This document shows, piece by piece, positions 1-64,000 of a DNA stretch of 64,000 bases. The notes beneath the pieces were generated by a model. That model was not told the origin of the DNA and ran no database searches. It saw only the letters and a program-made list of their open reading frames with translations. Every line of letters starts with the position of its first letter. The first letter of the stretch is position 1. The stretch lies in assembly GCF_030812335.1 (NCBI RefSeq), contig NZ_JAUSSN010000004.1, forward strand, positions 310,001 through 374,000. The letters are read 5' to 3'. Both the position numbers and the translations under genes were made by a program. Source of the stretch: Pseudarthrobacter oxydans. Its GTDB lineage: Bacteria; Actinomycetota; Actinomycetes; Actinomycetales; Micrococcaceae.

Positions 1-537
1 AACCCTGGCCAGCGCCCGGGAGGACATCAGGATGATTTTGGGCCCGGCTTCGCTGACGACGGCGATCTGCTCACGGTAGGCGTTGAGGACTGCCTTCAGC
101 CCGTCCTCGCCACTGGGCAATGTCTCCATGTCCAGCTGGTCGGTTCCTGCACCGCAGGAGACAAGGTCCCGGACGGTCTTTCCGGCCGTGGCAGCGTTGC
201 TCGAGGCGACCACAGAGGCCGCTTCCACGCCCGTGAGCTTGATCAGCTGCTGGGTAGCGGCCCAGTCAAGGCCCATGCCCCGCTGAGCCGTATCCATGGC
301 GTCGGCAACGCCGAGACCGTAAGACCACAGTTCATGCCGGTAGGCCATGGTGGCGTCCCAGTCGAGGCGGGCCGGGGCGCCCGGTGTGTTGTCCGCCAGA
401 ACTTCGGGAATGACGTGCGCGGCGGCGTACGCGCGCCGGGATGTGAGAGGTGCGGTGGGGCGCGGCCAGCTCGTGCGGCCCTGCACCCGGTATTCCCGGG
501 TGCCGCCGTCTTCGGTGGGAAGAATTAGCGACGTCAT
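1..537 (-). CDS. DUF993 family protein (dihydrodipicolinate-synthase-like), 3' part outside window
   Basis: This reading frame runs from an ATG at 537 on the minus strand to the window edge without a stop, giving the first 179 residues. The protein begins MTSLILPTEDGG and contains the stretch MAYRHELWSYGLGVADAMD, which resembles DUF993 proteins, a group related to the dihydrodipicolinate synthase (TIM-barrel aldolase/lyase) family often found with Gfo/Idh/MocA oxidoreductases in sugar gene clusters. The ATG overlaps the stop codon of the upstream oxidoreductase (TGATG), so the two are probably translationally coupled and act in one pathway. The substrate is unknown. The family call rests on recall of the family, not on a search; the active-site lysine region is not in the window. 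Confidence 0.72.
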   Translation of the reverse strand, partial: MTSLILPTEDGGTREYRVQGRTSWPRPTAPLTSRRAYAAAHVIPEVLADNTPGAPARLDWDATMAYRHELWSYGLGVADAMDTAQRGMGLDWAATQQLIKLTGVEAASVVASSNAATAGKTVRDLVSCGAGTDQLDMETLPSGEDGLKAVLNAYREQIAVVSEAGPKIILMSSRALARV

Positions 538-1706
538 CAGAGCGTGATCTCCGGGATTTCGATGGTGCGGCGCTCGTCGTTGGACTGCAGGCCGAGCTCC
601 GCGAGCTGGACACCACGGGCCGCGGAGAGCAGACCGAAGCGGTGCTCGCGGCCGGCGACGACATCGCGGAGGAATTCCTCCCACTGCAGCTTAAAGCCGT
701 TATCCAGGTCCGCGTTCGCGGGGACTTCCTGCCACTGGCTGCGGAAGGATTCCGTGACCGGCAGGTCCGGGTTCCAGACAGGTTTGGGCGTGTGGGCGCG
801 CTGCTGCGCGACACACTTGTTCAGGCCGGCGACGGCGGAGCCGTGCGTGCCGTCGATCTGGAATTCCACAAGTTCGTCGCGATAGACGCGCACGGCCCAG
901 GACGAGTTGATCTGCCCGACAACCTGGTCGCCGCCTGGGGTTTCGAGTTCGAAGGTGCCGTACGAGGCGTCATCGGCGGTAGCCGCGTATTCCTTGCCAG
1001 CTTCGTCCCAGCGGGCCGGGATGTGGGTCGCAGTCTTGGCGCTGACGCTCTTGACCTTGCCGATGATGCCTTCCAGGACATAGTTCCAGTGGCAGAACAT
1101 GTCGGTGGTCATTCCGCCGCCGTCCTCCTTGCGGTAATTCCAGGACGGGCGCTGGGCAGCCTGCACGTCGCCCTCGAAGACCCAGTACCCGAATTCGCCG
1201 CGGATGGACAGAATGCGGCCGAAGAACCCTTCGTCCACCAGCCGGCGAAGCTTGACCAGTCCCGGCAGGTACAGCTTGTCGTGCACAACGCCGGCCGTGA
1301 CGCCGGATTCCTTGCCGATGCGCGCCAGCTCGATGGCTTCCTCCAGCGTTTCAGCAGTGGGCTTCTCGGTGAAAATGTGTTTGCCCGCCAGCATGGCCTT
1401 CTTGAGGGTGGCCGCACGCAGGCTGGTCATGGATGCATCGAAGATAACGTCGACGCTGGGATCGTTGATGACGGAATCGAGATCGGTGGTCCATTCCGCG
1501 ACCTTGTGCAGCTCAGCGAGCTCACGGATCTTGGCTTCATTCCGGCCCACCAGGATGGGTTCCACCTGGACGCGGGTCCCGTCCTCCAGCGTGAATCCGC
1601 CGGCATCGCGGATGGGAAGAATCGAACGCAGCAGGTGCTGGCGGTACCCCATCCGCCCGGTAATGCCGTTCATGGCGATGCGGATCGTCTTTGTTTCGAA
1701 GCCCAT
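537..1706 (-). CDS. Gfo/Idh/MocA family NAD(P)-dependent oxidoreductase
   Basis: This 389-residue cytoplasmic dehydrogenase starts MGFETKTIRIAMNGITGRMG, an N-terminal Rossmann strand-loop-helix for NAD(P), and has the family EKP motif (HIFTEKPTAE) near residue 100, where the lysine normally binds substrate. The ATG at 1706 is preferred over an in-frame ATG 57 bases upstream because it follows a GAGG ribosome site and the family N-terminus begins there. It is the first gene of a pair with the DUF993 gene. Its upstream region carries the 1788 operator shared with the divergent LacI gene. Family members oxidise or reduce sugars, inositols or aldos-2-uloses; the exact substrate cannot be read from sequence. 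Confidence 0.88.
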   Translation of the reverse strand: MGFETKTIRIAMNGITGRMGYRQHLLRSILPIRDAGGFTLEDGTRVQVEPILVGRNEAKIRELAELHKVAEWTTDLDSVINDPSVDVIFDASMTSLRAATLKKAMLAGKHIFTEKPTAETLEEAIELARIGKESGVTAGVVHDKLYLPGLVKLRRLVDEGFFGRILSIRGEFGYWVFEGDVQAAQRPSWNYRKEDGGGMTTDMFCHWNYVLEGIIGKVKSVSAKTATHIPARWDEAGKEYAATADDASYGTFELETPGGDQVVGQINSSWAVRVYRDELVEFQIDGTHGSAVAGLNKCVAQQRAHTPKPVWNPDLPVTESFRSQWQEVPANADLDNGFKLQWEEFLRDVVAGREHRFGLLSAARGVQLAELGLQSNDERRTIEIPEITL

Positions 1707-1765
1707 GAGTCCCTCTTCAGGTGATAAGTGATTTTCGGATGCGGAAAGCGCATTCCCGTGCATTC

Positions 1766-1806
1766 AGCATGCCCTGAGGATGCGCAATTGGCAAGCGCTT
1801 TCCCAA
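1766..1806. promoter_or_regulatory. LacI-type operator (1788-1806) with divergent promoter elements
   Basis: The palindrome TTGGCAAGCGCTTTCCCAA at 1788-1806 has the central AAGCGCTT typical of LacI-family operators and lies between the oxidoreductase and the divergent LacI gene. Toward the oxidoreductase, a -35-like TTGCCA (1794-1789) sits inside the operator and is 17 bases from CATGCT (1771-1766). Toward lacI, CATAAT (1822-1827) is a candidate -10, with TTTCCC of the operator 17 bases upstream. Binding would block both promoters. Confidence 0.65.
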
Positions 1807-1878
1807 ACAAGTTGTGACTGGCATAATTGAGTCTTGCCGAGGCTACCCGAGGCTGAGTCCCCTGAAGAGGAGTTGTCC

Positions 1879-2982
1879 GTGAGTGCAAGTACCCTGTCCG
1901 AAGTGGCGAGACTGGCCGGGGTCTCCCCCGCCACCGCCTCCCGGGTACTCAATGGTTCCGCCAGGACACCGGGGCCCGAAATCGCTGAACGCGTCCGGCA
2001 GGCGGCAGCCTCACTCTCCTACGTGCCGAACGCCCAGGCGCAGGGGCTGGTGAAATCCAAATCCGGCCTCATCGGCTTGATTGTGCACGACATCGCCGAC
2101 CCCTACTTCTCCGCAATCGCCCGCGGCGTGCAGGCTGCTGCCCGCGAGCAGGGCAAAATGCTCCTGCTGGCCACCACCAACGGCACGCCCGCCGAGGAGT
2201 GCGTCGCGGTGGCCGCCTTCGCCGCGCGCCGGGCTGACTCAATTGTGATTGCCGGGTCACGCTCTATCCGGCCGGAAGACAAGAACAGCAATGCGGAACT
2301 GTCCGCAGAACTCGACCGTTACTGCCGGAATGGCGGCCGGGTCGGCGTTATGGGACACCCGGTTGTCGGGGCTTCTGCGCATGAGTGTTATCACGTCGTA
2401 AACGTTCCCAACGAGGAGCTCGCCGCAGAGCTCGTCGGGAAACTGGCGAAGATCCACTCCGGGACCTTCCTGATCCTGGGTGGCCCTGAAGGCCTACTGA
2501 CGTCGGACGATCGAATCCGGGGTTACCAGCGCGGTCTGAAAGCAGCCGGGCTGCCGCCGGCTGAGATCGTGCGCACCGGATTTGATCGAGCAGGCGGTTA
2601 CGATGCAGGCCTCTCGCTTGCCAAACGGATCCTGGGCGGCGCACGCCATCGACATGGAGTGCCGCAGGGAGCAGAGGCCCGTCCCTGCATTCTTGCCGTC
2701 AACGATGTGATGGCCATCGGCGCCGTGGCGGCGCTTCGGTCTGAAGGATTGCGGATCCCCCGCGACACGCTGATCGCAGGCTTCGACGATATCGAGACCC
2801 TCCGGGACTTCCGTCCGGCTCTTTCCACGGTGCATCTTCCCCTTGAGGATTTTGGCAGGCTCGCGGCGCTGGGCGGCACCTCCGGAGGGTCAGCGGACAA
2901 TGAAGCGGAGGCCGGCACAACTCCCGCCGGCCGAGTTATGCTGCGTCGAAGCACCGAAACACGAGCCTTGTCACAAACCTAG
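1879..2982 (+). CDS. LacI family transcriptional regulator
   Basis: This 367-residue repressor has an N-terminal helix-turn-helix (LSEVARLAGVSPATASRVL) and hinge, then a periplasmic-binding-protein-like ligand domain (GLIGLIVHDIADPYFSAIAR; AVNDVMAIGAVAALRSEGL; IAGFDDIETL). The GTG at 1879 was chosen because GAAGAGGAG lies just upstream and the HTH begins immediately after; an earlier ATG would add 15 residues unlike the family. The divergent oxidoreductase and the operator between them suggest autoregulation and control of 537-1706. A closely similar operator upstream of the beta-galactosidase at 8393 suggests that this protein also controls that cluster, so a galactoside or derived sugar is a plausible effector (inference). 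Confidence 0.92.
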   Translation: MSASTLSEVARLAGVSPATASRVLNGSARTPGPEIAERVRQAAASLSYVPNAQAQGLVKSKSGLIGLIVHDIADPYFSAIARGVQAAAREQGKMLLLATTNGTPAEECVAVAAFAARRADSIVIAGSRSIRPEDKNSNAELSAELDRYCRNGGRVGVMGHPVVGASAHECYHVVNVPNEELAAELVGKLAKIHSGTFLILGGPEGLLTSDDRIRGYQRGLKAAGLPPAEIVRTGFDRAGGYDAGLSLAKRILGGARHRHGVPQGAEARPCILAVNDVMAIGAVAALRSEGLRIPRDTLIAGFDDIETLRDFRPALSTVHLPLEDFGRLAALGGTSGGSADNEAEAGTTPAGRVMLRRSTETRALSQT

Positions 2983-3094
2983 GGAGCCCGGCAACTCATG
3001 CGCCGTCGCCCCGCCAGCGTTTAGCTGATGCGGCATCCTTCACCTCTGCCGCCGACGGGCTAACTTGCAAGGCATTTTCTGCTTCCGGGGGCAG

Positions 3095-4354
3095 TCAGCC
3101 CGCGGCGTGCCTGGAGTTCCTCCACAGCAGGAAGCCAATGGCCGCTGCCGCCAGCATCGCCAAGGCCCCTGTGACTGTCAGACCCGTACGGACGCCGAAC
3201 TGTTCGGTGAGCCAGCCCGCCAGCAGGCCCCCCACCGCATGACCGCCCAGCAGCAGCGGAAGGTATAGAGCCATCACCCGGCCGCGGATCTCGGGGCCGG
3301 CTTCCAGCTGGACGGCAGTGGCCGCAGTCGTCAGGAAGAGGAGCGCCATCATGCCCACCACGACGAGCATCACGGTGAAAAGAACCAGCGTGGGCATTAG
3401 GGCGGCAATCAGCTGGGAAAGCCCAAAAAGGCCCGCCGCGGCCACAATCCCCTTTCGGCCCAGATTCCCGAGCCGGGCGGCCAGCAAGGCACCGGCCAGA
3501 GCGCCAACGGCGCTCACGGTATTGAACATGCCAAAGCCGGCTACCCCGTTGTGCCAGACGCGTTCGGCGAACGCCGCCAGGACCACCGGGCCGTTCATGC
3601 CGAACGCCCCGAGCAGCCCGGCCAGCGCAATGATAAGAAGCAGCGACGGCCTGTCGCGGATGTACCGGAAGCCGGCGAGGAGCTGGCCGCGGCCCTTGGC
3701 TGCAGGGCTGTTTGCGTGCAGGAGCCCGGGCCGGATGCCAACGATCATGCCAAGCACCAGCAGGCCCAAAAAGGCGTTGGAGGCGAAAGCGGCGGCGGAT
3801 CCGGCGTGGGCGATGACCACGCCGCCCAGGGCGGGCCCTGCCATGGCTCCGAGCTGGCCCATGGCGTTGTTGAGGCCGATGGCGGGGCGGAGGCCGGCGT
3901 CGCCCACTACTTCATTGACAAGCACCTGCCGGGCGGGCCCGTCAATGGCGGACGTTATGCCGAGCGCTATGCAGCTGCCATAGACGACCCACACCGTGAT
4001 TCCGCCACTGGCATCCCAAGCGGCCAGGCCAATGGCCAAGATGACAATCACGGACTGGCAGACCATCATGAGGCTGCGTTTGGGGAAGATATCCACCAGC
4101 AGTCCGCTCAGGGGTCCGACGACCAGCATGGGGAGGAACTGCAGGGCGACGGCGATGCCAACGGCGGCGGGGCTGCCCGTAAGCTGCAGCACCAGCCAGT
4201 CCTGGGCCAGGCGCTGCATCCACACGCCCATGCTGCCGGTAAATGTCATGCCCAGATACAGGCGGTAGTTTTGCTGCGTCAGCGGGTGATGCCAGCGGAC
4301 CGGCGGCTGAAGTGTGCGAAGGGATTCTGCGGACTGTGGGCTGTCGGAAGACAC
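3095..4354 (-). CDS. MFS transporter
   Basis: This is a major facilitator of about 419 residues with roughly twelve hydrophobic segments. It begins in the membrane with YRLYLGMTFTGSMG and carries a loop-2/3 motif resembling the MFS A-motif (GLLVDIFPKRSLMM). It resembles DHA3-type drug/metabolite exporters. The start is uncertain: the frame stays open upstream through the preceding gene, so GTG at 4354 is proposed (TTG at 4366 is possible), giving a normal family length. It follows the YesL-like gene by about 50 bases and is probably the last gene of the importer operon; a role in sugar efflux is possible but unproven. Confidence 0.8.
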   Translation of the reverse strand: MSSDSPQSAESLRTLQPPVRWHHPLTQQNYRLYLGMTFTGSMGVWMQRLAQDWLVLQLTGSPAAVGIAVALQFLPMLVVGPLSGLLVDIFPKRSLMMVCQSVIVILAIGLAAWDASGGITVWVVYGSCIALGITSAIDGPARQVLVNEVVGDAGLRPAIGLNNAMGQLGAMAGPALGGVVIAHAGSAAAFASNAFLGLLVLGMIVGIRPGLLHANSPAAKGRGQLLAGFRYIRDRPSLLLIIALAGLLGAFGMNGPVVLAAFAERVWHNGVAGFGMFNTVSAVGALAGALLAARLGNLGRKGIVAAAGLFGLSQLIAALMPTLVLFTVMLVVVGMMALLFLTTAATAVQLEAGPEIRGRVMALYLPLLLGGHAVGGLLAGWLTEQFGVRTGLTVTGALAMLAAAAIGFLLWRNSRHAAG

Positions 4355-4407
4355 GACGGGGCTCAACTCGCTAGTGACGGAAGGGCTAGTGACGGGGGCT
4401 GGAATTG

Positions 4408-5061
4408 CTACGCGCGGGTGGCCCGCATCTTGACCGCAGCAGCGGCCAGGATCAGCATGCCGGGTACCACAACGAAGAGCGCGACGAGCATCCAGACAAA
4501 GACGACGGCGGCGAGCAACGCCGCGACCAGCAGGAGGGAACCGGTCCAGTCGCGGAGCGACAGCGATGTGGCGATGTTCCAGGCGTGGGCCCAGGGAACG
4601 GCGGCCGTTTTGGCTGAGCCCGTTCCGGCGCCCTTCGCCGGTCCGGGAAAGTCGGACCAGGCGGCCGTGGTGCGCAGGAGCAGGACCGCGCCGGTGGCGG
4701 CCAGGATGAGCGTGGCCGGAAGGACCACTGTGTTGCCCGGCAACTGCCCGACTGTTGCCAGCAACAAGTTCAGGATGATCACGACGGCGGCTGCCGCCGT
4801 CGTGATTCCTAGTCTCCAACTGCCCCGCAGGGCAGCACGGAAGGTGGTCCAGAGGGAACGGACGGAATCGTCGCGTCCGGAAAGGTGCCGTTCCAGGTGG
4901 GCGATCCCCGCCGCATACGCGGCGGGGATCGTGACCAGCGGTATGGACAGCGCCAGCACGACCAGCCCGGCAAGCATGGTCTCGGAGAACAGGGCAAACC
5001 CGTTGACCGGAATGCGGTCCTTCTCGCCGGATGCGGGTTTGGCGCTGTCCATCACGTTCAT
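4408..5061 (-). CDS. YesL-like (DUF624) integral membrane protein
   Basis: This 217-residue membrane protein has about five hydrophobic segments and a YAAGIAHLERHLSGRDDS stretch after the first helix pair, which resembles DUF624/YesL proteins. Such proteins are commonly encoded directly after carbohydrate ABC permeases, and here the gene starts 25 bases downstream of the MalG-type permease with a clear GGAGAGAGGAAATG start region. Function in the family is unknown; a regulatory or assembly role for the importer is only an inference from context. Confidence 0.7.
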   Translation of the reverse strand: MNVMDSAKPASGEKDRIPVNGFALFSETMLAGLVVLALSIPLVTIPAAYAAGIAHLERHLSGRDDSVRSLWTTFRAALRGSWRLGITTAAAAVVIILNLLLATVGQLPGNTVVLPATLILAATGAVLLLRTTAAWSDFPGPAKGAGTGSAKTAAVPWAHAWNIATSLSLRDWTGSLLLVAALLAAVVFVWMLVALFVVVPGMLILAAAAVKMRATRA

Positions 5062-5086
5062 TTCCTCTCTCCGTCTTCAGCCATCG

Positions 5087-6004
5087 TCAGCCTTTGAGGC
5101 CTTGGGTGGAGACGCCCTCGACGATGTAGCGCTGGAAGACGAGGAAGAAGATCAGGACCGGGAGAAGGGCCAGGACGGACATGGCGATCATGGCTCCGTA
5201 GTCCGAGGACTGGGTTTGGTCCACGAAGAGGCGCAGGGCCAGGGGGAGCGGGTATTTTTCCGGGGTGTTGAGGTAGAGCAGCGGGCCCAGGAAGTCGTTC
5301 CAGCTCCAGATGAAGGAGAAGATCGAGGTGGAGATCAGGGCCGGTTTCATCAGCGGGAGCATGATGGCGGTGAAGATCCGTACGTGGCCGGCGCCGTCGA
5401 TGCGGGCTGCTTCGTCGAGTTCGGCCGGGAGGTTGCGCATGAACTGGACCATGAGGAAGACGAAGAACGCGTCAGCGGCGAGGAACTTGCCGATCAGCAG
5501 CGGGACGTAGGTGTCGACCAGGCCCAGCTGCTGGAAGACGATGTATTGCGGGATGATCACGACGTGGAAGGGCAGGAGGAGGGTGGCGATCATCATGCCG
5601 AAGAGGATGCTCCGGCCGGGGAATTTGATCCGGGCGAAGGCGTAGGCCGAGACGCTGGCGGAGAGGATGGTGCCGATGACGGCGCCGAGCGCCAGGACCA
5701 GGGAGTTGGTGAAGAACGTCAGGGTCGAGACGCCGCCGATCCCGTCCATGGCGGTGAGGAAGTTATCGAAGCTGAAGTTGTTGGACCACAGAGAGGTGTT
5801 GGCGCCGCCGATCTCGGAGTTCGGTTTGAAGGCTGAGGCCACCATCCACAGTGCCGGGTAGAGCACCACGCAGGTCAGGGCGAGTGTCACGGCGTGGAAG
5901 ATGCCGCTCTTGGTGCGTTTGGCGGCCACGGATTCTGACTTGGGGTTGTAGTCGGCCTGTTCGATGTCCGGGACCGGCCGGGTGGGGGTTGCTGTGGTTG
6001 TCAT
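5087..6004 (-). CDS. Carbohydrate ABC transporter permease, MalG type
   Basis: This 305-residue inner-membrane permease has six predicted transmembrane segments and the cytoplasmic EAA loop (DEAARIDGAGHVRIF, near residue 200) that docks the ATPase. The C-terminus RYIVEGVSTQGLKG is typical of the MalG group. It overlaps the MalF-type gene upstream by 4 bases (ATGA), and the solute-binding protein precedes them in the same operon. No ATP-binding subunit is encoded nearby, so a shared MsiK-like ATPase encoded elsewhere is likely. The divergent beta-galactosidase makes a beta-galactoside the probable cargo. Confidence 0.93.
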   Translation of the reverse strand: MTTTATPTRPVPDIEQADYNPKSESVAAKRTKSGIFHAVTLALTCVVLYPALWMVASAFKPNSEIGGANTSLWSNNFSFDNFLTAMDGIGGVSTLTFFTNSLVLALGAVIGTILSASVSAYAFARIKFPGRSILFGMMIATLLLPFHVVIIPQYIVFQQLGLVDTYVPLLIGKFLAADAFFVFLMVQFMRNLPAELDEAARIDGAGHVRIFTAIMLPLMKPALISTSIFSFIWSWNDFLGPLLYLNTPEKYPLPLALRLFVDQTQSSDYGAMIAMSVLALLPVLIFFLVFQRYIVEGVSTQGLKG

Positions 6005-6954
6005 TTCGAATCACCGCTGTAGTGGACCCAGGATTTGGAGGTTTTGAAGAAGATCATGGTGATGATGCCGACGACGATCAGCAGGAGCCAGGCCATCGCC
6101 GAGGCGTAGCCCATCCGGAAGTCGCTGAAGCCCCGCAGGTACAGGTAAAGGGTGTAGAAGAGGGTGGAGCCGGCCGGGCCGCCTTCACCGTTGGAGATGA
6201 TGTAGGCGGAGGCGAAGATCTGGAACGCGTGGATGGTTTCCATCAGGAGGTTGAAGAAGACCACCGGGGAGAGCATGGGCCAGGTGATGTTGAGGAACTT
6301 CCGGACCGGGCCGGCGCCGTCCATGGACGCCGCTTCATACAGGTCGGCCGGGATCTGTTTGAGGCCGGCGAGGAAGATCACCATGGGTGCGCCGAACTGC
6401 CAGACGGTCAGCAGGATCATCATGGGCATGGTCATGGTGGGGTTGCCCACCCAGCCGCCGAGGTTGATCCCGAAGAAGGACAGGCCCTGGTCCACCGGGC
6501 CGGCGTCGCCGAACATGGCCTTCCAGACGATGGCGATGGAAACGGACGCCCCGATCAGGGAGGGGGCGTAGAACGCGGAGCGGTAGAAGCCCTGGCCGCG
6601 GCGCTTGCTGTTCAGCAGCATGGCGATGGCCAGGGCCGCTGCGAGCTTGAGCGGGGTACCGAAGACCACGTAGGACAGGGTCACCCCTACCGACTGCAGG
6701 AACCGTTCGTCCTGGAAGAGGGTGATGTAGTTATCCAGCCCGATCCACTTGGGCGGTTCGAAGAGGTTGTAGTTGGTGAAGGAAAGGTACAGCGAGGAGA
6801 TCATCGGGCCTACGGTCAGGGCGATGAATCCGAGCAGCCAGGGCAGCAGGAAGGTGTAGCCGGCGCGGGCGTCCGCCCCGCTCCGCTTTGATTTACGCGG
6901 AGCGGGAGCGGACGGCGACGTCGAACGCCTGCTCAGGGTTGGGCTTTGAGTCAC
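6001..6954 (-). CDS. Carbohydrate ABC transporter permease, MalF type
   Basis: This 317-residue permease has a basic N-terminus, about six transmembrane segments (first YTFLLPWLLGFIALTVGPMI) and an EAA loop reading YEAASMDGAGPVRKF. It pairs with the MalG-type permease that overlaps its stop codon. The start is a GTG at 6954, 45 bases after the solute-binding-protein gene; no strong Shine-Dalgarno is visible, which fits translational coupling inside the operon. It forms the membrane channel for the sugar delivered by the 7000-8283 binding protein. Confidence 0.92.
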   Translation of the reverse strand: MTQSPTLSRRSTSPSAPAPRKSKRSGADARAGYTFLLPWLLGFIALTVGPMISSLYLSFTNYNLFEPPKWIGLDNYITLFQDERFLQSVGVTLSYVVFGTPLKLAAALAIAMLLNSKRRGQGFYRSAFYAPSLIGASVSIAIVWKAMFGDAGPVDQGLSFFGINLGGWVGNPTMTMPMMILLTVWQFGAPMVIFLAGLKQIPADLYEAASMDGAGPVRKFLNITWPMLSPVVFFNLLMETIHAFQIFASAYIISNGEGGPAGSTLFYTLYLYLRGFSDFRMGYASAMAWLLLIVVGIITMIFFKTSKSWVHYSGDSK

Positions 6955-6999
6955 GAGTTCAATCCGTCAGTCGGGAGCGTCGGGCAGACAATAAGCTGC

Positions 7000-8283
7000 T
7001 CAGGCGTTCTGCTTGATGAGGTCTTCGGCTTCCTTGAACCAGGCGTCCGTGGCACCGTCGACCGACAACTTGCCGTAGTTCAGGTCCGAACTGATGCGCT
7101 TGAACGAGGCTTCAAGGGTGCCGAAGCCAACGATGGGCGGCTCCGGAGCGTCCTTGAGGTACTTCTCGATGGATTTCTCGTAGTCAACCACCAGCTTGTC
7201 GGTGCCTTCGAAGGTGGTGCCGTCGCGCTGGGTTTTGGACGCCGGAACACCGCGGGAGGTCTTGAAGATCTGGCCCACCTCGGGATCGTTGACCATGAAT
7301 TCGATGAAGCGGGCGGCAGCGTCCTTGTTCTTGGTCTTGGCGCTGGCCACCATCAGCATCGAGGGCTTGAGGAAGAGGCCCAGGTTGTCCGGGTCATCTG
7401 AGGGCACAGGCACCAGCTTGAGCTCCTTGGCGCCGCTGTCACCGAGGTAACTGGCCATGAAGTTATCCCACGTGACTTCCGATCCGGTCACGTTCGAGCC
7501 AAAGGGTGACTTCGGCGCGAGCTGGGTGAAGCGTTCCTCGGAAATGATCGCAGGGGTGCCGCGCAGGTCCGCGGTGGTGTTCCACCACTTCTTCAGGTCG
7601 TCCTTGGTGAAGCCAAGCTTGCCGTCCTCGGTGAAGGCCTCGATGTTGTTCTGACGCAGCCAAACGTTGAACATCCACCACACGGACGTGTAATCCGTGC
7701 CGCCGAAAAGCGCGCCGTTGCCCTTGGCGCCGACCTCAGCCAGGAAAGCGTTGAATTCCTTGTAGTTCCACGTGCCGTCCGGCTCCGCGATGCCCAGGGA
7801 AGCGAGCTTGGCGGGATCGTAGTAGACGGCGAACGCGTTCGTGCTGGTGGGGATGCCGTAGGTCTTGCCCTTGATCTGGCCCGAAGGCAGCAGGGACTTG
7901 TCGAAGGCGTCCGTGTTGATCTTGACGGTGCTCAGGTCCAGGAGCTGGTTCCGCTGACCGTAATCGCGGAGGTATGAGAGGTCCCACTGCATCACGTCGG
8001 GCAGGCCGCCGCCGGCAGCCTCCGTGGCCCGCTTCTGCCAGTAGCCGGCGAAGTCCGTGAAATTGCCGTTGACCTTGATATCCGGGTTCTTCGCCTCGAA
8101 CAGGGCGATGGCCTTGCGGGTGCGCTCGGCACGGTCGTCGTTGCCCCACCAGGTGTAGTTGATGGTGACGGGGTTCGCTGCAGACCCCGTCTGGCTGGCT
8201 GCCGGTGCACCGCAGGCCGCCAATGCCGCGGCCGCTGCTGAACCGATCGCCACCGTAGTGAGAAAATTCCTTCTGTCGATCAT
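7000..8283 (-). CDS. Extracellular sugar-binding lipoprotein (Tat-type signal) of ABC importer
   Basis: This 427-residue binding protein opens MIDRRNFLTT, a twin-arginine (RRxFL) motif, followed by a hydrophobic stretch and the lipobox LAAC, so it is probably exported folded by Tat and then lipidated. The mature part has the family-1 binding fold signs TINYTWWGNDDRAERT and KNPDIKVNGNFTDFAGYW. ATG 8283 is chosen because AAGGAGG lies just upstream; an earlier ATG adds nine residues before the signal. It is the first gene of the operon with the two permeases and is divergent from the beta-galactosidase, with the 8393 operator between them. Confidence 0.93.
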   Translation of the reverse strand: MIDRRNFLTTVAIGSAAAAALAACGAPAASQTGSAANPVTINYTWWGNDDRAERTRKAIALFEAKNPDIKVNGNFTDFAGYWQKRATEAAGGGLPDVMQWDLSYLRDYGQRNQLLDLSTVKINTDAFDKSLLPSGQIKGKTYGIPTSTNAFAVYYDPAKLASLGIAEPDGTWNYKEFNAFLAEVGAKGNGALFGGTDYTSVWWMFNVWLRQNNIEAFTEDGKLGFTKDDLKKWWNTTADLRGTPAIISEERFTQLAPKSPFGSNVTGSEVTWDNFMASYLGDSGAKELKLVPVPSDDPDNLGLFLKPSMLMVASAKTKNKDAAARFIEFMVNDPEVGQIFKTSRGVPASKTQRDGTTFEGTDKLVVDYEKSIEKYLKDAPEPPIVGFGTLEASFKRISSDLNYGKLSVDGATDAWFKEAEDLIKQNA

Positions 8284-8371
8284 AAGAGCCTCCTTGCTCA
8301 AGTTGTGCAAACCATCACTCCAGTAACTTCATCGTGAGCTGTGAGCTGGCTTACAGGCTTTCTGAAACGAT

Positions 8372-8412
8372 ACAATATCGGCATTCCCGTCATTGGGCAA
8401 GCGTTTTCCCAA
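8372..8412 (-). promoter_or_regulatory. Promoter of the importer operon with LacI-type operator (8393-8412)
   Basis: TTGGGCAAGCGTTTTCCCAA at 8393-8412 is a near-perfect 20-base palindrome of the same type as the 1788 site. On the minus strand a -35 TTGCCC (8400-8395) lies within the operator and is 17 bases from a -10 TATTGT (8377-8372), the same embedding seen at 1788. The site is also 49 bases before the beta-galactosidase start, so one repressor could control both directions. Confidence 0.68.
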
Positions 8413-8460
8413 GATCCTTCTTCGGGTACGTTTGATCCATCCCGCAGACAAAGGAGTCCA

Positions 8461-10476
8461 ATGAGCTTGCAACGTAATTCCGGCCCGGCCAGCGTCTGGG
8501 ACCACATTGAAGGGATCGCCTACGGCGGCGATTACAACCCGGAGCAGTGGCCGGTCAACATCCGGCTGGAAGACCTCGGGCTGATGAAGGAAGCCGGTGT
8601 CAGCTTCCTCAGTGTCGGAATCTTCTCCTGGGCTTTGCTGGAGCCCTCCGAAGGCCAGTACGACTTCGGATGGCTGGACGAAGTCATGGACAACCTCGCC
8701 GCCAACGGAATCAAGGTGGCGCTGGCAACAGCCACGGCGGCCCCGCCGGCATGGCTGGTCCGCAAGCACCCGGAAATCCTCCCCGTCACGGCTGACGGGA
8801 CCGTGCTGGGACCCGGCTCGCGGCGGCACTACACACCGTCGTCGGCCGTTTACCGCCGGTACGCCGCCGGCATCACGCGCCTCATCGCCGAGCGGTATAA
8901 GAACCACCCGGCTTTGGCCCTGTGGCACGTGGACAACGAGCTTGGCTGCCATGTCTCGGAGTTCTTCGGTGAGGAAGACGCCTCAGCATTCCGGGCCTGG
9001 CTGGAGCGCCGGTACAGCACCATCGAGGCACTCAACGCCGCGTGGGGCACGGCGTTCTGGTCCCAGAACTACGGCTCTTTTGCCGGGATCCTGCCGCCCG
9101 GAGTCGCTCCTTCAACGCTGAATCCGGGCCAGCAGCTGGACTTCCAGCGGTTCAGCTCGTGGGCGCTCATCGATTACTACCGCGAGCTTGTTGCCGTGCT
9201 GCGCGAAGTCACGCCCGGCATCCCGGCCACCACCAACCTGATGGCATCCAGCGCCACCAAAGCCCTCGACTACTTCGACTGGGCCAAGGACCTGGACGTC
9301 ATCGCGAACGACCACTACCTGGTCGCCGCCGATCCGGAACGGCACATCGAACTCGCGTTCAGCGCGGATCTCACCCGGGGCATCGCCGGAGGTGACCCCT
9401 GGATCCTGATGGAGCATTCGACGTCGGCCGTCAACTGGCAGCCGCGCAACCGGCCCAAGATGCCGGGCGAGCTGCTGCGCAATTCGCTGGCCCATGTGGC
9501 CCGTGGCGCGGACGCCGTGATGTTCTTCCAGTGGCGGCAGAGCTCCTCCGGGTCCGAGAAATTCCATTCGGCGATGGTCCCCCACGCCGGGCGTGAAACG
9601 CGCGTATGGCATGAGGTGGTGGGGCTCGGCTCCTCCCTGAAGCGGCTCGCGCCGGTGAAGGGCTCCCGGGTGGAATCCCGGGCGGCGATCGTGTTCGACT
9701 ACGAAGCCTGGTGGGCGAGCGAAATCGACTCCAAGCCGAGCGCGGACGTGAAGTACTTGGACGTGATGAGGGCCTTCCACCGCTCGCTGTTCCTGCGCGG
9801 GATTGCGGTGGACTTTGTGCACCCGCCCGCGTCACTCGAGGGCTACGACCTGGTACTGGTGTGCACGCTGTACTCGGTCACGGACGCGGCGGCGGCTAAC
9901 ATCGCGGCTGCTGCGCGGGCCGGGGCCACCGTGCTGGTCACCTACTTCAGCGGGATTGTCGACGAGAATGACCATATCCGGCTGGGCGGCTACCCCGGCG
10001 CCTTCCGCGAGGTGCTGGGGATCAGGGTGGAGGAATTCCACCCGCTGCCGGCCGGCGGCGAGTTGAAGCTGAGCGACGGCGGAGTGTCCACCACCTGGAG
10101 TGAGCACGTCCATCTTGCCGGCGCTGAGGCGGTGCAGGCTTTCTCCGAGTATCCCTTGGAGGGTGTGCCGTCCCTGACGCGCCATGCCGTCGGTGCCGGT
10201 GCGGCCTGGTACTTGGCGACATTCCCGGACCGCGATGGCATCGAGTCGCTCGTGGACCGGCTGCTGGCCGAATCGGGCGTGGTCCCCGTTGCTACGGCGG
10301 ACGCCGGCGTGGAGCTTGTGCGGCGCCGGGCCGCTGACGGCAGCAGCTTCCTCTTCGCCATCAACCACACCCGGTCCGCCGCCGCGGTGGAGGCAGCCGG
10401 TGTCGATCTGCTGACCGGGACCGCTTTTGCGGGGACGGTCGAGGCCGGCGCGGTTGCGGTGATCGCAGAGGACTGA
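8461..10476 (+). CDS. Beta-galactosidase, glycoside hydrolase family 42
   Basis: This 671-residue cytoplasmic enzyme (no signal peptide) hydrolyses terminal beta-galactosyl bonds with retention. It begins with the GH42 hallmark GIAYGGDYNPEQWP. The acid/base glutamate is E160 in WHVDNELG and the nucleophile is E318 in LMEHSTSAVNWQPRN, both at normal family positions; trimerisation and C-terminal beta domains follow. ATG 8461 is chosen because AAAGGAGTCC precedes it directly; the upstream open frame is not family sequence. It is transcribed divergently from a sugar importer and stands behind a LacI operator. Lactose itself is often a poor GH42 substrate, so plant galactan oligosaccharides are an alternative. 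Confidence 0.95.
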   Translation: MSLQRNSGPASVWDHIEGIAYGGDYNPEQWPVNIRLEDLGLMKEAGVSFLSVGIFSWALLEPSEGQYDFGWLDEVMDNLAANGIKVALATATAAPPAWLVRKHPEILPVTADGTVLGPGSRRHYTPSSAVYRRYAAGITRLIAERYKNHPALALWHVDNELGCHVSEFFGEEDASAFRAWLERRYSTIEALNAAWGTAFWSQNYGSFAGILPPGVAPSTLNPGQQLDFQRFSSWALIDYYRELVAVLREVTPGIPATTNLMASSATKALDYFDWAKDLDVIANDHYLVAADPERHIELAFSADLTRGIAGGDPWILMEHSTSAVNWQPRNRPKMPGELLRNSLAHVARGADAVMFFQWRQSSSGSEKFHSAMVPHAGRETRVWHEVVGLGSSLKRLAPVKGSRVESRAAIVFDYEAWWASEIDSKPSADVKYLDVMRAFHRSLFLRGIAVDFVHPPASLEGYDLVLVCTLYSVTDAAAANIAAAARAGATVLVTYFSGIVDENDHIRLGGYPGAFREVLGIRVEEFHPLPAGGELKLSDGGVSTTWSEHVHLAGAEAVQAFSEYPLEGVPSLTRHAVGAGAAWYLATFPDRDGIESLVDRLLAESGVVPVATADAGVELVRRRAADGSSFLFAINHTRSAAAVEAAGVDLLTGTAFAGTVEAGAVAVIAED

Positions 10477-10500
10477 TCCGGGGGCCTGCCTTAACCAGCG

Positions 10501-10538
10501 CCGTCCCGGCCGGAACACTTAGGTTCCAGCCGGGACGG
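10501..10538. terminator. Bidirectional hairpin between convergent genes
   Basis: An inverted repeat CCGTCCCGGC(C)GGAAC / GTTCC(A)GCCGGGACGG, one mismatch and a 6-base loop, lies between the convergent beta-galactosidase and the binding-protein gene at 10606. No long T-tract follows, as is common in high-GC actinobacteria. Confidence 0.65.
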
Positions 10539-10605
10539 AAGGTGCCACCCGCCGTCGGACGCTTCCTGAAAAGGGTCCGGGATGTGTTGCGGCGGGGTGT
10601 GCGGC

Positions 10606-11964
10606 TTAGCTGATGGCGGACTTCATTTCGTCGTGGGCCTTCTTGCCGGCCTCGTCAGTGGACTGTCGGTTGAACAGCACCTCCGAGGTGTAGCGCTTGA
10701 CGATTTCCTGAATGGCACCGGCGCCCTTCGGCGGCGGAGCCGGAGCCTCGCCGAGCTCATCCTTGATCTGGTCAATGAACTTGACCACCTTGATGTCGGC
10801 GGGGGTCAGCTTGGACTCAATGGCCGCCCGGACGTCGGAGTTGGGGTACACGCCGCGGTCGGCCAGCAGGGCGGCGCCGGCCTTTTCGCTGTTGGCCAGG
10901 AAGTTGATGAACTTGGCGGTTTCCTCAGGGTGCTTGGTCCGCGATGAAGCCGACCAGAACTGGGATGCCTTGTACCAGAGCTGGGCGTCGGCAGCCTTGC
11001 CCGTGGTGGAGGGGAACCGGAGGATCTGCAGGTCCGAACCGGCAGCCTTCTCCAGGGCCGGCAACTGGTTGGACCACCAGAACGCGAGCCCGTTCTTGCC
11101 GGTGGCCAGGCCGCTCTGATCAAGCGGGGCGGCCTCAGCTTCCACCACCTCAGAGGCCGAGGGCACGGCCTTCTTCTCACTGAGTTGCTTCAGGAACGCC
11201 CACCACTCGGCGATGTCACCGGGCTCGAAGCCCAGCTTGCCGTCGGACGTGTACAGGGTCTTGCCGTTCTGCCGGAGCCAGACTCCCAGCGAGGCTTCGT
11301 CTGTGCCGTAGGCGGCGGCACCGTAGGTGCCCTTCGGTGACTTGGCGGTCACTTCGGCGGAGATGCGTTCGAAGTCGTCCCAGGTCCAGGTCTTGTCGTC
11401 CGGAAGTTCAACCCCCGCGGCCTGGAAGACCGCCGGGTTGGCCAGGATGGTGGCGGCATTGATGCCGGCCGCGATGCCCGTCAGGCCCTTCTCACCCTTT
11501 CCCGCATTGAGGGCTGCCTCGTCGAGCTTGGAGGTGTCGATTTCGTACTTGGAGAGGTCCAGCAGCGCACCGCGCGTTGAGTACTCGGTGATGTATTTCT
11601 CGTCCATCTGGATGATGTCGGGGGCATCGTTGGCGGCAACCTGGGTAGCCAGCTTGTCCCAGTAGCCGCTCCAGTCACCGTATTCGGGCTTGATCTTGAT
11701 GTTGGGATTCTCAGCCTCGAAGGCGGCGATGGCGGCCTGCGTTACCTGCGCCCGCTTGTCGCTCCCCCACCAGGAGAAGCGCAGCTCGACGGGGCCGCCG
11801 TCACTCTGCGGGGCGCCTCCCCCGCCGCAAGCGCTGAGGGCCATAACGACGGCGGCTGCCGCGGCAACCACGCCCGTCTTACGGATGCGGCGCCGTGCGC
11901 CAGAGGATGACGCAGCTGCCGGACTGTTGGTGCCAGCAGCGTCAGAGCGGGGAAAAAGCGGCAC
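10606..11964 (-). CDS. Extracellular solute-binding lipoprotein, orphan
   Basis: This 452-residue family-1 binding protein has an unusually long N-terminal region, a basic RRRIRK stretch, a hydrophobic segment and lipobox LSAC, then ELRFSWWGSDKRAQVT and KIKPEYGDWSGYWDK. The GTG start at 11964 has GGAG eight bases upstream. It is a close paralogue of the 36180 protein and of the pseudogene at 37690, and a 25-base permease tail lies just upstream (12063), yet no permease gene adjoins it. It may use the permeases at 38472-40356, whose promoter shares its operator type. Ligand unknown; a sugar or sugar acid is likely. Confidence 0.92.
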   Translation of the reverse strand: MPLFPRSDAAGTNSPAAASSSGARRRIRKTGVVAAAAAVVMALSACGGGGAPQSDGGPVELRFSWWGSDKRAQVTQAAIAAFEAENPNIKIKPEYGDWSGYWDKLATQVAANDAPDIIQMDEKYITEYSTRGALLDLSKYEIDTSKLDEAALNAGKGEKGLTGIAAGINAATILANPAVFQAAGVELPDDKTWTWDDFERISAEVTAKSPKGTYGAAAYGTDEASLGVWLRQNGKTLYTSDGKLGFEPGDIAEWWAFLKQLSEKKAVPSASEVVEAEAAPLDQSGLATGKNGLAFWWSNQLPALEKAAGSDLQILRFPSTTGKAADAQLWYKASQFWSASSRTKHPEETAKFINFLANSEKAGAALLADRGVYPNSDVRAAIESKLTPADIKVVKFIDQIKDELGEAPAPPPKGAGAIQEIVKRYTSEVLFNRQSTDEAGKKAHDEMKSAIS

Positions 11965-12007
11965 TGGGTACTCCGATCTTCTTTGATCTAGTGAGGATGA
12001 TTCGAGT

Positions 12008-12058
12008 GAGAAAGCGCTTTCTCGGTCTTATGCTACAAGTTGGTGACTTGTATTACAA
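12008..12058 (-). promoter_or_regulatory. Promoter and perfect LacI-type operator of the orphan binding protein
   Basis: GAGAAAGCGCTTTCTC at 12008-12023 is a perfect 16-base palindrome. On the minus strand, -35 TTGTAA (12058-12053) is 17 bases from -10 TAGCAT (12035-12030), so the operator covers the expected transcription start. The same palindrome type occurs at 37501, 40629, 51438 and 51515. Confidence 0.68.
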
Positions 12059-12062
12059 GAGG

Positions 12063-12087
12063 TTATTTGATGCCGGTGGTGGCGATG
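12063..12087 (-). repeat. 25-base remnant of a permease 3' end, identical to 38472-38496
   Basis: The 25 bases here match the end of the permease gene at 38472 exactly and would encode the tail IATTGIK plus stop on the minus strand. Sequence on both sides differs from the 38-kb copy, so this is a leftover of a lost or moved permease gene next to the orphan binding protein. Confidence 0.75.
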
Positions 12088-12102
12088 TCATACATTGCGC
12101 TC

Positions 12103-12310
12103 GAAACAAAATCCTGTCCTTCCCTCTTCCACCTTCATGCAGGCGGAACCACCGTCATCGTCGATGCCTCCCTTACCGGGATGCCTGCCATTCTCCACTG
12201 GGGTCCGGAGCTGGGCCCCCAGCTGGGAAGCCCTCTACTTCAACCACGAAATCCCTCGGCTGAGGGAAATAGCCGCCGCAGCGGCTGCGGGAGGAGTCGA
12301 ACCACGCGGC
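12103..12310 (+). pseudogene. Alpha-galactosidase (GH36) remnant with large internal deletion
   Basis: Bases from about 12103 to 12222 match the start of the intact GH36 gene at 24181 (the peptide HAGGTTVIVDASLTGMPAI is readable), although its ATG has become CTG. From about 12222 the match jumps to about position 25118 of the intact gene (the region encoding SWEAVYFDHDLPQLKAIA). Roughly 830 bases are missing, and the join lies at the shared string AGCTGGG. Homology ends near 12300. It cannot make an enzyme. Confidence 0.8.
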
Positions 12311-12350
12311 CGGGCGCAGAGTATTTGGGCACGCCGGACTTAAAGCTTAA

Positions 12351-12890
12351 ATGGCTTCCATAGCTTGTGAGGCAGGCGTGGGGTTCGCCACTATCCGCAA
12401 CTTTCCGGCGAAAGATGACTTGGTTGAGGCCGTCTTCCTCGACCGGATGGACGCGTATGCAGACACGGTAACCGTTGCACTTGAGGACCCTGACCCCTGG
12501 CATCGATTCACCGGCTACATCGAAACGGCCTGCGCGATGCAGGCCGCGGACATAGGCTTTGCCGACGTCCTGACCATGACCCTGCCGAGCGCGAAGGCAC
12601 TGGAACGGCGCCGCAATGAGGCGTACACGGACATGGTGCGACTGATCAAACGCGCTAAAACCGCAGGACGCCTGCGCTCCGACTTAGACCCCTCGGATCT
12701 CTTACTGATGCACACTACCAACGCAGGAGTCATCAACGCCGCCGGGGAGGCCGCACCCGAGGCCAGCGACGCCTCGCCGCCCCAATGATCCAATCCTTCG
12801 AAGCCCCTGCCCGCCTCCCCCGCTCACGATGCCCTCTATCAGGCCATGATGCGCGCCAGCCCCGCACCGGCACTCGGGCCTAACGCCTGA
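12351..12890 (+). pseudogene. TetR family regulator remnant (5' truncated, frameshifted)
   Basis: The readable frame begins inside the helix-turn-helix (IACEAGVGFATIRNFPAKDD, compare the usual AGVGxxTLYRHFPxKExL) and continues through a TetR C-terminal domain. The first half of the DNA-binding domain is missing. Near 12764 the family sequence moves to another frame (RRLAAPMIQSFEAPA), and near 12826 to a third (DALYQAMMRASPAP, ending at 12890). The intact frame alone would give 145 residues ending in a non-family tail. It abuts the GH36 remnant and is probably non-functional. Confidence 0.72.
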
Positions 12891-13035
12891 CCACGGGTCA
12901 TGCGTGCGGCCGGTCGCCTTCGAAGCCCATAATCCGCACACGTCCGGCAGAAAAACAACCCGGCGACTGCACACGGCTGGCATCGGTCCTGGCGGAGCCG
13001 ACTGGGTTGATTCCATGTAAGGATCGCGGAAGGGT

Positions 13036-13330
13036 TTACAGGGGAGACTGATAGGTGAGTTCCAGGTCGCCGGCTACGGTGTGTCGCAGCCGTTTGGTTC
13101 CGTCGCGGCGGAAGCGGATGTCTTGCGCGATCCATATCGTACGGAACTCCGGACGTCGTATCGATAATTCTTCAACGAGCTCCTGCAGATTCCGGTCGTT
13201 GGGTTCACGGCCGGCTTCGGCGCGTAGCCGCCGCGGTGGCTGCGGCCCCAACGTCCCAGTCGATGAAGAACTCCCGTGAGGCTGGGTCGAGGAAGCGAAA
13301 ACGCGTGAAGTTGGAGTGGCAGCGGTTTGC
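13036..13330 (-). pseudogene. XRE/MmyB-type regulator, decayed C-terminal fragment
   Basis: On the minus strand one frame reads RFLDPASREFFIDWDV and, after a frameshift near 13226, another reads RAEAGREPNDRNLQELVEEL and continues to RLRHTVAGDLELTYQ before the stop at 13036. This matches the ligand-binding domain of MmyB-like helix-turn-helix regulators. The DNA-binding half and the protein C-terminus after LTYQ are missing. The 140 bases before the next gene (to 13528) hold nothing I can assign. Confidence 0.65.
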
Positions 13331-13528
13331 GGACGAACGCAGCGGACGTGGTCATGGAATCAATCAGCCGCAGGAGCCTCCACGCCAACTTCCTGGCGCG
13401 CTGGCGCCGCGCGAGCCGGCCCGGGCGGCGGCCTTGGGGACGTCTTCTGACACGCCGCTGATGTTGGTGAAGGCCGGCGTCCGATGACAGCTAGCGAGTG
13501 CGATGGGTGCCTCCGTTCGCGGTATCTC

Positions 13529-14557
13529 TCAGTGACAGCCGCAGGAGTTCCGGACGCGCAGCTGGGTGGGGAAGGTCCGGTGCTCCGGCTTTTCCCCGCG
13601 GCGTGCTCCGATGAGTGCCGCGACGGCGGCTTCGGCCATGGCCTGCGCGGGTTGTTCCACGGTGGTCAGAGCCGGCCAGCTGTACTCCGCTTCGGCGGAG
13701 CCGTCGAATGAGGCCAAGGCCATGTCTTCGGGCACCGACAGGCCGGCTTCCCGGAGTGCACGGAGGACGCCTATGGCCTGCATGTCCGAGCTGGCGAAAA
13801 TCGCGGTCGGCCTATTGGCGGAGGCCAGCAGTCGCTGGCCTGCGGTGTAGCCGCCGTCGCGGGTGAAAAAGCTGCGCACGATAGGTCCTTCAGGTAGGCC
13901 TGCCTCAGTCAGGGCCTGCAGCCAACCCTGCTCGCGTCCGTCCATGAAGTTCCCGGTATTGATGCCCATGGCGAGGGCGATGTTCGTGTGTCCGTGGCCG
14001 ATGAGATGCTCCACTGCGGATTTTGCGGCGGTGACCCGGTCCACGCCCACGCTGTTAAAACCTGGGGTGTCGGCATCATGGTCCAGGAGGACGGCTGGAA
14101 TGTCGTCGAACTCAAGTTCGGCAAGGTCTGGTTCGAAAAGGACGCTGGACAGGACGACGCCGTCCACCTGACGGGCGGCGAGGTTGCGAAGGTTCCTGCG
14201 TTCCTTGGCGAGGTTCCCGTCGGAGTTAGTCAGCAAGAGAGCGTAACCGAGTTCGGCTGCTGCATCCTCCACCGCCCGGGCCAGCGACGAGAAGAAGGGG
14301 TTGCTGTTGTCCGGGATGATGAGACCGATCGTCTCGGTCGAACCCAGTTTCAGCGCACGGGCTGCGGCGTTGGGCCGGTAGCCAAGGAGTCGGATTGCCT
14401 CCTGCACTTTGGCTTCGGTGGCCGGCGCGACCCTCTTGGGGCCTTTGTTGACGACGTAGCTGACCACGGCGGTGCTCACCCCCGCGAACCGGGCAACATC
14501 CTTGCGCGTTACCTGGGTTCGGGGGGCCGGCACTGCTGAGGTAGTCATGAGGTCCAT
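13529..14557 (-). CDS. LacI family transcriptional regulator
   Basis: This 342-residue regulator has the HTH VTRKDVARFAGVSTAVVSYV, the hinge RPNAAARALKLGSTETIGLI and a ligand domain with SSDMQAIGVLRALREAGLSVPED and LASFDGSAEAEY. It ends in an unusual Cys pair (NSCGCH). The ATG at 14557 is taken; the ATG at 14548 is equally possible. It lies 5 bases after the Gfo/Idh gene and is probably co-transcribed with it; the divergent importer/alpha-galactosidase operon at 15955 is the likely target. No clear palindromic operator was found in the 15766-15954 region. Confidence 0.9.
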   Translation of the reverse strand: MDLMTTSAVPAPRTQVTRKDVARFAGVSTAVVSYVVNKGPKRVAPATEAKVQEAIRLLGYRPNAAARALKLGSTETIGLIIPDNSNPFFSSLARAVEDAAAELGYALLLTNSDGNLAKERRNLRNLAARQVDGVVLSSVLFEPDLAELEFDDIPAVLLDHDADTPGFNSVGVDRVTAAKSAVEHLIGHGHTNIALAMGINTGNFMDGREQGWLQALTEAGLPEGPIVRSFFTRDGGYTAGQRLLASANRPTAIFASSDMQAIGVLRALREAGLSVPEDMALASFDGSAEAEYSWPALTTVEQPAQAMAEAAVAALIGARRGEKPEHRTFPTQLRVRNSCGCH

Positions 14558-14562
14558 GCTAG

Positions 14563-15765
14563 CTAAAGTGAGGCCGGGGCATCGCCGAAGTCCCGGATGG
14601 GCAGGCGTTCGCCGTTGCGGCGGGCGGACTCGTGGGCCACGATGCCCGGAAGCGTGAACCGTGCCGCGGTCCAGGCGTTGACCGGCGGAAGCGAGCGGTT
14701 ATTGACCGCCGTGACGAAGTCATCAACGAGGAAGTGATGGCTGCCTTCGTGTCCGTTCGGTGCTCCGTGGAACTCCTTTGGAAGACGGCTGCTGTCGTGG
14801 ACGGGCGCCAGACCCGACACGAAGGCCTCTCGGAGCTCTGGTGCCACATTGGCTAGGGACGGATCATCAAGGGACATACTGGGCCTTGACTCCATCTGCT
14901 CCGAAATGTCGTGAACGTCGGTCTTGTCCTGCCAGACCGTGACCCTGGCCAACTGCTCGAAGCTGGCCTCCGTGCCGAAGAACCTGAAGCGTGACTCGCG
15001 GAAGTGGGACGGGTAACCCACACGGCGCATCTCGTTGGTGCGCATCACGCCGCCGTCGTTCAGTTCGAACAGGGCCGTTGCGTTTGAGAAGTCGTTGTCG
15101 AACATACTCACGTTCTTATCGAACACGCCGTCCTGCCGGTCATCTTTCACACCCACGCAACTGACGCTCACTGCGTGTGCCGGCAGTGCTCCCAGGACGC
15201 CCCCGATGGCGTGCGTCGGGTACAGCATGGGCGGGTAACTGGCGGTCTCCTTCCAGCGCTCTCCCCCGCTGTGCTGGAACGCGTCGTAGAAGCCGAGGTC
15301 CATGTCATGGACGTAGTCGCCCTCGGTGTAGAAAACACGGCCGAACCTGCCCGCTTTTTGCTGACTGCGCGCATAGACGGTCGCAGGGTTGTAATAGCTG
15401 GTCTCACCCATCATGTAGACGTTCCGGGTCTCCCGGACGGCATCGATGATGCGGGCAATCTCGTCCTCGGTGACTGCCATGGGGACGGCGGAGTAGACAT
15501 GCTTCCCGGACCGGAGGGCCTGCTCCACCAGGGGGCCGTGTGTCCACCGTTGGGTGAAGATGGCGACTGCGTCGACGTCGGATGCCAGGAGATCCTCGAA
15601 GCTGCCAACGGAACCTGCCAGGCCGTAGCGTTCCATTGCTTCGGCCGCACGCTCCGGCCGTTCGTCCACGACGAACACCTCGGTTACACCCGGGTGCAGA
15701 TTGAACAGATGCGCAAACTGACCGCCGAACTGGCCCACGCCCACCACACCGATGGAAAACGTCAT
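14563..15765 (-). CDS. Gfo/Idh/MocA family oxidoreductase
   Basis: This 400-residue dehydrogenase has the Rossmann motif GVVGVGQFGGQFA and, at the usual EKP position, SAVPMAVTEDE, so the normal Glu-Lys is replaced by Val-Pro with no lysine. A long C-terminal alpha/beta domain contains a GSHHFLVDDFV segment. The start has a strong GAGGAGAG site. It heads an operon with the LacI gene and is divergent from the alpha-galactosidase importer cluster, so a galactoside-derived substrate is plausible. The altered EKP motif makes the catalytic role uncertain. Confidence 0.88.
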   Translation of the reverse strand: MTFSIGVVGVGQFGGQFAHLFNLHPGVTEVFVVDERPERAAEAMERYGLAGSVGSFEDLLASDVDAVAIFTQRWTHGPLVEQALRSGKHVYSAVPMAVTEDEIARIIDAVRETRNVYMMGETSYYNPATVYARSQQKAGRFGRVFYTEGDYVHDMDLGFYDAFQHSGGERWKETASYPPMLYPTHAIGGVLGALPAHAVSVSCVGVKDDRQDGVFDKNVSMFDNDFSNATALFELNDGGVMRTNEMRRVGYPSHFRESRFRFFGTEASFEQLARVTVWQDKTDVHDISEQMESRPSMSLDDPSLANVAPELREAFVSGLAPVHDSSRLPKEFHGAPNGHEGSHHFLVDDFVTAVNNRSLPPVNAWTAARFTLPGIVAHESARRNGERLPIRDFGDAPASL

Positions 15766-15880
15766 CGTTTCTCTCCTCTACCCAGCTTCATCTTTATTCA
15801 GATTCTGCCGCTTTTGATCTACACGCGTCAACACCTTGGCGCAGAAAATAAAAACTTCCTCAATTTATGGGGCAAAGGGG

Positions 15881-15909
15881 TTGCTCATCGTCTTCTACTC
15901 GTATAGATT
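15881..15909 (+). promoter_or_regulatory. Candidate promoter of the importer/alpha-galactosidase operon
   Basis: TTGCTC (15881-15886) and TAGATT (15904-15909) are separated by 17 bases in an AT-rich stretch about 45 bases before the permease start, with AGGAAGG at 15941 as ribosome site. No palindromic operator is evident around it. Confidence 0.42.
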
Positions 15910-15954
15910 CGCTGGTGATTGTTAGTCACGTCACATATTCAGGAAGGGTCGATG

Positions 15955-16899
15955 ATGACCACCCTTACCAAGCACCCACCGGCCGCAGCGCACAAGGCGC
16001 CCCAGCGTCCAGGCCGGGGCCGTCGCATGGCCAAACTGCGGGACGTCAGGATCGCGCTGCTGTTCATCCTCCCGGCGATGATCGGCCTCGTGGCCTTTTG
16101 CCTGGTCCCGACCATCCGCGGCGTCTACCTCAGCTTCACCGAGTACAGCATCCTCGGAGAGCCCGAATGGATCGGCGTCGACAATTACACGGCGATCTTC
16201 CAGGATGAGCTCTTCTGGAACGCGATGGCCGTGACCCTCCAGTACGTCGGTATCAACATCGGCCTGCAGACCGTCATCGCCCTGGGCCTGGCGCTTCTCA
16301 TGCACCGTGTGGCGAAGTCAACCTTTGTCCGCGGCGCGCTGCTGCTGCCGTTCTTTGTCGCAAACGTGGTCGTGGCCCTGCTCTGGTTCTGGATGCTTGA
16401 CTACCAGCTGGGCATTGTCAACGAGATCATCAGCTGGCTGGGACTTCCCCGCATCGCCTTCTTCGGCAGCGAGCAGTGGGCCATCCCCACCATCGCCTTC
16501 GTCAACGTCTGGAAGCACATGGGCTACACCGCCCTGCTGATCTTCGCCGGCCTCCAGGCAATCCCCCACCATGTCTACGAAGTGGCTTCCCTGGACGGAG
16601 CGTCGCACACGAGGACGTTCTGGAGCATTACGATGCCGCTGCTGCGCCCCGTCCTCGCGCTGGTCATGGTCGTCAGCGTCATCGGCTCCTTCCAGGTCTT
16701 CGATACCGTCTCGATCACCACCGGCGGCGGTCCCATCAATGCCACCCGCGTTATCCAGATGTACATATACCAAAAGGCCTTCGGCGAATCGGACTTCGGA
16801 TACGCCTCGGCCCTGTCCGTCATTCTCTTCGTAATCCTCGCCCTGGTGGCCTTCATCCAGATGAAGTTCCTCAAGGGCAACGAATCGGACCTGGACTAA
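15955..16899 (+). CDS. Carbohydrate ABC transporter permease, MalF type
   Basis: This 314-residue permease has a basic N-terminus and about six transmembrane segments, the first around ALLFILPAMIGLVAFCLVPT, with the EAA loop YEVASLDGASHTRTF. ATG 15955 is preferred over 15952 because it is seven bases from AGGAAGG. Unlike the other clusters here, the permeases come before the binding protein. It works with 16912-17811 and 17886-19238; the downstream GH36 gene suggests alpha-galactosides (melibiose/raffinose type) as cargo. Confidence 0.92.
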   Translation: MTTLTKHPPAAAHKAPQRPGRGRRMAKLRDVRIALLFILPAMIGLVAFCLVPTIRGVYLSFTEYSILGEPEWIGVDNYTAIFQDELFWNAMAVTLQYVGINIGLQTVIALGLALLMHRVAKSTFVRGALLLPFFVANVVVALLWFWMLDYQLGIVNEIISWLGLPRIAFFGSEQWAIPTIAFVNVWKHMGYTALLIFAGLQAIPHHVYEVASLDGASHTRTFWSITMPLLRPVLALVMVVSVIGSFQVFDTVSITTGGGPINATRVIQMYIYQKAFGESDFGYASALSVILFVILALVAFIQMKFLKGNESDLD

Positions 16900-16911
16900 G
16901 GAATCCCAGCC

Positions 16912-17811
16912 ATGACTACTCAGACCCTCACCCGCAAACCGACCAACTGGCGCCGCATCGGCGCGTGGTCGCTCGTGGTCCTTGCACTCATTGCCACGAT
17001 CCTCCCGTTCCTCTGGATGTTGCGTACGGCGCTCTCCACCAATGGCTCGCTGGCCTCCAACTCTGCGAATCTCCTGCCGGCAGACTTCTCCTTGGGCGCT
17101 TTCAAACGTGTCTTCGGAATGCAGTCCACCGAGGAGGCCATCGCAGATGGCGGTTCCGGTGCCGCCATCGACTTCTGGCTGTACCTGCGCAACTCGATCC
17201 TCTTTGCCACCGTAACTACCGCAGCGCAGGTCTTCTTCAGCGCCCTTGCCGCCTACGCCTTCGCCCGGCTCCGCTGGCCCGGACGGGACAAAGTCTTCGC
17301 CCTGTTCCTGGCCACCATGATGATTCCGGGTATCTTCACCGCCCTGCCCAATTTCCTCCTCATCAAGAACCTGGGTTTGCTGAACACGTTTGCCGGAATG
17401 ATGCTGCCCTTCCTGTTCATGTCCGCGTTCGCCATCTTCTTCCTGCGCCAGTTCTTCCTGAGCATGTCCCGCGAAGTGGAAGAAGCAGCAATGCTCGACG
17501 GCGCCAGGCACCTGCGCATCTTCTTCCAGATCGTTCTGCCCAACGCCGCTGCCCCCCTGGCCACCCTCGCGCTGCTGACCTTCGTGGGGCAATGGAACGA
17601 GTACTTCTGGCCACTGCTGGTTGCCACTGACGAGAACGTCCGGGTCCTCACCGTGGGCCTGAGCGTCTTCAAATCACAGTCCCCGCAGGGCGCCCCGGAC
17701 TGGTCCGGCCTCATGGCCGCCACCATCGTTGCCGCACTGCCGGTCCTTATCCTGTTCATCGCCTTCGGCAAGAGAGTGATCAACTCCATCGGATTCTCCG
17801 GCATCAAATAG
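16912..17811 (+). CDS. Carbohydrate ABC transporter permease, MalG type
   Basis: This 299-residue permease starts 12 bases after its MalF partner. It has six transmembrane segments and the EAA loop EEAAMLDGARHLRIF, ending GKRVINSIGFSGIK as in MalG-type proteins. A periplasmic loop around residues 45-85 is longer than in the 5087 and 38472 paralogues, which may reflect docking to its own binding protein. It is part of the second importer operon. Confidence 0.92.
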   Translation: MTTQTLTRKPTNWRRIGAWSLVVLALIATILPFLWMLRTALSTNGSLASNSANLLPADFSLGAFKRVFGMQSTEEAIADGGSGAAIDFWLYLRNSILFATVTTAAQVFFSALAAYAFARLRWPGRDKVFALFLATMMIPGIFTALPNFLLIKNLGLLNTFAGMMLPFLFMSAFAIFFLRQFFLSMSREVEEAAMLDGARHLRIFFQIVLPNAAAPLATLALLTFVGQWNEYFWPLLVATDENVRVLTVGLSVFKSQSPQGAPDWSGLMAATIVAALPVLILFIAFGKRVINSIGFSGIK

Positions 17812-17885
17812 ACCCGCCCGCCCAACCACTTCCCCAGCACACACTCCACTCCGGGCAACCTCCTGCCCTTTTCGAAAGGTCAATC

Positions 17886-19238
17886 ATGAAAAAATTCCTC
17901 GGCGCCGTCGCTGCCGCCGCAGCCATCGCCATCTCCCTCTCCGCCTGTGGGGGTGGCGGATCCACCCCCACAACCGCCGGTGAGGCCAAGGGCGAGATCA
18001 ATTATTGGCTGTGGGATTCCAATCAACTCCCGGCCTACAAAGAATGCGCTGCCAATTTCACCAAGGCCAACCCGGACATCAAGGTCAAGATCACCCAGCG
18101 GGGCTGGGGCGATTACTGGACCACGCTGACCAACGGGTTTGTCGCCGGCAATGCTCCGGACGTCTTCGCCAACCACCTTTCGAAGTACCCCGAACACGCT
18201 GCGAAGAAGCAGTTGCTGGACCTCAATGAAGCTGTCGAGAAGGACGGCATCAAGCTGGACATCTACAACGAGGGCCTCGCCGATCTTTGGATAGGCCAGG
18301 ACGGCAAGCGCAACGGCCTGCCCAAGGACTGGGACACGGTTGGCCTGTTCTACAACACAGCCATGACCGACGCCGCCGGGATCACTGCCGAACAGATGGC
18401 CAGCCTGGACTGGAACCCACAGGACGGCGGCAGCTACGAAAAGACCATCGCCCACCTCAGCGTAGACAAGATGGGTGTGCGCGGCGACGAGCCGGGCTTC
18501 GATAAGAACAACGTCGCCGTCTACGGCCTCGGCCTGGAAAACTCCGGTACCGGCCAGGGACAGACGCAGTGGAGCTTCCTCACTGGGACTACCGGCTGGA
18601 CTCACACCGACAAAAACCCGTGGGGCACCAAATTCAACTACGACGATTCAAAGTTCCAGGAAACGATCAAGTGGTGGGCCGGCCTCGCGAACAAGGGTTA
18701 CATGCCCAAGCTTGAAACGACCGTCGGCGCCAGCGTCGCAGACAACTTCGGCGCAGGGAAGGCCGCCATCAATACCAACGGCTCGTGGATGATCGGCCAG
18801 TACTCCAGCTACAAGGGCATCAAAGCCGGCATCGCTCCCACCCCGGTAGGCCCGGAGGGCAAGCGTGCGTCCATGTTCAACGGGCTGGCCGACTCCGTCT
18901 GGGCCGGCACCAAGAACCCGGCTGCTTCCGTCAAGTGGGTCGAGTACCTCGCCTCGGCCGACTGCCAGGACGTCGTGGCCTCCAAGGGCGTTGTCTTCCC
19001 CGCCATCAAGAGTTCCTCCGAGAAGGCCGCCGCGGCCTTCGAAGCTAAGGGCATCGACGTCAGCGCATTTACCACGCACGTCACGGACGGTACGACCATC
19101 CTCTTCCCCATTACCGATAACTCGGCCAAGGTCGATGGACTCATGGGACCGGCCATGGACGCTGTGATGTCCGGCAAGAAGGACGCCGGCACCCTGAGCG
19201 AGGCCAACGAGAAGGTAAACGCCCTCTTCAAAAAGTAG
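17886..19238 (+). CDS. Extracellular sugar-binding lipoprotein
   Basis: This 450-residue binding protein has a short signal peptide (MKKFLGAVAAAAAIAISL) with lipobox LSAC and the mature start GEINYWLWDSNQLPAY. NPDIKVKITQRGWGDYW is a typical family-1 segment. A GAAAGG site precedes the ATG. It lies between the permeases and the GH36 alpha-galactosidase in one operon, so it probably captures an alpha-galactoside. It is only distantly related to the binding proteins at 10606 and 36180. Confidence 0.94.
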   Translation: MKKFLGAVAAAAAIAISLSACGGGGSTPTTAGEAKGEINYWLWDSNQLPAYKECAANFTKANPDIKVKITQRGWGDYWTTLTNGFVAGNAPDVFANHLSKYPEHAAKKQLLDLNEAVEKDGIKLDIYNEGLADLWIGQDGKRNGLPKDWDTVGLFYNTAMTDAAGITAEQMASLDWNPQDGGSYEKTIAHLSVDKMGVRGDEPGFDKNNVAVYGLGLENSGTGQGQTQWSFLTGTTGWTHTDKNPWGTKFNYDDSKFQETIKWWAGLANKGYMPKLETTVGASVADNFGAGKAAINTNGSWMIGQYSSYKGIKAGIAPTPVGPEGKRASMFNGLADSVWAGTKNPAASVKWVEYLASADCQDVVASKGVVFPAIKSSSEKAAAAFEAKGIDVSAFTTHVTDGTTILFPITDNSAKVDGLMGPAMDAVMSGKKDAGTLSEANEKVNALFKK

Positions 19239-19331
19239 GCCAGCAGCTTCATAGCTTGCGCGCCGCGGGCGATGTCTTCCCCGCGGCGCGCAACCCCACC
19301 CCTTTACTCCCACGCAGAAGGACAGCATTTC

Positions 19332-21554
19332 ATGGAACCCCTCCACCTCCGTTCCGCCGGAACCAGCCTGGTGATCAGCTTCGACAGCGGCGAGGCTGAG
19401 GTCATCCATTGGGGCGCGGATCTTGGCAGCACGCTGCCGGACCTCGCTATCCTTACGGCCGCTATCCCGCCCTCGTCCATCGACGCCACCGTTCCCGCAG
19501 GCCTGCTGCCGCAGGCCTCATCCGCCTGGCGCGGCCGACCCGCTCTGCGCGGTCACCGCATTGCCGACGGCGTTCCCGGCTACGACTTCTCCGTACGGCT
19601 CCGCGTGGCTGAGGTGGCATCGGACGGCGCTGGCGCCGTCGTCATCATCCAGGCAGACGCCGACGCCGGGATCCGCGTATCGTCCGTCCTGACCCTGCAT
19701 GACCGCGGCCTGCTGGAACTACGCCACACCATCACCAACACCGGAACGACGCCTTACCAGCTCGACGAGTTGGCCACTGTGCTCCCGGTGGCACCCGCCG
19801 CCGTCGAACTCCTTGACCTGACCGGGCGCTGGTGCCGGGAACGCCACCCGCAGCGCCGCCCCATCCAGCAGGGCACGTGGGTCCGCACCGGCCGGCACGG
19901 CCGGACCGGGCACGACTCCTCGCTGCTTTTCGCCGCCGGCACCGCCGGCTTCGGCAACGGCCACGGGCAGGTCTGGGCCACGCATCTGGCCTGGAGCGGC
20001 AACCACGAGCAGTTTGCGGACAGCATCGGCGATGGCCGCACCATGATCGGCGGCTCCGAGCTCCTCGGCCCGGCCGAAGTCATCCTCCAGCCGGGTGCCA
20101 GCTACACCACCCCTGCGCTGTTCGCCGCCTACTCCGGCCGCGGCCTGGACGGCATCAGCGAGGCCTTCTACAGCTGGTTCCGCAACCGCCCGCACCACGT
20201 GCTGCCCGCGGCCGCCACCGGCCTGCCCGCCGGAAAGCCGCGTCCGGTGGTGCTGAACACCTGGGAAGCGGTCTACTTCGACCACAACCTGTCCACCCTG
20301 ATCGAACTGGCCGAGTCCGCTTCGGAGCTCGGCGTGGAACGTTTTGTGCTCGACGACGGCTGGTTCCGCGGACGCCGCGACGACCACGCCGGCCTCGGCG
20401 ACTGGTACGTGGATGAAACCCTCTGGCCCAACGGGCTCACACCGCTCATCGACGCCGTGACCTCCCGCGGAATGGAGTTCGGGCTCTGGGTGGAACCCGA
20501 AATGGTTAACCTGGACTCGGACATTGTCCGTGCACATCCGGAGTGGATTGCGGGGCCCTCTGCCCAAAGCTACAAGGACGGCGGCAGACTGCCGCTTGAA
20601 TGGCGGAATCAGCACATCATCAACCTGGTGAATCCGCAGGCCTGGCAGTACATCTACGACCGGATCGATGCCCTCCTGCGGGAGAATAACATCAGCTACC
20701 TCAAGTGGGACCAGAACCGCGACCTGCTGGAACACGGCCATGCCGGCCGCTCTTCGGTGCACGAACAGACCCTCGCCGCCTACCGCTTGTTCGACGAACT
20801 CCGCAAGGCGCATCCCGGGGTCGAAATTGAAAGCTGCTCCTCAGGCGGCGCCCGCGTGGACCTGGGTATCCTGGAACGCACCGACCGGATCTGGGGTTCG
20901 GACTGCAACGACGCGCTGGAACGCCAGACCATCCAGCGCTGGACCGGCGTGGTGGTTCCGCCGGAGCTGGTGGGCGGACACATCGGCCCCACGGCATCGC
21001 ACACCACGGCGCGCACGCACGACCTGTCCTTCCGCGCCATCACTGCCCTGTTCGGCCACTTCGGCATGGAATGGGACGTCCGCAGCGTTCAGGGCACCGA
21101 GCGGGAGGAACTCAAGCGCTTCATTGGACTCTACAAGGAACACCGGGGGCTGATCCACAGCGGCCGGATGGTCCGCGCGGACCTGGCCGACGAGTCCCTG
21201 ATGCTGCACGGTGTTGTTGCCGACACCTACGCGGCAGCCAATGTCTCAGCCGGCACCGTTGCATCTGGTGCTACGGCGGCACTGTTCGCTCTCGTGTGCA
21301 CGCGGACAACGTTCGCCGAGCAGCCCGGACGGATCACAGTTCCTGGTCTGGAGGGCGGACGCGCCTACCGGGTGGAGGCGATCTTCCCGGCACCGGGCGA
21401 CGCTGATTACGCACACACGTTCACGCAGGCCCAGCCGCCGGCATGGCTGGCCTCGGGAGCCGAAGCCAGCGGCAGTTTCCTTGCCGAGGTCGGGCTCCCG
21501 ATGCCGGCCCTCAACCCGGAACACGCCCTGTTGTTGAAGTTCATGGCGCTCTAG
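19332..21554 (+). CDS. Alpha-galactosidase, glycoside hydrolase family 36
   Basis: This 740-residue cytoplasmic enzyme removes alpha-galactosyl residues with retention. An N-terminal beta-supersandwich precedes the catalytic barrel; FVLDDGWFRGRRDD, FGLWVEPEMVN and the nucleophile D460 in YLKWDQNRDL are present, as is D524 in GSDCNDALER, the acid/base region. The ATG at 19332 follows AGAAGGACAG; an earlier in-frame ATG adds 20 non-family residues. It is the last intact gene of the importer operon. It aligns throughout with the second GH36 protein at 24181, with nearly the same catalytic positions, but lacks that protein's 14-residue duplication. Confidence 0.95.
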   Translation: MEPLHLRSAGTSLVISFDSGEAEVIHWGADLGSTLPDLAILTAAIPPSSIDATVPAGLLPQASSAWRGRPALRGHRIADGVPGYDFSVRLRVAEVASDGAGAVVIIQADADAGIRVSSVLTLHDRGLLELRHTITNTGTTPYQLDELATVLPVAPAAVELLDLTGRWCRERHPQRRPIQQGTWVRTGRHGRTGHDSSLLFAAGTAGFGNGHGQVWATHLAWSGNHEQFADSIGDGRTMIGGSELLGPAEVILQPGASYTTPALFAAYSGRGLDGISEAFYSWFRNRPHHVLPAAATGLPAGKPRPVVLNTWEAVYFDHNLSTLIELAESASELGVERFVLDDGWFRGRRDDHAGLGDWYVDETLWPNGLTPLIDAVTSRGMEFGLWVEPEMVNLDSDIVRAHPEWIAGPSAQSYKDGGRLPLEWRNQHIINLVNPQAWQYIYDRIDALLRENNISYLKWDQNRDLLEHGHAGRSSVHEQTLAAYRLFDELRKAHPGVEIESCSSGGARVDLGILERTDRIWGSDCNDALERQTIQRWTGVVVPPELVGGHIGPTASHTTARTHDLSFRAITALFGHFGMEWDVRSVQGTEREELKRFIGLYKEHRGLIHSGRMVRADLADESLMLHGVVADTYAAANVSAGTVASGATAALFALVCTRTTFAEQPGRITVPGLEGGRAYRVEAIFPAPGDADYAHTFTQAQPPAWLASGAEASGSFLAEVGLPMPALNPEHALLLKFMAL

Positions 21555-21652
21555 CCGTCGACAAAACCAAACCGCCGACTGCCCCGGCGTTCCCCAACTC
21601 TCAGTAGTAGAGGGGACGTCGGGGTAGGCTCCGCCCCGGCAGAGAAAGGCAC

Positions 21653-22041
21653 ATGAGAATACCGGTCACAGCCCGAAGTCCCCGTGGGCGCGCGAGATGC
21701 TCCTGGTCATCGGCGGCGACAACACCCAGGACGGTACATGCCTGCGGGACTACATCCATGTGGTTGACCTCGCTGACGGCCGCATGGCACCTGAACCACT
21801 CCGTGGACCGCCTCGGAGTCTTCGGGCTGGCTGAAAGTCCTGAACTCCTTCGAAAAAGCGGGGGGCCAGCCTATCGCCTACGGCATCGCCAGACGCCGCA
21901 CCGGGCGACGTTCCCGCATGCTGCCGCAGCCACGTCCCCTGGCAGGCCTCCTCTGGTCCACCACCAAGACCGTGGATCAGATGTGCGAAGACCACTGGCC
22001 CTGGCAGAAAAACCCCGGCTATGCCGGCAAGGACGGAGACT
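21653..22041 (+). pseudogene. galE remnant (UDP-glucose 4-epimerase), internally deleted and frameshifted
   Basis: The first seven codons (ATGAGAATACCGGTCACAGC) match the start of intact galE at 33071. From about 21674 the sequence matches galE from about 33685 onward: REMLLVIGGDNTQDGTCLRD, then YIHVVDLADGRMA in another frame from the ATG, and later WSTTKTVDQMCEDHWPWQK. About 590 bases are missing and at least two frameshifts are present. A good ribosome site (GAGAAAGG) remains. It may still be transcribed with the upstream GH36 gene. Confidence 0.82.
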
Positions 22042-22044
22042 CTC

Positions 22045-22812
22045 ATGACCAACCCGGGCACTCACCCTGCCGGTGCGTCGGAGGCGCATTCGGGCCAGTT
22101 CCGACAGGCCACAGGCATCCGGGACGTCGCTGCCGCCGCCGGTGTGTCGACCGCTACCGTCTCGCGTGCCCTGCGCGGACTCCCCCGCGTTTCACAATCG
22201 ACCCGACAAAGAATTCTGACTGCCGCAGCCGACCTTGGCTACGTTGCTTCGTCCGCAGCATCGGAGCTGGCTCGGGCACGGGGCACCCGGAGGACCGCGC
22301 TGCCTAAGCAGCTGCAGCGGGTTGAGCCTCCTGCTTCGACCACCGCAAGATGCTCCCGCGCGGGGCCCTTCGAAATGTCCGATCACCCGGCGTCACCGAG
22401 CCGGGGGACCATCCTCGTTGTCAACGCCCTAACGGGTCCCGGCAGACCCGACGAGCACCTGGAACCTACCAGCGCGGAGATCGAGCAATTTATCCAGTCG
22501 GTTGCGTCGGCACACGGCTTCACCGCCTGCATGAAGTTTTGCAATGAAGCCGGCATGATGGACACTGTTCGGGCCGCCGCTGCCCAGTCAGTCGGGATTG
22601 TCATCAACACAGGCGGCTTCAGTCCCGCCTCACCCGTACTGCACAACACGTTAGCCAGCACGTCGGTTCCCACTGTCGAAATCCGCCTGAATAACATCGC
22701 TCAATTCTCCGCATTCACAGTCGCGATCTCCGGCGCTGGCATTTACGGCTACAAACTGGCCATCGACTATTTGAGCACAATCGTTCAGCCGGGGCGGGGG
22801 GTGCCAGGGTAA
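22045..22812 (+). CDS. LacI-type HTH fused to type II dehydroquinase-like domain
   Basis: This 255-residue protein starts at ATG 22045 (GGAG seven bases upstream). Residues about 24-70 form a LacI helix-turn-helix (IRDVAAAAGVSTATVSRALR) with hinge-like AASELARARGT. After a Pro/Ser/Arg-rich linker (about 81-120), residues 122-246 align with type II 3-dehydroquinate dehydratase (AroQ): NEAGMMDTVRAAA, GIVINTGGFSPASPVL, PTVEIRLNN, GIYGYKLAIDYL. Catalytic features are lost: the REPxxYG tyrosine/arginine segment is degenerate, THTS is SPAS, EVHxSN is EIRLNN, and the RExFRxxS segment is deleted. It is probably a sensor rather than an enzyme, or a decaying gene; it sits next to the broken galE. Confidence 0.75.
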   Translation: MTNPGTHPAGASEAHSGQFRQATGIRDVAAAAGVSTATVSRALRGLPRVSQSTRQRILTAAADLGYVASSAASELARARGTRRTALPKQLQRVEPPASTTARCSRAGPFEMSDHPASPSRGTILVVNALTGPGRPDEHLEPTSAEIEQFIQSVASAHGFTACMKFCNEAGMMDTVRAAAAQSVGIVINTGGFSPASPVLHNTLASTSVPTVEIRLNNIAQFSAFTVAISGAGIYGYKLAIDYLSTIVQPGRGVPG

Positions 22813-22925
22813 GGGGCAGTCCTGCGGTAAATCATCGTTGTCCCGCTAGCGACATAGCCGCCTGGCATCCCGACATCCCCGAGGGGGTCGCCCTGCCTAA
22901 GGACGAGGGCCCGGCACTTTCGGTC

Positions 22926-24044
22926 TCAGCCGGAGACAGACCGCTGGATGGCGACGGCAGCAGCGCCTCGCGCCCACTGGTTGAACCCGAGTGATTCCAG
23001 CCGGATGTCCACGGGCCCGGCGTCCGGGTCGCGGTCAGCCGCCACGGCTTCGCGCAGGGGCTCATCGATCAGCTTCAGCATGCCGATTCCCTCTCCGGCC
23101 AGAACGACGGTGTTCACCATGGCGAGATTCGCGACAGCGGCTATCATCCTGCCCAGACCGCGTGCCGCTGCGTTCACGATGTAGGCGGCGGCAGGCTGGC
23201 CCTCCGCAGCGAGGTTCAGCACCTCCTCATAGTCAACCGGCCTGCCTAACGCGGAAGCAGCCTGCGAACAGATGCTCTGGGTCGAAAGCAAAGCCGTGGA
23301 ACAGCCCCTGTGCCCGGCCACGCAGAGGGGCCCGGCCGGGTCTAGCGGAAAGTGCCCGCCAAGTCCCAGGCCGGTGTCAGGAACGCTGATAACCCGGTTG
23401 TTGATGACAAGGCCGTAGCCAACGCCCGCGCCGATGGTAATCAGGGCAAAGCTCTCGACTCCGCGGCCCACACCGAACCACTGTTCGGCAACGGTCAGTG
23501 CGACAACGTCGTTTTCTATGACCACAGGCAGACCCAGTTCCTTCTCCAAAGCCTGCTGCAGCGGCACGTTCCGCCAGTCCAGGAATGGAGCGCGGAGCAC
23601 GGTTCCGGCCGCGTCGACATGTCCGCCGATACTGATCCCGATCCCGGATACTTCAATCTGGCCGGACCGCGTCAGAGTCCGCACACTATCTGCGAGTCCA
23701 TGAACGACTCCCGTCAGGCTGCGGTCGCTGAGGCGAAACTCGGAACTCGCCAGCTGTTCTGCCCTCATGTCGGTCAGCACGGAGGCAATCCCGTCGCCGG
23801 TGATCTTCGCCCCGATGAAGCGCTGGGAGTCCTGCCGAATATCGAGAAGGCGGACGGGGCGCCCCACCGTCCCATCATTCGCCAGCGGACCCTCAACCAG
23901 GAGGCCCGCATCGATCAAAGGCTTTCCAAGCCGGCTGAGGCTGGCCACAGACAAACCGAGCCGCACCGCCAGTTGCCCGCGGGACATCGGTCCGTTGACC
24001 AGGATGGTCCGGGTGAGTTCCCGCACGGATTCTTCGAGTTCCAC
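22926..24044 (-). CDS. ROK family transcriptional regulator
   Basis: This 372-residue protein has an N-terminal winged helix (MSRGQLAVRLGLSVASLSRL, residues about 19-38) followed by a ROK sugar-kinase-like domain (GIGISIGGHVDAAG; VIENDVVALTVAEQW; TIGAGVGYGLVINN). The usual CxCGxxGCxE zinc motif is altered: CVAGHRGCSTAL lacks one cysteine and the final glutamate. It is divergent from the GH36/importer operon at 24181 with a 136-base shared region, so it very likely controls that operon with a sugar as effector (NagC/XylR type). Confidence 0.9.
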   Translation of the reverse strand: MELEESVRELTRTILVNGPMSRGQLAVRLGLSVASLSRLGKPLIDAGLLVEGPLANDGTVGRPVRLLDIRQDSQRFIGAKITGDGIASVLTDMRAEQLASSEFRLSDRSLTGVVHGLADSVRTLTRSGQIEVSGIGISIGGHVDAAGTVLRAPFLDWRNVPLQQALEKELGLPVVIENDVVALTVAEQWFGVGRGVESFALITIGAGVGYGLVINNRVISVPDTGLGLGGHFPLDPAGPLCVAGHRGCSTALLSTQSICSQAASALGRPVDYEEVLNLAAEGQPAAAYIVNAAARGLGRMIAAVANLAMVNTVVLAGEGIGMLKLIDEPLREAVAADRDPDAGPVDIRLESLGFNQWARGAAAVAIQRSVSG

Positions 24045-24145
24045 TTCCGACTCCCTTCATCATCACGCCTGGTTTTTTTCATCGTGAAGCTAATTTACCT
24101 CAATGACGCCTCTTCAGAGGGCCGCATGGCCGACGCCCATGACCT

Positions 24146-24181
24146 TTGACACACTATTTTTTTTGCGGTAAAAATAAATCA
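24146..24181 (+). promoter_or_regulatory. Leaderless promoter of the second GH36 operon
   Basis: TTGACA (24146-24151) and TAAAAA (24169-24174) are separated by 17 bases, and the ATG at 24181 begins 6 bases after the -10. The expected transcript would start at the ATG or within a base or two, and no Shine-Dalgarno exists, so translation is probably leaderless. Confidence 0.75.
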
Positions 24182-26394
24182 TGTCTTCTCATCTCTTCCA
24201 CCTTCACGCAGGAGGAACCGCCGTTATCGTCGATGCCTCCCTGGCCGGAATGCCTGCCATTCTTCACTGGGGACCGGAGCTGGGCCCGCTCGGCCCCGTT
24301 GAACTGGGCTCCATGAGTACGGCGGCCAAACCGCAAAGGGTCTCTGGAGGAATCGATCACCCTGCACGGCTCACCCTCCTGCCGCAGGAAGCGCAGGGCT
24401 GGCAGTCGACCCCCGGAATCTCCGGCCACCGCTCGGGCACAGGTTTCTCGCCGGACTTTCGAGTAACGGACATCTCCGGCACCGGGTTCTCGCCCGACTT
24501 CCAAGTCACGGACATCGCTGGATCGGGCAATAGCCTCACCATCACGGCCGAGGATCCCCACACAGCACTGAGCCTGAGCAGCCGGCTCGAAGTGACGGCC
24601 TCTGGACTCTTCAAACAGCAGCACACGGTGGCCAACACAGGTGACGGTGTCTACGATCTCGACTCGCTCGCACTGTTCTTCCCGCTGCCAGCCGACGCCA
24701 CTGAAGTCCTTGACACCACAGGCCGGCACCTGAAGGAACGATCGCCGCAACGCCGTGAGCTGACAGTTGGCGCACACGTGCGGGAAAGCCGGCGCGGGCG
24801 CCCCGGTGCCGACGCATCACTGCTCATGACGGCCGGGGCCAAGGGTTTCGGCTTCCGCACCGGTACGGTTCACGCCGTACATCTGGCCTGGAGCGGGAAT
24901 CACCGCCTCAGTGCCGAGCGGAGCATCAACGCTCAAAACTTCCTGACCGCCTCCGAGCTCCTGCTCCCGGGTGAGGTGCGCCTGCAGCCGGGCGAGAGCT
25001 ACAGCACCCCTTGGGCCATCGGCTCCTGGGGAAACGGGCTGGACGAACTGGCCTCGCGCTTCCACGAAGACCTCCGGGCACGCCCCCACCACCCACGGTC
25101 CCCGCGGCCTATCACTATGAACAGCTGGGAAGCCGTCTACTTCGACCACGACCTCCCCCAGCTGAAGGCAATAGCCACCGCAGCGGCTGCGGCGGGAGCC
25201 GAACGCTTCGTCCTCGACGACGGCTGGTTCCTCGGGCGCCGCGACGACACCGCGGGTCTTGGCGACTGGATTGTGGACAGAACCGTTTGGCCGGATGGCC
25301 TCAGCCCGATCATCGACCACGTCCGCGGCCTCGGAATGCAGTTCGGCCTTTGGTTTGAGCCCGAAATGGTCAATCCGGACAGCGAACTGGCCCGGGCCCA
25401 CCCCGAGTGGATACTGCAGGTGAACGGCCGGATGCCCGTTTCGGCCCGCCAGCAACAGGTCCTGAACCTGGCCCTTCCAGCCGCGTGGGATTACATTTTC
25501 CAGGCGATGCACAGCATCTTGGATGAATACCCGATCGACTACATCAAATGGGATCACAACCGCGACCTGCTCGACGCCGCCAGCACTGCCTCGGGTCAGG
25601 CAGCGGTGCACGAAAACACCAGTGCCGTGTATCGGCTGATGGAAGCCCTCAAGGAGCATCACCCCGGCCTGGAAATCGAGTCGTGTGCCTCCGGCGGGGC
25701 ACGCGTGGACCTTGCCGTGCTGGACAGGACCGACAGGATCTGGACAAGTGACTGCATAGATCCGTTGGAACGTCTCGACAATCAGGCCTACACCGGACTC
25801 CTTGTGCCCTACGAGCTGATGGGAGCTCACATCGGCGGGCCCACCTCGCACTCGACGCGGCGCAGCCACAGCCTTGACTTCCGTGCTGCCACCGCGCTCT
25901 TTGGCCACTATGGCATCGAATGGGACATCTCGGACCTCCCTCAGGAGGAACTGGCGGCGCTGCGCGGCTGGGTGGACTTCCACAAGGCCAACCGGTCCCT
26001 CTTCCACACCGGCCGCAGCGTGCATTCGGATCACCCCGACCCCTCCGTGGACCTGCGGGGCGTAGTGGCGAAGGACCAGCAGCGGGCCGTCTTCGTCTAC
26101 ACACAGCGCAGTGCCAGCGTCACCTACCCTTCGGGTGTATTCACGCTGCCGGGCCTGGACCCGGACACCGTGTACTCGATAGCTCTCAGCGTCCCGCTAA
26201 CGGATGCGGCCAGCCCCGGCCAGTCGGCGCTGGAGTGGGCCCAAAAGCCGGTATTCCTCAGCGGCCGCGTCCTCGAGACCGTCGGATTGCAGGCACCCGT
26301 GCTCTTCCCGGAGACAGCCATCATCATCACGGCCGAATCCGCAGAGGGTCCGGCAGCTTCTCTTCCTCCGATCTCCGTGAGCACGAAGGGATAG
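24181..26394 (+). CDS. Alpha-galactosidase, glycoside hydrolase family 36
   Basis: This 737-residue cytoplasmic GH36 enzyme starts at a probably leaderless ATG. Motifs match those of the 19332 gene: FVLDDGWFLGRRDD, FGLWFEPEMVN, nucleophile D458 in YIKWDHNRDL and D524 in TSDCIDPLER. Residues 86-113 are a tandem duplication of 14 residues (GTGFSPDFxVTDIx) in the N-terminal beta domain. It is the first gene of an operon with a binding protein and two permeases; the stop is 3 bases before the next ATG. The divergent ROK regulator probably controls it. The GH36 remnant at 12103 is its closest relative in the window. Confidence 0.94.
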   Translation: MSSHLFHLHAGGTAVIVDASLAGMPAILHWGPELGPLGPVELGSMSTAAKPQRVSGGIDHPARLTLLPQEAQGWQSTPGISGHRSGTGFSPDFRVTDISGTGFSPDFQVTDIAGSGNSLTITAEDPHTALSLSSRLEVTASGLFKQQHTVANTGDGVYDLDSLALFFPLPADATEVLDTTGRHLKERSPQRRELTVGAHVRESRRGRPGADASLLMTAGAKGFGFRTGTVHAVHLAWSGNHRLSAERSINAQNFLTASELLLPGEVRLQPGESYSTPWAIGSWGNGLDELASRFHEDLRARPHHPRSPRPITMNSWEAVYFDHDLPQLKAIATAAAAAGAERFVLDDGWFLGRRDDTAGLGDWIVDRTVWPDGLSPIIDHVRGLGMQFGLWFEPEMVNPDSELARAHPEWILQVNGRMPVSARQQQVLNLALPAAWDYIFQAMHSILDEYPIDYIKWDHNRDLLDAASTASGQAAVHENTSAVYRLMEALKEHHPGLEIESCASGGARVDLAVLDRTDRIWTSDCIDPLERLDNQAYTGLLVPYELMGAHIGGPTSHSTRRSHSLDFRAATALFGHYGIEWDISDLPQEELAALRGWVDFHKANRSLFHTGRSVHSDHPDPSVDLRGVVAKDQQRAVFVYTQRSASVTYPSGVFTLPGLDPDTVYSIALSVPLTDAASPGQSALEWAQKPVFLSGRVLETVGLQAPVLFPETAIIITAESAEGPAASLPPISVSTKG
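24436..24519 (+). repeat. 42-base tandem duplication inside the GH36 gene
   Basis: Two adjacent 42-base units encode GTGFSPDFRVTDIS and GTGFSPDFQVTDIA. They differ at roughly nine bases but at only two residues, so most changes are silent. The paralogue at 19332 has no second copy. Confidence 0.8.
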
Positions 26395-26397
26395 CAC

Positions 26398-27678
26398 ATG
26401 TTCCTCCTTTTGCGAGGGCGGACCAAAGCCCTCATCGCCGCACTAGCCGCAGCGATGCTGGCCAGTTGCGCCGCGCCACCGGCAGAGAATGAAGTCACGC
26501 TGAATTTCTTCCAGTTCAAACCCGAAGCGGTACAGGAATTCTCCGCTCTCATCGACGAGTTCGAAGCCGCGAATCCCGGCATCCAGGTGGTGCAGAACAA
26601 TGTCCCTGACCCGGACACCGCTATCCGGACCCTCCTTGTGAAAGACAAGACACCGGATGTGCTGACCCTCAATGGAAATGCCAGCTTTGGCCTCCTCGCG
26701 AAGGCCTGCGTGTTCGCCGACCTCAGCCAGGAACCCTCGGCAAAAGACGTTCTTCCGGCAGTGCAGGACATCCTCAACGCCAACGGCCGCTGCGAGGGCT
26801 CCGAGATTAACGGACTGCCGATGGCGAACAATGCCAGCGGGATCCTGTACAACCCGGAGATTTTCGCCAAGTACGGGGTTTCCGTGCCCCAGACCTGGGA
26901 TGAGCTGATTGCTGCGGCCGAGACGTTCAAAGCCAACGGGGTCGCACCGTTTTACATGACCCTCAAAGACGCCTGGACCACCTCCCCGGCCCTGGTAAAC
27001 CTGGCCGCCCAGCTGCAACCGAAAGGCTTCTTTGACCAGTTGACCGCCGCCGGTGCCAACCGGGACAACAGCCCCGTATCTTTCAGCAAGGACTACCCGG
27101 AAGTCGCCGACAAGTTGCTCAAGCTCTTCGACTACGCCCAGCCAGGCGCGATCGGCGTGGACTACGCCTCCGGCAACAAGGCTTTCGCCGACGGCAAAGC
27201 GGCAATGTACCTCAACGGCAGCTTCGCCGTGCCCGCCATCAGAGCCGCTAACCCGGACGCTAACATCGCCTCGTTTCCCTACCCCGTCACGAACGATCCG
27301 GCAAAGACCACGGTGGTATCCGGTGTCGACGTCGCGCTGGCCGTGGGCAGGGAGACGCCCCACCGGGCTGAAGCCCAGAAATTCATCAACTTCCTGATGA
27401 CCAAGGAAGTGATTGACAGGTACGCCAGGAATCAGAGCGCCTTCGCCCCGCTACGGTCAGCCGCGCCGCAACAGGACCCGGCACTGCAGGGCCTGGCCCC
27501 ATACTTCACCTCCGGCAAACTTGATGGCTACATGGACCACCGGCTGCCGCCCAGCATCCCACTGGTCAACATCACCCAGCAGTTCGTTCTGGACGGAGAC
27601 AAAGCCCGTTTCCTGAACAGCCTGGACAACGAATGGTTCAAGATAGCCGCCCGCACGCCCAAGCGAGGTGACCAGTAA
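26398..27678 (+). CDS. Extracellular sugar-binding lipoprotein
   Basis: This 426-residue protein has a signal peptide with lipobox LASC and the mature start EVTLNFFQFKPEAV. It contains NNASGILYNPEIFAKYGV, common in oligosaccharide-binding proteins, and KTTVVSGVDVALAVG. It starts 3 bases after the GH36 stop and its stop codon TAA directly precedes the ATG of the MalF-type permease, so the four genes form one operon. It probably binds an alpha-galactoside. It is not a close relative of the 17886 protein despite the parallel gene context. Confidence 0.93.
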   Translation: MFLLLRGRTKALIAALAAAMLASCAAPPAENEVTLNFFQFKPEAVQEFSALIDEFEAANPGIQVVQNNVPDPDTAIRTLLVKDKTPDVLTLNGNASFGLLAKACVFADLSQEPSAKDVLPAVQDILNANGRCEGSEINGLPMANNASGILYNPEIFAKYGVSVPQTWDELIAAAETFKANGVAPFYMTLKDAWTTSPALVNLAAQLQPKGFFDQLTAAGANRDNSPVSFSKDYPEVADKLLKLFDYAQPGAIGVDYASGNKAFADGKAAMYLNGSFAVPAIRAANPDANIASFPYPVTNDPAKTTVVSGVDVALAVGRETPHRAEAQKFINFLMTKEVIDRYARNQSAFAPLRSAAPQQDPALQGLAPYFTSGKLDGYMDHRLPPSIPLVNITQQFVLDGDKARFLNSLDNEWFKIAARTPKRGDQ

Positions 27679-28542
27679 ATGACGCAGTCCAGCAAGGCCT
27701 TCTACTGGATGGCGGTTCCCGCGCTGGTCCTCTTCGTGACGCTGCATACGGTCCCGGCGCTAACCGGAGTCTTCTTCAGCTTCACGGACTACGCCGGCTA
27801 CGGGAAGTGGAACTTCGTCGGGCTCGAAAACTACCTCAGCCTCTTCAAGGACGACCGTGTCCTCTCCTCCTACAGCTTCACGTTCCTGTTCGCCATCACC
27901 ACTACCGTTGTTGTCAACATACTGGCCCTAGGCCTTGCCCTACTGCTGAATGCCAAGATCAAATTCCAAACGGCATTCCGGGGCCTCTTCTTCATCCCGA
28001 ACGTGCTGGCGATCCTCATCATCGGTTACGTCTTCAACTTCATCTTCTCTAACTCGCTCCCCCTGCTGGGCCAATGGCTAGGAATCGACTGGCTCTCGAC
28101 CTCGATCCTGGCCAACGAGGACCTCGCCTGGCTGGGCATCGTCGCGGTCTCGGCTTGGCAGGCCATCGCATTCAGCGTGATCCTCTACCTCGCCGGTCTG
28201 CAGACCATCCCCGCGGAACTGTATGAGGCAGCGGGCCTGGACGGCGCCAGCTACTGGCGACAGTTCAGCTCCATCACTTTTCCGATGATCGGGGCCTTCT
28301 TCACCATCAACATGGTGCTCTCGCTGAAAGGGTTCCTGCAGGCCTTCGACCAGATAGTCGCTCTCACGAACGGCGGCCCCGGAACCGCCACCGAATCCGT
28401 CGCCATGGTCATTTACCGCGGCGGCTTCCAAGGCGGGGAGTACGGATACCAGATGGCCAATTCCGTCGTATACCTGCTGGTGATCGTGGCGGTGTCCGTG
28501 ATCCAGCTCCGGACGCTCCAGCGCAAAGAGGCGGACTTCTAA
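27679..28542 (+). CDS. Carbohydrate ABC transporter permease, MalF type
   Basis: This 287-residue permease has six transmembrane segments (first FYWMAVPALVLFVTLHTVPA) and the EAA loop YEAAGLDGASYWRQF. Its start abuts the stop of the binding-protein gene and its stop overlaps the MalG-type start (TAATG). GAGGTGACC upstream serves as ribosome site. It forms the channel for the third importer. Confidence 0.93.
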   Translation: MTQSSKAFYWMAVPALVLFVTLHTVPALTGVFFSFTDYAGYGKWNFVGLENYLSLFKDDRVLSSYSFTFLFAITTTVVVNILALGLALLLNAKIKFQTAFRGLFFIPNVLAILIIGYVFNFIFSNSLPLLGQWLGIDWLSTSILANEDLAWLGIVAVSAWQAIAFSVILYLAGLQTIPAELYEAAGLDGASYWRQFSSITFPMIGAFFTINMVLSLKGFLQAFDQIVALTNGGPGTATESVAMVIYRGGFQGGEYGYQMANSVVYLLVIVAVSVIQLRTLQRKEADF

Positions 28543-29435
28543 TGACCAGAACCACCGACACCCCGGCAACGGTCCGTCCCGTCACGGAACAACGCCGAAG
28601 CCCCCGCCGGGGCCGGCTCAGCGGCGGCGTGAACTGGCCGCTCACAGCCCTGGCAGCCGTCCTGGCATTGACCGTGCTCATCCCGCTCTACCTCACGGTG
28701 GTGACCGCACTCAAGACACCGGACCAGCTTGGCGGCTCCGGCTTCGAATGGCCCACCCGCATCCGGCTGGAGAACTTCTCCGATGCATGGAACCTGACCA
28801 ACTTTCCGCGCGCCCTGCTGGTCTCCGCGATCGTCACGGTGGGTGCGGTTGTCCTGACCATCCTGTCCAACTCCCTCGTGGCCTACGCGATCGCGCGGAA
28901 CCTGCATAAGCCCTTCTTCAAGTTCCTCTACTACTTCTTCGTCGCTGCGCTATTCGTCCCGTTTCCCATCATCATGTTGCCGGCCACCAAGGAAATGGCC
29001 GTCCTGGGCCTGGACAACCCGGTGGGGCTGTTCCTGCTCTACACCGTCTACGGACTCAGCTTTAACGTGTTCGTCTACACCGCTTTCATCCACTCCATCC
29101 CCCGAGAACTCGAAGAAGCGGCAACCATGGACGGAGCCTCCACCTGGGGCATCTTCCGCCGGATCATCTTCCCGCTGCTCACCCCGATGAACGCCACCGT
29201 GGGAATCCTGACCTGCCTCTGGGCCTGGAACGACTTTCTGCTGCCCCTCGTCATTCTCTCGGACCCCGCGGCGCGCACACTTCCCTTGGCGCAGTATGTG
29301 TTCCAGAGCCAGTTCAACACCAACTACACGGTCGCCTTTGCGTCCTACCTGATGGCCATGGCGCCACTGCTCCTGGTCTACCTCTTCGCGCAGCGCTGGG
29401 TGATCTCCGGCGTCATGCGCGGCTCCATCAAGTGA
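28542..29435 (+). CDS. Carbohydrate ABC transporter permease, MalG type
   Basis: This 297-residue permease has a basic, Thr/Pro-rich cytoplasmic N-terminus, six transmembrane segments and the EAA loop EEAATMDGASTWGIF, ending QRWVISGVMRGSIK. It overlaps the MalF-type gene by one base. It is the last transport gene of the operon; the ATPase is not encoded here. Confidence 0.93.
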   Translation: MTRTTDTPATVRPVTEQRRSPRRGRLSGGVNWPLTALAAVLALTVLIPLYLTVVTALKTPDQLGGSGFEWPTRIRLENFSDAWNLTNFPRALLVSAIVTVGAVVLTILSNSLVAYAIARNLHKPFFKFLYYFFVAALFVPFPIIMLPATKEMAVLGLDNPVGLFLLYTVYGLSFNVFVYTAFIHSIPRELEEAATMDGASTWGIFRRIIFPLLTPMNATVGILTCLWAWNDFLLPLVILSDPAARTLPLAQYVFQSQFNTNYTVAFASYLMAMAPLLLVYLFAQRWVISGVMRGSIK

Positions 29436-29547
29436 CGTTTAACCGCCAACTCGCCAACCCTTGTCGTCATTCCGCGGACGTAGAGAAGTCAGTGGGCCAG
29501 AAGGCAGACGCAGGTGAAATTCATTCGAAAAAGGAGAATTACCAAGA

Positions 29548-29766
29548 ATGGTCATCGAACATCACCGACGGGAAGTACACATTTCAAGCCGTAGCCAGCT
29601 CGAGGACGCGTTGAATGCCGCAGAGAGGGACTTGAGGACAGCCGCCAGCTTTGACGGAACGCATGGCATCTTGACAACGAGGCGCTGGCCGGATCTTTAC
29701 GTCCTAGAACTCAGCGACCAAGTCCCTTACGGCCTCACCCATGAAAGAGAGGCCAAACAGGCGTAA
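29548..29766 (+). CDS. Small hypothetical protein
   Basis: This 72-residue frame has AAGGAG 11 bases before its ATG and protein-like composition (SRSQLEDALNAAERDLRTAA, an amphipathic helix; then GILTTRRWPDLYVLELS). It lies 112 bases after the permease operon and 17 bases before the convergent DeoR gene. I do not recognise a family. No membrane segment or signal is seen. An overlapping frame starting at 29432 looks less protein-like and was not called. Confidence 0.55.
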   Translation: MVIEHHRREVHISSRSQLEDALNAAERDLRTAASFDGTHGILTTRRWPDLYVLELSDQVPYGLTHEREAKQA

Positions 29767-29782
29767 CAGGAGATTCAGACGT

Positions 29783-30580
29783 CTACCCAATTTTGGCTGC
29801 GGCCCCGTTGGCGGTGACTGCCAGGCGAAGCCGGCCAACGCGCTCACCTAGGATCCGCTGCGCTTCGCCGGGCAGGCCTTCGTCGCTGATGAGCTCGTCA
29901 GCTTCCTCCAGGCCGGCGATGGTGCTGATGCCGATGGTTCCCCACTTCGTGTGGTCGGCCAGTACCACTACGCTGCGGGAAGCCGCTATGAAGGCACGGT
30001 TCGTTTCGGCTTCCAGCAGGTTGGGCGTGGTGAACCCGGCGTCGGCGTCAACGCCGTGGACGCCGAGGAAGAGAATATCGAGGTGCAACTGTTTGAGCGC
30101 CGAGGTGGCCAGCGGACCAACCAACGCGTCCGAGGGGGTGCGTTCGCCCCCGGTGAGGATCACCGCTGACGGCGAGGTGCCCCGATGAAAGATGTCGGCG
30201 ATCCGCACCGAGTTGGTGACCACCGTGATCCGTGGCCCGGTACACAGCAGCTGGGCCAGGGCCCATGTGGTGGTTCCCGCGCTGAGTCCTACGGCCATGC
30301 CCTCGCGAACCTGGGCGGCGGCCTCGTGGGCGATGGCCATTTTTTCCTTTTGCAGCTGGGTGACTTTCAGCTCAAACCCCGGCTCATGGGTGCTTACGCC
30401 GCCGGGCAGCTTAGCGCCGCCGTGGATCTTTTCCAGGGCTCCGGCCGAATCCAGCGCTTCGATGTCGCGCCGGACGGTCATGAGCGACACGCCCAGCATC
30501 TGTGCGAGGTCCGCGACGCGGACGATCCGTTCGCGCTGGACCGCCGCGATGATGGCGGAGTGGCGGGCTGGGGCTAGCAT
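29783..30580 (-). CDS. DeoR/GlpR family transcriptional regulator
   Basis: This 265-residue repressor has an N-terminal winged helix (RIVRVADLAQMLGVSLMTVRRD) and a DeoR C-terminal sugar-phosphate-sensing domain (GLSAGTTTWALAQLL; FLGVHGVDADAGFTTPNLLEA; VVLADHTKWG). ATG 30580 is chosen because GAAGGA lies upstream and the HTH begins normally; an earlier in-frame start adds 27 non-family residues. It is divergent from galT-galK-galE and probably represses that operon with a phosphorylated galactose-pathway intermediate as inducer. Confidence 0.92.
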   Translation of the reverse strand: MLAPARHSAIIAAVQRERIVRVADLAQMLGVSLMTVRRDIEALDSAGALEKIHGGAKLPGGVSTHEPGFELKVTQLQKEKMAIAHEAAAQVREGMAVGLSAGTTTWALAQLLCTGPRITVVTNSVRIADIFHRGTSPSAVILTGGERTPSDALVGPLATSALKQLHLDILFLGVHGVDADAGFTTPNLLEAETNRAFIAASRSVVVLADHTKWGTIGISTIAGLEEADELISDEGLPGEAQRILGERVGRLRLAVTANGAAAKIG

Positions 30581-30715
30581 GCTGCGTCCTTCATGTGGGG
30601 CGGACAGGAGACTCGGCGGGCCATCCGATCGCGACTGCGCCGGTCTTCTTTTCCCGCCCATCCTAATCTTCCACCTGAATCCGACGATAGTCGCATTGAT
30701 TCCTTATGTTCTCTA

Positions 30716-30750
30716 TTGTTTGAAATTGTTTTTTAGTGTAAAAATAGACT

Positions 30751-30751
<1 letters not shown>
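30716..30751 (+). promoter_or_regulatory. Leaderless promoter of galTKE
   Basis: TTGTTT (30716-30721) and TAAAAA (30739-30744) are 17 bases apart, and the galT ATG at 30751 follows the -10 by 6 bases, the same geometry and the same -10 as the 24146 promoter. No Shine-Dalgarno precedes the ATG. Confidence 0.7.
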
Positions 30752-31901
<1,150 letters not shown>

Positions 31902-31905
<4 letters not shown>

Positions 31906-33074
31906 ACACCACCGCACGCACTGACGCTCACGCCAGCGACCTCGCGTCCCGCTTCGAGGAGACCTTCGGAGCGGCCCCAGACGGCGTCTGGGCCGCCCCC
32001 GGCCGGGTCAACCTGATCGGCGAGCACACCGACTACAACGAGGGCTTCGTCCTGCCCTTCGCCATCGACAAGCGGGCGACGACGGCAATCCGGCCCCGCG
32101 GGGACTCCACCATCCGGCTGCTCTCCACCGCCGGCGCCGAAGGCATCGTGGCGGCCGACACCGCCGCGCTGGTCCCGGGCGCCGTCACCGGCTGGGCCAA
32201 ATACCCTTTAGGCGTGGTCTGGGCGCTGCAGCAGCGCGGCATCGACGTCCCCGGCTTCGATCTCCTCCTCCACTCCGACGTCCCGCCTGGCGCCGGATTG
32301 TCCTCCTCGCACGCCATCGAATGCGCCGTCGTGACAGCCCTCAACGAACTCACCGGCGCCGGACTGACCGCCGAGGAGATGGTCACGCTCACCCAGCACG
32401 CAGAAAACGCCTTCGTCGGCGCACCCACCGGCATCATGGACCAGTCGGCCTCGCTGCGCGGGGCCGGCGGCCACGCCGTCTTCCTCGACTGCCGCGACCA
32501 GACCGTGCAACTGGTCCCGTTCGAAGCGCAGGACACCGGACTCGTCCTGCTCGTCATCGACACGAAGGTCGCGCATTCCCACTCCGACGGAGGATATGCC
32601 TCCCGGCGCGCGTCCTGCGAGCTCGGCGCAGCAGCCCTGGGTGTAAAAGCCCTGCGGGATGTCGCCGTCGCGGACCTCGAGGCGGCCGGGGGGCGGCTCG
32701 ACCCGGTGACCTTCCGGCGGGTCCGGCACATCGTCACCGAAAACGACCGCGTGCTGCAGGTGGTGGACACGCTCCGGTCCCAGGGCCCGGCCCGCATCGG
32801 GCCCCTGCTCGATGCCAGCCACGCCTCCATGCGCGACGACTTCGAGATTTCCTGCCCCGAGCTGGACCTGGCCGTGGACACCGCCCGCAGCCACGGCGCC
32901 ATCGGCGCCCGGATGACCGGCGGCGGCTTCGGCGGCTCGGCCATCGCCCTGACCCCAGTCGGGCGCGAACAGCAGGTCCGCGACGCCGTCGTCCGCGCCT
33001 TCACGCAGGCCGGGTTCACCTCACCGGACATTTTCACCGTCACCCCGGCCGCCGGCGCGGAACGCATCCGATGA
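31902..33074 (+). CDS. galK: Galactokinase
   Basis: This 390-residue GHMP kinase phosphorylates galactose at C1 with ATP. It has the galactokinase signature GRVNLIGEHTDYNEGFVLP near residues 31-49, the ATP loop PPGAGLSSSHAIE and the C-terminal MTGGGFGGSAIAL. It overlaps galT by 4 bases and galE by 4 bases (ATGA), so the three are translated together. Confidence 0.96.
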
Positions 33075-34084
33075 GAATTCTGGTCACCGGCGGAACCGGG
33101 TACATCGGTTCGCACACCGTCCTGTCCCTGCAGGAAGCCGGCCATGAGGTCGTGGTCGTCGACAACCTGGCGAACTCCAGCGAGGAATCCCTGCACCGGG
33201 TCGCAGAGCTCAGCGGGAAGGCCGCCATGTTCCACCGTGTTGACCTCCTCGACGAGGCCGCCGTGGACGCCGTCTTCGCAGCGGACCCGGTGGACGCCGT
33301 GATCCACTTCGCCGGGCTCAAGGCCGTCGGCGAGTCCGTCCGGGAACCCCTGCGCTACTACCACAACAATCTCGTCGGCACCCTGATCCTGCTCCGCGTG
33401 ATGGACCGCCACAACGTCCGCTCCATCGTCTTCAGCTCCTCCGCCACGGTCTACGGCGAGCACAACCCCAGCCCGTACCTGGAGAAGATGGAGATCGGCG
33501 CGAACAACCCCTACGGCCGGACCAAGGAACAGATCGAGGACATCCTCGCCGACCTCGGCGCCGCCGACGAACGCTGGCACATCGCGCTGCTGCGCTACTT
33601 CAACCCGGTCGGTGCGCACCCCTCCGGCCGGATCGGCGAGGACCCACAGGGCATCCCCAACAACCTCGTCCCGTTCATCGCCCAGGTCGCCGTCGGCCGG
33701 CGCGAGAAGCTCATGGTCTTCGGCGGCGACTACGACACCCCGGACGGGACCTGCCAGCGGGACTACATCCACGTCGTCGACCTCGCCGAAGGCCACGTCG
33801 CCGCACTCGGGCACATTACCGGCCGGGCCGGGGTGCGGCGCTGGAACCTCGGCTCCGGCACCGGCTCCTCCGTGCTCGAAGTGCTCCGCTCCTTCGAATT
33901 AGCCGCCGGCAAAACGATCCCGTACGAGATCACCGCCCGCCGGGCCGGGGACCTGCCCGCGTTCTGGGCCGACGCGTCCTCTGCCCTGGCCGACCTCAGC
34001 TGGTCCACCACCCGGACCGTCGATGAAATGTGCGTGGACCACTGGCGCTGGCAGAAAAACAACCCCCACGGCTACACCGCCTGA
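33071..34084 (+). CDS. galE: UDP-glucose 4-epimerase
   Basis: This 337-residue extended SDR interconverts UDP-galactose and UDP-glucose. It has the Rossmann motif MRILVTGGTGYIGSHT and SSSATVYG, followed by the catalytic YxxxK as YGRTK. ATG 33071 overlaps the galK stop; the long open frame upstream is an antisense-like shadow of galK. It ends the gal operon, 233 bases before pyruvate kinase; that gap has no feature I can support. A deleted copy of this gene lies at 21653. Confidence 0.96.
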   Translation: MRILVTGGTGYIGSHTVLSLQEAGHEVVVVDNLANSSEESLHRVAELSGKAAMFHRVDLLDEAAVDAVFAADPVDAVIHFAGLKAVGESVREPLRYYHNNLVGTLILLRVMDRHNVRSIVFSSSATVYGEHNPSPYLEKMEIGANNPYGRTKEQIEDILADLGAADERWHIALLRYFNPVGAHPSGRIGEDPQGIPNNLVPFIAQVAVGRREKLMVFGGDYDTPDGTCQRDYIHVVDLAEGHVAALGHITGRAGVRRWNLGSGTGSSVLEVLRSFELAAGKTIPYEITARRAGDLPAFWADASSALADLSWSTTRTVDEMCVDHWRWQKNNPHGYTA

Positions 34085-34316
34085 ACAACGCCCTGTAACT
34101 GGTCGCAAACGACGACGGACGCGCACTCCGGCTCTCGTTGAGCATCGGCTTCGGGCGGCAGGGGACGCAGCCGCCGGACCTGAAAGCCCCGGTCCGGGCG
34201 AGCCGGCCTTCGCTTTCATTCCCGCCAAGTCCGCCTCAGTAGACCCGAACCCTTAGTGGCGCCGCCTCACCTGCTTCGGCCACAACCCCACCAATGCAAG
34301 AGACAAGGACAGGTAT

Positions 34317-35816
34317 ATGAGACGCGCTAAAATAGTGGCCACCTTCGGACCGGCAATCGCGAGCTTCGAGAACACTCTCGCCGTGCTGGAAGCCGGCGTC
34401 GACGTGGCCCGCATGAACATGAGCCACGGCGACTACGCCGTGCACGACACCACGTACGAGAACGTCCGCAAGGCTGCCGGGCAGCTCGGCAAGCCGGTGG
34501 CCATCATGGCCGACCTGCAGGGGCCGAAGATCCGCCTGGGCCGGTTCGTGGACGGGCCGCACCTGCTGGCCGTCGGTGACACGTTCACCATCACCACCGA
34601 GGACGTCCCGGGCACCAAGGACATCTGCTCCACCACGCTCAAGAGCCTCACCGAGGACGTCAAGCCCGGCGACGCGCTCCTGATCGATGACGGCAAGGTC
34701 GCCCTCCGCGCGATCGACGTCGACGACGTCAAGGTCGTCGCCCAGGTCATCGTCGGCGGTTATGTGTCGAACAACAAGGGCATCAACCTGCCCGGTGTTG
34801 CCGTCAACGTGCCGGCGTTGAGCGTCAAGGACGAGGACGATCTGCGCTGGGCCATGCGGCGCGGCGTGGACATGGTCGCCCTCTCCTTCGTCCGCGACGC
34901 CTCGGACATCAAGCGCGTCCACGAGATCATGGACGAAGAGGGCCGCCGCGTGCCGGTCATCGCCAAGATCGAGAAGCCGCAGGCTGTGGAGCAGCTCCCC
35001 GAGATCATCGACGCCTTCGACGCCATCATGGTGGCCCGTGGCGACCTCGGCGTGGAACTTCCGCTTGAGGAAGTGCCGATCGTGCAGAAGCGCGCCGTTG
35101 AACTGGCCCGCCGCTGGGCCAAGCCGGTCATCGTGGCAACCCAGGTGCTGGAATCCATGATCGACAACCCGCGCCCGACCCGCGCCGAGGCCTCCGACTG
35201 CGCCAACGCCGTGCTCGACGGCGCCGACGCAGTCATGCTCTCGGGCGAGACCAGCGTGGGCAAGTTCCCGATCGAGACCGTCAAGACCATGGCCCGGATC
35301 ATCGAATCCACCGAGGTCCACGGCCTGGAGCGCGTCCCCCCGCTGGGCACCAAGCCCAAGACCCGCGGCGGCGCCATCACCCGTGCCGCCGTCGAAATCG
35401 CCGACCAGCTGGACGCGAAGTACATCTGTGCGTTCACCCAGTCCGGTGACTCCGCCCGGCGTCTGTCACGGCTGCGGCCGATCCGCCCGGTCTTCGCCTT
35501 CACCCCGGTGGAGCATGTCTGGAACCAGCTCGCGCTGACCTGGGGCATCCAGCCGGTCCTGGTCCCGATGGTGGGCCACACCGATGCGATGACTGCCCAG
35601 GTCGACCGCAGCCTGCTGAACATGGACGTCGTCGAGGACGGCGACATGGTCGTTATCGCCGCCGGGTCGCCTCCCGGAAAGGCCGGTTCCACGAACATGC
35701 TCAAGGTCCACAGGGTCGGCGACCTCGCCGACGCCGGCAGCACCGGCGACGCCGAGGTAGCCAAGGACAAGCTCGGCCCCTGGCCCGAAAAGAAGAAGCG
35801 GAACAGCCGGGTCTAG
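34317..35816 (+). CDS. pyk: Pyruvate kinase
   Basis: This 499-residue glycolytic enzyme converts phosphoenolpyruvate and ADP to pyruvate and ATP. It begins RRAKIVATFGPAIASF and has MNMSHGDYAVH, the catalytic lysine segment VIAKIEKPQAVEQLPEI, MVARGDLGVELP and ATQVLESMI. The C-terminal regulatory domain is present, with a short basic tail. It has its own 5' region and is not clearly part of the gal operon. Confidence 0.96.
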   Translation: MRRAKIVATFGPAIASFENTLAVLEAGVDVARMNMSHGDYAVHDTTYENVRKAAGQLGKPVAIMADLQGPKIRLGRFVDGPHLLAVGDTFTITTEDVPGTKDICSTTLKSLTEDVKPGDALLIDDGKVALRAIDVDDVKVVAQVIVGGYVSNNKGINLPGVAVNVPALSVKDEDDLRWAMRRGVDMVALSFVRDASDIKRVHEIMDEEGRRVPVIAKIEKPQAVEQLPEIIDAFDAIMVARGDLGVELPLEEVPIVQKRAVELARRWAKPVIVATQVLESMIDNPRPTRAEASDCANAVLDGADAVMLSGETSVGKFPIETVKTMARIIESTEVHGLERVPPLGTKPKTRGGAITRAAVEIADQLDAKYICAFTQSGDSARRLSRLRPIRPVFAFTPVEHVWNQLALTWGIQPVLVPMVGHTDAMTAQVDRSLLNMDVVEDGDMVVIAAGSPPGKAGSTNMLKVHRVGDLADAGSTGDAEVAKDKLGPWPEKKKRNSRV

Positions 35817-36134
35817 TCTTTCGGGTTCATGTAAAGCGGAGGGTTAATGGCCTCCTCCGTGAACCTCAGGCCTTGAACGTCGTGGACGCCCTCGAACGGG
35901 CTGCGTACCCACACAGCTCTCACAGAACCACAAGGCAACCCGCCCCATGGCTTCGGCACTCCCCTGCCGCGGCACGGGATGCAGCCCTGACCAGACATTT
36001 CGAGCGGTAGGGCGCCCGTGCTCGGCGGGCTGCCCGAGACCGCGGCAACACCGTAAGACGGTTCCTCATCATCGCCGCAAGGTGGATGACGGGCGTCCGC
36101 TTCAGGCTTTGCTGGGCGGAACCGCCGCAAAACA
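35817..36134. other. Intergenic stretch without recognisable gene
   Basis: Between pyruvate kinase and the terminator at 36135 there is no frame with family-like sequence or a good ribosome site. A weak hairpin (GGAGG...CCTCC near 35838-35858) just after pyk could serve as its terminator. Nothing else could be assigned. Confidence 0.5.
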
Positions 36135-36171
36135 GGACGACGCCGGATGCACTGTGCATCCGGCGTCGTCC
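36135..36171. terminator. Strong intrinsic-type hairpin
   Basis: GGACGACGCCGGATGCA and its exact complement form a 17-base-pair stem with a 3-base loop (36152-36154), 9 bases beyond the stop of the binding-protein gene at 36180. On the minus strand it is followed by TGTTTTG, a short T-run, so it probably ends that transcript. Confidence 0.82.
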
Positions 36172-36179
36172 TTCCCGCA

Positions 36180-37469
36180 TCAGGCGAGGGCGCTCTTGAT
36201 CTCGTCGATCGATTTCTTGGCCGCTTCCTGCGGGGACATCCTGCTGAAGTGCACCTCGATGGCGTACCGGGTCAGGACTTCGGTGACTGAACTGGATCCG
36301 GCGGGAGGCACGGCAGGGGCCTCGCCTACTTCATCGGCAATGTCATCGATGAATTTGGCCGTCAGGGCGTCCGTGGGCGTCAGCCTCGGGGCGACGGCTG
36401 CGCGGACTTCCGAGTTGCCCGGGATGCCGCGGTCCGCCAGCCCGATTTCGCCGGCCTCGACGCTGTTGGCCAGGAAGTCGATAAACTTCTGGGTCTCCGC
36501 GGGATGCTTGGTCCGGGAACTTGCGGACCAGAACTGCGAGGCCTTGTAGAACTGCTGGGCTTTCATGGCGTCGCCCTCAACGCTCGGCGGACGGAGGATT
36601 TCCAGTGCCTGCCCTGAGGCGGTACTCAGTGGGGCAAGTTGGTTGGACCACACCCACCCCATGGCGAAGCGGTTCGTTGCCAAGCCCTGCTGATCCAGCG
36701 GCGCGCTGCTGTCTTCGGTTATCACGGAGGCCGGCGGAACAGCCTTGGCGTCACGCATGTCGGTCTGCATCTCGAAATACTTGGTGGCGTCACCCTCATC
36801 AAAGCCCAAACCGCCGTCCTCGGTGAAGAGAGACTTCCCGTGCTGGCGCATCCAGAGATTGAAGGAGGCATCACCGACGAACGGTCCGGAACCATAGACG
36901 CCGGCTTGGCTCTTGCTTGTGATGTCGGCCGCCCTATCCTTATATTCATCCCAGGTCCAGGTCGAATCATCAGGCAGGGACACCCCGCTGGCGGAGAGGA
37001 GCGACGGATTGGCCAGGACCACCAGGGCGTTCATGCCCGCAGTGACGGCATACTGCCCGCCATCAGCCTTCCCCGCACCTGCGGCGGCCAGGTCGAACTT
37101 GGACAGATCCACGTCCTTCAGTTCCAGCAGGGCACCGCGTTCGGCGTATTCAGCGAGGTACTGTGCATCCATCTGGATGATGTCCGGGGCGTCCTGGGAG
37201 GCAACCTGCGTGGCCAGTTTGTCCCAGTAGCCGGACCAGTCGCCGTACTCCCCCTTGATTTTTATGCCCGGGTTTTTCGCTTCGAAGGCATCAATCAGCT
37301 TCTGCGTCATCTTGTGGCGTGTGTCGGATCCCCACCAGCTGAACCGCAAAATCACAGGGCCATCGGACGCCGCCTGGGGTGATGCTCCACAACCTGTCAA
37401 CGTTATGGATACTGCGGCAACGGCCGCGGCGATCTTTCCCGTGATTTTCTTCCGGGCAAACAGAGTCAT
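36180..37469 (-). CDS. Extracellular solute-binding lipoprotein
   Basis: This 429-residue binding protein has a basic N-terminus, a hydrophobic signal and a lipobox ending in LTGC, then ILRFSWWGSDTRHKMT and KIKGEYGDWSGYWDKLATQV. These segments make it a close paralogue of the 10606 protein. It lies downstream of two permeases and the scrambled binding-protein pseudogene, with its own promoter and operator at 37501, and probably replaced the pseudogene as partner of the permeases. The regulon membership suggests a uronate- or sugar-acid-containing ligand (inference). Confidence 0.93.
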   Translation of the reverse strand: MTLFARKKITGKIAAAVAAVSITLTGCGASPQAASDGPVILRFSWWGSDTRHKMTQKLIDAFEAKNPGIKIKGEYGDWSGYWDKLATQVASQDAPDIIQMDAQYLAEYAERGALLELKDVDLSKFDLAAAGAGKADGGQYAVTAGMNALVVLANPSLLSASGVSLPDDSTWTWDEYKDRAADITSKSQAGVYGSGPFVGDASFNLWMRQHGKSLFTEDGGLGFDEGDATKYFEMQTDMRDAKAVPPASVITEDSSAPLDQQGLATNRFAMGWVWSNQLAPLSTASGQALEILRPPSVEGDAMKAQQFYKASQFWSASSRTKHPAETQKFIDFLANSVEAGEIGLADRGIPGNSEVRAAVAPRLTPTDALTAKFIDDIADEVGEAPAVPPAGSSSVTEVLTRYAIEVHFSRMSPQEAAKKSIDEIKSALA

Positions 37470-37500
37470 CTGGAATCCTTTTCAGCTCAATGCAATAAAC

Positions 37501-37548
37501 GAGAAAACGCTTTCTCACACAGTAGGAGTGATGAACGACACACGTCAA
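37501..37548 (-). promoter_or_regulatory. Promoter and LacI-type operator of the 36180 binding protein
   Basis: GAGAAAACGCTTTCTC at 37501-37516 is a 16-base palindrome with one central asymmetry. On the minus strand -35 TTGACG (37548-37543) is 18 bases from -10 TACTGT (37524-37519), placing the operator over the start of transcription. The region up to 37686 is AT-rich and has no gene. Confidence 0.72.
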
Positions 37549-37689
37549 GACTAAATCGCAAATATTCGCATATTAAGTCACAAATGCGCACATTCCAGTT
37601 GCTCCGCCGATCCAAGACAGTTACACGAAAACTTGACAGTCCCGGCGGTTGTGCAGGCAGGCAGGTACTTGTGCGACCGGGCTACGTCA

Positions 37690-38345
37690 GAGCGAATGCA
37701 GAGCTTGGGTTGCCACTGACCCTGTCGACAGTCCCATCGCAGACATCCAAGTGGATTTGACGATTTCTTGGATGCCCGCGGGCGGCGGGGCAGGCGCCTC
37801 ACCGAGCTCATCCCTGCTCTGATCGATGAACTTGACCACTGTGATGTCGGCGGCCGTCAGCTTAGGGGCGATCGCGGCGCGGACGTCCGAGTTGGGGTAA
37901 ACGCCGCGATCGGCCAGGAGGGACTCGCCTACCTTGTTGCTGCTGGCCAGGAAGTCGATGGATTTGGCGGTTTTCTCGGGGTGCTTGGTGCGGGAGGATG
38001 CCGTGCACCAGAGCTGCGCGTCGGAAGAGTTGCCGGTCTTGGACGGGAACCGCAGGATCTGCAGCTCGCTGCCGGCGGCCTTCTCCACGGCGGGCAGCCG
38101 GTTGGACCGCCGTCCGAGGCTTGGAGCGACTTTCCGATCTGCCTGAGCCAAACACCCCCAACGAAACCTGATCCGTGCCGTACGCAGCGGCGTGAGTGCC
38201 CCTGGGAGACTTCGCGGTGACCTCCGCGGCTGTGCGCTCGAAGTCCTCCCACGTCCAGTTCTTGTCAATGGGATTTTCCACACCGGCTGCTTTGAAGACG
38301 GCCGGGTTGGCGAAGACGGTGGCCGCGGAGATCAGGATCAAGCCG
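37690..38345 (-). pseudogene. Solute-binding protein pseudogene (paralogue of the 10606 gene)
   Basis: Readable blocks in at least two frames match the 10606 protein in order: SAATVFANPAVFKAAGVE, NWTWEDFERTAAEVTAKS, VWLRQIGKSLQASDGG, then after a gap of about 57 residues RLPAVEKAAGSELQILRFPS and LLADRGVYPNSDVRAAIAP, KFIDQSRDELGEAPAPPP. Small deletions and frameshifts interrupt it and the C-terminus is eroded. It follows the MalG-type permease and was probably the original binding protein of this operon. Confidence 0.82.
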
Positions 38346-38385
38346 GAGTACGGCGGCTGGAGCGGCCATTGGGAGAAGGTTTCTG
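38326..38385 (+). pseudogene. Inverted N-terminal fragment of the same binding-protein gene
   Basis: On the plus strand this reads EIRIKPEYGGWSGHWEKVS, matching NIKIKPEYGDWSGYWDKLA of the 10606 protein, which in an intact gene would lie just upstream on the minus strand. The fragment is therefore inverted relative to the rest of the pseudogene. Confidence 0.72.
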
Positions 38386-38471
38386 GGCTTCGGAAACAGG
38401 CCCGCCCCTCCGGAGACGCCGCTGGCCCATCCGGGGACGGGCCAGCGTGTAGAGCGGGTAGCCTTTCGGAC

Positions 38472-39422
38472 TTATTTGATGCCGGTGGTGGCGATGCCCT
38501 TGATGAGGAACCTCTGGCCGAAGAGGAACACCAGGAACACCGGCAGCAGCGACACGATGGACATCGCGAACAGCGATCCCCAGCTCGTGGCGGACTGCGA
38601 ATCGACGAAGGCGCGCAGTGCTACAGGGACGGTGAACATGTCCGGGTCCGTGAGGTAGATCAGGGCGCCGAAGAAGTCGTTCCAGGTCCAGATGAAGGTG
38701 AAGATGGTGGTGGTGGCCAGGGCCGGCACCATCAGCGGCAGGATGACCCGCAGGAAGATGCGGGGGTGGCCGGCGCCGTCGATACGTGCGGCCTCGTCCA
38801 GGTCCTTGGGGATGCCGCGGATGAACTGGACCATGAGGAAGATGAAGAACGCGTCGGTGGCCAGGAGCTTGGGCACGATGAGCGGCCAGAAGGTGTTGAC
38901 CCAGCCGATCTGTGAGAACAGGATGTACTGCGGCACGATCACGACGTGGAACGGCAGCATGATGGTCAGCAGCATGATGCCGAAGAACAGTTTCTTGCCG
39001 GTGAACTGCAGGCGGGCAAACGCGTACGCGGCCATCGAGCAGGAGATGAGGTTGCCCAGGATGGATCCGATGACCACGATGGCCGAGTTGAGCATGTAGT
39101 GCCCGAACGGGTGCGTCAGCGCGGACCAGCCGTCGGTGTAGTTGCTCATTTCCAGGCTGTTCAGCCAGAGGCCGGGATCGCGGAAGATCAGGTCGTTGGG
39201 CCGGAGCGAGGAGGCGATCATCCACAGCAGCGGGTAGATCATCAGGGCCCCGGCCAGGATCAGGATGGCGTGCTTGCCAAGCGCCTTGGTCCGCTGTTTC
39301 CGGCTGAAGGCCAGGGTCCCGCGGGATTCGCGGACCTTTTTGGGCTTGCGGTGGTTCGTTGGCTTGCCGGCGCCGGCGGTGTTCTTGTCCGGGGCGGGCA
39401 GCGTCTGCAGGTCAGTCGTCAT
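38472..39422 (-). CDS. Carbohydrate ABC transporter permease, MalG type
   Basis: This 316-residue permease has a long basic cytoplasmic N-terminus, six transmembrane segments and the EAA loop DEAARIDGAGHPRIF, ending QRFLIKGIATTGIK. ATG 39422 overlaps the upstream MalF-type gene by 11 bases; the longer open frame starts inside that gene. The last 25 bases are duplicated at 12063. It probably works with the 36180 and perhaps the 10606 binding proteins. It resembles the 5087 permease closely. Confidence 0.93.
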   Translation of the reverse strand: MTTDLQTLPAPDKNTAGAGKPTNHRKPKKVRESRGTLAFSRKQRTKALGKHAILILAGALMIYPLLWMIASSLRPNDLIFRDPGLWLNSLEMSNYTDGWSALTHPFGHYMLNSAIVVIGSILGNLISCSMAAYAFARLQFTGKKLFFGIMLLTIMLPFHVVIVPQYILFSQIGWVNTFWPLIVPKLLATDAFFIFLMVQFIRGIPKDLDEAARIDGAGHPRIFLRVILPLMVPALATTTIFTFIWTWNDFFGALIYLTDPDMFTVPVALRAFVDSQSATSWGSLFAMSIVSLLPVFLVFLFGQRFLIKGIATTGIK

Positions 39423-40356
39423 AGAAAACCCAATACTTGGAGGCGATGAAGTTGATGGCGGTGAACACACCGATGATGACCAGCAGGAACCAGGCCATCG
39501 CGGAGGCGTAGCCCATGTCGAACTGGCCGAAGCCCTTCTGGTACAGGTACAGGGTGAAGAACATCGTGGAGTCTGACGGGCCGCCGTTGCCGCCCGAAAC
39601 GATGAACGCCTGCGTGAAGGACTGGAAGGATCCGATGATCTGGAGCACCAGGTTGAAGAAGATGATCGGGCTGAGCATCGGCAGCGTGATCTTCCGGAAC
39701 TGCTGAAGCGTGCTGGCGCCGTCCACCTTTGCGGCCTCGTAGTACATCACCGGAATCTGCCGGAGTCCGGCCAGGAAGATGATCATGGGGGCGCCGAACG
39801 TCCACACATGCAGCAGGATGATCGAACTCAGGGCCGTGCTCGGATCGGAGATCCAGCCCGGACCCTGGATGCCGAACATTGCTAGGGCCTGATTGACCAG
39901 TCCGGTGGTGCCGAAGATCTGCTTCCACAAAATCGCGATGGCCACCGAACCGCCCAGCAGGGACGGCAGGTAAAACACGGAGCGGTAGAACGGCAGGCCC
40001 CGCAGGCCCTTGTCCAGTACCAGCGCGATCAACAGGGCAACCGCGAGCTGCAGCGGCACACCCACAAACACGTACGTGAACGTCACGGCCAGCGAGTTGT
40101 GCAGCCGGGCGTCGCCGAGCATCCGGATGAAGTTATCCAGCCCGACCCATTCCGGCGGTTGCAGCAGGTTGTAGTCCGTGAAGGACAAATACAGCGACAT
40201 CAGCATCGGACCGACGGTGATGGCCACCAGGCCCACCAGCCACGGCAGCAGGAAGATATACGCGGCCTTGTTATCCCGGCCGTTGGCTTTCTTCTCCGCT
40301 GCTGTCATCGGCCCCTTGCGGCCCTTGAGAGTGCTCAGTTCACTCATGGCGCTCAT
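39412..40356 (-). CDS. Carbohydrate ABC transporter permease, MalF type
   Basis: This 314-residue permease has a basic N-terminus, six transmembrane segments (AAYIFLLPWLVGLVAITVGP) and the EAA loop YEAAKVDGASTLQQF. GAGGGAG lies upstream of ATG 40356. It is divergent from the hydrolase/oxidoreductase operon at 40730, and the 40629 operator lies in the shared region. It is similar to the 6001 permease. Confidence 0.93.
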   Translation of the reverse strand: MSAMSELSTLKGRKGPMTAAEKKANGRDNKAAYIFLLPWLVGLVAITVGPMLMSLYLSFTDYNLLQPPEWVGLDNFIRMLGDARLHNSLAVTFTYVFVGVPLQLAVALLIALVLDKGLRGLPFYRSVFYLPSLLGGSVAIAILWKQIFGTTGLVNQALAMFGIQGPGWISDPSTALSSIILLHVWTFGAPMIIFLAGLRQIPVMYYEAAKVDGASTLQQFRKITLPMLSPIIFFNLVLQIIGSFQSFTQAFIVSGGNGGPSDSTMFFTLYLYQKGFGQFDMGYASAMAWFLLVIIGVFTAINFIASKYWVFYDD

Positions 40357-40596
40357 AGCAGCGGCTCCCTCTCGCGCAGCAGGCCCGCTGCGGCCGGCAC
40401 TCCTGCCGGGCGCGGCAACTCGGTTCTGTCTCTAGCGGCCATGTGGCCTCCTTTGGTCATCGTGGCCCTCCACGTCAGGGATGATCGCACTGTACGATCG
40501 GTTTCCGCCCTCTGCGGCGGCTGGGGTTCAGCTCCCGGATCCGGCGTTCGTCACCCGGGACGTTGAAAGCGGCTCCGTACCAAAGTAAACGGTTTC

Positions 40597-40644
40597 TTGA
40601 CTCCTGTATAGCCCTTTGGGTAGATTTTGAGAAAGCGTTTTCTG
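40597..40644 (+). promoter_or_regulatory. Promoter and LacI-type operator of the hydrolase operon
   Basis: TTGACT (40597-40602) is 18 bases from TAGATT (40621-40626), followed at 40629-40644 by the palindrome GAGAAAGCGTTTTCTG over the transcription start. A second short inverted repeat, GATCG-N7-CGATC near 40483-40499, lies in the same 373-base divergent region and could belong to the permease promoter. Nothing else is seen in this gap. Confidence 0.7.
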
Positions 40645-40729
40645 AAACGGATTCCTCACCGGCTGATCAACACCGGTACAGATCCGACGCGCCTTCGCCA
40701 TCCTCATCAACCAAACAACAGGCAGGTCA

Positions 40730-41890
40730 GTGAGCAAGGATTCCCGGCCGGTCCGGCCCAGTGCAATTGCAGGCTTTGAGAACTGGCCTGCCTACGTCCT
40801 GGACCGACCGCGCTTCCAGGCAGCCACCCCGGCGGCGCAGGAACTGTCGGACGCACTGGGTGTCCCGTCCATTGTCCCACCGGCGGACGTAACCGTCCGT
40901 TGCGAGGAAACGCACGGCGGCGTGACAACCTCCCGGTTGAGCTGGCAGTTGGGCTTCGGTCCCCCCACCACGGGCTGGCTTGTGCGCCCGGCCGGGAGCT
41001 CCGGCCCGCTGCCCGGCGTGCTGGCACTGCACTGCCACGGCGGAAACAAGTTCGGCGGGGCCGACCGGCTGGTCGACCTTCCCGAATCCCACCCATCCGC
41101 GGCAGCGGCCCGGACCGGACACTACGGAGGGCGCGCACTGGCCACGGACGTTGCCCGCCGGGGCTTCGCCGTCCTGGCCCATGACACCTTCTCCTGGGGC
41201 AGCCGGCGCTTCGATCTGTCCACGCCGCCGTGGAGGACGGAAGCCGCACTGGAGGCAAGGAAGTCGCAATGGCGGGAGGCCGGCATCGAACCTTCTGACG
41301 CGGACCTGTATAACGCCGCCGCCGGAATCCACGAGGACACGGCGGCCAAGGCCGCTGGCCTGCTGGGCACCAGCCTGGCGGGGATGGCGGCCCATGACGA
41401 CCTTGCCGCCCTGGACATCCTTGCCGGCCTGCCCGGAGTGGACGCGGAGCGGCTGGGCTGCATCGGGTTCTCAGGCGGCGGCGGCCGTGCCCTGGCCCTG
41501 GCGGTCCTCAGCCCGCGGATCCGGAACTACGTGATCACGTGCATGATGACCACGTTCCAGTCGCTGCTGCCTGCCTACCTCGATGCCCATTCCTGGCTGC
41601 TCCAGACCCCAGGTCTGTGGGCGGTGGGCGACTGGCCGGAACTGACCGGCAGATCCGCTGCCCAAGGATTCCTGGTGCAGTACGCGCTGGCCGATGAGCT
41701 GTTCCCCGAAGAAGGAATGCGCCAGGCCCACCAGATCCTGGAATCCCTGCACGGGCGCGAAAGCTATACGGGCAGCTTCTGGCCCGGCGGCCATGTGTTT
41801 ACTGCGGCGATGCAGAATGAAGCCATCAGTTACCTGTCCACGACCCTGCGCGCCGCCCGGACCACCCTTCATCCCCTACCCACCACTTAG
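40730..41890 (+). CDS. Alpha/beta hydrolase (dienelactone hydrolase/acetyl esterase type)
   Basis: This 386-residue protein lacks a signal peptide. It has the nucleophile elbow GFSGGGGRALAL with S248, ALHCHGGNKFGG as oxyanion-hole region, DELFPEEG as likely acid and WPGGHVF with the candidate catalytic histidine. It starts with GTG after GGCAGGT. Related proteins include acetyl xylan esterases and lactone hydrolases. As first gene of an operon with a sugar oxidoreductase fusion, it may remove ester groups or open a sugar lactone (inference). The operator at 40629 puts it in the aldarate/uronate regulon. Confidence 0.85.
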   Translation: MSKDSRPVRPSAIAGFENWPAYVLDRPRFQAATPAAQELSDALGVPSIVPPADVTVRCEETHGGVTTSRLSWQLGFGPPTTGWLVRPAGSSGPLPGVLALHCHGGNKFGGADRLVDLPESHPSAAAARTGHYGGRALATDVARRGFAVLAHDTFSWGSRRFDLSTPPWRTEAALEARKSQWREAGIEPSDADLYNAAAGIHEDTAAKAAGLLGTSLAGMAAHDDLAALDILAGLPGVDAERLGCIGFSGGGGRALALAVLSPRIRNYVITCMMTTFQSLLPAYLDAHSWLLQTPGLWAVGDWPELTGRSAAQGFLVQYALADELFPEEGMRQAHQILESLHGRESYTGSFWPGGHVFTAAMQNEAISYLSTTLRAARTTLHPLPTT

Positions 41891-41905
41891 CCACCGAGGA
41901 CCTCG

Positions 41906-44035
41906 ATGATTCCGCACCACGCTCCCACGGCACCCGCTAACCCCCCAGCGGCAGGCGAAAGCCCTGTTCCGGCGGCCCTCCCGCGCGTCGCGCTCGTCGG
42001 CGTGCACGGCTTCGGCGAACGGCATCTGTCCAACTTGGCCCGGCTTGCAGCAGCCGGCGTCCTGGACCTCGTGGCGGTGGCAGACCCTCATCCGCCGGAG
42101 GCGGGCACGCTGGGCAACTCTGTGGGGGTCTTCGACTCCTTGGACCAGTTGCTGGCATCTGAATCGGCACCCGACGTGATCATCCTGGCCACGCCCATCC
42201 AGACCCACGCGCCCCTGGCCCTGGCCGCCCTCGCTGCGGGAGCCGATGTGTACGTGGAAAAACCGCCGGTGGCCTCCATGGCGCAATTCCAGGAGGTGCT
42301 GGCAGCGGCGGAAGCCTCGGGCCGTCGTGTGCAGGTGGGGTTCCAGAGCCTGGGATCCTTGGCCCTGCCCGCGATGCGCGCGTCCATCGAATCCGGCGAC
42401 ATCGGAGACGTCCTGGGCCTGAGTGCAACAGGCATGTGGCTCCGCACCAAGGGCTACTTCAAGCGTTCCCGCTGGGCGGGCAAGCGCAGCCTTGACGGGA
42501 CCGATGTGGTGGACGGCGTGGCTACCAACGCCCTGGCACATGCCGTGGCCACCGGGCTGCACATGGCCGGGGCACACACAATTGCCGATGTGGCCTCCGT
42601 GGAGACGGACCTCTACCGCGCCCACAACACCCAGAGCGACGACACCTCCGTGATCCGAGTTCGCACCGCTGCAGGCCAGACCCTGCTGTGCGCGCTCACG
42701 CTCTGCGCCCCCGAACAACAGCACCCTTCGGTGACGGTCCACGGCACCCGGGGGGATATCACGTTCTACTACACCCAAGACGATGTCCGCACCACAACAC
42801 CGGCCGGCGAGCGCCGCGAAACCTTCGGGCGGACCGACCTGCTGGAGAACCTGCTTGCCGCCCGGACCGCCGGCGAACCCCTGCTCTGCGCCCTGGCTGA
42901 TACCGGCGCGTTCACCGCCGTACTGGAGGCGATCCGAACGGCCCCGGACCCGCTGGAGATCAGCCCCGACTACACCACCTGGCATGGCGACGGCGACAAC
43001 GCCCACCCTGTGGTCAACGGCATCCCTGAGCTGATAGCACGTGCAGCCAAGGCGCAGGCCACCTTCGCCGAACTGAGTGTCCCGTGGGCGCGCAGCCTGC
43101 CGCCGGCCCGGACGTTCGCCGTCGACGGCAAGCCCGTCGCCGGGTACCAGGACGGCAGCCGGATCCGCGCCTCCTGCTCGCCCCGCCCCTACCTCCACCC
43201 CGTCAGCACGCTCGGGGGCACCGTGGTCACGGACCACCAGCCCCTGGATCATGTGTGGCATCTGGGCGCCGGCGTGGCCCTCCAGGACGTGGCCGGCGTC
43301 AACTTCTGGGGCGGCCGCACTTACACGCGGGAAGCGGGCGGGTACGTCTGGCGGCCGGACCACGGCAGCATCGTGCGGACCGGCGAGGGTATCCCGGGCG
43401 AGCCATCCCAGGGCGATCCATCCCCGGGCGGCGGTGAGCTGACCGAGTCCCTGTCCTGGAACGGCCCGGACGGCGCTCCCCTCCTGACCGAGCAGCGCAC
43501 GTGGACGTGGGCCGGCGTCGGACCTTCCCTCTGGCGCCTCACGCTGGACTTCGCCCTCTCCCCCGCCGGGAACCGGCCCGTGAGCCTCGGCAGCCCGGGT
43601 TCCAACGGCCGCGAGGGCGGCGGGTATGGCGGGTTCTTCTGGCGCCTCCCCGCATGTTCCGGAGCGAGGGTGTGGACCCCGGCCGGAGCCGGGGAAGCCG
43701 AGGTCCACGGCAGCGTCACGCCGTGGCTCGCCTGGTCCGGCAGCTTCACTGCAGGACCAGCCGAGGGCGGCAGTGACCCCGGCAGCGCCGCGGGCGTTGG
43801 CACCGTTGCCGGCGCCGCCACGCTGGTATTCGTCCCCGCAGCGGATTCAACAGACCCGTGGTTCGTCCGGGTGGACGGATACCCGGGGGTCGGACAGTCG
43901 CTGGCCTGGGATGAGCCGGTCATCGCCCGCCCCGGCGCCCCGGTGCACCGCACCGTGAGCGTGTATATCGCCGACGGAATCCTCAGCACCGAAGACATCC
44001 AGACACTGACCACATCACAGGGGGACGACTCATGA
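41906..44035 (+). CDS. Gfo/Idh/MocA oxidoreductase fused to DUF6807 (PmoA-like) domain
   Basis: This 709-residue protein has two parts. Residues about 27-390 are a Gfo/Idh/MocA dehydrogenase with RVALVGVHGFGERHLS and DVYVEKPPVAS (EKP motif). Residues about 425-705 match DUF6807, found in proteins labelled PmoA: RPYLHPVSTLGGTVVTDHQP, DHVWHLGAGVALQDV and NFWGGRTY. The label PmoA is historical; there is no methane oxidation context here. A GAGGACC site precedes ATG 41906. It overlaps the M24-like gene by 4 bases. DUF6807 proteins often accompany sugar dehydrogenases, so a combined oxidation and binding or isomerisation step is possible; function unproven. Confidence 0.87.
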   Translation: MIPHHAPTAPANPPAAGESPVPAALPRVALVGVHGFGERHLSNLARLAAAGVLDLVAVADPHPPEAGTLGNSVGVFDSLDQLLASESAPDVIILATPIQTHAPLALAALAAGADVYVEKPPVASMAQFQEVLAAAEASGRRVQVGFQSLGSLALPAMRASIESGDIGDVLGLSATGMWLRTKGYFKRSRWAGKRSLDGTDVVDGVATNALAHAVATGLHMAGAHTIADVASVETDLYRAHNTQSDDTSVIRVRTAAGQTLLCALTLCAPEQQHPSVTVHGTRGDITFYYTQDDVRTTTPAGERRETFGRTDLLENLLAARTAGEPLLCALADTGAFTAVLEAIRTAPDPLEISPDYTTWHGDGDNAHPVVNGIPELIARAAKAQATFAELSVPWARSLPPARTFAVDGKPVAGYQDGSRIRASCSPRPYLHPVSTLGGTVVTDHQPLDHVWHLGAGVALQDVAGVNFWGGRTYTREAGGYVWRPDHGSIVRTGEGIPGEPSQGDPSPGGGELTESLSWNGPDGAPLLTEQRTWTWAGVGPSLWRLTLDFALSPAGNRPVSLGSPGSNGREGGGYGGFFWRLPACSGARVWTPAGAGEAEVHGSVTPWLAWSGSFTAGPAEGGSDPGSAAGVGTVAGAATLVFVPAADSTDPWFVRVDGYPGVGQSLAWDEPVIARPGAPVHRTVSVYIADGILSTEDIQTLTTSQGDDS

Positions 44036-45186
44036 GCCAGACCATCACCGCCACGCCAACCGCCGGAACGCCGAGCCCCGACTCACCGAGCACCGGCAAA
44101 CGCACGGCGCCGGCCTCCGCCGCGGACCGAGCCGTCAAGCGGCGTAGGGTCCTGGATATCCTGGACGCCGAGGGCCGGGACTCGTTGCTGCTGACCACCC
44201 ACACGGCCCTGACCTGGTACCTGGACGGGAGCCGCGTGCACATCAGCCTGGCCGGTGACCCCATCGCCGCGCTGCTGGTGGACCGGGAGGGTGACCATCT
44301 GGTGACGTTCAACAACGAAGCCGGACGGATCGCCGCAGAGGAGCTCCCTGCCGGGGTCTCCCTGCACTCCGTTCCCTGGTACGGGAACCTGCACGAGGCA
44401 GCGGCCGCCGTCGGGCAAGCTTCCCGGGCGGGCGCGGGATCCCCGCTCGCCGAGTCCGCGGTGACCGCGGGGCTACGGGCCGCCCGGCAGCAGCTGCTCC
44501 CCGGCGAGTCCGCCCGCTATGCGCAGCTCAGCGCAGAAATGGCCGGCATCATGACCGACGTGCTCTCCGCCGCCCGGCCGGAAACTACCGAATTCGGGCT
44601 GGTCTCCGCCCTGGCCGCCCGTGTGGTCGCCGTCGGCGCGGAACCCCTGGTGCTCCTGTGCAACGGCAGCTCCCGGAGCGACTTCCGCCACCCGCTGGCC
44701 ACCCACGCGCCCCTCGGCCGCCGCGCCATGGCCGTGATCTGCGCCCGCCGGGACGGCCTGGTCGCCAATCTCACCCGTTGGGTGAGGTTCGACGCCGGCA
44801 CCCCGGAAGAACTCGACGCCGAGGCCCGGATCGCCGCTGTTGAGGCGGACATTTTTGACGCCACCGTTCCCGGCGCCCGGCTGGACCGGGTCTTCGACGA
44901 GATCAAGGCAGCCTACGCGCGGCACGGATTCGGCGCGGAGCAGTGGGAGCAGCATCACCAGGGCGGACCGGCCGGCTATGCGGGACGGGATCCTCGCGTC
45001 ACCGCGTCCGCCACGGACTCCGTCGTAACCAACCAGCCGTTCACCTGGAACCCGTCGGGACCCGGGGTGAAGGTCGAGGACACGGTCCAGCTGACCGAGT
45101 CCGGCGTGAAGGTCCTGACACTGGACGACCGCTGGCCCGCTACAACGGTCAACGGCCTGCTGCGGCCAGTCACCCTCCAGCTGTAG
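44032..45186 (+). CDS. M24 (creatinase/aminopeptidase P) family protein lacking metal ligands
   Basis: This 384-residue protein has a creatinase-like N-terminal domain (SLLLTTHTALTWYLDGSR) and a pita-bread C-terminal domain. The metal ligands of true M24 peptidases are mostly replaced: the two Asp positions read AVICARRDGLVANLTR, the usual EPG glutamate is Asn in WNPSGPGVKVED, while HHQGGPAGYAGRD keeps histidines. It therefore is unlikely to be a metallopeptidase and may be a creatinase-like hydrolase or a scaffold. Its ATG overlaps the fusion gene stop. It ends the operon; the repeat hairpin at 45222 follows. Confidence 0.85.
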   Translation: MSQTITATPTAGTPSPDSPSTGKRTAPASAADRAVKRRRVLDILDAEGRDSLLLTTHTALTWYLDGSRVHISLAGDPIAALLVDREGDHLVTFNNEAGRIAAEELPAGVSLHSVPWYGNLHEAAAAVGQASRAGAGSPLAESAVTAGLRAARQQLLPGESARYAQLSAEMAGIMTDVLSAARPETTEFGLVSALAARVVAVGAEPLVLLCNGSSRSDFRHPLATHAPLGRRAMAVICARRDGLVANLTRWVRFDAGTPEELDAEARIAAVEADIFDATVPGARLDRVFDEIKAAYARHGFGAEQWEQHHQGGPAGYAGRDPRVTASATDSVVTNQPFTWNPSGPGVKVEDTVQLTESGVKVLTLDDRWPATTVNGLLRPVTLQL

Positions 45187-45221
45187 GGGCGCACGCTCCC
45201 TCAGATCCTGCACCAAAACGC

Positions 45222-45307
45222 GAAACGCTCTCTCAGTTGTAGCCGCAGTACCGGCAACAACTGAGAGAGCGTTTCGATTAAACCCGCATCAACTGAGAGG
45301 GCGTTGC
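45222..45307. terminator. Large hairpin with a third repeat copy between convergent operons
   Basis: GAAACGCTCTCTCAGTTGT (45222-45240) and its exact complement (45257-45275) form a 19-base-pair stem with a 16-base loop. A third, imperfect copy, CAACTGAGAGGGCGTTGC, lies at 45290-45307 and runs into the end of the aldehyde dehydrogenase gene. The position between convergent operons suits a bidirectional terminator. The shared unit may also be a dispersed repeat. Confidence 0.75.
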
Positions 45308-46845
45308 TAGGGGAGGCGGAGCTTCCCGTCCACGCGGCGCGGGATGCCCAGCGGGTTGCCGTCGCGCAGGGCCGGGTGCAGCACCGCTTCGGGAGCATCC
45401 TGGTAGGCAACGGGGCGCTGGAACCGGCGGACCGCCGTCGCCCCCACCGAGGTGAACAGGGACGTTGTGGCGGGGTACGGGCCCCCGTGCTGCTGTGCCC
45501 AGTTCACTGCGACGCCGGTAGGCCAGCCATCGAAGAGGACTCGGCCGGCCAGGCCGGAGAGCTGCTCCACGAGCTCAGCGACGTCCTCCCCCGGCTGGTG
45601 GTGGACGGTGGCGGTCAGGCTGCCGGGAACCTTGGCCAGGACAGCTGAGAGCTCTTCCTGGTCGGCGTATTCGATCAGCAGCGTCGTGGGCCCGAAACAC
45701 TCCTCGAGCAGCTCGTCCGGGTGCTGCAGGACACTGGTGGCGGAGGTGGAGAACACCACGGGCGCGGCGCCGTCGCGTGTTGCGTCCTGGTCCGCGGTGC
45801 CGCTGACGATCTGCACGCCAGGCAGCGAAGCCACGCTGCGCAGTCCTTCCGGGTAGGCATCGGAGATCCGGGCGGTGAGCATGGCCGCCGCCGGCTTGTC
45901 TTTACTGGCCTCTGCCAGCTCCGCGCCGAAGCCGGTCCCGGCCGGGAGGAACACCAGTCCGGGCTTGGTGCAGAACTGCCCGGCGCCCATCGTAAACGAG
46001 GCTGCGAGTCCTGCCGCCAGCTGGCTGGACCGCTGGGCCAGTGCCGCCGCGGTGATGACCACCGGGTTCAGGCTGCCCAACTCGCCGTAGAACGGAATGG
46101 GGTCGGGCCGGGAGACCGCGAGGTCAAACAGCGCCCGGCCGCCCGGGATGGAACCGGTGAAGCCGACAGCCTTGATGGCCGGATCCTGCACCAGCGCCGT
46201 GCCCAGCTCCCGGCCGCTGACCACCGCAAACAGTCCCTCCGGGGCTCCGGCGGAACGCAGGGCCTCGGTGACAACTTCGGCTGTCCGCTCGGACAGCTTC
46301 AGGTGGCCCGAGTGTGCCTTGACGATCACCGGTGAGCCCACTGCCAGGGCGGACGCTGTATCTCCGCCTGCCACGGAAAACGCGAACGGGAAGTTGGAGG
46401 CCGAGAAGACGGCCACCGGCCCGATGGGCCGCAGGATGCGGCGCAGGTCCGGCTTGGGCGGGGTGGCGGACGGGTCCGCATGGTCAATGATTGCCTCCAG
46501 GTAGGAGCCCTCGGTGATCACCCGGGCGAAAAGCCGCAGCTGCCCGGATGTGCGGGCGACTTCGCCGGTCAGCCGGGTGGTGCCGAGACTGGTCTCCGCA
46601 TCGGCGATCTCCACGAGTTCGGTCACATTGGCGTCCAAGGCGTCGGCGACGGCGGTGAGCCAGCCGGCGCGCTCGGCGTCCGAGGCCGCCCCCGCAAGGG
46701 CGGCGGCCCGGGTGGCGGCAGCCGTGAGTTCTGAGAGGGAAAGAGTTGCAGTAGTCACTGGAGTTACCTGTTCATCGTCGTGAATCGTCGTGTCTGCGGT
46801 CATCGGTTCCGCGGTGAGCCCGCTGCGGTTATCAGCTGCGGCCAT
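45307..46845 (-). CDS. 2,5-dioxovalerate (alpha-ketoglutaric semialdehyde) dehydrogenase-like ALDH
   Basis: This protein of about 512 residues is an NAD(P)-dependent aldehyde dehydrogenase. FSASNFPFAFSVAGGDTASA and VIVKAHSGHLKLSE are characteristic of the 2,5-dioxovalerate dehydrogenase subgroup; the catalytic cysteine is in GAGQFCTKPG and the general base region is YGELGSLNP. ATG 46845 overlaps the stop of the enolase-superfamily gene; GTG 46851 and ATG 46803 are alternatives. As the last gene of the operon it would oxidise 2,5-dioxovalerate to 2-oxoglutarate. Confidence 0.88.
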   Translation of the reverse strand: MAAADNRSGLTAEPMTADTTIHDDEQVTPVTTATLSLSELTAAATRAAALAGAASDAERAGWLTAVADALDANVTELVEIADAETSLGTTRLTGEVARTSGQLRLFARVITEGSYLEAIIDHADPSATPPKPDLRRILRPIGPVAVFSASNFPFAFSVAGGDTASALAVGSPVIVKAHSGHLKLSERTAEVVTEALRSAGAPEGLFAVVSGRELGTALVQDPAIKAVGFTGSIPGGRALFDLAVSRPDPIPFYGELGSLNPVVITAAALAQRSSQLAAGLAASFTMGAGQFCTKPGLVFLPAGTGFGAELAEASKDKPAAAMLTARISDAYPEGLRSVASLPGVQIVSGTADQDATRDGAAPVVFSTSATSVLQHPDELLEECFGPTTLLIEYADQEELSAVLAKVPGSLTATVHHQPGEDVAELVEQLSGLAGRVLFDGWPTGVAVNWAQQHGGPYPATTSLFTSVGATAVRRFQRPVAYQDAPEAVLHPALRDGNPLGIPRRVDGKLRLP

Positions 46846-47954
46846 CAGCACGGCGGGTTCTCCGTGAAGCGAAAACCCAAGCCCGGCTGGTCCGTGAGGG
46901 TCAGGCGGCTGTTACCAAAGCGCACCGGTGAGGGTCCTGCCAGGACGCCCAGCTGTTCGAAGGACGCATCTTCCACGTCCTCCACCAGGGTACTTTCGGC
47001 CAGCGTGAGCGCAAGCTGTCCGGACAGCTCCGGCAGCAGGTGGGGCATCACCCGGATGCTGTTGGTCCGGGCCAGCTCCACGATCCGGCGGAACGGCGTG
47101 ATGCCGCCCACCCGAATGATATTGGGCTGGATGATGTCCACCGCCTCCGCTTCAATGAAATCGCGGAACCGGTAGATGGTGTGGAGGTTTTCGCCCAGGG
47201 CGATGGGCACCGGTGAATGCCTCCGCAGCCTGCGGTACGCCCAAAGGTCGTCCGCGCGGATCGGCTCTTCGAGCCATTCCAGCCCGTACACTGCGAGCGC
47301 GTCCAGGGCCTTGAACGTGGTGGGAAGGTCCCACCGTTGGTTGGCGTCAATCATCAGCTTGCGGTCCGGGCCGAGCACGGACCGAACGGCCGCCACCCGC
47401 TCGGCATCCTCGCGGATATCGGGCTTGCCCACCTTGATCTTGACCGCCCGGTGACCTGCGGCAACCCAGCGTTCGGTCTGGGCCACCAGCTCCTCCAGCG
47501 TGTAGTGCAAGTTCACCCCGGAGCCGTACACTTCGGCGGAATCCTGCCGCTGGCCCAGCAGACCTGTCACCGAAGAACCGGCCCGGCGGGCCTGCAGGTC
47601 CCAGAGGGCAAGGTCGACGCCGGCCATGGCGATCGTGGTCAGCCCCCCGCCGCCGGCCTCATGCAGCCGCTTCCACAACGTGTCCCACACGGTCTCGGGA
47701 TTGGCGGGCAGTCCGGTGACGAACGACGCGATGTCGTAGTCGAGGAGCGCTTTGACAGCCTGCGGGCCGATGGTGGGGGTCCAGGAGAATCCGTGCCCCG
47801 CGCCGCCGTCGTCCGTCCGGAGCTCCGTGACGATCACGTGGTTTTCCGGCGCGTCCGCTCCCCAGCTGCGGCGCAGTGGCACTGTCAGGATGCGGGTGGT
47901 CAGGCCGGTGATGACCGGTGCAGCCCGGACGGTTTCGACGGCGGGTGCACTCAT
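46845..47954 (-). CDS. Mandelate racemase/muconate lactonizing enzyme family sugar-acid dehydratase or cycloisomerase
   Basis: This 369-residue enolase-superfamily enzyme has the KxK catalytic motif (VKIKVGKP), the three metal ligands in IDANQRWD, EEPI and GENLH, and MPHLLPE near the end. Such enzymes abstract an alpha proton of a carboxylate. Neighbours encode a 5-dehydro-4-deoxyglucarate-dehydratase-like enzyme and a dioxovalerate dehydrogenase, so a galactarate/glucarate dehydratase or galactarolactone cycloisomerase role is the best inference; the exact sugar is not determined. It overlaps both neighbours by TGATG. Confidence 0.88.
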   Translation of the reverse strand: MSAPAVETVRAAPVITGLTTRILTVPLRRSWGADAPENHVIVTELRTDDGGAGHGFSWTPTIGPQAVKALLDYDIASFVTGLPANPETVWDTLWKRLHEAGGGGLTTIAMAGVDLALWDLQARRAGSSVTGLLGQRQDSAEVYGSGVNLHYTLEELVAQTERWVAAGHRAVKIKVGKPDIREDAERVAAVRSVLGPDRKLMIDANQRWDLPTTFKALDALAVYGLEWLEEPIRADDLWAYRRLRRHSPVPIALGENLHTIYRFRDFIEAEAVDIIQPNIIRVGGITPFRRIVELARTNSIRVMPHLLPELSGQLALTLAESTLVEDVEDASFEQLGVLAGPSPVRFGNSRLTLTDQPGLGFRFTENPPC

Positions 47955-48859
47955 CAGCGGCCGGCCAGCTCGTGCCCCTTGGCCAGGATGGCCTTTAGCT
48001 GGACCAGCTGGTCCTCGGAGGGATCCATCAGCGGCGGCCGGACCGGGCCGACAGGAAGTCCGCCAAGCCGCAGGCCCGCCTTGACGAGCGAGACACCGAA
48101 GCCGGGCGTCTGGTCACGGAGCCGCACCAGCGGAGCGTAAAAGCCCTCCAGGAGGGCGTTGCGGCGGTCCTCGTCACCGGAAATGTAGGCGTCGTAGTAG
48201 GCCTTGGCGATCTCCGGTGCCATGGCGAACGCAGCCGATGAGTAGAGCGGGATGCCCAGCCCGCGGTAGGCGCCCTGCGTCAGTTCGGCGGTCAGCAGGC
48301 CGTTGAAGAATGCGAAATCCTCGCGTCCGGTGGCCCGGACCGCGGACACAATTTCCTGGGCCAGGCCAACATCGCCGAGCCCGTCCTTGAAGCCGATCAC
48401 CTTGGGGTTGGCGGCCAGGCGGACCATGGACGCGGCAGTGAACTTGGCATTGCCGCGGTGGTAGACGATCACCGGGAGGCTGCTGGCGTCCGCCACTGCC
48501 TCGATGTAGGCCACCAGGCCGTCCGTGGGTCCGGTGACCAGGTACGGCGGGAGGACCAAGAGTGCGTCGGCACCGGCTTCGTCGGCCACGCGGGCGGCGG
48601 CAAGGGCGTGGCCCAGGGGCCCGCCGGCCCCGGCAACGACGGGTACCTTTCCGGCCACAACCTCGACGGCGGCGCTCACCACGGTGCGTACCTCGTCGAT
48701 GCTCAGGGCATGGAACTCGCCGGTCCCGCAGGCGGGAAACACGCCGCCGGGTCCGAAGGGGAGCCTGGAGCCGATGTGCTCCTTGAGGAGCTCCACGTCG
48801 ACGGCGCCTTCCGGCGTGAACGGGGTGACGGGGAAAAACAGGACGCCGTCGAATTTCAT
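47954..48859 (-). CDS. 5-dehydro-4-deoxyglucarate dehydratase-like (DHDPS family)
   Basis: This 301-residue TIM-barrel protein begins MKFDGVLFFPVTPFTPEGAV and has the family features FPACGTGEFHAL, the Schiff-base lysine in KVIGFKDGLGD and the tyrosine in VIVYHRGN. The FPACGTGE version is typical of 5-dehydro-4-deoxyglucarate dehydratase (KdgD), which decarboxylates and dehydrates its substrate to 2,5-dioxovalerate. ATG 48859 overlaps the SDR stop (ATGA); the longer open frame upstream is a shadow of that gene. Confidence 0.88.
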   Translation of the reverse strand: MKFDGVLFFPVTPFTPEGAVDVELLKEHIGSRLPFGPGGVFPACGTGEFHALSIDEVRTVVSAAVEVVAGKVPVVAGAGGPLGHALAAARVADEAGADALLVLPPYLVTGPTDGLVAYIEAVADASSLPVIVYHRGNAKFTAASMVRLAANPKVIGFKDGLGDVGLAQEIVSAVRATGREDFAFFNGLLTAELTQGAYRGLGIPLYSSAAFAMAPEIAKAYYDAYISGDEDRRNALLEGFYAPLVRLRDQTPGFGVSLVKAGLRLGGLPVGPVRPPLMDPSEDQLVQLKAILAKGHELAGR

Positions 48860-49818
48860 GATGTCTCCTTGGATCCGGCTGTGACCAGCAGGGCAGTTGT
48901 CTCGTCGTTGAGGGTGGTGCTTGTCTTCAGTTCGGTCCGCCAGGTGCGCTTGGGTTCCCAGCCGAGCAGGTCCCGGGCCTTGGTGATGGCGAAGGCCGGG
49001 CTGGAGCCGGTCAGGCCGGCGGCCACGGCCTCGCTTCCGGGCAGGAAGCGGGGCATCAGCCCGGCCAACGGGGCGGTGGCGAGGGCGTCTGCAGCTCCGA
49101 CGAAGAAGGTTTCCCCGTTGGGAATGGAGTCCATCTTCTGCAGGAGCACGTCCAGGAAATCGGCAACATCGCGGGCGTCCACGTAGTTGAACAGCGCCGG
49201 TGCGGACAGGGCGGGATCGGCGAGGCGCTCGGCCACGGTGTGGCCCTGCTGTGTGGGCGCGCCGTCCCATTCCTCGGGCGAGATGACATAGCACGGTCGG
49301 AAAGCGGCGTACCTGATCTTCTCCCCCTGCGCCGCGGCAAACATCCGCACTGTCTGTTCGGCGATCAGCTTGGACAGCGCGTAGGCGTTCCACGGCTTCG
49401 GCGTGGTGCGTTCGTCCAGCGGGAAGCTGTCCGGCACCCAGCCGGCCGGCGATCCGTAGCCCAGCACCGTGGGGCTGGATGCCGTGACGATCTTGCCGAC
49501 GCCCAGCTCCGTGGCGGCGCTGATGACCGCATAGGCGAGACGGGTGTTGGTGGCAAAGATGACGTCTTCCGGTGCGCTGAACGGGACGGCGATCGCGGCG
49601 AGGTGGATGACGGCGTCGGGCCTGGTCTCCTGGAGGAGGCGCAGGGCCTCGCCCGGTGCCAGCAGATCGCCGGTTACCTGCACGACGCCGGCCGGCAGCT
49701 GATCCGCCGGGATGGCGTCACGGTCCACCGAGAAGACGTTGTGGCCGGCGTCGGCGAGCCCGGCCACAACGCTGCGACCCAGCCGGCCGGAGCCGCCGGT
49801 GACAAAAATCCTGCTCAT
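48856..49818 (-). CDS. NAD-dependent epimerase/dehydratase (extended SDR), possible uronate dehydrogenase
   Basis: This 320-residue extended SDR has IFVTGGSGRLGRSVVAGLAD at the N-terminus and the catalytic YxxxK as YALSK after ASSPTVLGYG. It lies second in the sugar-acid operon. Uronate dehydrogenases are SDRs that oxidise uronic acids to aldarolactones and are found with the same enolase, KdgD and semialdehyde dehydrogenase genes, so that role is plausible, though this protein is longer than typical uronate dehydrogenases (about 270). An epimerase role cannot be excluded. Confidence 0.82.
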   Translation of the reverse strand: MSRIFVTGGSGRLGRSVVAGLADAGHNVFSVDRDAIPADQLPAGVVQVTGDLLAPGEALRLLQETRPDAVIHLAAIAVPFSAPEDVIFATNTRLAYAVISAATELGVGKIVTASSPTVLGYGSPAGWVPDSFPLDERTTPKPWNAYALSKLIAEQTVRMFAAAQGEKIRYAAFRPCYVISPEEWDGAPTQQGHTVAERLADPALSAPALFNYVDARDVADFLDVLLQKMDSIPNGETFFVGAADALATAPLAGLMPRFLPGSEAVAAGLTGSSPAFAITKARDLLGWEPKRTWRTELKTSTTLNDETTALLVTAGSKETS

Positions 49819-49860
49819 ATTGGTTCCTTAAGTTTCAGAAGGGCCGCGGCCCGGCGGCCG

Positions 49861-51312
49861 TTAGGCGCGGCGAAGGTCGACGCCGAGATCCAGATCGTCG
49901 ATACGGACAGGGAGGGAGGACTCCAGCGAGCGGTTGCCGGCGATGCCAACGGACACTGAGCGGAGGCCGTCCAGGTAGCCGGACGGCCGGCCCAGCGGGT
50001 CCTCGCCGGGGCCGTTGAAGAGGTCCGAGAGGAGGAGTGCGTCGCCGCCGCCGTGGCCGCCTTCGCCGTTGACGATCGGAACTTCATAGGCAGCTTCCCA
50101 GTGGCGCTGGACCACGAGGCGCTCACCGTTGCGGCGGATGGCGTCCTCTTCCTCGACGGGGGTGGCCGAGGGGTCCACCACCGTTTTCTTGTCCGTGCTG
50201 CTCAGGACGGCGGCGCGTTCCACCACTTCCAGTTCCGCCCGGCCTTCGGTGCCGTTGACCGCAACGCGGTAGCCCTCCCACGGGCTGTGCGCGTTCAGGG
50301 AGTAGCTCAGGCGCGGACCGTTCTGGTACTCCACCACAAGGGCAAGGTTGTCTTCGATGGTGATGCCGCCGGAGAAGACATCCTGGTCCCGGCGGTAACC
50401 GTCGTGGTGCTCGTTGTCCAGGAAGAGGGCCTTGAGCCGCTCATCGTCACGGAGGTCCAGCGCAAACGGATCCTTGTCCCCGGTGGCGGGAGCGCCGGCG
50501 TCTGGCGTTCCCCGCTCGGGGCGGGGGCCCAGCCCGCGCTCGGCCGCGTTGTGGTCGCCGTAGAACTTCAGCCCACCGGAGGCAAAAACGCGCTCCGGGA
50601 CATCGCTGAGCCACCAGTTGACCAGGTCGAAGTGGTGGGATGCCTTGTGGATCAGCAGGCCGCCGGAGTTCTTCTTTTCACGGTGCCAGCGGCGGAAGTA
50701 GTCCGCGCCGTGGACCGTGTCCAGGACCCAGCTGAAGTCGATGGAGGTGACCTTGCCGATCACGCCGCTCTGGATGATTTGCTTCAGGGCGCTGTTGCGC
50801 GGTGAGTAGCGGTAGTTGAACGTGACCACGACGTTGCGGCCGGTTTCCGCCACGGCCCTGGTGATGCGGCGGCAGCCCTCGGCGTCGATGGTGAGGGGTT
50901 TTTCGACGACGACGTCCGCCCCCGCCTCCAGGGACTCCACGATGTAGTCAGCGTGGGTGTAGTCCGGAGTGGTGACGACAACGCGGTCGATGCTGTTGGC
51001 CTGGATGAAGGCGGTGAGATCGGCGGGGTCAAAGGAAGCCACCGGACCTGGGGCCCCCAGTTCCTGGATGAGTTTCTGGAAGTACTCGACCCTGCCGGGG
51101 TTAACGTCCGAGAACGCCACCAGTTCTGCGGTGTCAGCGTGGTCGCCGAAGATGGCGCGGATGTACATCTCGGAGCGTCCACCGGTGCCGATCAAGGCAA
51201 TGCGTGACCTCGTGCGTTCGCCCGGCCCCGGAGCGGCTTCGGCTTCGTCGCCCGTCAGCGGAGCGGATGTGGAGGCAGCGGTAGCAGAACTCGATTCGGC
51301 TGTGTTGACCAT
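49861..51312 (-). CDS. Gfo/Idh/MocA family oxidoreductase
   Basis: This 483-residue protein has a low-complexity Ser/Ala N-terminus, then RIALIGTGGRSEMYIRAIFG (Rossmann) and DVVVEKPLTIDAEG (EKP). The C-terminal domain has HKASHHFDLVNWWL, a motif of glycosidase/dehydrogenase-like members. It starts with ATG 51312 after GAAAGGG and is the first gene of the five-gene sugar-acid operon, with two operators flanking its promoter. The substrate may be a glycoside or sugar acid; not determinable from sequence. Confidence 0.9.
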   Translation of the reverse strand: MVNTAESSSATAASTSAPLTGDEAEAAPGPGERTRSRIALIGTGGRSEMYIRAIFGDHADTAELVAFSDVNPGRVEYFQKLIQELGAPGPVASFDPADLTAFIQANSIDRVVVTTPDYTHADYIVESLEAGADVVVEKPLTIDAEGCRRITRAVAETGRNVVVTFNYRYSPRNSALKQIIQSGVIGKVTSIDFSWVLDTVHGADYFRRWHREKKNSGGLLIHKASHHFDLVNWWLSDVPERVFASGGLKFYGDHNAAERGLGPRPERGTPDAGAPATGDKDPFALDLRDDERLKALFLDNEHHDGYRRDQDVFSGGITIEDNLALVVEYQNGPRLSYSLNAHSPWEGYRVAVNGTEGRAELEVVERAAVLSSTDKKTVVDPSATPVEEEDAIRRNGERLVVQRHWEAAYEVPIVNGEGGHGGGDALLLSDLFNGPGEDPLGRPSGYLDGLRSVSVGIAGNRSLESSLPVRIDDLDLGVDLRRA

Positions 51313-51437
51313 GAGGACCCTTTCGAAGGCGTCAATACTCGGCCGGGCTGCGGCCGCTGGTGGTGCTCTGGAATGGCTTGGAACGTGGTGCTTGCAACTG
51401 CGGTGCCGTGGATGTGGAGCAGATTCCGTTCAGCACT

Positions 51438-51498
51438 GAGAAAGCGTTTTCTCGCAGCCGCTACATGATTTCTATCAATAGACGCGCTGTCCCGTCAA
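51438..51498 (-). promoter_or_regulatory. Promoter of the sugar-acid operon with operator O1 (51438-51453)
   Basis: On the minus strand, -35 TTGACG (51498-51493) is 18 bases from -10 TAGAAA (51474-51469). The perfect-armed palindrome GAGAAAGCGTTTTCTC at 51438-51453 lies just downstream of the expected start, where a bound repressor would block elongation or open-complex formation. Confidence 0.72.
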
Positions 51499-51530
51499 GC
51501 CTTATGCTATCTGAGAGAAAGCGTTTTCTA
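51479..51530 (+). promoter_or_regulatory. Promoter of the LacI gene with operator O2 (51515-51530)
   Basis: TAGACG (51479-51484) and TATGCT (51503-51508) are 18 bases apart, with GAGAAAGCGTTTTCTA at 51515-51530 over the start site. This promoter overlaps the divergent one, so the two compete. O1 and O2 centres are 77 bases apart. Confidence 0.6.
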
Positions 51531-51584
51531 GCCGTGGCGCCGGATCGGTTGCGGTTCGGCCGCAGCACGGCTCGCCGGGGAAAT

Positions 51585-51600
51585 GGAAACCGGTTTCTGA
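51585..51600. promoter_or_regulatory. Third, divergent operator-like palindrome O3
   Basis: GGAAACCGGTTTCTGA contains the 12-base palindrome GAAACCGGTTTC. It resembles O1 and O2 in its arms but has a CCGG centre. It lies in the leader of the LacI gene, 68 bases before the ATG. Confidence 0.45.
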
Positions 51601-51667
51601 GAGCGCTGTATGCTTTCCCTCGGGCGCCGGGTCATTACGGGGGCCTGGACTGACGAAAGGCGGGCCC

Positions 51668-52693
51668 ATGGCCAGAAAATCTGCCACTGGCAGGATCGGC
51701 ATTGCGGACGTTGCCCTGAAAGCGGGCGTCTCGCACGCCACGGTTTCACGTGTAATGAACGGAAACTTCACCGTGGACCCGGAGATCGCGGCACGCGTGC
51801 GGGAGGCCGCCGTCGAACTTAAATACCAGCCCAACCCGGTCGGCCGAAGCCTCGCACTGGGCAAGACGGACACCATCGGCATCGTGGTGCCGGACCTTGC
51901 CAACCCCACGTTCCAGGCTATCCTGCGCGGGTTGAGCCGGGCTGCGGCCGAGGATGGGTACCGCGTCCTGATTGCCGATTCGTTCGAGGTCCCCAGCGAG
52001 GAAGCAATCCTGGCCGGCGAGGCCCGCCGCCGCTGCGATGGATTGGTGCTCTGCGCCCCGCGCATGACTGATGCCGAACTCGAAGAAATCGCACCGTCGC
52101 TGCACCCGCTGGTCCTGATCAACCGGACGACGGCGGCTGCCGGGGTTCCCAGCCTCGTGGTCGACTACGGGCAGGGCGTGCAGGACCTCGCCGAGCATCT
52201 GGCGGGCCTCGGCCATACGCGACTGGCCTTCCTCGCCGGCCCTGCAGGCAGTGCCTCCAACCGGCTCCGGCTCGAGGGCCTGGAGGCGTTCAGGAACAGG
52301 CATCCGCAGGTGGAGGTCAGCATGCTCGACGGCGGATCAGACTTCGATACCGGCCATGAGGCCGTGGACGCAGTCCTGGACAGCGGCGCCACCGGCATCC
52401 TGGCCTTCAATGACCTTGTGGCCATGGGCCTGATGAGCGGACTCCATGAACGCGGAGTGAGCGTTCCCGGCGACATTTCGATCACCGGCTTCGATGACAT
52501 CCCCTTCGCCCGCTACACCACGCCCACCCTGACCACCGCCGCCGTGCCCATCTCCGAGCTGGGCGGCCAGGCCTGGCACCAGCTGCGGGCGCTGATCCGC
52601 AAGGAAGATCTCGAAACGGCGGACACCCGGTACCAGCCGCGCCTCGAAATCAGGGCCAGCAGCGGCCCCTCCCCCGCGGACCTCGCCCCGTGA
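51668..52693 (+). CDS. LacI family transcriptional regulator of the sugar-acid regulon
   Basis: This 341-residue repressor has the HTH IADVALKAGVSHATVSRVMN, the hinge NPVGRSLALGKTDTIGIVVP and a ligand domain ending with LAFNDLVAMGLMSGLHERGV and ITGFDDIPFARY. ATG 51668 follows GAAAGGCGGG. Operators O1-O3 lie upstream. Copies of the same operator at 12008, 37501 and 40629 suggest that it also controls the binding proteins and the divergent permease/hydrolase operons. A uronate or aldarate, or an oligomer of them, is the likely inducer (inference). Confidence 0.93.
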   Translation: MARKSATGRIGIADVALKAGVSHATVSRVMNGNFTVDPEIAARVREAAVELKYQPNPVGRSLALGKTDTIGIVVPDLANPTFQAILRGLSRAAAEDGYRVLIADSFEVPSEEAILAGEARRRCDGLVLCAPRMTDAELEEIAPSLHPLVLINRTTAAAGVPSLVVDYGQGVQDLAEHLAGLGHTRLAFLAGPAGSASNRLRLEGLEAFRNRHPQVEVSMLDGGSDFDTGHEAVDAVLDSGATGILAFNDLVAMGLMSGLHERGVSVPGDISITGFDDIPFARYTTPTLTTAAVPISELGGQAWHQLRALIRKEDLETADTRYQPRLEIRASSGPSPADLAP

Positions 52694-52710
52694 CATGACA
52701 TCCCGGCGGG

Positions 52711-53406
52711 TCAGGCCTTCGCGTCGGGCCTGACCCCGGCCTCCGCGTAGTAGCCCTCGATATGGTCCGCGACCAGCTGCGCCGCGCGGCCGCCGTCGTG
52801 GTTGGAGATGGCCGCCAGGATGCCCCGGTGCTCGGCCCGGAGCCGCGCCGCCGTCGCATCCCAGTTTTGGAGGTTTCCGGTCAGCCGCCCGGCATAGTCC
52901 TGGATGGCTTCGCGGAGGGAGCCCATCATGGCGCTGACGACGGCGTTGCCTGCGGCTTCCGCCAGGGCCAGGTGGAAGCGGACATCCAGGGCCAGGAAAG
53001 CCTCCGTCTCGGCGCAACTGTCCATCTGCTCCAGCAGCCGGGCCGCCTCGGCCAGGGCGGGCGACTCCGGGCGCGCCCGGGAAGCGGCCCAGGATTCGAG
53101 CAGCACGCGCGTCTCCACAATGTCCTTGACCGGCAGGTGCGAGGTGGCGACGTGCAGCCGGAGCGCCGAGCCCAGCGCCGCCGTCGGGTCGGCGATCACG
53201 ACGGTCCCCGCCTCCGGACCCGACCCCACGCCGGCCCGGAGCACACCCATGGCCTCCAGGACGCGGATGGCCTCACGGACCGAGGTGCGGGAGACCTGGA
53301 GCTGCTCGGCGAGGGAACGCTCGGCCGGAAGCCGTCCGCCCAGGGCCAGCTGACCGCTGGAGAGCTGGCCCTCGATCCACTGCAGGACAAGCTGGTGGGT
53401 ACGCAT
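52711..53406 (-). CDS. GntR/FadR family regulator, LldR-like
   Basis: This 231-residue repressor has an N-terminal winged helix (LPAERSLAEQLQVSRTSVREAIRVLE is the recognition region) and a C-terminal FCD helical ligand domain with DVRFHLALAEAAGN and AEHRGILAAI carrying metal-ligand histidines. It is divergent from L-lactate dehydrogenase with two TGTGGT-N3-ACCACA palindromes between them, the FadR-type operator form. It is therefore probably the lactate-responsive repressor of lldD and of itself. Confidence 0.9.
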   Translation of the reverse strand: MRTHQLVLQWIEGQLSSGQLALGGRLPAERSLAEQLQVSRTSVREAIRVLEAMGVLRAGVGSGPEAGTVVIADPTAALGSALRLHVATSHLPVKDIVETRVLLESWAASRARPESPALAEAARLLEQMDSCAETEAFLALDVRFHLALAEAAGNAVVSAMMGSLREAIQDYAGRLTGNLQNWDATAARLRAEHRGILAAISNHDGGRAAQLVADHIEGYYAEAGVRPDAKA

Positions 53407-53423
53407 GGGCCCATCCTACTTGA

Positions 53424-53462
53424 TGTGGTTGGACCACACGCCTAGACTGTGGTTGGACCACA
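53424..53462. promoter_or_regulatory. Two tandem FadR-type operators
   Basis: TGTGGTTGGACCACA occurs exactly at 53424-53438 and 53448-53462, each a perfect 6-3-6 palindrome, with centres 24 bases apart. The first lies 17 bases from the GntR start and the second 80 bases before lldD. The TGGTnnnACCA core is the established FadR-subfamily site. Confidence 0.85.
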
Positions 53463-53542
53463 CTCCCCCGGTGGCTGGGTTTTAGTTTTAGTCCGGCGGG
53501 GATCCCGACATCCAGGAACACGAGACCTGCCCGGAGGCAGCA

Positions 53543-54871
53543 ATGACGCAGACCATCGAGCCCGGCAACCCCGAGGCGCCCACCCAGCCCGAAGACACCG
53601 GCGCGGGCACGCGCTCCGCCGCAGCCATCCCGGGGATCATTCCGGCGGCCCTCAAGCGCCGGGTCCCCAAGTACTCGGACCTCGCCCCGCTGATGCAGTT
53701 CAAGAAGCCCGAGTTCAGCCGCGCCGCCCGGCTGCGGCGCGCCAGCACCATCTGGGACCTCCGCGACCAGGCCAAGCGCCGCACCCCGCAGGCCCCGTTC
53801 GACTACACCGACGGCGCGGCCGAAGCGGAGATCACCCTGCGCCGCGCCCGCGAGGCGTTCCTGGACATCGAGTTCCGGCCCGGCATCCTCCGTAATGTCT
53901 CCAAAATAGACCTGACCACCGACATCCTCGGCAAGACGTCCCGGCTGCCGGTCGGCATCGCGCCCACCGGCTTCACCCGGATGATGCATTCCGAGGGCGA
54001 ATACGCCGGTTCCCAGGCCGCCGCGGCCGCCGGCATCCCGTACACGCTCTCCACCATGGGCACAGCCTCCATCGAGGACGTCGCCGCCGCCGCACCGGAC
54101 GGCCGGAACTGGTTCCAGCTCTACCTGTGGACCGACCGCGACCGCTCGCTGGAGCTGATCGAGCGCGCGGCCAGGGCCGGCAACGACACCCTGATGGTCA
54201 CCGTGGACACCGCCGTCGCCGGTGCCCGGCTGCGCGACGTCCGCAACGGCATGACCATCCCGCCGGCGCTGACGATCAAGACCGTGCTGGACGCCTCCTA
54301 CCGGCCGGCGTGGTGGTTCAACTTCCTCACCCACGAGCCGCTGACCTTCGCGTCGCTGTCCCGCTACACCGGAACCGTCGCGGACCTGATCAACTCGATG
54401 TTCGACCCCACCCTGACGTTCGATGACCTCGACTGGCTGCGCGAAACCTGGAAGGGCAAGCTCGTCGTCAAGGGCATCCAGACCGTGGAGGACGCCCGCC
54501 GGGTCGTGGACCACGGGGCCGACGGCGTGGTGCTCTCCAACCACGGCGGACGCCAGCTGGACCGCGCCCCGATCCCGTTCCACCTGCTCCCGGACGTGAA
54601 GGCGGCGTTCGAGGCGGACAACAGCGACGCGGCGATCATCCTGGACACCGGCATCATGAGCGGCGCGGATATCATCGCCGCGCTGGCCCTGGGGGCCGAC
54701 TTCACGATGATCGGCCGCGCCTACCTCTACGGCCTGATGGCTGGCGGGCGGGCCGGCGTGGACCGGGCCATCGAGATCCTGGAGAAGGACATGCTCCGCA
54801 CCATGGCCCTGCTGGGTGTCAGCCGGATCTCGGAGCTGACCCCGGATCACGTGCGGCTGCTCTCCAAGTAG
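53543..54871 (+). CDS. lldD: FMN-dependent L-lactate dehydrogenase
   Basis: This 442-residue enzyme oxidises L-lactate to pyruvate at the membrane, passing electrons to the respiratory chain. It has the FMN/alpha-hydroxyacid oxidase fold: [50 protein letters not shown] and the active-site [12 protein letters not shown] with the catalytic histidine. The N-terminus has a 40-residue extension ahead of the usual start of homology. ATG 53543 follows CGGAGG. The twin operators upstream imply lactate induction through the divergent GntR regulator. Confidence 0.93.
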
Positions 54872-54879
54872 CCTGCGCG

Positions 54880-54931
54880 GACACAACAAAGGCGGCCGTG
54901 TTCTTGAGAACGCGGCCGCCTTTGTTGTGTC
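54880..54931. terminator. Bidirectional terminator between lldD and gdhA
   Basis: GACACAACAAAGGCGGCCG (54880-54898) pairs exactly with 54913-54931 to give a 19-base-pair stem; inside, GTTCTTGAGAAC adds further pairing. The plus strand ends with TTTGTTGTGTC, a partial T-run. It lies between convergent genes. Confidence 0.85.
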
Positions 54932-54990
54932 CGGGCCGGGGGTAAGCCCGGGGGCGTCCCGGCGGCGCCCTGCAGCGCGGAAGTCCGGGC

Positions 54991-56337
<1,347 letters not shown>

Positions 56338-56474
56338 CTAAACCCTGGCGCCCCTCATCGGGCGCAATAAACAAACCCTTCCATGGTGGCACCGGACGGG
56401 CGGGGATCTCCATTCGGGCACCGGATGGCACCGCGTGTGACTAAGACGGGGTGGCGCGGGACACAAACAGGCGG

Positions 56475-56547
56475 GGCGGGCAGAAACGGGCCGGCGGGCA
56501 GAACCGGGAGCGGCGGGCAGAACCGGGAGCGGCCGGCAGAACCGGGC
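56475..56547. repeat. Four-copy tandem repeat of about 19 bases
   Basis: Units GGCGGGCAGAAACGGGCC, GGCGGGCAGAACCGGGAGC (twice) and GGCCGGCAGAACCGGGC follow each other directly and end 5 bases before the stop codon of the ArsR-type gene. Copies 2 and 3 are identical. The array lies in the 3' flank of that gene; it has no spacer structure. Confidence 0.8.
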
Positions 56548-56551
56548 GGGG

Positions 56552-57136
56552 CTACTTCTTGCGGCCGAACTTCGGCAGGCTGGCCAGGAGGTCGGCGGCC
56601 CGGGTTGCGGCCCGGCCGACGGTCCGGCCGATCTGCTGCGGCATTTTGTCCTCGCCTGCCGTGCCGACCGGAAGAACGACGGCGGGGCTCAGCGGGCTTC
56701 CGGCGGGCCGTCCGGCGAGTGCGGCGGCGGGCTGCGATGCCGGGGCGGCGTGCTGCGATGCCGGTGTGGCGGGCGGGGTGGCTGTGACGGCTGCGGCGAG
56801 GGAGTCCGGCACGGGGACGGGCTGAAGCCGGGGTTCGGCCGCCCGCGCCGGCGACGGCTCCGGGGTGGCGGCAGCGCCGACGTCGAACGTCTCCAGCCAG
56901 CTGGCGATCCCGGCCAGCGGCTTGGGATTGAGTGTGTAGTAGCGCTTCTGGCCCTGGGCGCGCATGCTCACCAGGTCCGCTTCGCGGAGAACTTTCAGAT
57001 GCTTGGAAATGGTGGGCTGGCTGGCCTCGAGCTCCTGGACCAGCTCCCCCACTGCTTTGTCCCCCTTGCGGAGGGACACCAGAATGTCACGCCGGGTTGC
57101 CTCAGCAATGACGGCAAATACGTCGTCTGTCACCAT
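56552..57136 (-). CDS. ArsR/SmtB-type winged-helix regulator with long Ala/Pro C-terminal tail
   Basis: Residues 1-85 are a winged helix: FAVIAEATRRDILVSLRKGD and ASQPTISKHLKVLREADLV, then RYYTLNPKPLAGIASWLETF. No cysteine metal site is visible, so a metal is not the obvious signal. Residues about 95-165 are rich in Ala, Pro and Ser with ASQ repeats, and the tail ends in a basic SLPKFGRKK. The total is 194 residues, about 80-90 longer than a minimal ArsR protein. ATG 57136 is used; GTG 57133 is an alternative. Confidence 0.85.
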   Translation of the reverse strand: MVTDDVFAVIAEATRRDILVSLRKGDKAVGELVQELEASQPTISKHLKVLREADLVSMRAQGQKRYYTLNPKPLAGIASWLETFDVGAAATPEPSPARAAEPRLQPVPVPDSLAAAVTATPPATPASQHAAPASQPAAALAGRPAGSPLSPAVVLPVGTAGEDKMPQQIGRTVGRAATRAADLLASLPKFGRKK

Positions 57137-57301
57137 GCCCTCAACACTAGCGACATATACGCCGGATGGCATCCACTAATTGCGGCCCCGGGCTGTGTAG
57201 CCGCGGGGCATTGCCCCGTCCCGGAAGGCGGTGCTAGAACGGACGCACCGCCATCCCGGCAGGTGAGGCCGCAGCCTACCGACGCAGAGGAGTGGACCAC
57301 C

Positions 57302-57814
57302 ATGGGGGATTTCTTCCGGAACCAGCTGTTCAACATCATCGCAGCCGTGTTCCTAGCCCTGTTCGTGATCGTCTGGGGCAACGTGCTCTTCCAGGTCTGG
57401 GTGTTCGTCCCGGAGATTCCGGGCACCCCGCCCCGGCTGAACGGCGCCGTCGTCTGCGCCGCCGGGGCGCTGTCCACCTCGCTGAGTTCACTGACCGCGT
57501 CCGCCCTGGGTTTCACCATGGCCGAGGTCCGCCGGGAGGAGCAGAGCGGGAGCGGGAAGGCCGCCAGCCAGGCCCAGGTCGGTGTCTTCGAGGCCGGCGG
57601 GATCACCACGAAGCTCTCCGGCCGGGTCATCGCGGCGTTGATGGTGTACCTCGTGGTCGGGCTGCTGGTGCTCGGCGTGTGGCTGGTGAAAGGCACCGCC
57701 TCCACCGACCTGATCGGGGCGTTCTCGCTCTCGCTGCTGGGCTGGATCATCGGCGCGGCCGGGGTGGTGTTCCAGACCGAGAAGCCCAGCCCGCAGGCCT
57801 CCGAAGCCGGTTAG
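57302..57814 (+). CDS. Small integral membrane protein
   Basis: This 170-residue protein has four likely transmembrane segments: IIAAVFLALFVIVWGNVLFQ, a second around GAVVCAAGALSTSLSSL, a third around IAALMVYLVVGLLVLGVWLV, and LIGAFSLSLLGWIIGAAGVV. GAGGAG lies 12 bases before the ATG. The much longer open frame upstream is a shadow of the opposite-strand gene. I do not recognise a named family. It is divergent from the ArsR-type regulator, which may control it. Confidence 0.75.
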   Translation: MGDFFRNQLFNIIAAVFLALFVIVWGNVLFQVWVFVPEIPGTPPRLNGAVVCAAGALSTSLSSLTASALGFTMAEVRREEQSGSGKAASQAQVGVFEAGGITTKLSGRVIAALMVYLVVGLLVLGVWLVKGTASTDLIGAFSLSLLGWIIGAAGVVFQTEKPSPQASEAG

Positions 57815-57900
57815 CCGTTCAAGCAGCTAACCCGCATAAGCATCTACCTCGCAGCAGGGGCCGCTTTGAGGGCCTCATAACGGCCGCAACTGCCAGCTAC

Positions 57901-59124
57901 TTAGTCGAACCAGGGGTCCAGCCCGTAGAGCGGGAAGATCTCCTTGCGGGTGGCCATGACGGTCCGGTCCACGTCGTCGTTCGGGTCGAAGCCGACCTCC
58001 CAGGAGCGCCACCAGAGGTCGACGTCGTCGCCCATCATTTCCGGCGCGGCGACCCCGTACTTGTCCCCGTACTTTTCCTTCACGTAACTGCGCCAGTCCT
58101 CCGGCACCGGGGTACGCAGCGGGACGGGTCGCCCGGCCGCGATCGCGATCAGGTGGCTCCAGGCCCGCGGCACCACGGTGATGACGTTGTAGCCCCCGCC
58201 GCCGGTGGAGATCCAGCGGTTCTCGCAGTAGCGGGCCGCGAGGTTGCCGATCGCGGTGGCGGCCTCGCGCTGGGCGTCGACGCTGATGTTGAGGTGGGTG
58301 AGCGGGTCCAGCCGGTGGGAGTCGCAGCCGTGCTGGCTTACGACGACCTCGGGCTCGAAGGCACCCACGAGCTGCGGCACGACGGCGTGGAAGGCGCGGA
58401 GCCAGCCGCCGTCCCCGGTGCCGGCCGGCAGGGCGACGTTCACGGCGCTGCCCTGAGCATTGGGCCCGCCGATCTCGTTGGCGTAGCCGGTGCCCGGGAA
58501 CAGGGTCAGCCCCGTCTCGTGCAGGGAGATCGTCAGCACGCGCGGGTCGTCCCAGAAGATGCTCTGGGTTCCGTCGCCGTGGTGCGCGTCGATGTCGATG
58601 TACACCACGCGCTGCAGGCCGCCGTCGAGCAGCCGCTGGATGGCGAGGGCCGCGTCGTTGTAGATGCAGAATCCGCTCGCGCGCTCCCGGGCCGCGTGGT
58701 GCATACCCCCGCCGAAGTTCACCGCACGGACAGCGCTGCCGTCCAGGATGGCGGCGGCGGCGAGGATGGAGCCGCCGGCAAGCCGGGCACTGGCCTCATG
58801 CATCCCGGCGAAGGCCGGGTCATCCTCGGTGCCGAGGCCGCGTTCCAGGTCCGGGGTGCCGGGGTCCGCGCTCACGCGCCGCACGGCGGCGACGAATTCG
58901 GGGCTGTGGACGGTGCACAGTTCCGCGTCGCTGGCGACGTCCGGCGCCGCGACGGTGACGTGCTCCAGGTCCAGCAGACCAAGGCTTCCGGCCAACCTGG
59001 CGGTGAGCTCCATCCGCTCCGGGGCCATCGGGTGGCTGTGGCCGAAGTTGTAGGCGGTCATGGCGGGATCCCACACCACCGTCGTTGGCAGTGCGGCCTT
59101 GGCGAGCCCGGGAAGGTATGTCAT
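57901..59124 (-). CDS. acuC: AcuC-type deacetylase (histone deacetylase superfamily)
   Basis: This 407-residue zinc hydrolase has the class I deacetylase motifs GGGMHHAARERASGFCIYND and VVYIDIDAHHGDGT (zinc Asp/His ligands), plus SLHETG and STGGGGYNV. In Bacillus, AcuC deacetylates acetyl-CoA synthetase, so a role in acetate/acetoin metabolism is likely. ATG 59124 is chosen over the adjacent TTG 59127. It is convergent with the small membrane gene and divergent from trkH. Confidence 0.92.
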   Translation of the reverse strand: MTYLPGLAKAALPTTVVWDPAMTAYNFGHSHPMAPERMELTARLAGSLGLLDLEHVTVAAPDVASDAELCTVHSPEFVAAVRRVSADPGTPDLERGLGTEDDPAFAGMHEASARLAGGSILAAAAILDGSAVRAVNFGGGMHHAARERASGFCIYNDAALAIQRLLDGGLQRVVYIDIDAHHGDGTQSIFWDDPRVLTISLHETGLTLFPGTGYANEIGGPNAQGSAVNVALPAGTGDGGWLRAFHAVVPQLVGAFEPEVVVSQHGCDSHRLDPLTHLNISVDAQREAATAIGNLAARYCENRWISTGGGGYNVITVVPRAWSHLIAIAAGRPVPLRTPVPEDWRSYVKEKYGDKYGVAAPEMMGDDVDLWWRSWEVGFDPNDDVDRTVMATRKEIFPLYGLDPWFD

Positions 59125-59227
59125 CAATCACAGGCTACCGGAGCGCGGGGCCCCGTCCCCCAGTCATTGCGGGGGGTTTAGTGGTTTACTACTGAAGGAA
59201 GCAGTTTCAAGCGAGGAAAAGCCACAC

Positions 59228-60658
59228 ATGACGCAGAGCCAGTCGAGGTCCAAGAGCCCGGCCAACTGGCAGCCCGGCACTCCGGAGCGGGAAGGCCTGT
59301 GGGTCTTCACCCGCCTCCGCGACTTCATCGACAACATTGCCAACACCACCCCGGCCCGCCTCGCCCTCACCGCGTTCGGCATGGTGGTCCTTGTCTTCAC
59401 CGGCCTGTTGTCCCTTCCGGTGTCCTCCGCCACCGGTGATTTCACCCCGCTGTACCAGGCCATGTTCACCGCCGTGTCCGCCGTCTGCGTGACGGGGCTG
59501 ACCGTGGTGTCCACGGCGGTGCACTGGTCCTTCTTCGGCCAGCTCGTCATCCTGGTCGGCATCTTCGTGGGCGGCCTGGGCACCCTGACGCTGGCCTCGC
59601 TGCTGGCCCTCCTGGTGAGCAAGAAGCTGGGTGTCCGCGGCAAGCTGATCGCCCAGGAGGCCATGAACACCGGCCGCCTCGGTGAAGTGGGCACCCTGCT
59701 GCGGATCGTCATCGTGACCTCGGTGGTGATCGAAGCCGCCCTGGCGCTGGCGCTGATCCCCCGGTTCCTGATGCTGGGCGAAAGCTTCGGCCAGGCGGTC
59801 TGGCACGGGGTGTTCTACGCGATTTCGTCGTTCAACAACGCCGGGTTCACCCCGCACTCGGACGGCATCGTCCCGTACGAGACCGATCTGTGGATCCTCG
59901 TCCCGCTGATGGTCGGCGTCTTCCTCGGCAGTCTGGGCTTCCCCGTGGTGATGGTGCTGCAGCAGAACGGCCTGAACTGGAAGAAATGGAACCTGCACAC
60001 CAAGCTGACCATCCAGGTGTCGCTGATCCTGCTGGTGTCCGGCACGGTGCTGTGGGGGCTGATGGAGTGGGAAAACGTGAGGACCATCGGCGGCATGAAC
60101 GACGCGGACAAGGTCATCCATTCGCTCTTCGCCTCGGTGATGACGCGTTCCGGCGGGTTCAACCTGGTGGACCAGAACCAGATGGATTCCACCACCATGC
60201 TGCTCACCGATGCCCTCATGTTCGCCGGCGGTGGTTCGGCGTCGACCGCCGGCGGCATCAAGGTGACCACCATCGCCGTGATGTTCCTGGCGATCATGGC
60301 TGAGGCCCGCGGCGACTCCGATGTGAAGGTCTATGGCCGCACCATCCCCGAAGGCACCATGCGGGTGGCCATCTCGGTCATTGTCGCCGGCGCCACCCTC
60401 GTCGCCGTCGCCGCCATGCTGCTGCTCCACATCAGCGGCGCATCCCTGGACCGGGTGCTCTTTGAAACCATTTCCGCCTTTGCCACGGTGGGGCTCAGCA
60501 CGAACCTCAGTGCCGAGCTGCCGCCGTCGGGCGTTTACGTCCTCACCGCCCTGATGTTCGCCGGGCGCGTCGGGACCGTCACCCTCGCCGCTGCCCTGGC
60601 CCTGCGCCAGCGCAGCCAGCTGTACCACTACCCGGAAGAGAGACCCATCATTGGCTAG
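59228..60658 (+). CDS. TrkH/KtrB-type potassium uptake channel
   Basis: This 476-residue membrane protein has four M1-P-M2 repeats with selectivity-filter segments VCVTGL, FNNAGF, TRSGGF and FATVGLS, as expected for TrkH/KtrB. The N-terminus is a 30-residue cytoplasmic stretch. ATG 59228 follows GAGGAAAA. The downstream trkA gene overlaps by 8 bases, so the two form one K+ uptake system. Confidence 0.94.
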   Translation: MTQSQSRSKSPANWQPGTPEREGLWVFTRLRDFIDNIANTTPARLALTAFGMVVLVFTGLLSLPVSSATGDFTPLYQAMFTAVSAVCVTGLTVVSTAVHWSFFGQLVILVGIFVGGLGTLTLASLLALLVSKKLGVRGKLIAQEAMNTGRLGEVGTLLRIVIVTSVVIEAALALALIPRFLMLGESFGQAVWHGVFYAISSFNNAGFTPHSDGIVPYETDLWILVPLMVGVFLGSLGFPVVMVLQQNGLNWKKWNLHTKLTIQVSLILLVSGTVLWGLMEWENVRTIGGMNDADKVIHSLFASVMTRSGGFNLVDQNQMDSTTMLLTDALMFAGGGSASTAGGIKVTTIAVMFLAIMAEARGDSDVKVYGRTIPEGTMRVAISVIVAGATLVAVAAMLLLHISGASLDRVLFETISAFATVGLSTNLSAELPPSGVYVLTALMFAGRVGTVTLAAALALRQRSQLYHYPEERPIIG

Positions 60659-61337
60659 TTCCTCAGGCGCCGTCAACCGTCCCGCCCACAACGCCCCGGT
60701 GCTGGTGATCGGGCTGGGCCGTTTCGGCGCCTCCACCGCAGAACAGCTGGTCAAGCAGGGCCGCGAGGTGCTGGCCATCGAACGCGACCGGAACCTGGTG
60801 CAGAAGTGGTCCAGCACCCTGACCCACGTCGTCGAGGCCGACGCCACGAACATCGATGCGCTCCGCCAGCTCGGCGCGCAGGAGTTCAGCTCCGCCGTCG
60901 TGGGGGTCGGCACCTCGATCGAATCCTCGGTGCTGATCACCGTCAACCTCGTGGACCTTGGCATCGAGCACCTCTGGGTCAAGGCCATCACGCCCTCGCA
61001 CGGGAAGATCCTGACCCGGATCGGCGCCAACCACGTGATCTACCCGGAGGCCGACGCCGGTGTCCGCGCCGCGCACCTGGTCTCCGGCCGCATGCTGGAC
61101 TTCATCGAGTTCGACGACGACTTCGCGATCGTGAAGATGTATCCGCCGCGCGAAACCGTGGGCTTCACCCTGGACGAATCCAAGGTCCGCTCGAAGTACG
61201 GGGTCACGATCGTGGGCGTGAAGTCCCCGGGCGAGGACTTCACCTACGCCCGGCCGGAGACGAAGGTGTCCTCCCGGGACATGCTCATTGTTTCCGGGCA
61301 CGTGGACCTGCTGGAGAGGTTCGCCGCCCGGCCGTAG
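60651..61337 (+). CDS. TrkA/KtrA family potassium uptake regulator
   Basis: This 228-residue cytosolic gating subunit has an RCK-N Rossmann domain (VLVIGLGRFGASTAEQLVKQ) binding NAD or ATP and an RCK-C domain (residues about 145-225). It starts at TTG 60651 with GGAAGAGAG upstream and overlaps the channel gene. Size matches single-unit KtrA rather than the double TrkA of Escherichia coli. Confidence 0.93.
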   Translation: MASSSGAVNRPAHNAPVLVIGLGRFGASTAEQLVKQGREVLAIERDRNLVQKWSSTLTHVVEADATNIDALRQLGAQEFSSAVVGVGTSIESSVLITVNLVDLGIEHLWVKAITPSHGKILTRIGANHVIYPEADAGVRAAHLVSGRMLDFIEFDDDFAIVKMYPPRETVGFTLDESKVRSKYGVTIVGVKSPGEDFTYARPETKVSSRDMLIVSGHVDLLERFAARP

Positions 61338-61436
61338 CGGCGCCGCGACGTCCTGGACGACCGGCACAGATCGACTCCGCGGAGAAGCCTCCCGTTCACT
61401 TGGCAAGGTCCCCAGCGCGGCGGATACCGTCTGGCG

Positions 61437-61491
61437 ACGCGCCAAAGCGCTGGCGCCGCCGTATTCCGGCAGCGCCAGCGCTTTGGCGCGT
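61437..61491. terminator. Long GC hairpin between convergent genes
   Basis: ACGCGCCAAAGCGCTGGCG (61437-61455) pairs perfectly with 61473-61491, a 19-base-pair stem with a 17-base loop, between trkA and the HhH-GPD gene. No T-run follows. The geometry matches the hairpin at 45222. Confidence 0.78.
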
Positions 61492-61529
61492 CATGAGGCG
61501 GATTGCGCGTCGCCTGAGCTACCGCCTTG

Positions 61530-62114
61530 TCAGGACCCGGCGGTCTTCGCAGCCTTCGCGGCGGCCTTGGCCGTCTGCTTGCTGGCCCGCACCTTGCTCA
61601 GCGACTCCGGGTCCACAATGTCAGCGACGGACAGGAAGGCGTTCTCCTGACCGTAGTGTCCGGCGGCCTCGCGCCAGCCTTCAGCCTGGAGGCCACACTG
61701 CTTTCCCAGCAGCGCCAGGAAGATCTTCGCTTTCTGCTCGCCAAATCCCGGCAATGCCTTGAGCCGGCGCAGCACCTCCGGCCCGTCGGGGTCACCCTGC
61801 GTCCAGATGGCAGTCGCGTCGCCGTTCCAGTCTTTCTGCACGGTCCCGGCAAGGGACTGGACGCGGCCGGCCATTGATCCGGGGAACCGGTGGACGGCCG
61901 GCCGTTCCTTGAACATCTCGACGAACTCTTGCGGATCGTAAGCGGCAATCGCGGCCGGATCCATGGAACCGATGCGCGTCCGGATTTTTTCCGGACCGGC
62001 GAAGGCCGATTCCATGGTCACCTGTTGGTCAAGCAGCATGCCGGTGAGCAGCGCAAACGCGTCATCGCTCAGTAGTTTGTCCGCCGCGGGATCCCCTGTG
62101 ATGTGCAGTTCCAT
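61530..62114 (-). CDS. HhH-GPD family base-excision DNA glycosylase
   Basis: This 194-residue protein has LLTGMLLDQQVTMESAFAGP and a helix-hairpin-helix LKALPGFGEQKAKIFLALLG near residues 125-145, the signature of HhH-GPD glycosylases; the catalytic Asp/Lys of the classical enzymes is not obvious. The C-terminal tail is Lys/Ala-rich (KQTAKAAAKAAK), suggesting DNA contact. ATG 62114 is used; ATG 62123 is possible. Confidence 0.82.
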   Translation of the reverse strand: MELHITGDPAADKLLSDDAFALLTGMLLDQQVTMESAFAGPEKIRTRIGSMDPAAIAAYDPQEFVEMFKERPAVHRFPGSMAGRVQSLAGTVQKDWNGDATAIWTQGDPDGPEVLRRLKALPGFGEQKAKIFLALLGKQCGLQAEGWREAAGHYGQENAFLSVADIVDPESLSKVRASKQTAKAAAKAAKTAGS

Positions 62115-62171
62115 GGGTCCCATCCTGCCACCCGGTGCGGTCCGCGTCATGGGTTGCGCCTGCGTTTGCCG

Positions 62172-63005
62172 CTAGCCGAGCTGTTTGGTGATCTCCGCGG
62201 CGCGTTCGGCGGCGGCGCGGGCGCCGTCGGCGATGATCGCGGGCAGGCCGCGCGCGTCAAAGGTCGCGATGGCGCGCTCGGTGGTGCCGTTGGGGCTCGT
62301 GACAGCCTTGCGCAGCGCCGCCGCATCCGCGCCCGCCTCGGCCAGCATCAGGCCCGCCCCGGCGACGGTTTCCCGGGCAATCAGCAGCGACAGCTCACGG
62401 TCCAGTCCGAGTACGACGCCGGCGTCCGCCATCGCTTCGGCCAGGTAGAACGCGTACGCGGGGCCGGAGCCGCTGATCGCGGACAGCGCGTCGACCTGGT
62501 CTTCCGGGATTTCGACGACGGTGCCCGCCGAGGCCAGCAGGTCCTTGGCGAGCTGGAGCTGCGCCGGGGAACAGTGCGTGCCCGGCGACACGGAAATGAC
62601 GCCCCGGCCCAGCTGCGCCGGGGTGTTGGGCATGCTCCGGATCACGGGCTGGCCGGCCGGCAGGGCCGCTTCCAGCTGCTCCAGCGACACGGCGGCGGCG
62701 ACGCTGATGACGATCGTGTCCCGTGCCAGCGAGTCGCCGATCTCACGGGCCAGGTCCGCGATGCCTACGGGCTTGACGCCCAGGATCACGACGCCGGAGC
62801 CGGTGGCCGCCTGTTTGTTGTTCTCCGGCTCTTCGGCGCCGGCGATGGCTGTGATGCCGTGATGCCGTTTGGCCAGCTGGTCGGCGCGTTCGGCGCGGCG
62901 GACGGTGGCGACAATGTCCGCCGGGTCAGTGCCGCCGGCGATCAGGCCGCCCATGATGGCCTCGTTCATTGATCCACAGCCCAGGAATGCGATTCGGTTA
63001 CTCAT
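62172..63005 (-). CDS. proC: Pyrroline-5-carboxylate reductase
   Basis: This 277-residue enzyme makes proline from pyrroline-5-carboxylate with NAD(P)H. It has FLGCGSMNEAIMGGLIAGG (Rossmann), VILGVKPVGIADL, RSMPNTPAQLGRG and the C-terminal dimer/active-site segment DALSAISGSGPAYAFYLAEA. It lies 57 bases downstream-strand of the HhH-GPD gene and shares its orientation. The 200 bases between it and the sigma-factor gene contain nothing recognised. Confidence 0.95.
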   Translation of the reverse strand: MSNRIAFLGCGSMNEAIMGGLIAGGTDPADIVATVRRAERADQLAKRHHGITAIAGAEEPENNKQAATGSGVVILGVKPVGIADLAREIGDSLARDTIVISVAAAVSLEQLEAALPAGQPVIRSMPNTPAQLGRGVISVSPGTHCSPAQLQLAKDLLASAGTVVEIPEDQVDALSAISGSGPAYAFYLAEAMADAGVVLGLDRELSLLIARETVAGAGLMLAEAGADAAALRKAVTSPNGTTERAIATFDARGLPAIIADGARAAAERAAEITKQLG

Positions 63006-63207
63006 GCCCCCATCATTGCAGTCCGGCCCGATTCCCAGCCAGCTCCCATCTTCAGGTCAGGGTCTTCACAAACTCCGGAACTAACGTGGTGGTTACCTCA
63101 TTGAGGGTGCGAGTGATGCGGCAGGCATGCGGATGTCTGCCCGGCACCGGTGGACTGCAGCGGGTTTCCCCCATTTTCCCGCAGCGGAACGCCGGTGCCT
63201 TTCGCCG

Positions 63208-64000
63208 TTAACGGGCAGCTCCGCCCGGGCCGGTTTCAGGCAGCCACGTCTCACGCAGCCGGGACTCAAGCAGCCGGGACTCAAGGAATGTCCGGTCGGC
63301 GGCGTTTCCGGCCAGCTGCAGCGCAGCGTCGTACGCGGCGACGGCCTCATCGATGCGGCCCAGCCGGGCCAGGAAGTCGGCGCGGACGGCGTGGAACGGG
63401 GAGTAGCCCTCGAGCCCGAGCGCGTCGACGAGGCGCAGGGCAGGTTCCGGGCCCTCCAGCTCGGCCAGGGCGACCGCCCGGTTGAGGGCCACGACCGGTC
63501 CGGGCGCGAGTTCGAGGAGCCGGTCGTACAGCCGGAGGATCTGGCGCCAGTCCGTAGCGCCGCCGTCGGGCGCATCGCTGTGGACCGCGCTGATGGCCGC
63601 CTGGAGCTGGTACGGTCCGGGCTGGTTCCGCCGCAGGCACTGCCGCACCAGGTCCTGGCCCTCCGCGATCAGGGCACGGTCCCACAAGCGCCGGTCCTGG
63701 TCCGCCAGGAGCACGGGGCCGCCGCCGGCTTCCCGCGCGGCGCGCCGTGACTCGGTCAGCAGCATCAGGGCCAGCAGGCCCTTCACTTCTGCTTCGTCCG
63801 GCATCAGCGCGGCCAGCAGCCGGCCCAGCCTGATCGCTTCCGCGCAGAGGTCCGCCCGGATGGGCGGACCACCGGAGCTGGAACTGTAGCCCTCGTTGAA
63901 GATGAGGTACACCACCGCAAGGACCGGCGGCAGGCGCGCCGGAAGGTCCGCCCCGTGCGGCACCCGGTACGGAATCCCGGCCTCCCGGATTTTCGCCTTG
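63208..64000 (-). CDS. ECF sigma factor with DUF6596 C-terminal domain (ECF42 type), 5' part outside window
   Basis: The minus-strand frame enters at the window edge (KAKIREAGIPYRVP) and continues AVVYLIFNEGYSSSSG, KGLLALMLLTESRRAAR, LYDRLLELAPGPVVALNRAV and AAYDAALQLAGNAADRTFLE, the TPR-like C-terminal extension of ECF42 sigma factors. The sigma-2 and sigma-4 regions lie outside. In the family this extension replaces an anti-sigma factor, and a DGPF/YCII-domain gene normally lies next to it, probably just outside the window. About 263 residues are visible. Confidence 0.88.
   Translation of the reverse strand, partial: KAKIREAGIPYRVPHGADLPARLPPVLAVVYLIFNEGYSSSSGGPPIRADLCAEAIRLGRLLAALMPDEAEVKGLLALMLLTESRRAAREAGGGPVLLADQDRRLWDRALIAEGQDLVRQCLRRNQPGPYQLQAAISAVHSDAPDGGATDWRQILRLYDRLLELAPGPVVALNRAVALAELEGPEPALRLVDALGLEGYSPFHAVRADFLARLGRIDEAVAAYDAALQLAGNAADRTFLESRLLESRLRETWLPETGPGGAAR

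Follow-up and report, generated by a model that had tools for sequence, protein, structure and literature searches.

Is a repressor-type DNA-binding domain fused to a catalytically dead enzyme a working regulator or a broken gene? This question is raised by an open frame of 255 codons at 22045-22812 (forward strand) of a 64,000-nucleotide stretch of Pseudarthrobacter oxydans DNA, which we refer to as the window. The frame encodes a LacI-type helix-turn-helix (HTH), a linker, and a type II dehydroquinase (AroQ) domain that has lost its catalytic residues. An earlier sequence-only reading had called both domains, likened the protein to the fungal quinate repressors, suggested that it may bind a quinate- or shikimate-like or other small polyol ligand, and left decay or chance fusion as alternatives. 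Our analysis indicates that selection maintains the fusion, which is therefore more probably a working gene switch with an unusual architecture than a defunct gene. In the literature that we searched, we found no LacI-type regulator whose sensor core had been swapped for a dead metabolic enzyme.

A LacI-type HTH joined to an AroQ-like domain

Domain profiles, a PDB search, and orthologues all identify 22045-22812 as a chimeric gene. Using Pfam, we found a LacI HTH (PF00356) at residues 25-67 (1.2e-15, 57.5 bits, cut-off 27) and a DHquinase_II domain (PF01220) at residues 140-243 (1.4e-11, 44.7 bits, cut-off 23.3). These were the only families to exceed their cut-offs: the periplasmic-binding-protein-like core had no Pfam match in the protein, whose C-terminal half is AroQ, and an AROM-type set with a type I dehydroquinase was not found. 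NCBIfam agrees with these calls, its LacI models matching the HTH part only, and the protein scores 44.5 bits against the aroQ equivalog TIGR01088, far short of the cut-off of 169.85. In a PDB sequence search, the best match was the Corynebacterium glutamicum dehydroquinase 8idu (2.4e-9, residues 129-246), and the structures nearest to the first half were LacI-family regulators. An in-frame ATG at 22021 gives an alternative product of 263 amino acids.

We also modeled the protein with AlphaFold, using an alignment of 27 sequences (mean pLDDT 77.1, pTM 0.58); live AroQ rows were among these and may bias the model toward the enzyme fold. The model contains HTH helices within residues 25-64, a weak helix at 70-82, a low-confidence stretch at 81-106, and a flavodoxin-type domain at 122-246. 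Type II dehydroquinases were the top-ranked Foldseek matches, and VIA-align superimposed 131 residues on 4v0s (Z 17.1, rmsd 2.3), with the AroQ half filling the match table. Both domain calls of the sequence-only reading are thus upheld by Pfam and PDB sequence search, and the AroQ call also by structure comparison, including the profile match and predicted dehydroquinase fold that it had proposed looking for.

Taking these results together with the alignment of orthologues, we divide the forward-strand frame as follows. The LacI-type HTH spans residues 22-80 (22108-22284), and its segment STATVSRALRGLPRVS is identical in five genomes of the genus (G000, G179, G004, G223, and G122; G-numbers denote genomes of the genus set, and G000 is the genome holding the window). 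A hinge-helix-like segment at residues 70-82 (AASELARARG, 22252-22290), which coincides with the low-confidence model helix, is retained among the fusions. The linker (residues 81-119, 22285-22401) varies in length and sequence and is under no clear constraint. The AroQ-like domain occupies residues 120-246 (22402-22782).

The active site has been lost

The available text of PMC10772564 names N12, R19, Y24, E99, H101, and R108 as catalytic in type II dehydroquinases, and N75, H81, D88, H101, S103, and R112 as substrate contacts. At these positions the window protein retains only N75 and E99; it lacks N12, R19, Y24, H81, D88, H101, R108, R112, and a Ser or Thr at 103, where live AroQ of the genus has Thr. 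In the alignment, the lid has been replaced: the former lid/catalytic loop, which carried N12, R19, and Y24, lies at about residues 128-139 (22426-22461, forward strand). The RExFRxxS segment is reduced to a shortened REEFRHHS remnant without R108 and R112 (about residues 217-224, 22693-22716, forward strand). The loss of catalytic residues noted from the sequence is therefore confirmed, with E99 the last of the catalytic six.

We then scored the same positions in the five dead AroQ domains identified in the genus (G000, G179, G004, G067, and G066; see below). Catalytic residues are largely lost from the homologues as well, with only 6 of 30 cells retained (Glu99 in all five domains and Arg108 in G004). 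At N75, H81, D88, 103, and R112, 7 of 25 cells are retained. Glu99 and Gly77 are present in all five domains, Asn75 in two, and His81 and Asp88 in two others, namely G067 and G066. In the three closest fusions (G000, G179, and G004), H81, D88, 103, and R112 are all substituted. These three share a change of His101 to Arg, and catalysis was therefore most simply lost in their common ancestor.

The fusion is patchily distributed and linked to galE

We searched 206 genomes of the genus with a two-row model of the fusion, which recovered it in G000, G179, and G004 (in G004 as two stretches). A four-row model gave G179, G000, G004, and G067 as full-length fusions. An HTH model had two matches in each of eight genomes of the same set; we examined seven of these, all of which are galE-linked, the eighth being G225. 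Besides the full fusions there are three variants, in G066, G223, and G122, for a patchy total of 7 of 206 genomes. In G066 (L097:971-1806), the HTH and the dead AroQ lie in different frames, which shows that one lineage at least can do without the gene. By eye, the linker of this variant contains a short direct repeat. Full-length fusions in three further genomes argue against a chance fusion, an alternative that had hinged on whether homologues share the domain order.

No fusion was found outside the genus at strict thresholds among 395 family, 396 order, 396 phylum, and 124 family genomes, sets that overlap and that each include genomes of the same genus; the model used for the first three might miss sequences as diverged as G067. 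The other matches in the 395-family and 396-order sets were to the AroQ part, and the 396-phylum and 124-family sets returned the window's own match alone. A scan of the contigs of the window's genome gave 13 loci (12 HTH and one AroQ) and no fusion. Phages had no match to the fusion, and 15 plasmid records matched the AroQ part only (query residue 87 onwards), none with 80% coverage.

In all seven genomes, the 3' end of galE lies directly upstream of the fusion or its variant. The contigs of G066 and G067 end inside galE and contain only this 3' end; G179, G004, and G223 carry an intact galE here. In G004, galE, the fusion, and a live aroQ are consecutive. In G179, the order of galE, fusion, and convergent ROK gene is the same as in the window. 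The window's own galE at this place is broken, as the earlier reading had stated: a pseudogene remnant at 21691-22013 (forward strand; pieces 21691-21789 and 21822-22013) with a large deletion and frameshifts. The pseudogene here is galE and not the fusion. We considered dating by a slow, prolonged decay of galE and rejected it: the third-position skew is 0.37, versus 0.14-0.15, which points to recent death, and a galE that died recently is a weak clock. About 11 kb downstream, at 33071-34078, there is a second galE that is intact and whose product shares 87% identity with the G004 protein.

The neighborhood of the fusion contains an alpha-galactosidase-like gene upstream in the same direction (19272-21554, forward strand), syntenic in G179, and a ROK-type repressor gene convergent with the fusion (22926-24044, reverse strand), as in G179. 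The names alpha-galactosidase, ROK, DeoR, and MalR are ones that we assign from family resemblance. The gene at 19272-21554 and one at 24181-26394 are two alpha-galactosidase-like genes, 43% identical, on either side of the fusion and ROK gene. At 37687-38283, a 198-residue frame shares 74% identity, across 126 residues, with the frame of a solute-binding protein (10606-11964), and is possibly a broken paralogue. We found no promoter-like sites in 21400-23000, where the three terminator-like sites are all on the reverse strand, and no known RNA elements at gathering score in 15000-35000.

Origin of the two parts

When we built a FastTree phylogeny from 45 AroQ sequences, all five dead domains fell into a single clade (support 0.894) with long branches, in which G067 and G066 are sisters (0.975) and G004 is sister to G000 and G179 (0.994). 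The join of this clade to the AroQ of the genus has support 0.000, and long-branch attraction is possible. The common place behind galE gives independent support for a single origin. The AroQ part of the fusion is about 30-42% identical to the live AroQ copies of the genus. The AroQ of L063 (G000), L123 (G179), L026, L027, L029, and L030 form a clade of their own (support 1.000, branch 0.29), separate from the common AroQ of the genus.

The fusion HTH is 78% identical over 55 residues to that of a MalR-like paralogue (L068:3593-4789), which stands at the end of an operon with an SBP gene and two permease genes. The two group together in an HTH tree whose internal branching is weak, so that donor and recipient are not separated. 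In a simple history, an aroQ copy behind galE would have acquired a MalR-type HTH and then lost catalysis, after which some lineages would have lost the gene and others would have shortened, disrupted, or trimmed it.

Both domains are under purifying selection

We estimated selection by the NG86 method with codon bootstraps. Between G000 and G179, omega is 0.11 (0.03-0.27) for the HTH, 0.35 (0.20-0.56) for the AroQ part, and 0.63 (0.28-1.41) for the linker. For the remaining pairwise AroQ comparisons of the four full fusions, omega is 0.33-0.58, with upper bounds at or below 0.91. Under the MG+F3X4 model of IQ-TREE (G000, G179, and G004), omega is 0.280 for the AroQ part (lnL -1200.66 vs -1227.10 at omega 1) and 0.135 for the HTH. 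Both parts have thus been under purifying selection since catalysis was lost. The pN/pS of the AroQ part is 0.46, compared to 0.10-0.22 for five genes of the same cluster; it is constrained, yet more loosely than an ordinary gene.

These values bear on the idea that the gene is a leftover from a tandem duplication of aroQ, now functionless and decaying, that captured an HTH by chance. Such a relic could account for the patchy distribution, the frame break of G066, the broken galE adjoining the window gene, the fast linker and lid, and the lack of a dead domain between the HTH and live AroQ in G223 and G122. It is at odds with four full-length frames that are still open, and with omega values far under 1 for the HTH and the AroQ part alike in G000, G179, and G004, all of whose divergence followed the loss of catalysis. 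We consider a relic highly improbable. Decay, as the sequence-only reading had envisaged it, is not supported, given purifying selection on both domains and a window frame that is open beside a broken galE. Relaxed selection and chance fusion fare no better, given an AroQ omega of 0.28 and a fusion common to relatives.

The best-kept part of the dead domain corresponds to the enzyme's two-fold interface

As described in the available text of PMC10772564, the two-fold interface of the dehydroquinase dodecamer is formed by beta5 (V124, I125, and A126) and alpha5 (F135, I139, and an R134-E138 salt bridge). The corresponding block of the fusion, residues 226-246 (22720-22782, forward strand), is the best-kept part of its AroQ domain. 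In columns 122-141, 67 of 100 cells of the five dead domains retain the live consensus, compared to 215 of 600 elsewhere, and at live-invariant columns 42 of 50 cells do so in the block versus 128 of 360 elsewhere, cells that are not independent of one another. None of the 124 windows of 20 columns exceeds this block, with three overlapping windows tied. Identity among the dead domains is 0.69 in the block, compared to 0.26-0.44 elsewhere. The seven named interface contact positions retain 25 of 35 cells, and in four of the five domains the salt bridge position has Lys with Asp or Glu instead.

Judged from the alignment, this conservation fits a domain kept for two-fold assembly. Beta5 and alpha5 are also part of the fold core, and their conservation need not mean an interface. 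Because the best-kept part is the enzyme's two-fold interface, we favor, by inference, a dimerization scaffold over a quinate sensor. The dead AroQ would replace the LacI sugar-binding core as a scaffold that dimerizes via beta5-alpha5, and the dimer would let two HTHs and hinge helices hold a palindromic operator. To this explanation as a whole, a working chimeric transcription factor with a dead AroQ dimerization scaffold and a palindromic target, we give a chance only just short of even.

LacI proteins are usually under inducer control, and in a rival reading the active-site cleft has been reshaped for a different ligand that would switch DNA binding: a shikimate-like acid, or a sugar of the galactoside pathway or its phosphate. 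The retention of Glu99 and Gly77 in every dead domain, with Asn75 in two and His81 and Asp88 in two others, would suit such a ligand-responsive regulator. Against it, the three closest fusions have lost the original lid, H81, D88, 103, and R112, partly to differing residues, and conservation is among the lowest in the lid region and at positions 104-123. We regard this as rather unlikely. For quinate or shikimate sensing in particular, the outlook is unfavorable in the closest fusions, where these contacts are replaced and the interface kept; G067 and G066 do retain H81 and D88.

The retained interface block could also mean that the dead domain co-assembles with live AroQ, so that the HTH would tether or titrate the dehydroquinase, or the enzyme oligomer would serve as a DNA-bound scaffold. 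All five dead-domain genomes do have a live AroQ, and in G004 the two genes are adjacent. The live AroQ of G000 and G179, however, belong to the separate clade (1.000, branch 0.29) and have other residues in the block, and co-assembly seems improbable to us.

Comparison with known systems

Like the LacI/GalR repressors, of which the MalR-like paralogue is the nearest, the fusion has an HTH and a hinge-like helix; unlike them, it has AroQ in place of the periplasmic-binding-protein-like core. It shares with AroQ the fold and its level of identity to the genus copies, and differs in lacking the catalytic residues and lid, in its attached HTH, and in its low TIGR01088 score. A further comparison is with the fungal proteins QutR, Qa-1S, and GaaX, which, in the available text of PMC6528562, are repressors derived from shikimate-pathway domains, with activity probably lost, and are linked to quinate or galacturonate use. 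According to the same text, their likeness is to the last three domains of AROM (C-terminal), one of which is a type I dehydroquinase, and they probably work through an activator protein. The dehydroquinase of our fusion is type II, and the fusion has its own DNA-binding domain. Of the proposed fungal parallel, our results support a repressor built from shikimate enzymes, in general terms, but not quinate-type sensing. GaaX, the galacturonate repressor related to AROM, lends the ligand sensor some support, as its authors suggest that an inducer could bind the dehydroquinase-like domain (available text of PMC6528562).

Candidate DNA targets

The recognition segment of the fusion differs from that of the MalR-like paralogue at one position, Leu for Val. 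The DNA-contacting residues, which we assign by analogy to LacI, are presumably the same in both. The 14-mer TGTAAACGCTTGCA is identical in G000, G004, and G179, some 100 bp upstream of the paralogue operon's SBP gene; in G004, the divergent gene across from it is one that we take to be an alpha-glucosidase. G000, G179, and G004 have 11, 6, and 9 sites of a tighter pattern, compared to 2, 2, and 3 for a reversed control, and several LacI proteins therefore probably share such sites; some of the 11 in G000 are near other LacI genes. Exact matches to the looser MalR-type pattern are missing from the window and from both orthologous loci (G179 and G004). In the window, TGNNANCGNTNNCA has no exact match, and TGNAANCGNTTNCA has two with one mismatch, within chance.

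We also searched for central-CG palindromes with 6 of 7 or 7 of 8 pairs, and found none in nine intergenic stretches of the window and one in G179. The latter led to a conserved palindrome, TCTACTCGTATAGA, which occurs a single time upstream of the transporter genes in the fusion's cluster in G000 (15894-15907), G179, and G004. Its pattern, TCTACYCGTRTAGA, was drawn from the G000/G179 alignment, making the exact G004 match the sole independent test. In the two genomes other than G000 it lies at L065:3850-3863 and L066:17857-17870, and its chance expectation is 0.00 in the window and L065. The palindrome at 15894-15907 is possibly an operator of the fusion or, just as likely, that of the LacI-type gene at 13529-14557, which is conserved in G179.

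The fusion might thus act in trans at MalR-type operators (TGTAAACGCTTGCA, at the alpha-glucoside/maltose-type ABC operon), in which case galactoside use would be prioritized, or at the palindrome conserved upstream of the transporter/alpha-galactosidase cluster to which it belongs. Because the fusion loci have no MalR-type site, G000 has 11 sites of the shared type, and its own cluster has another palindrome, the target is inferred from HTH likeness, and is the weakest step of the explanation.

An HTH in frame with live AroQ

In G223 (L047:904-1896) and G122 (L096:823-1749), the HTH shares one open frame with an intact AroQ, which is the single PF01220 match of each genome; all five dead-domain genomes have at least one further intact AroQ elsewhere. 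The linkers, of 72 and 73 codons, are stop-free in the fusion frame only, and shuffled linkers are stop-free at frequencies of 0.090 and 0.165, before a one-in-three factor for frame. A search of the G122 linker for a remnant of the dead domain gave one by eye only, and none by blastn. One reading of these frames is that the AroQ fold serves as a dimerization core for the LacI HTH, that live AroQ re-captured the HTH, and that the sole dehydroquinase of G223 and G122 would be a DNA-binding regulator. We think this unlikely; if true, an essential shikimate-pathway enzyme would be a trigger enzyme reporting shikimate flux. If translation began internally, at the usual aroQ ATG, the enzyme would be made on its own instead of as a fused protein.

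Within one genus, we see the dead domain in a row with the live enzyme, standing alone, reduced in size, and split by a frame break, and the HTH in frame with a live enzyme, and with several stages at hand the step from enzyme to regulator is directly testable. Just upstream of the aroQ ATG, a KNAR-like run is in frame in L003, L008, L017, L028, and L047 and in another frame in L096; it is either a conserved leader or an earlier start.
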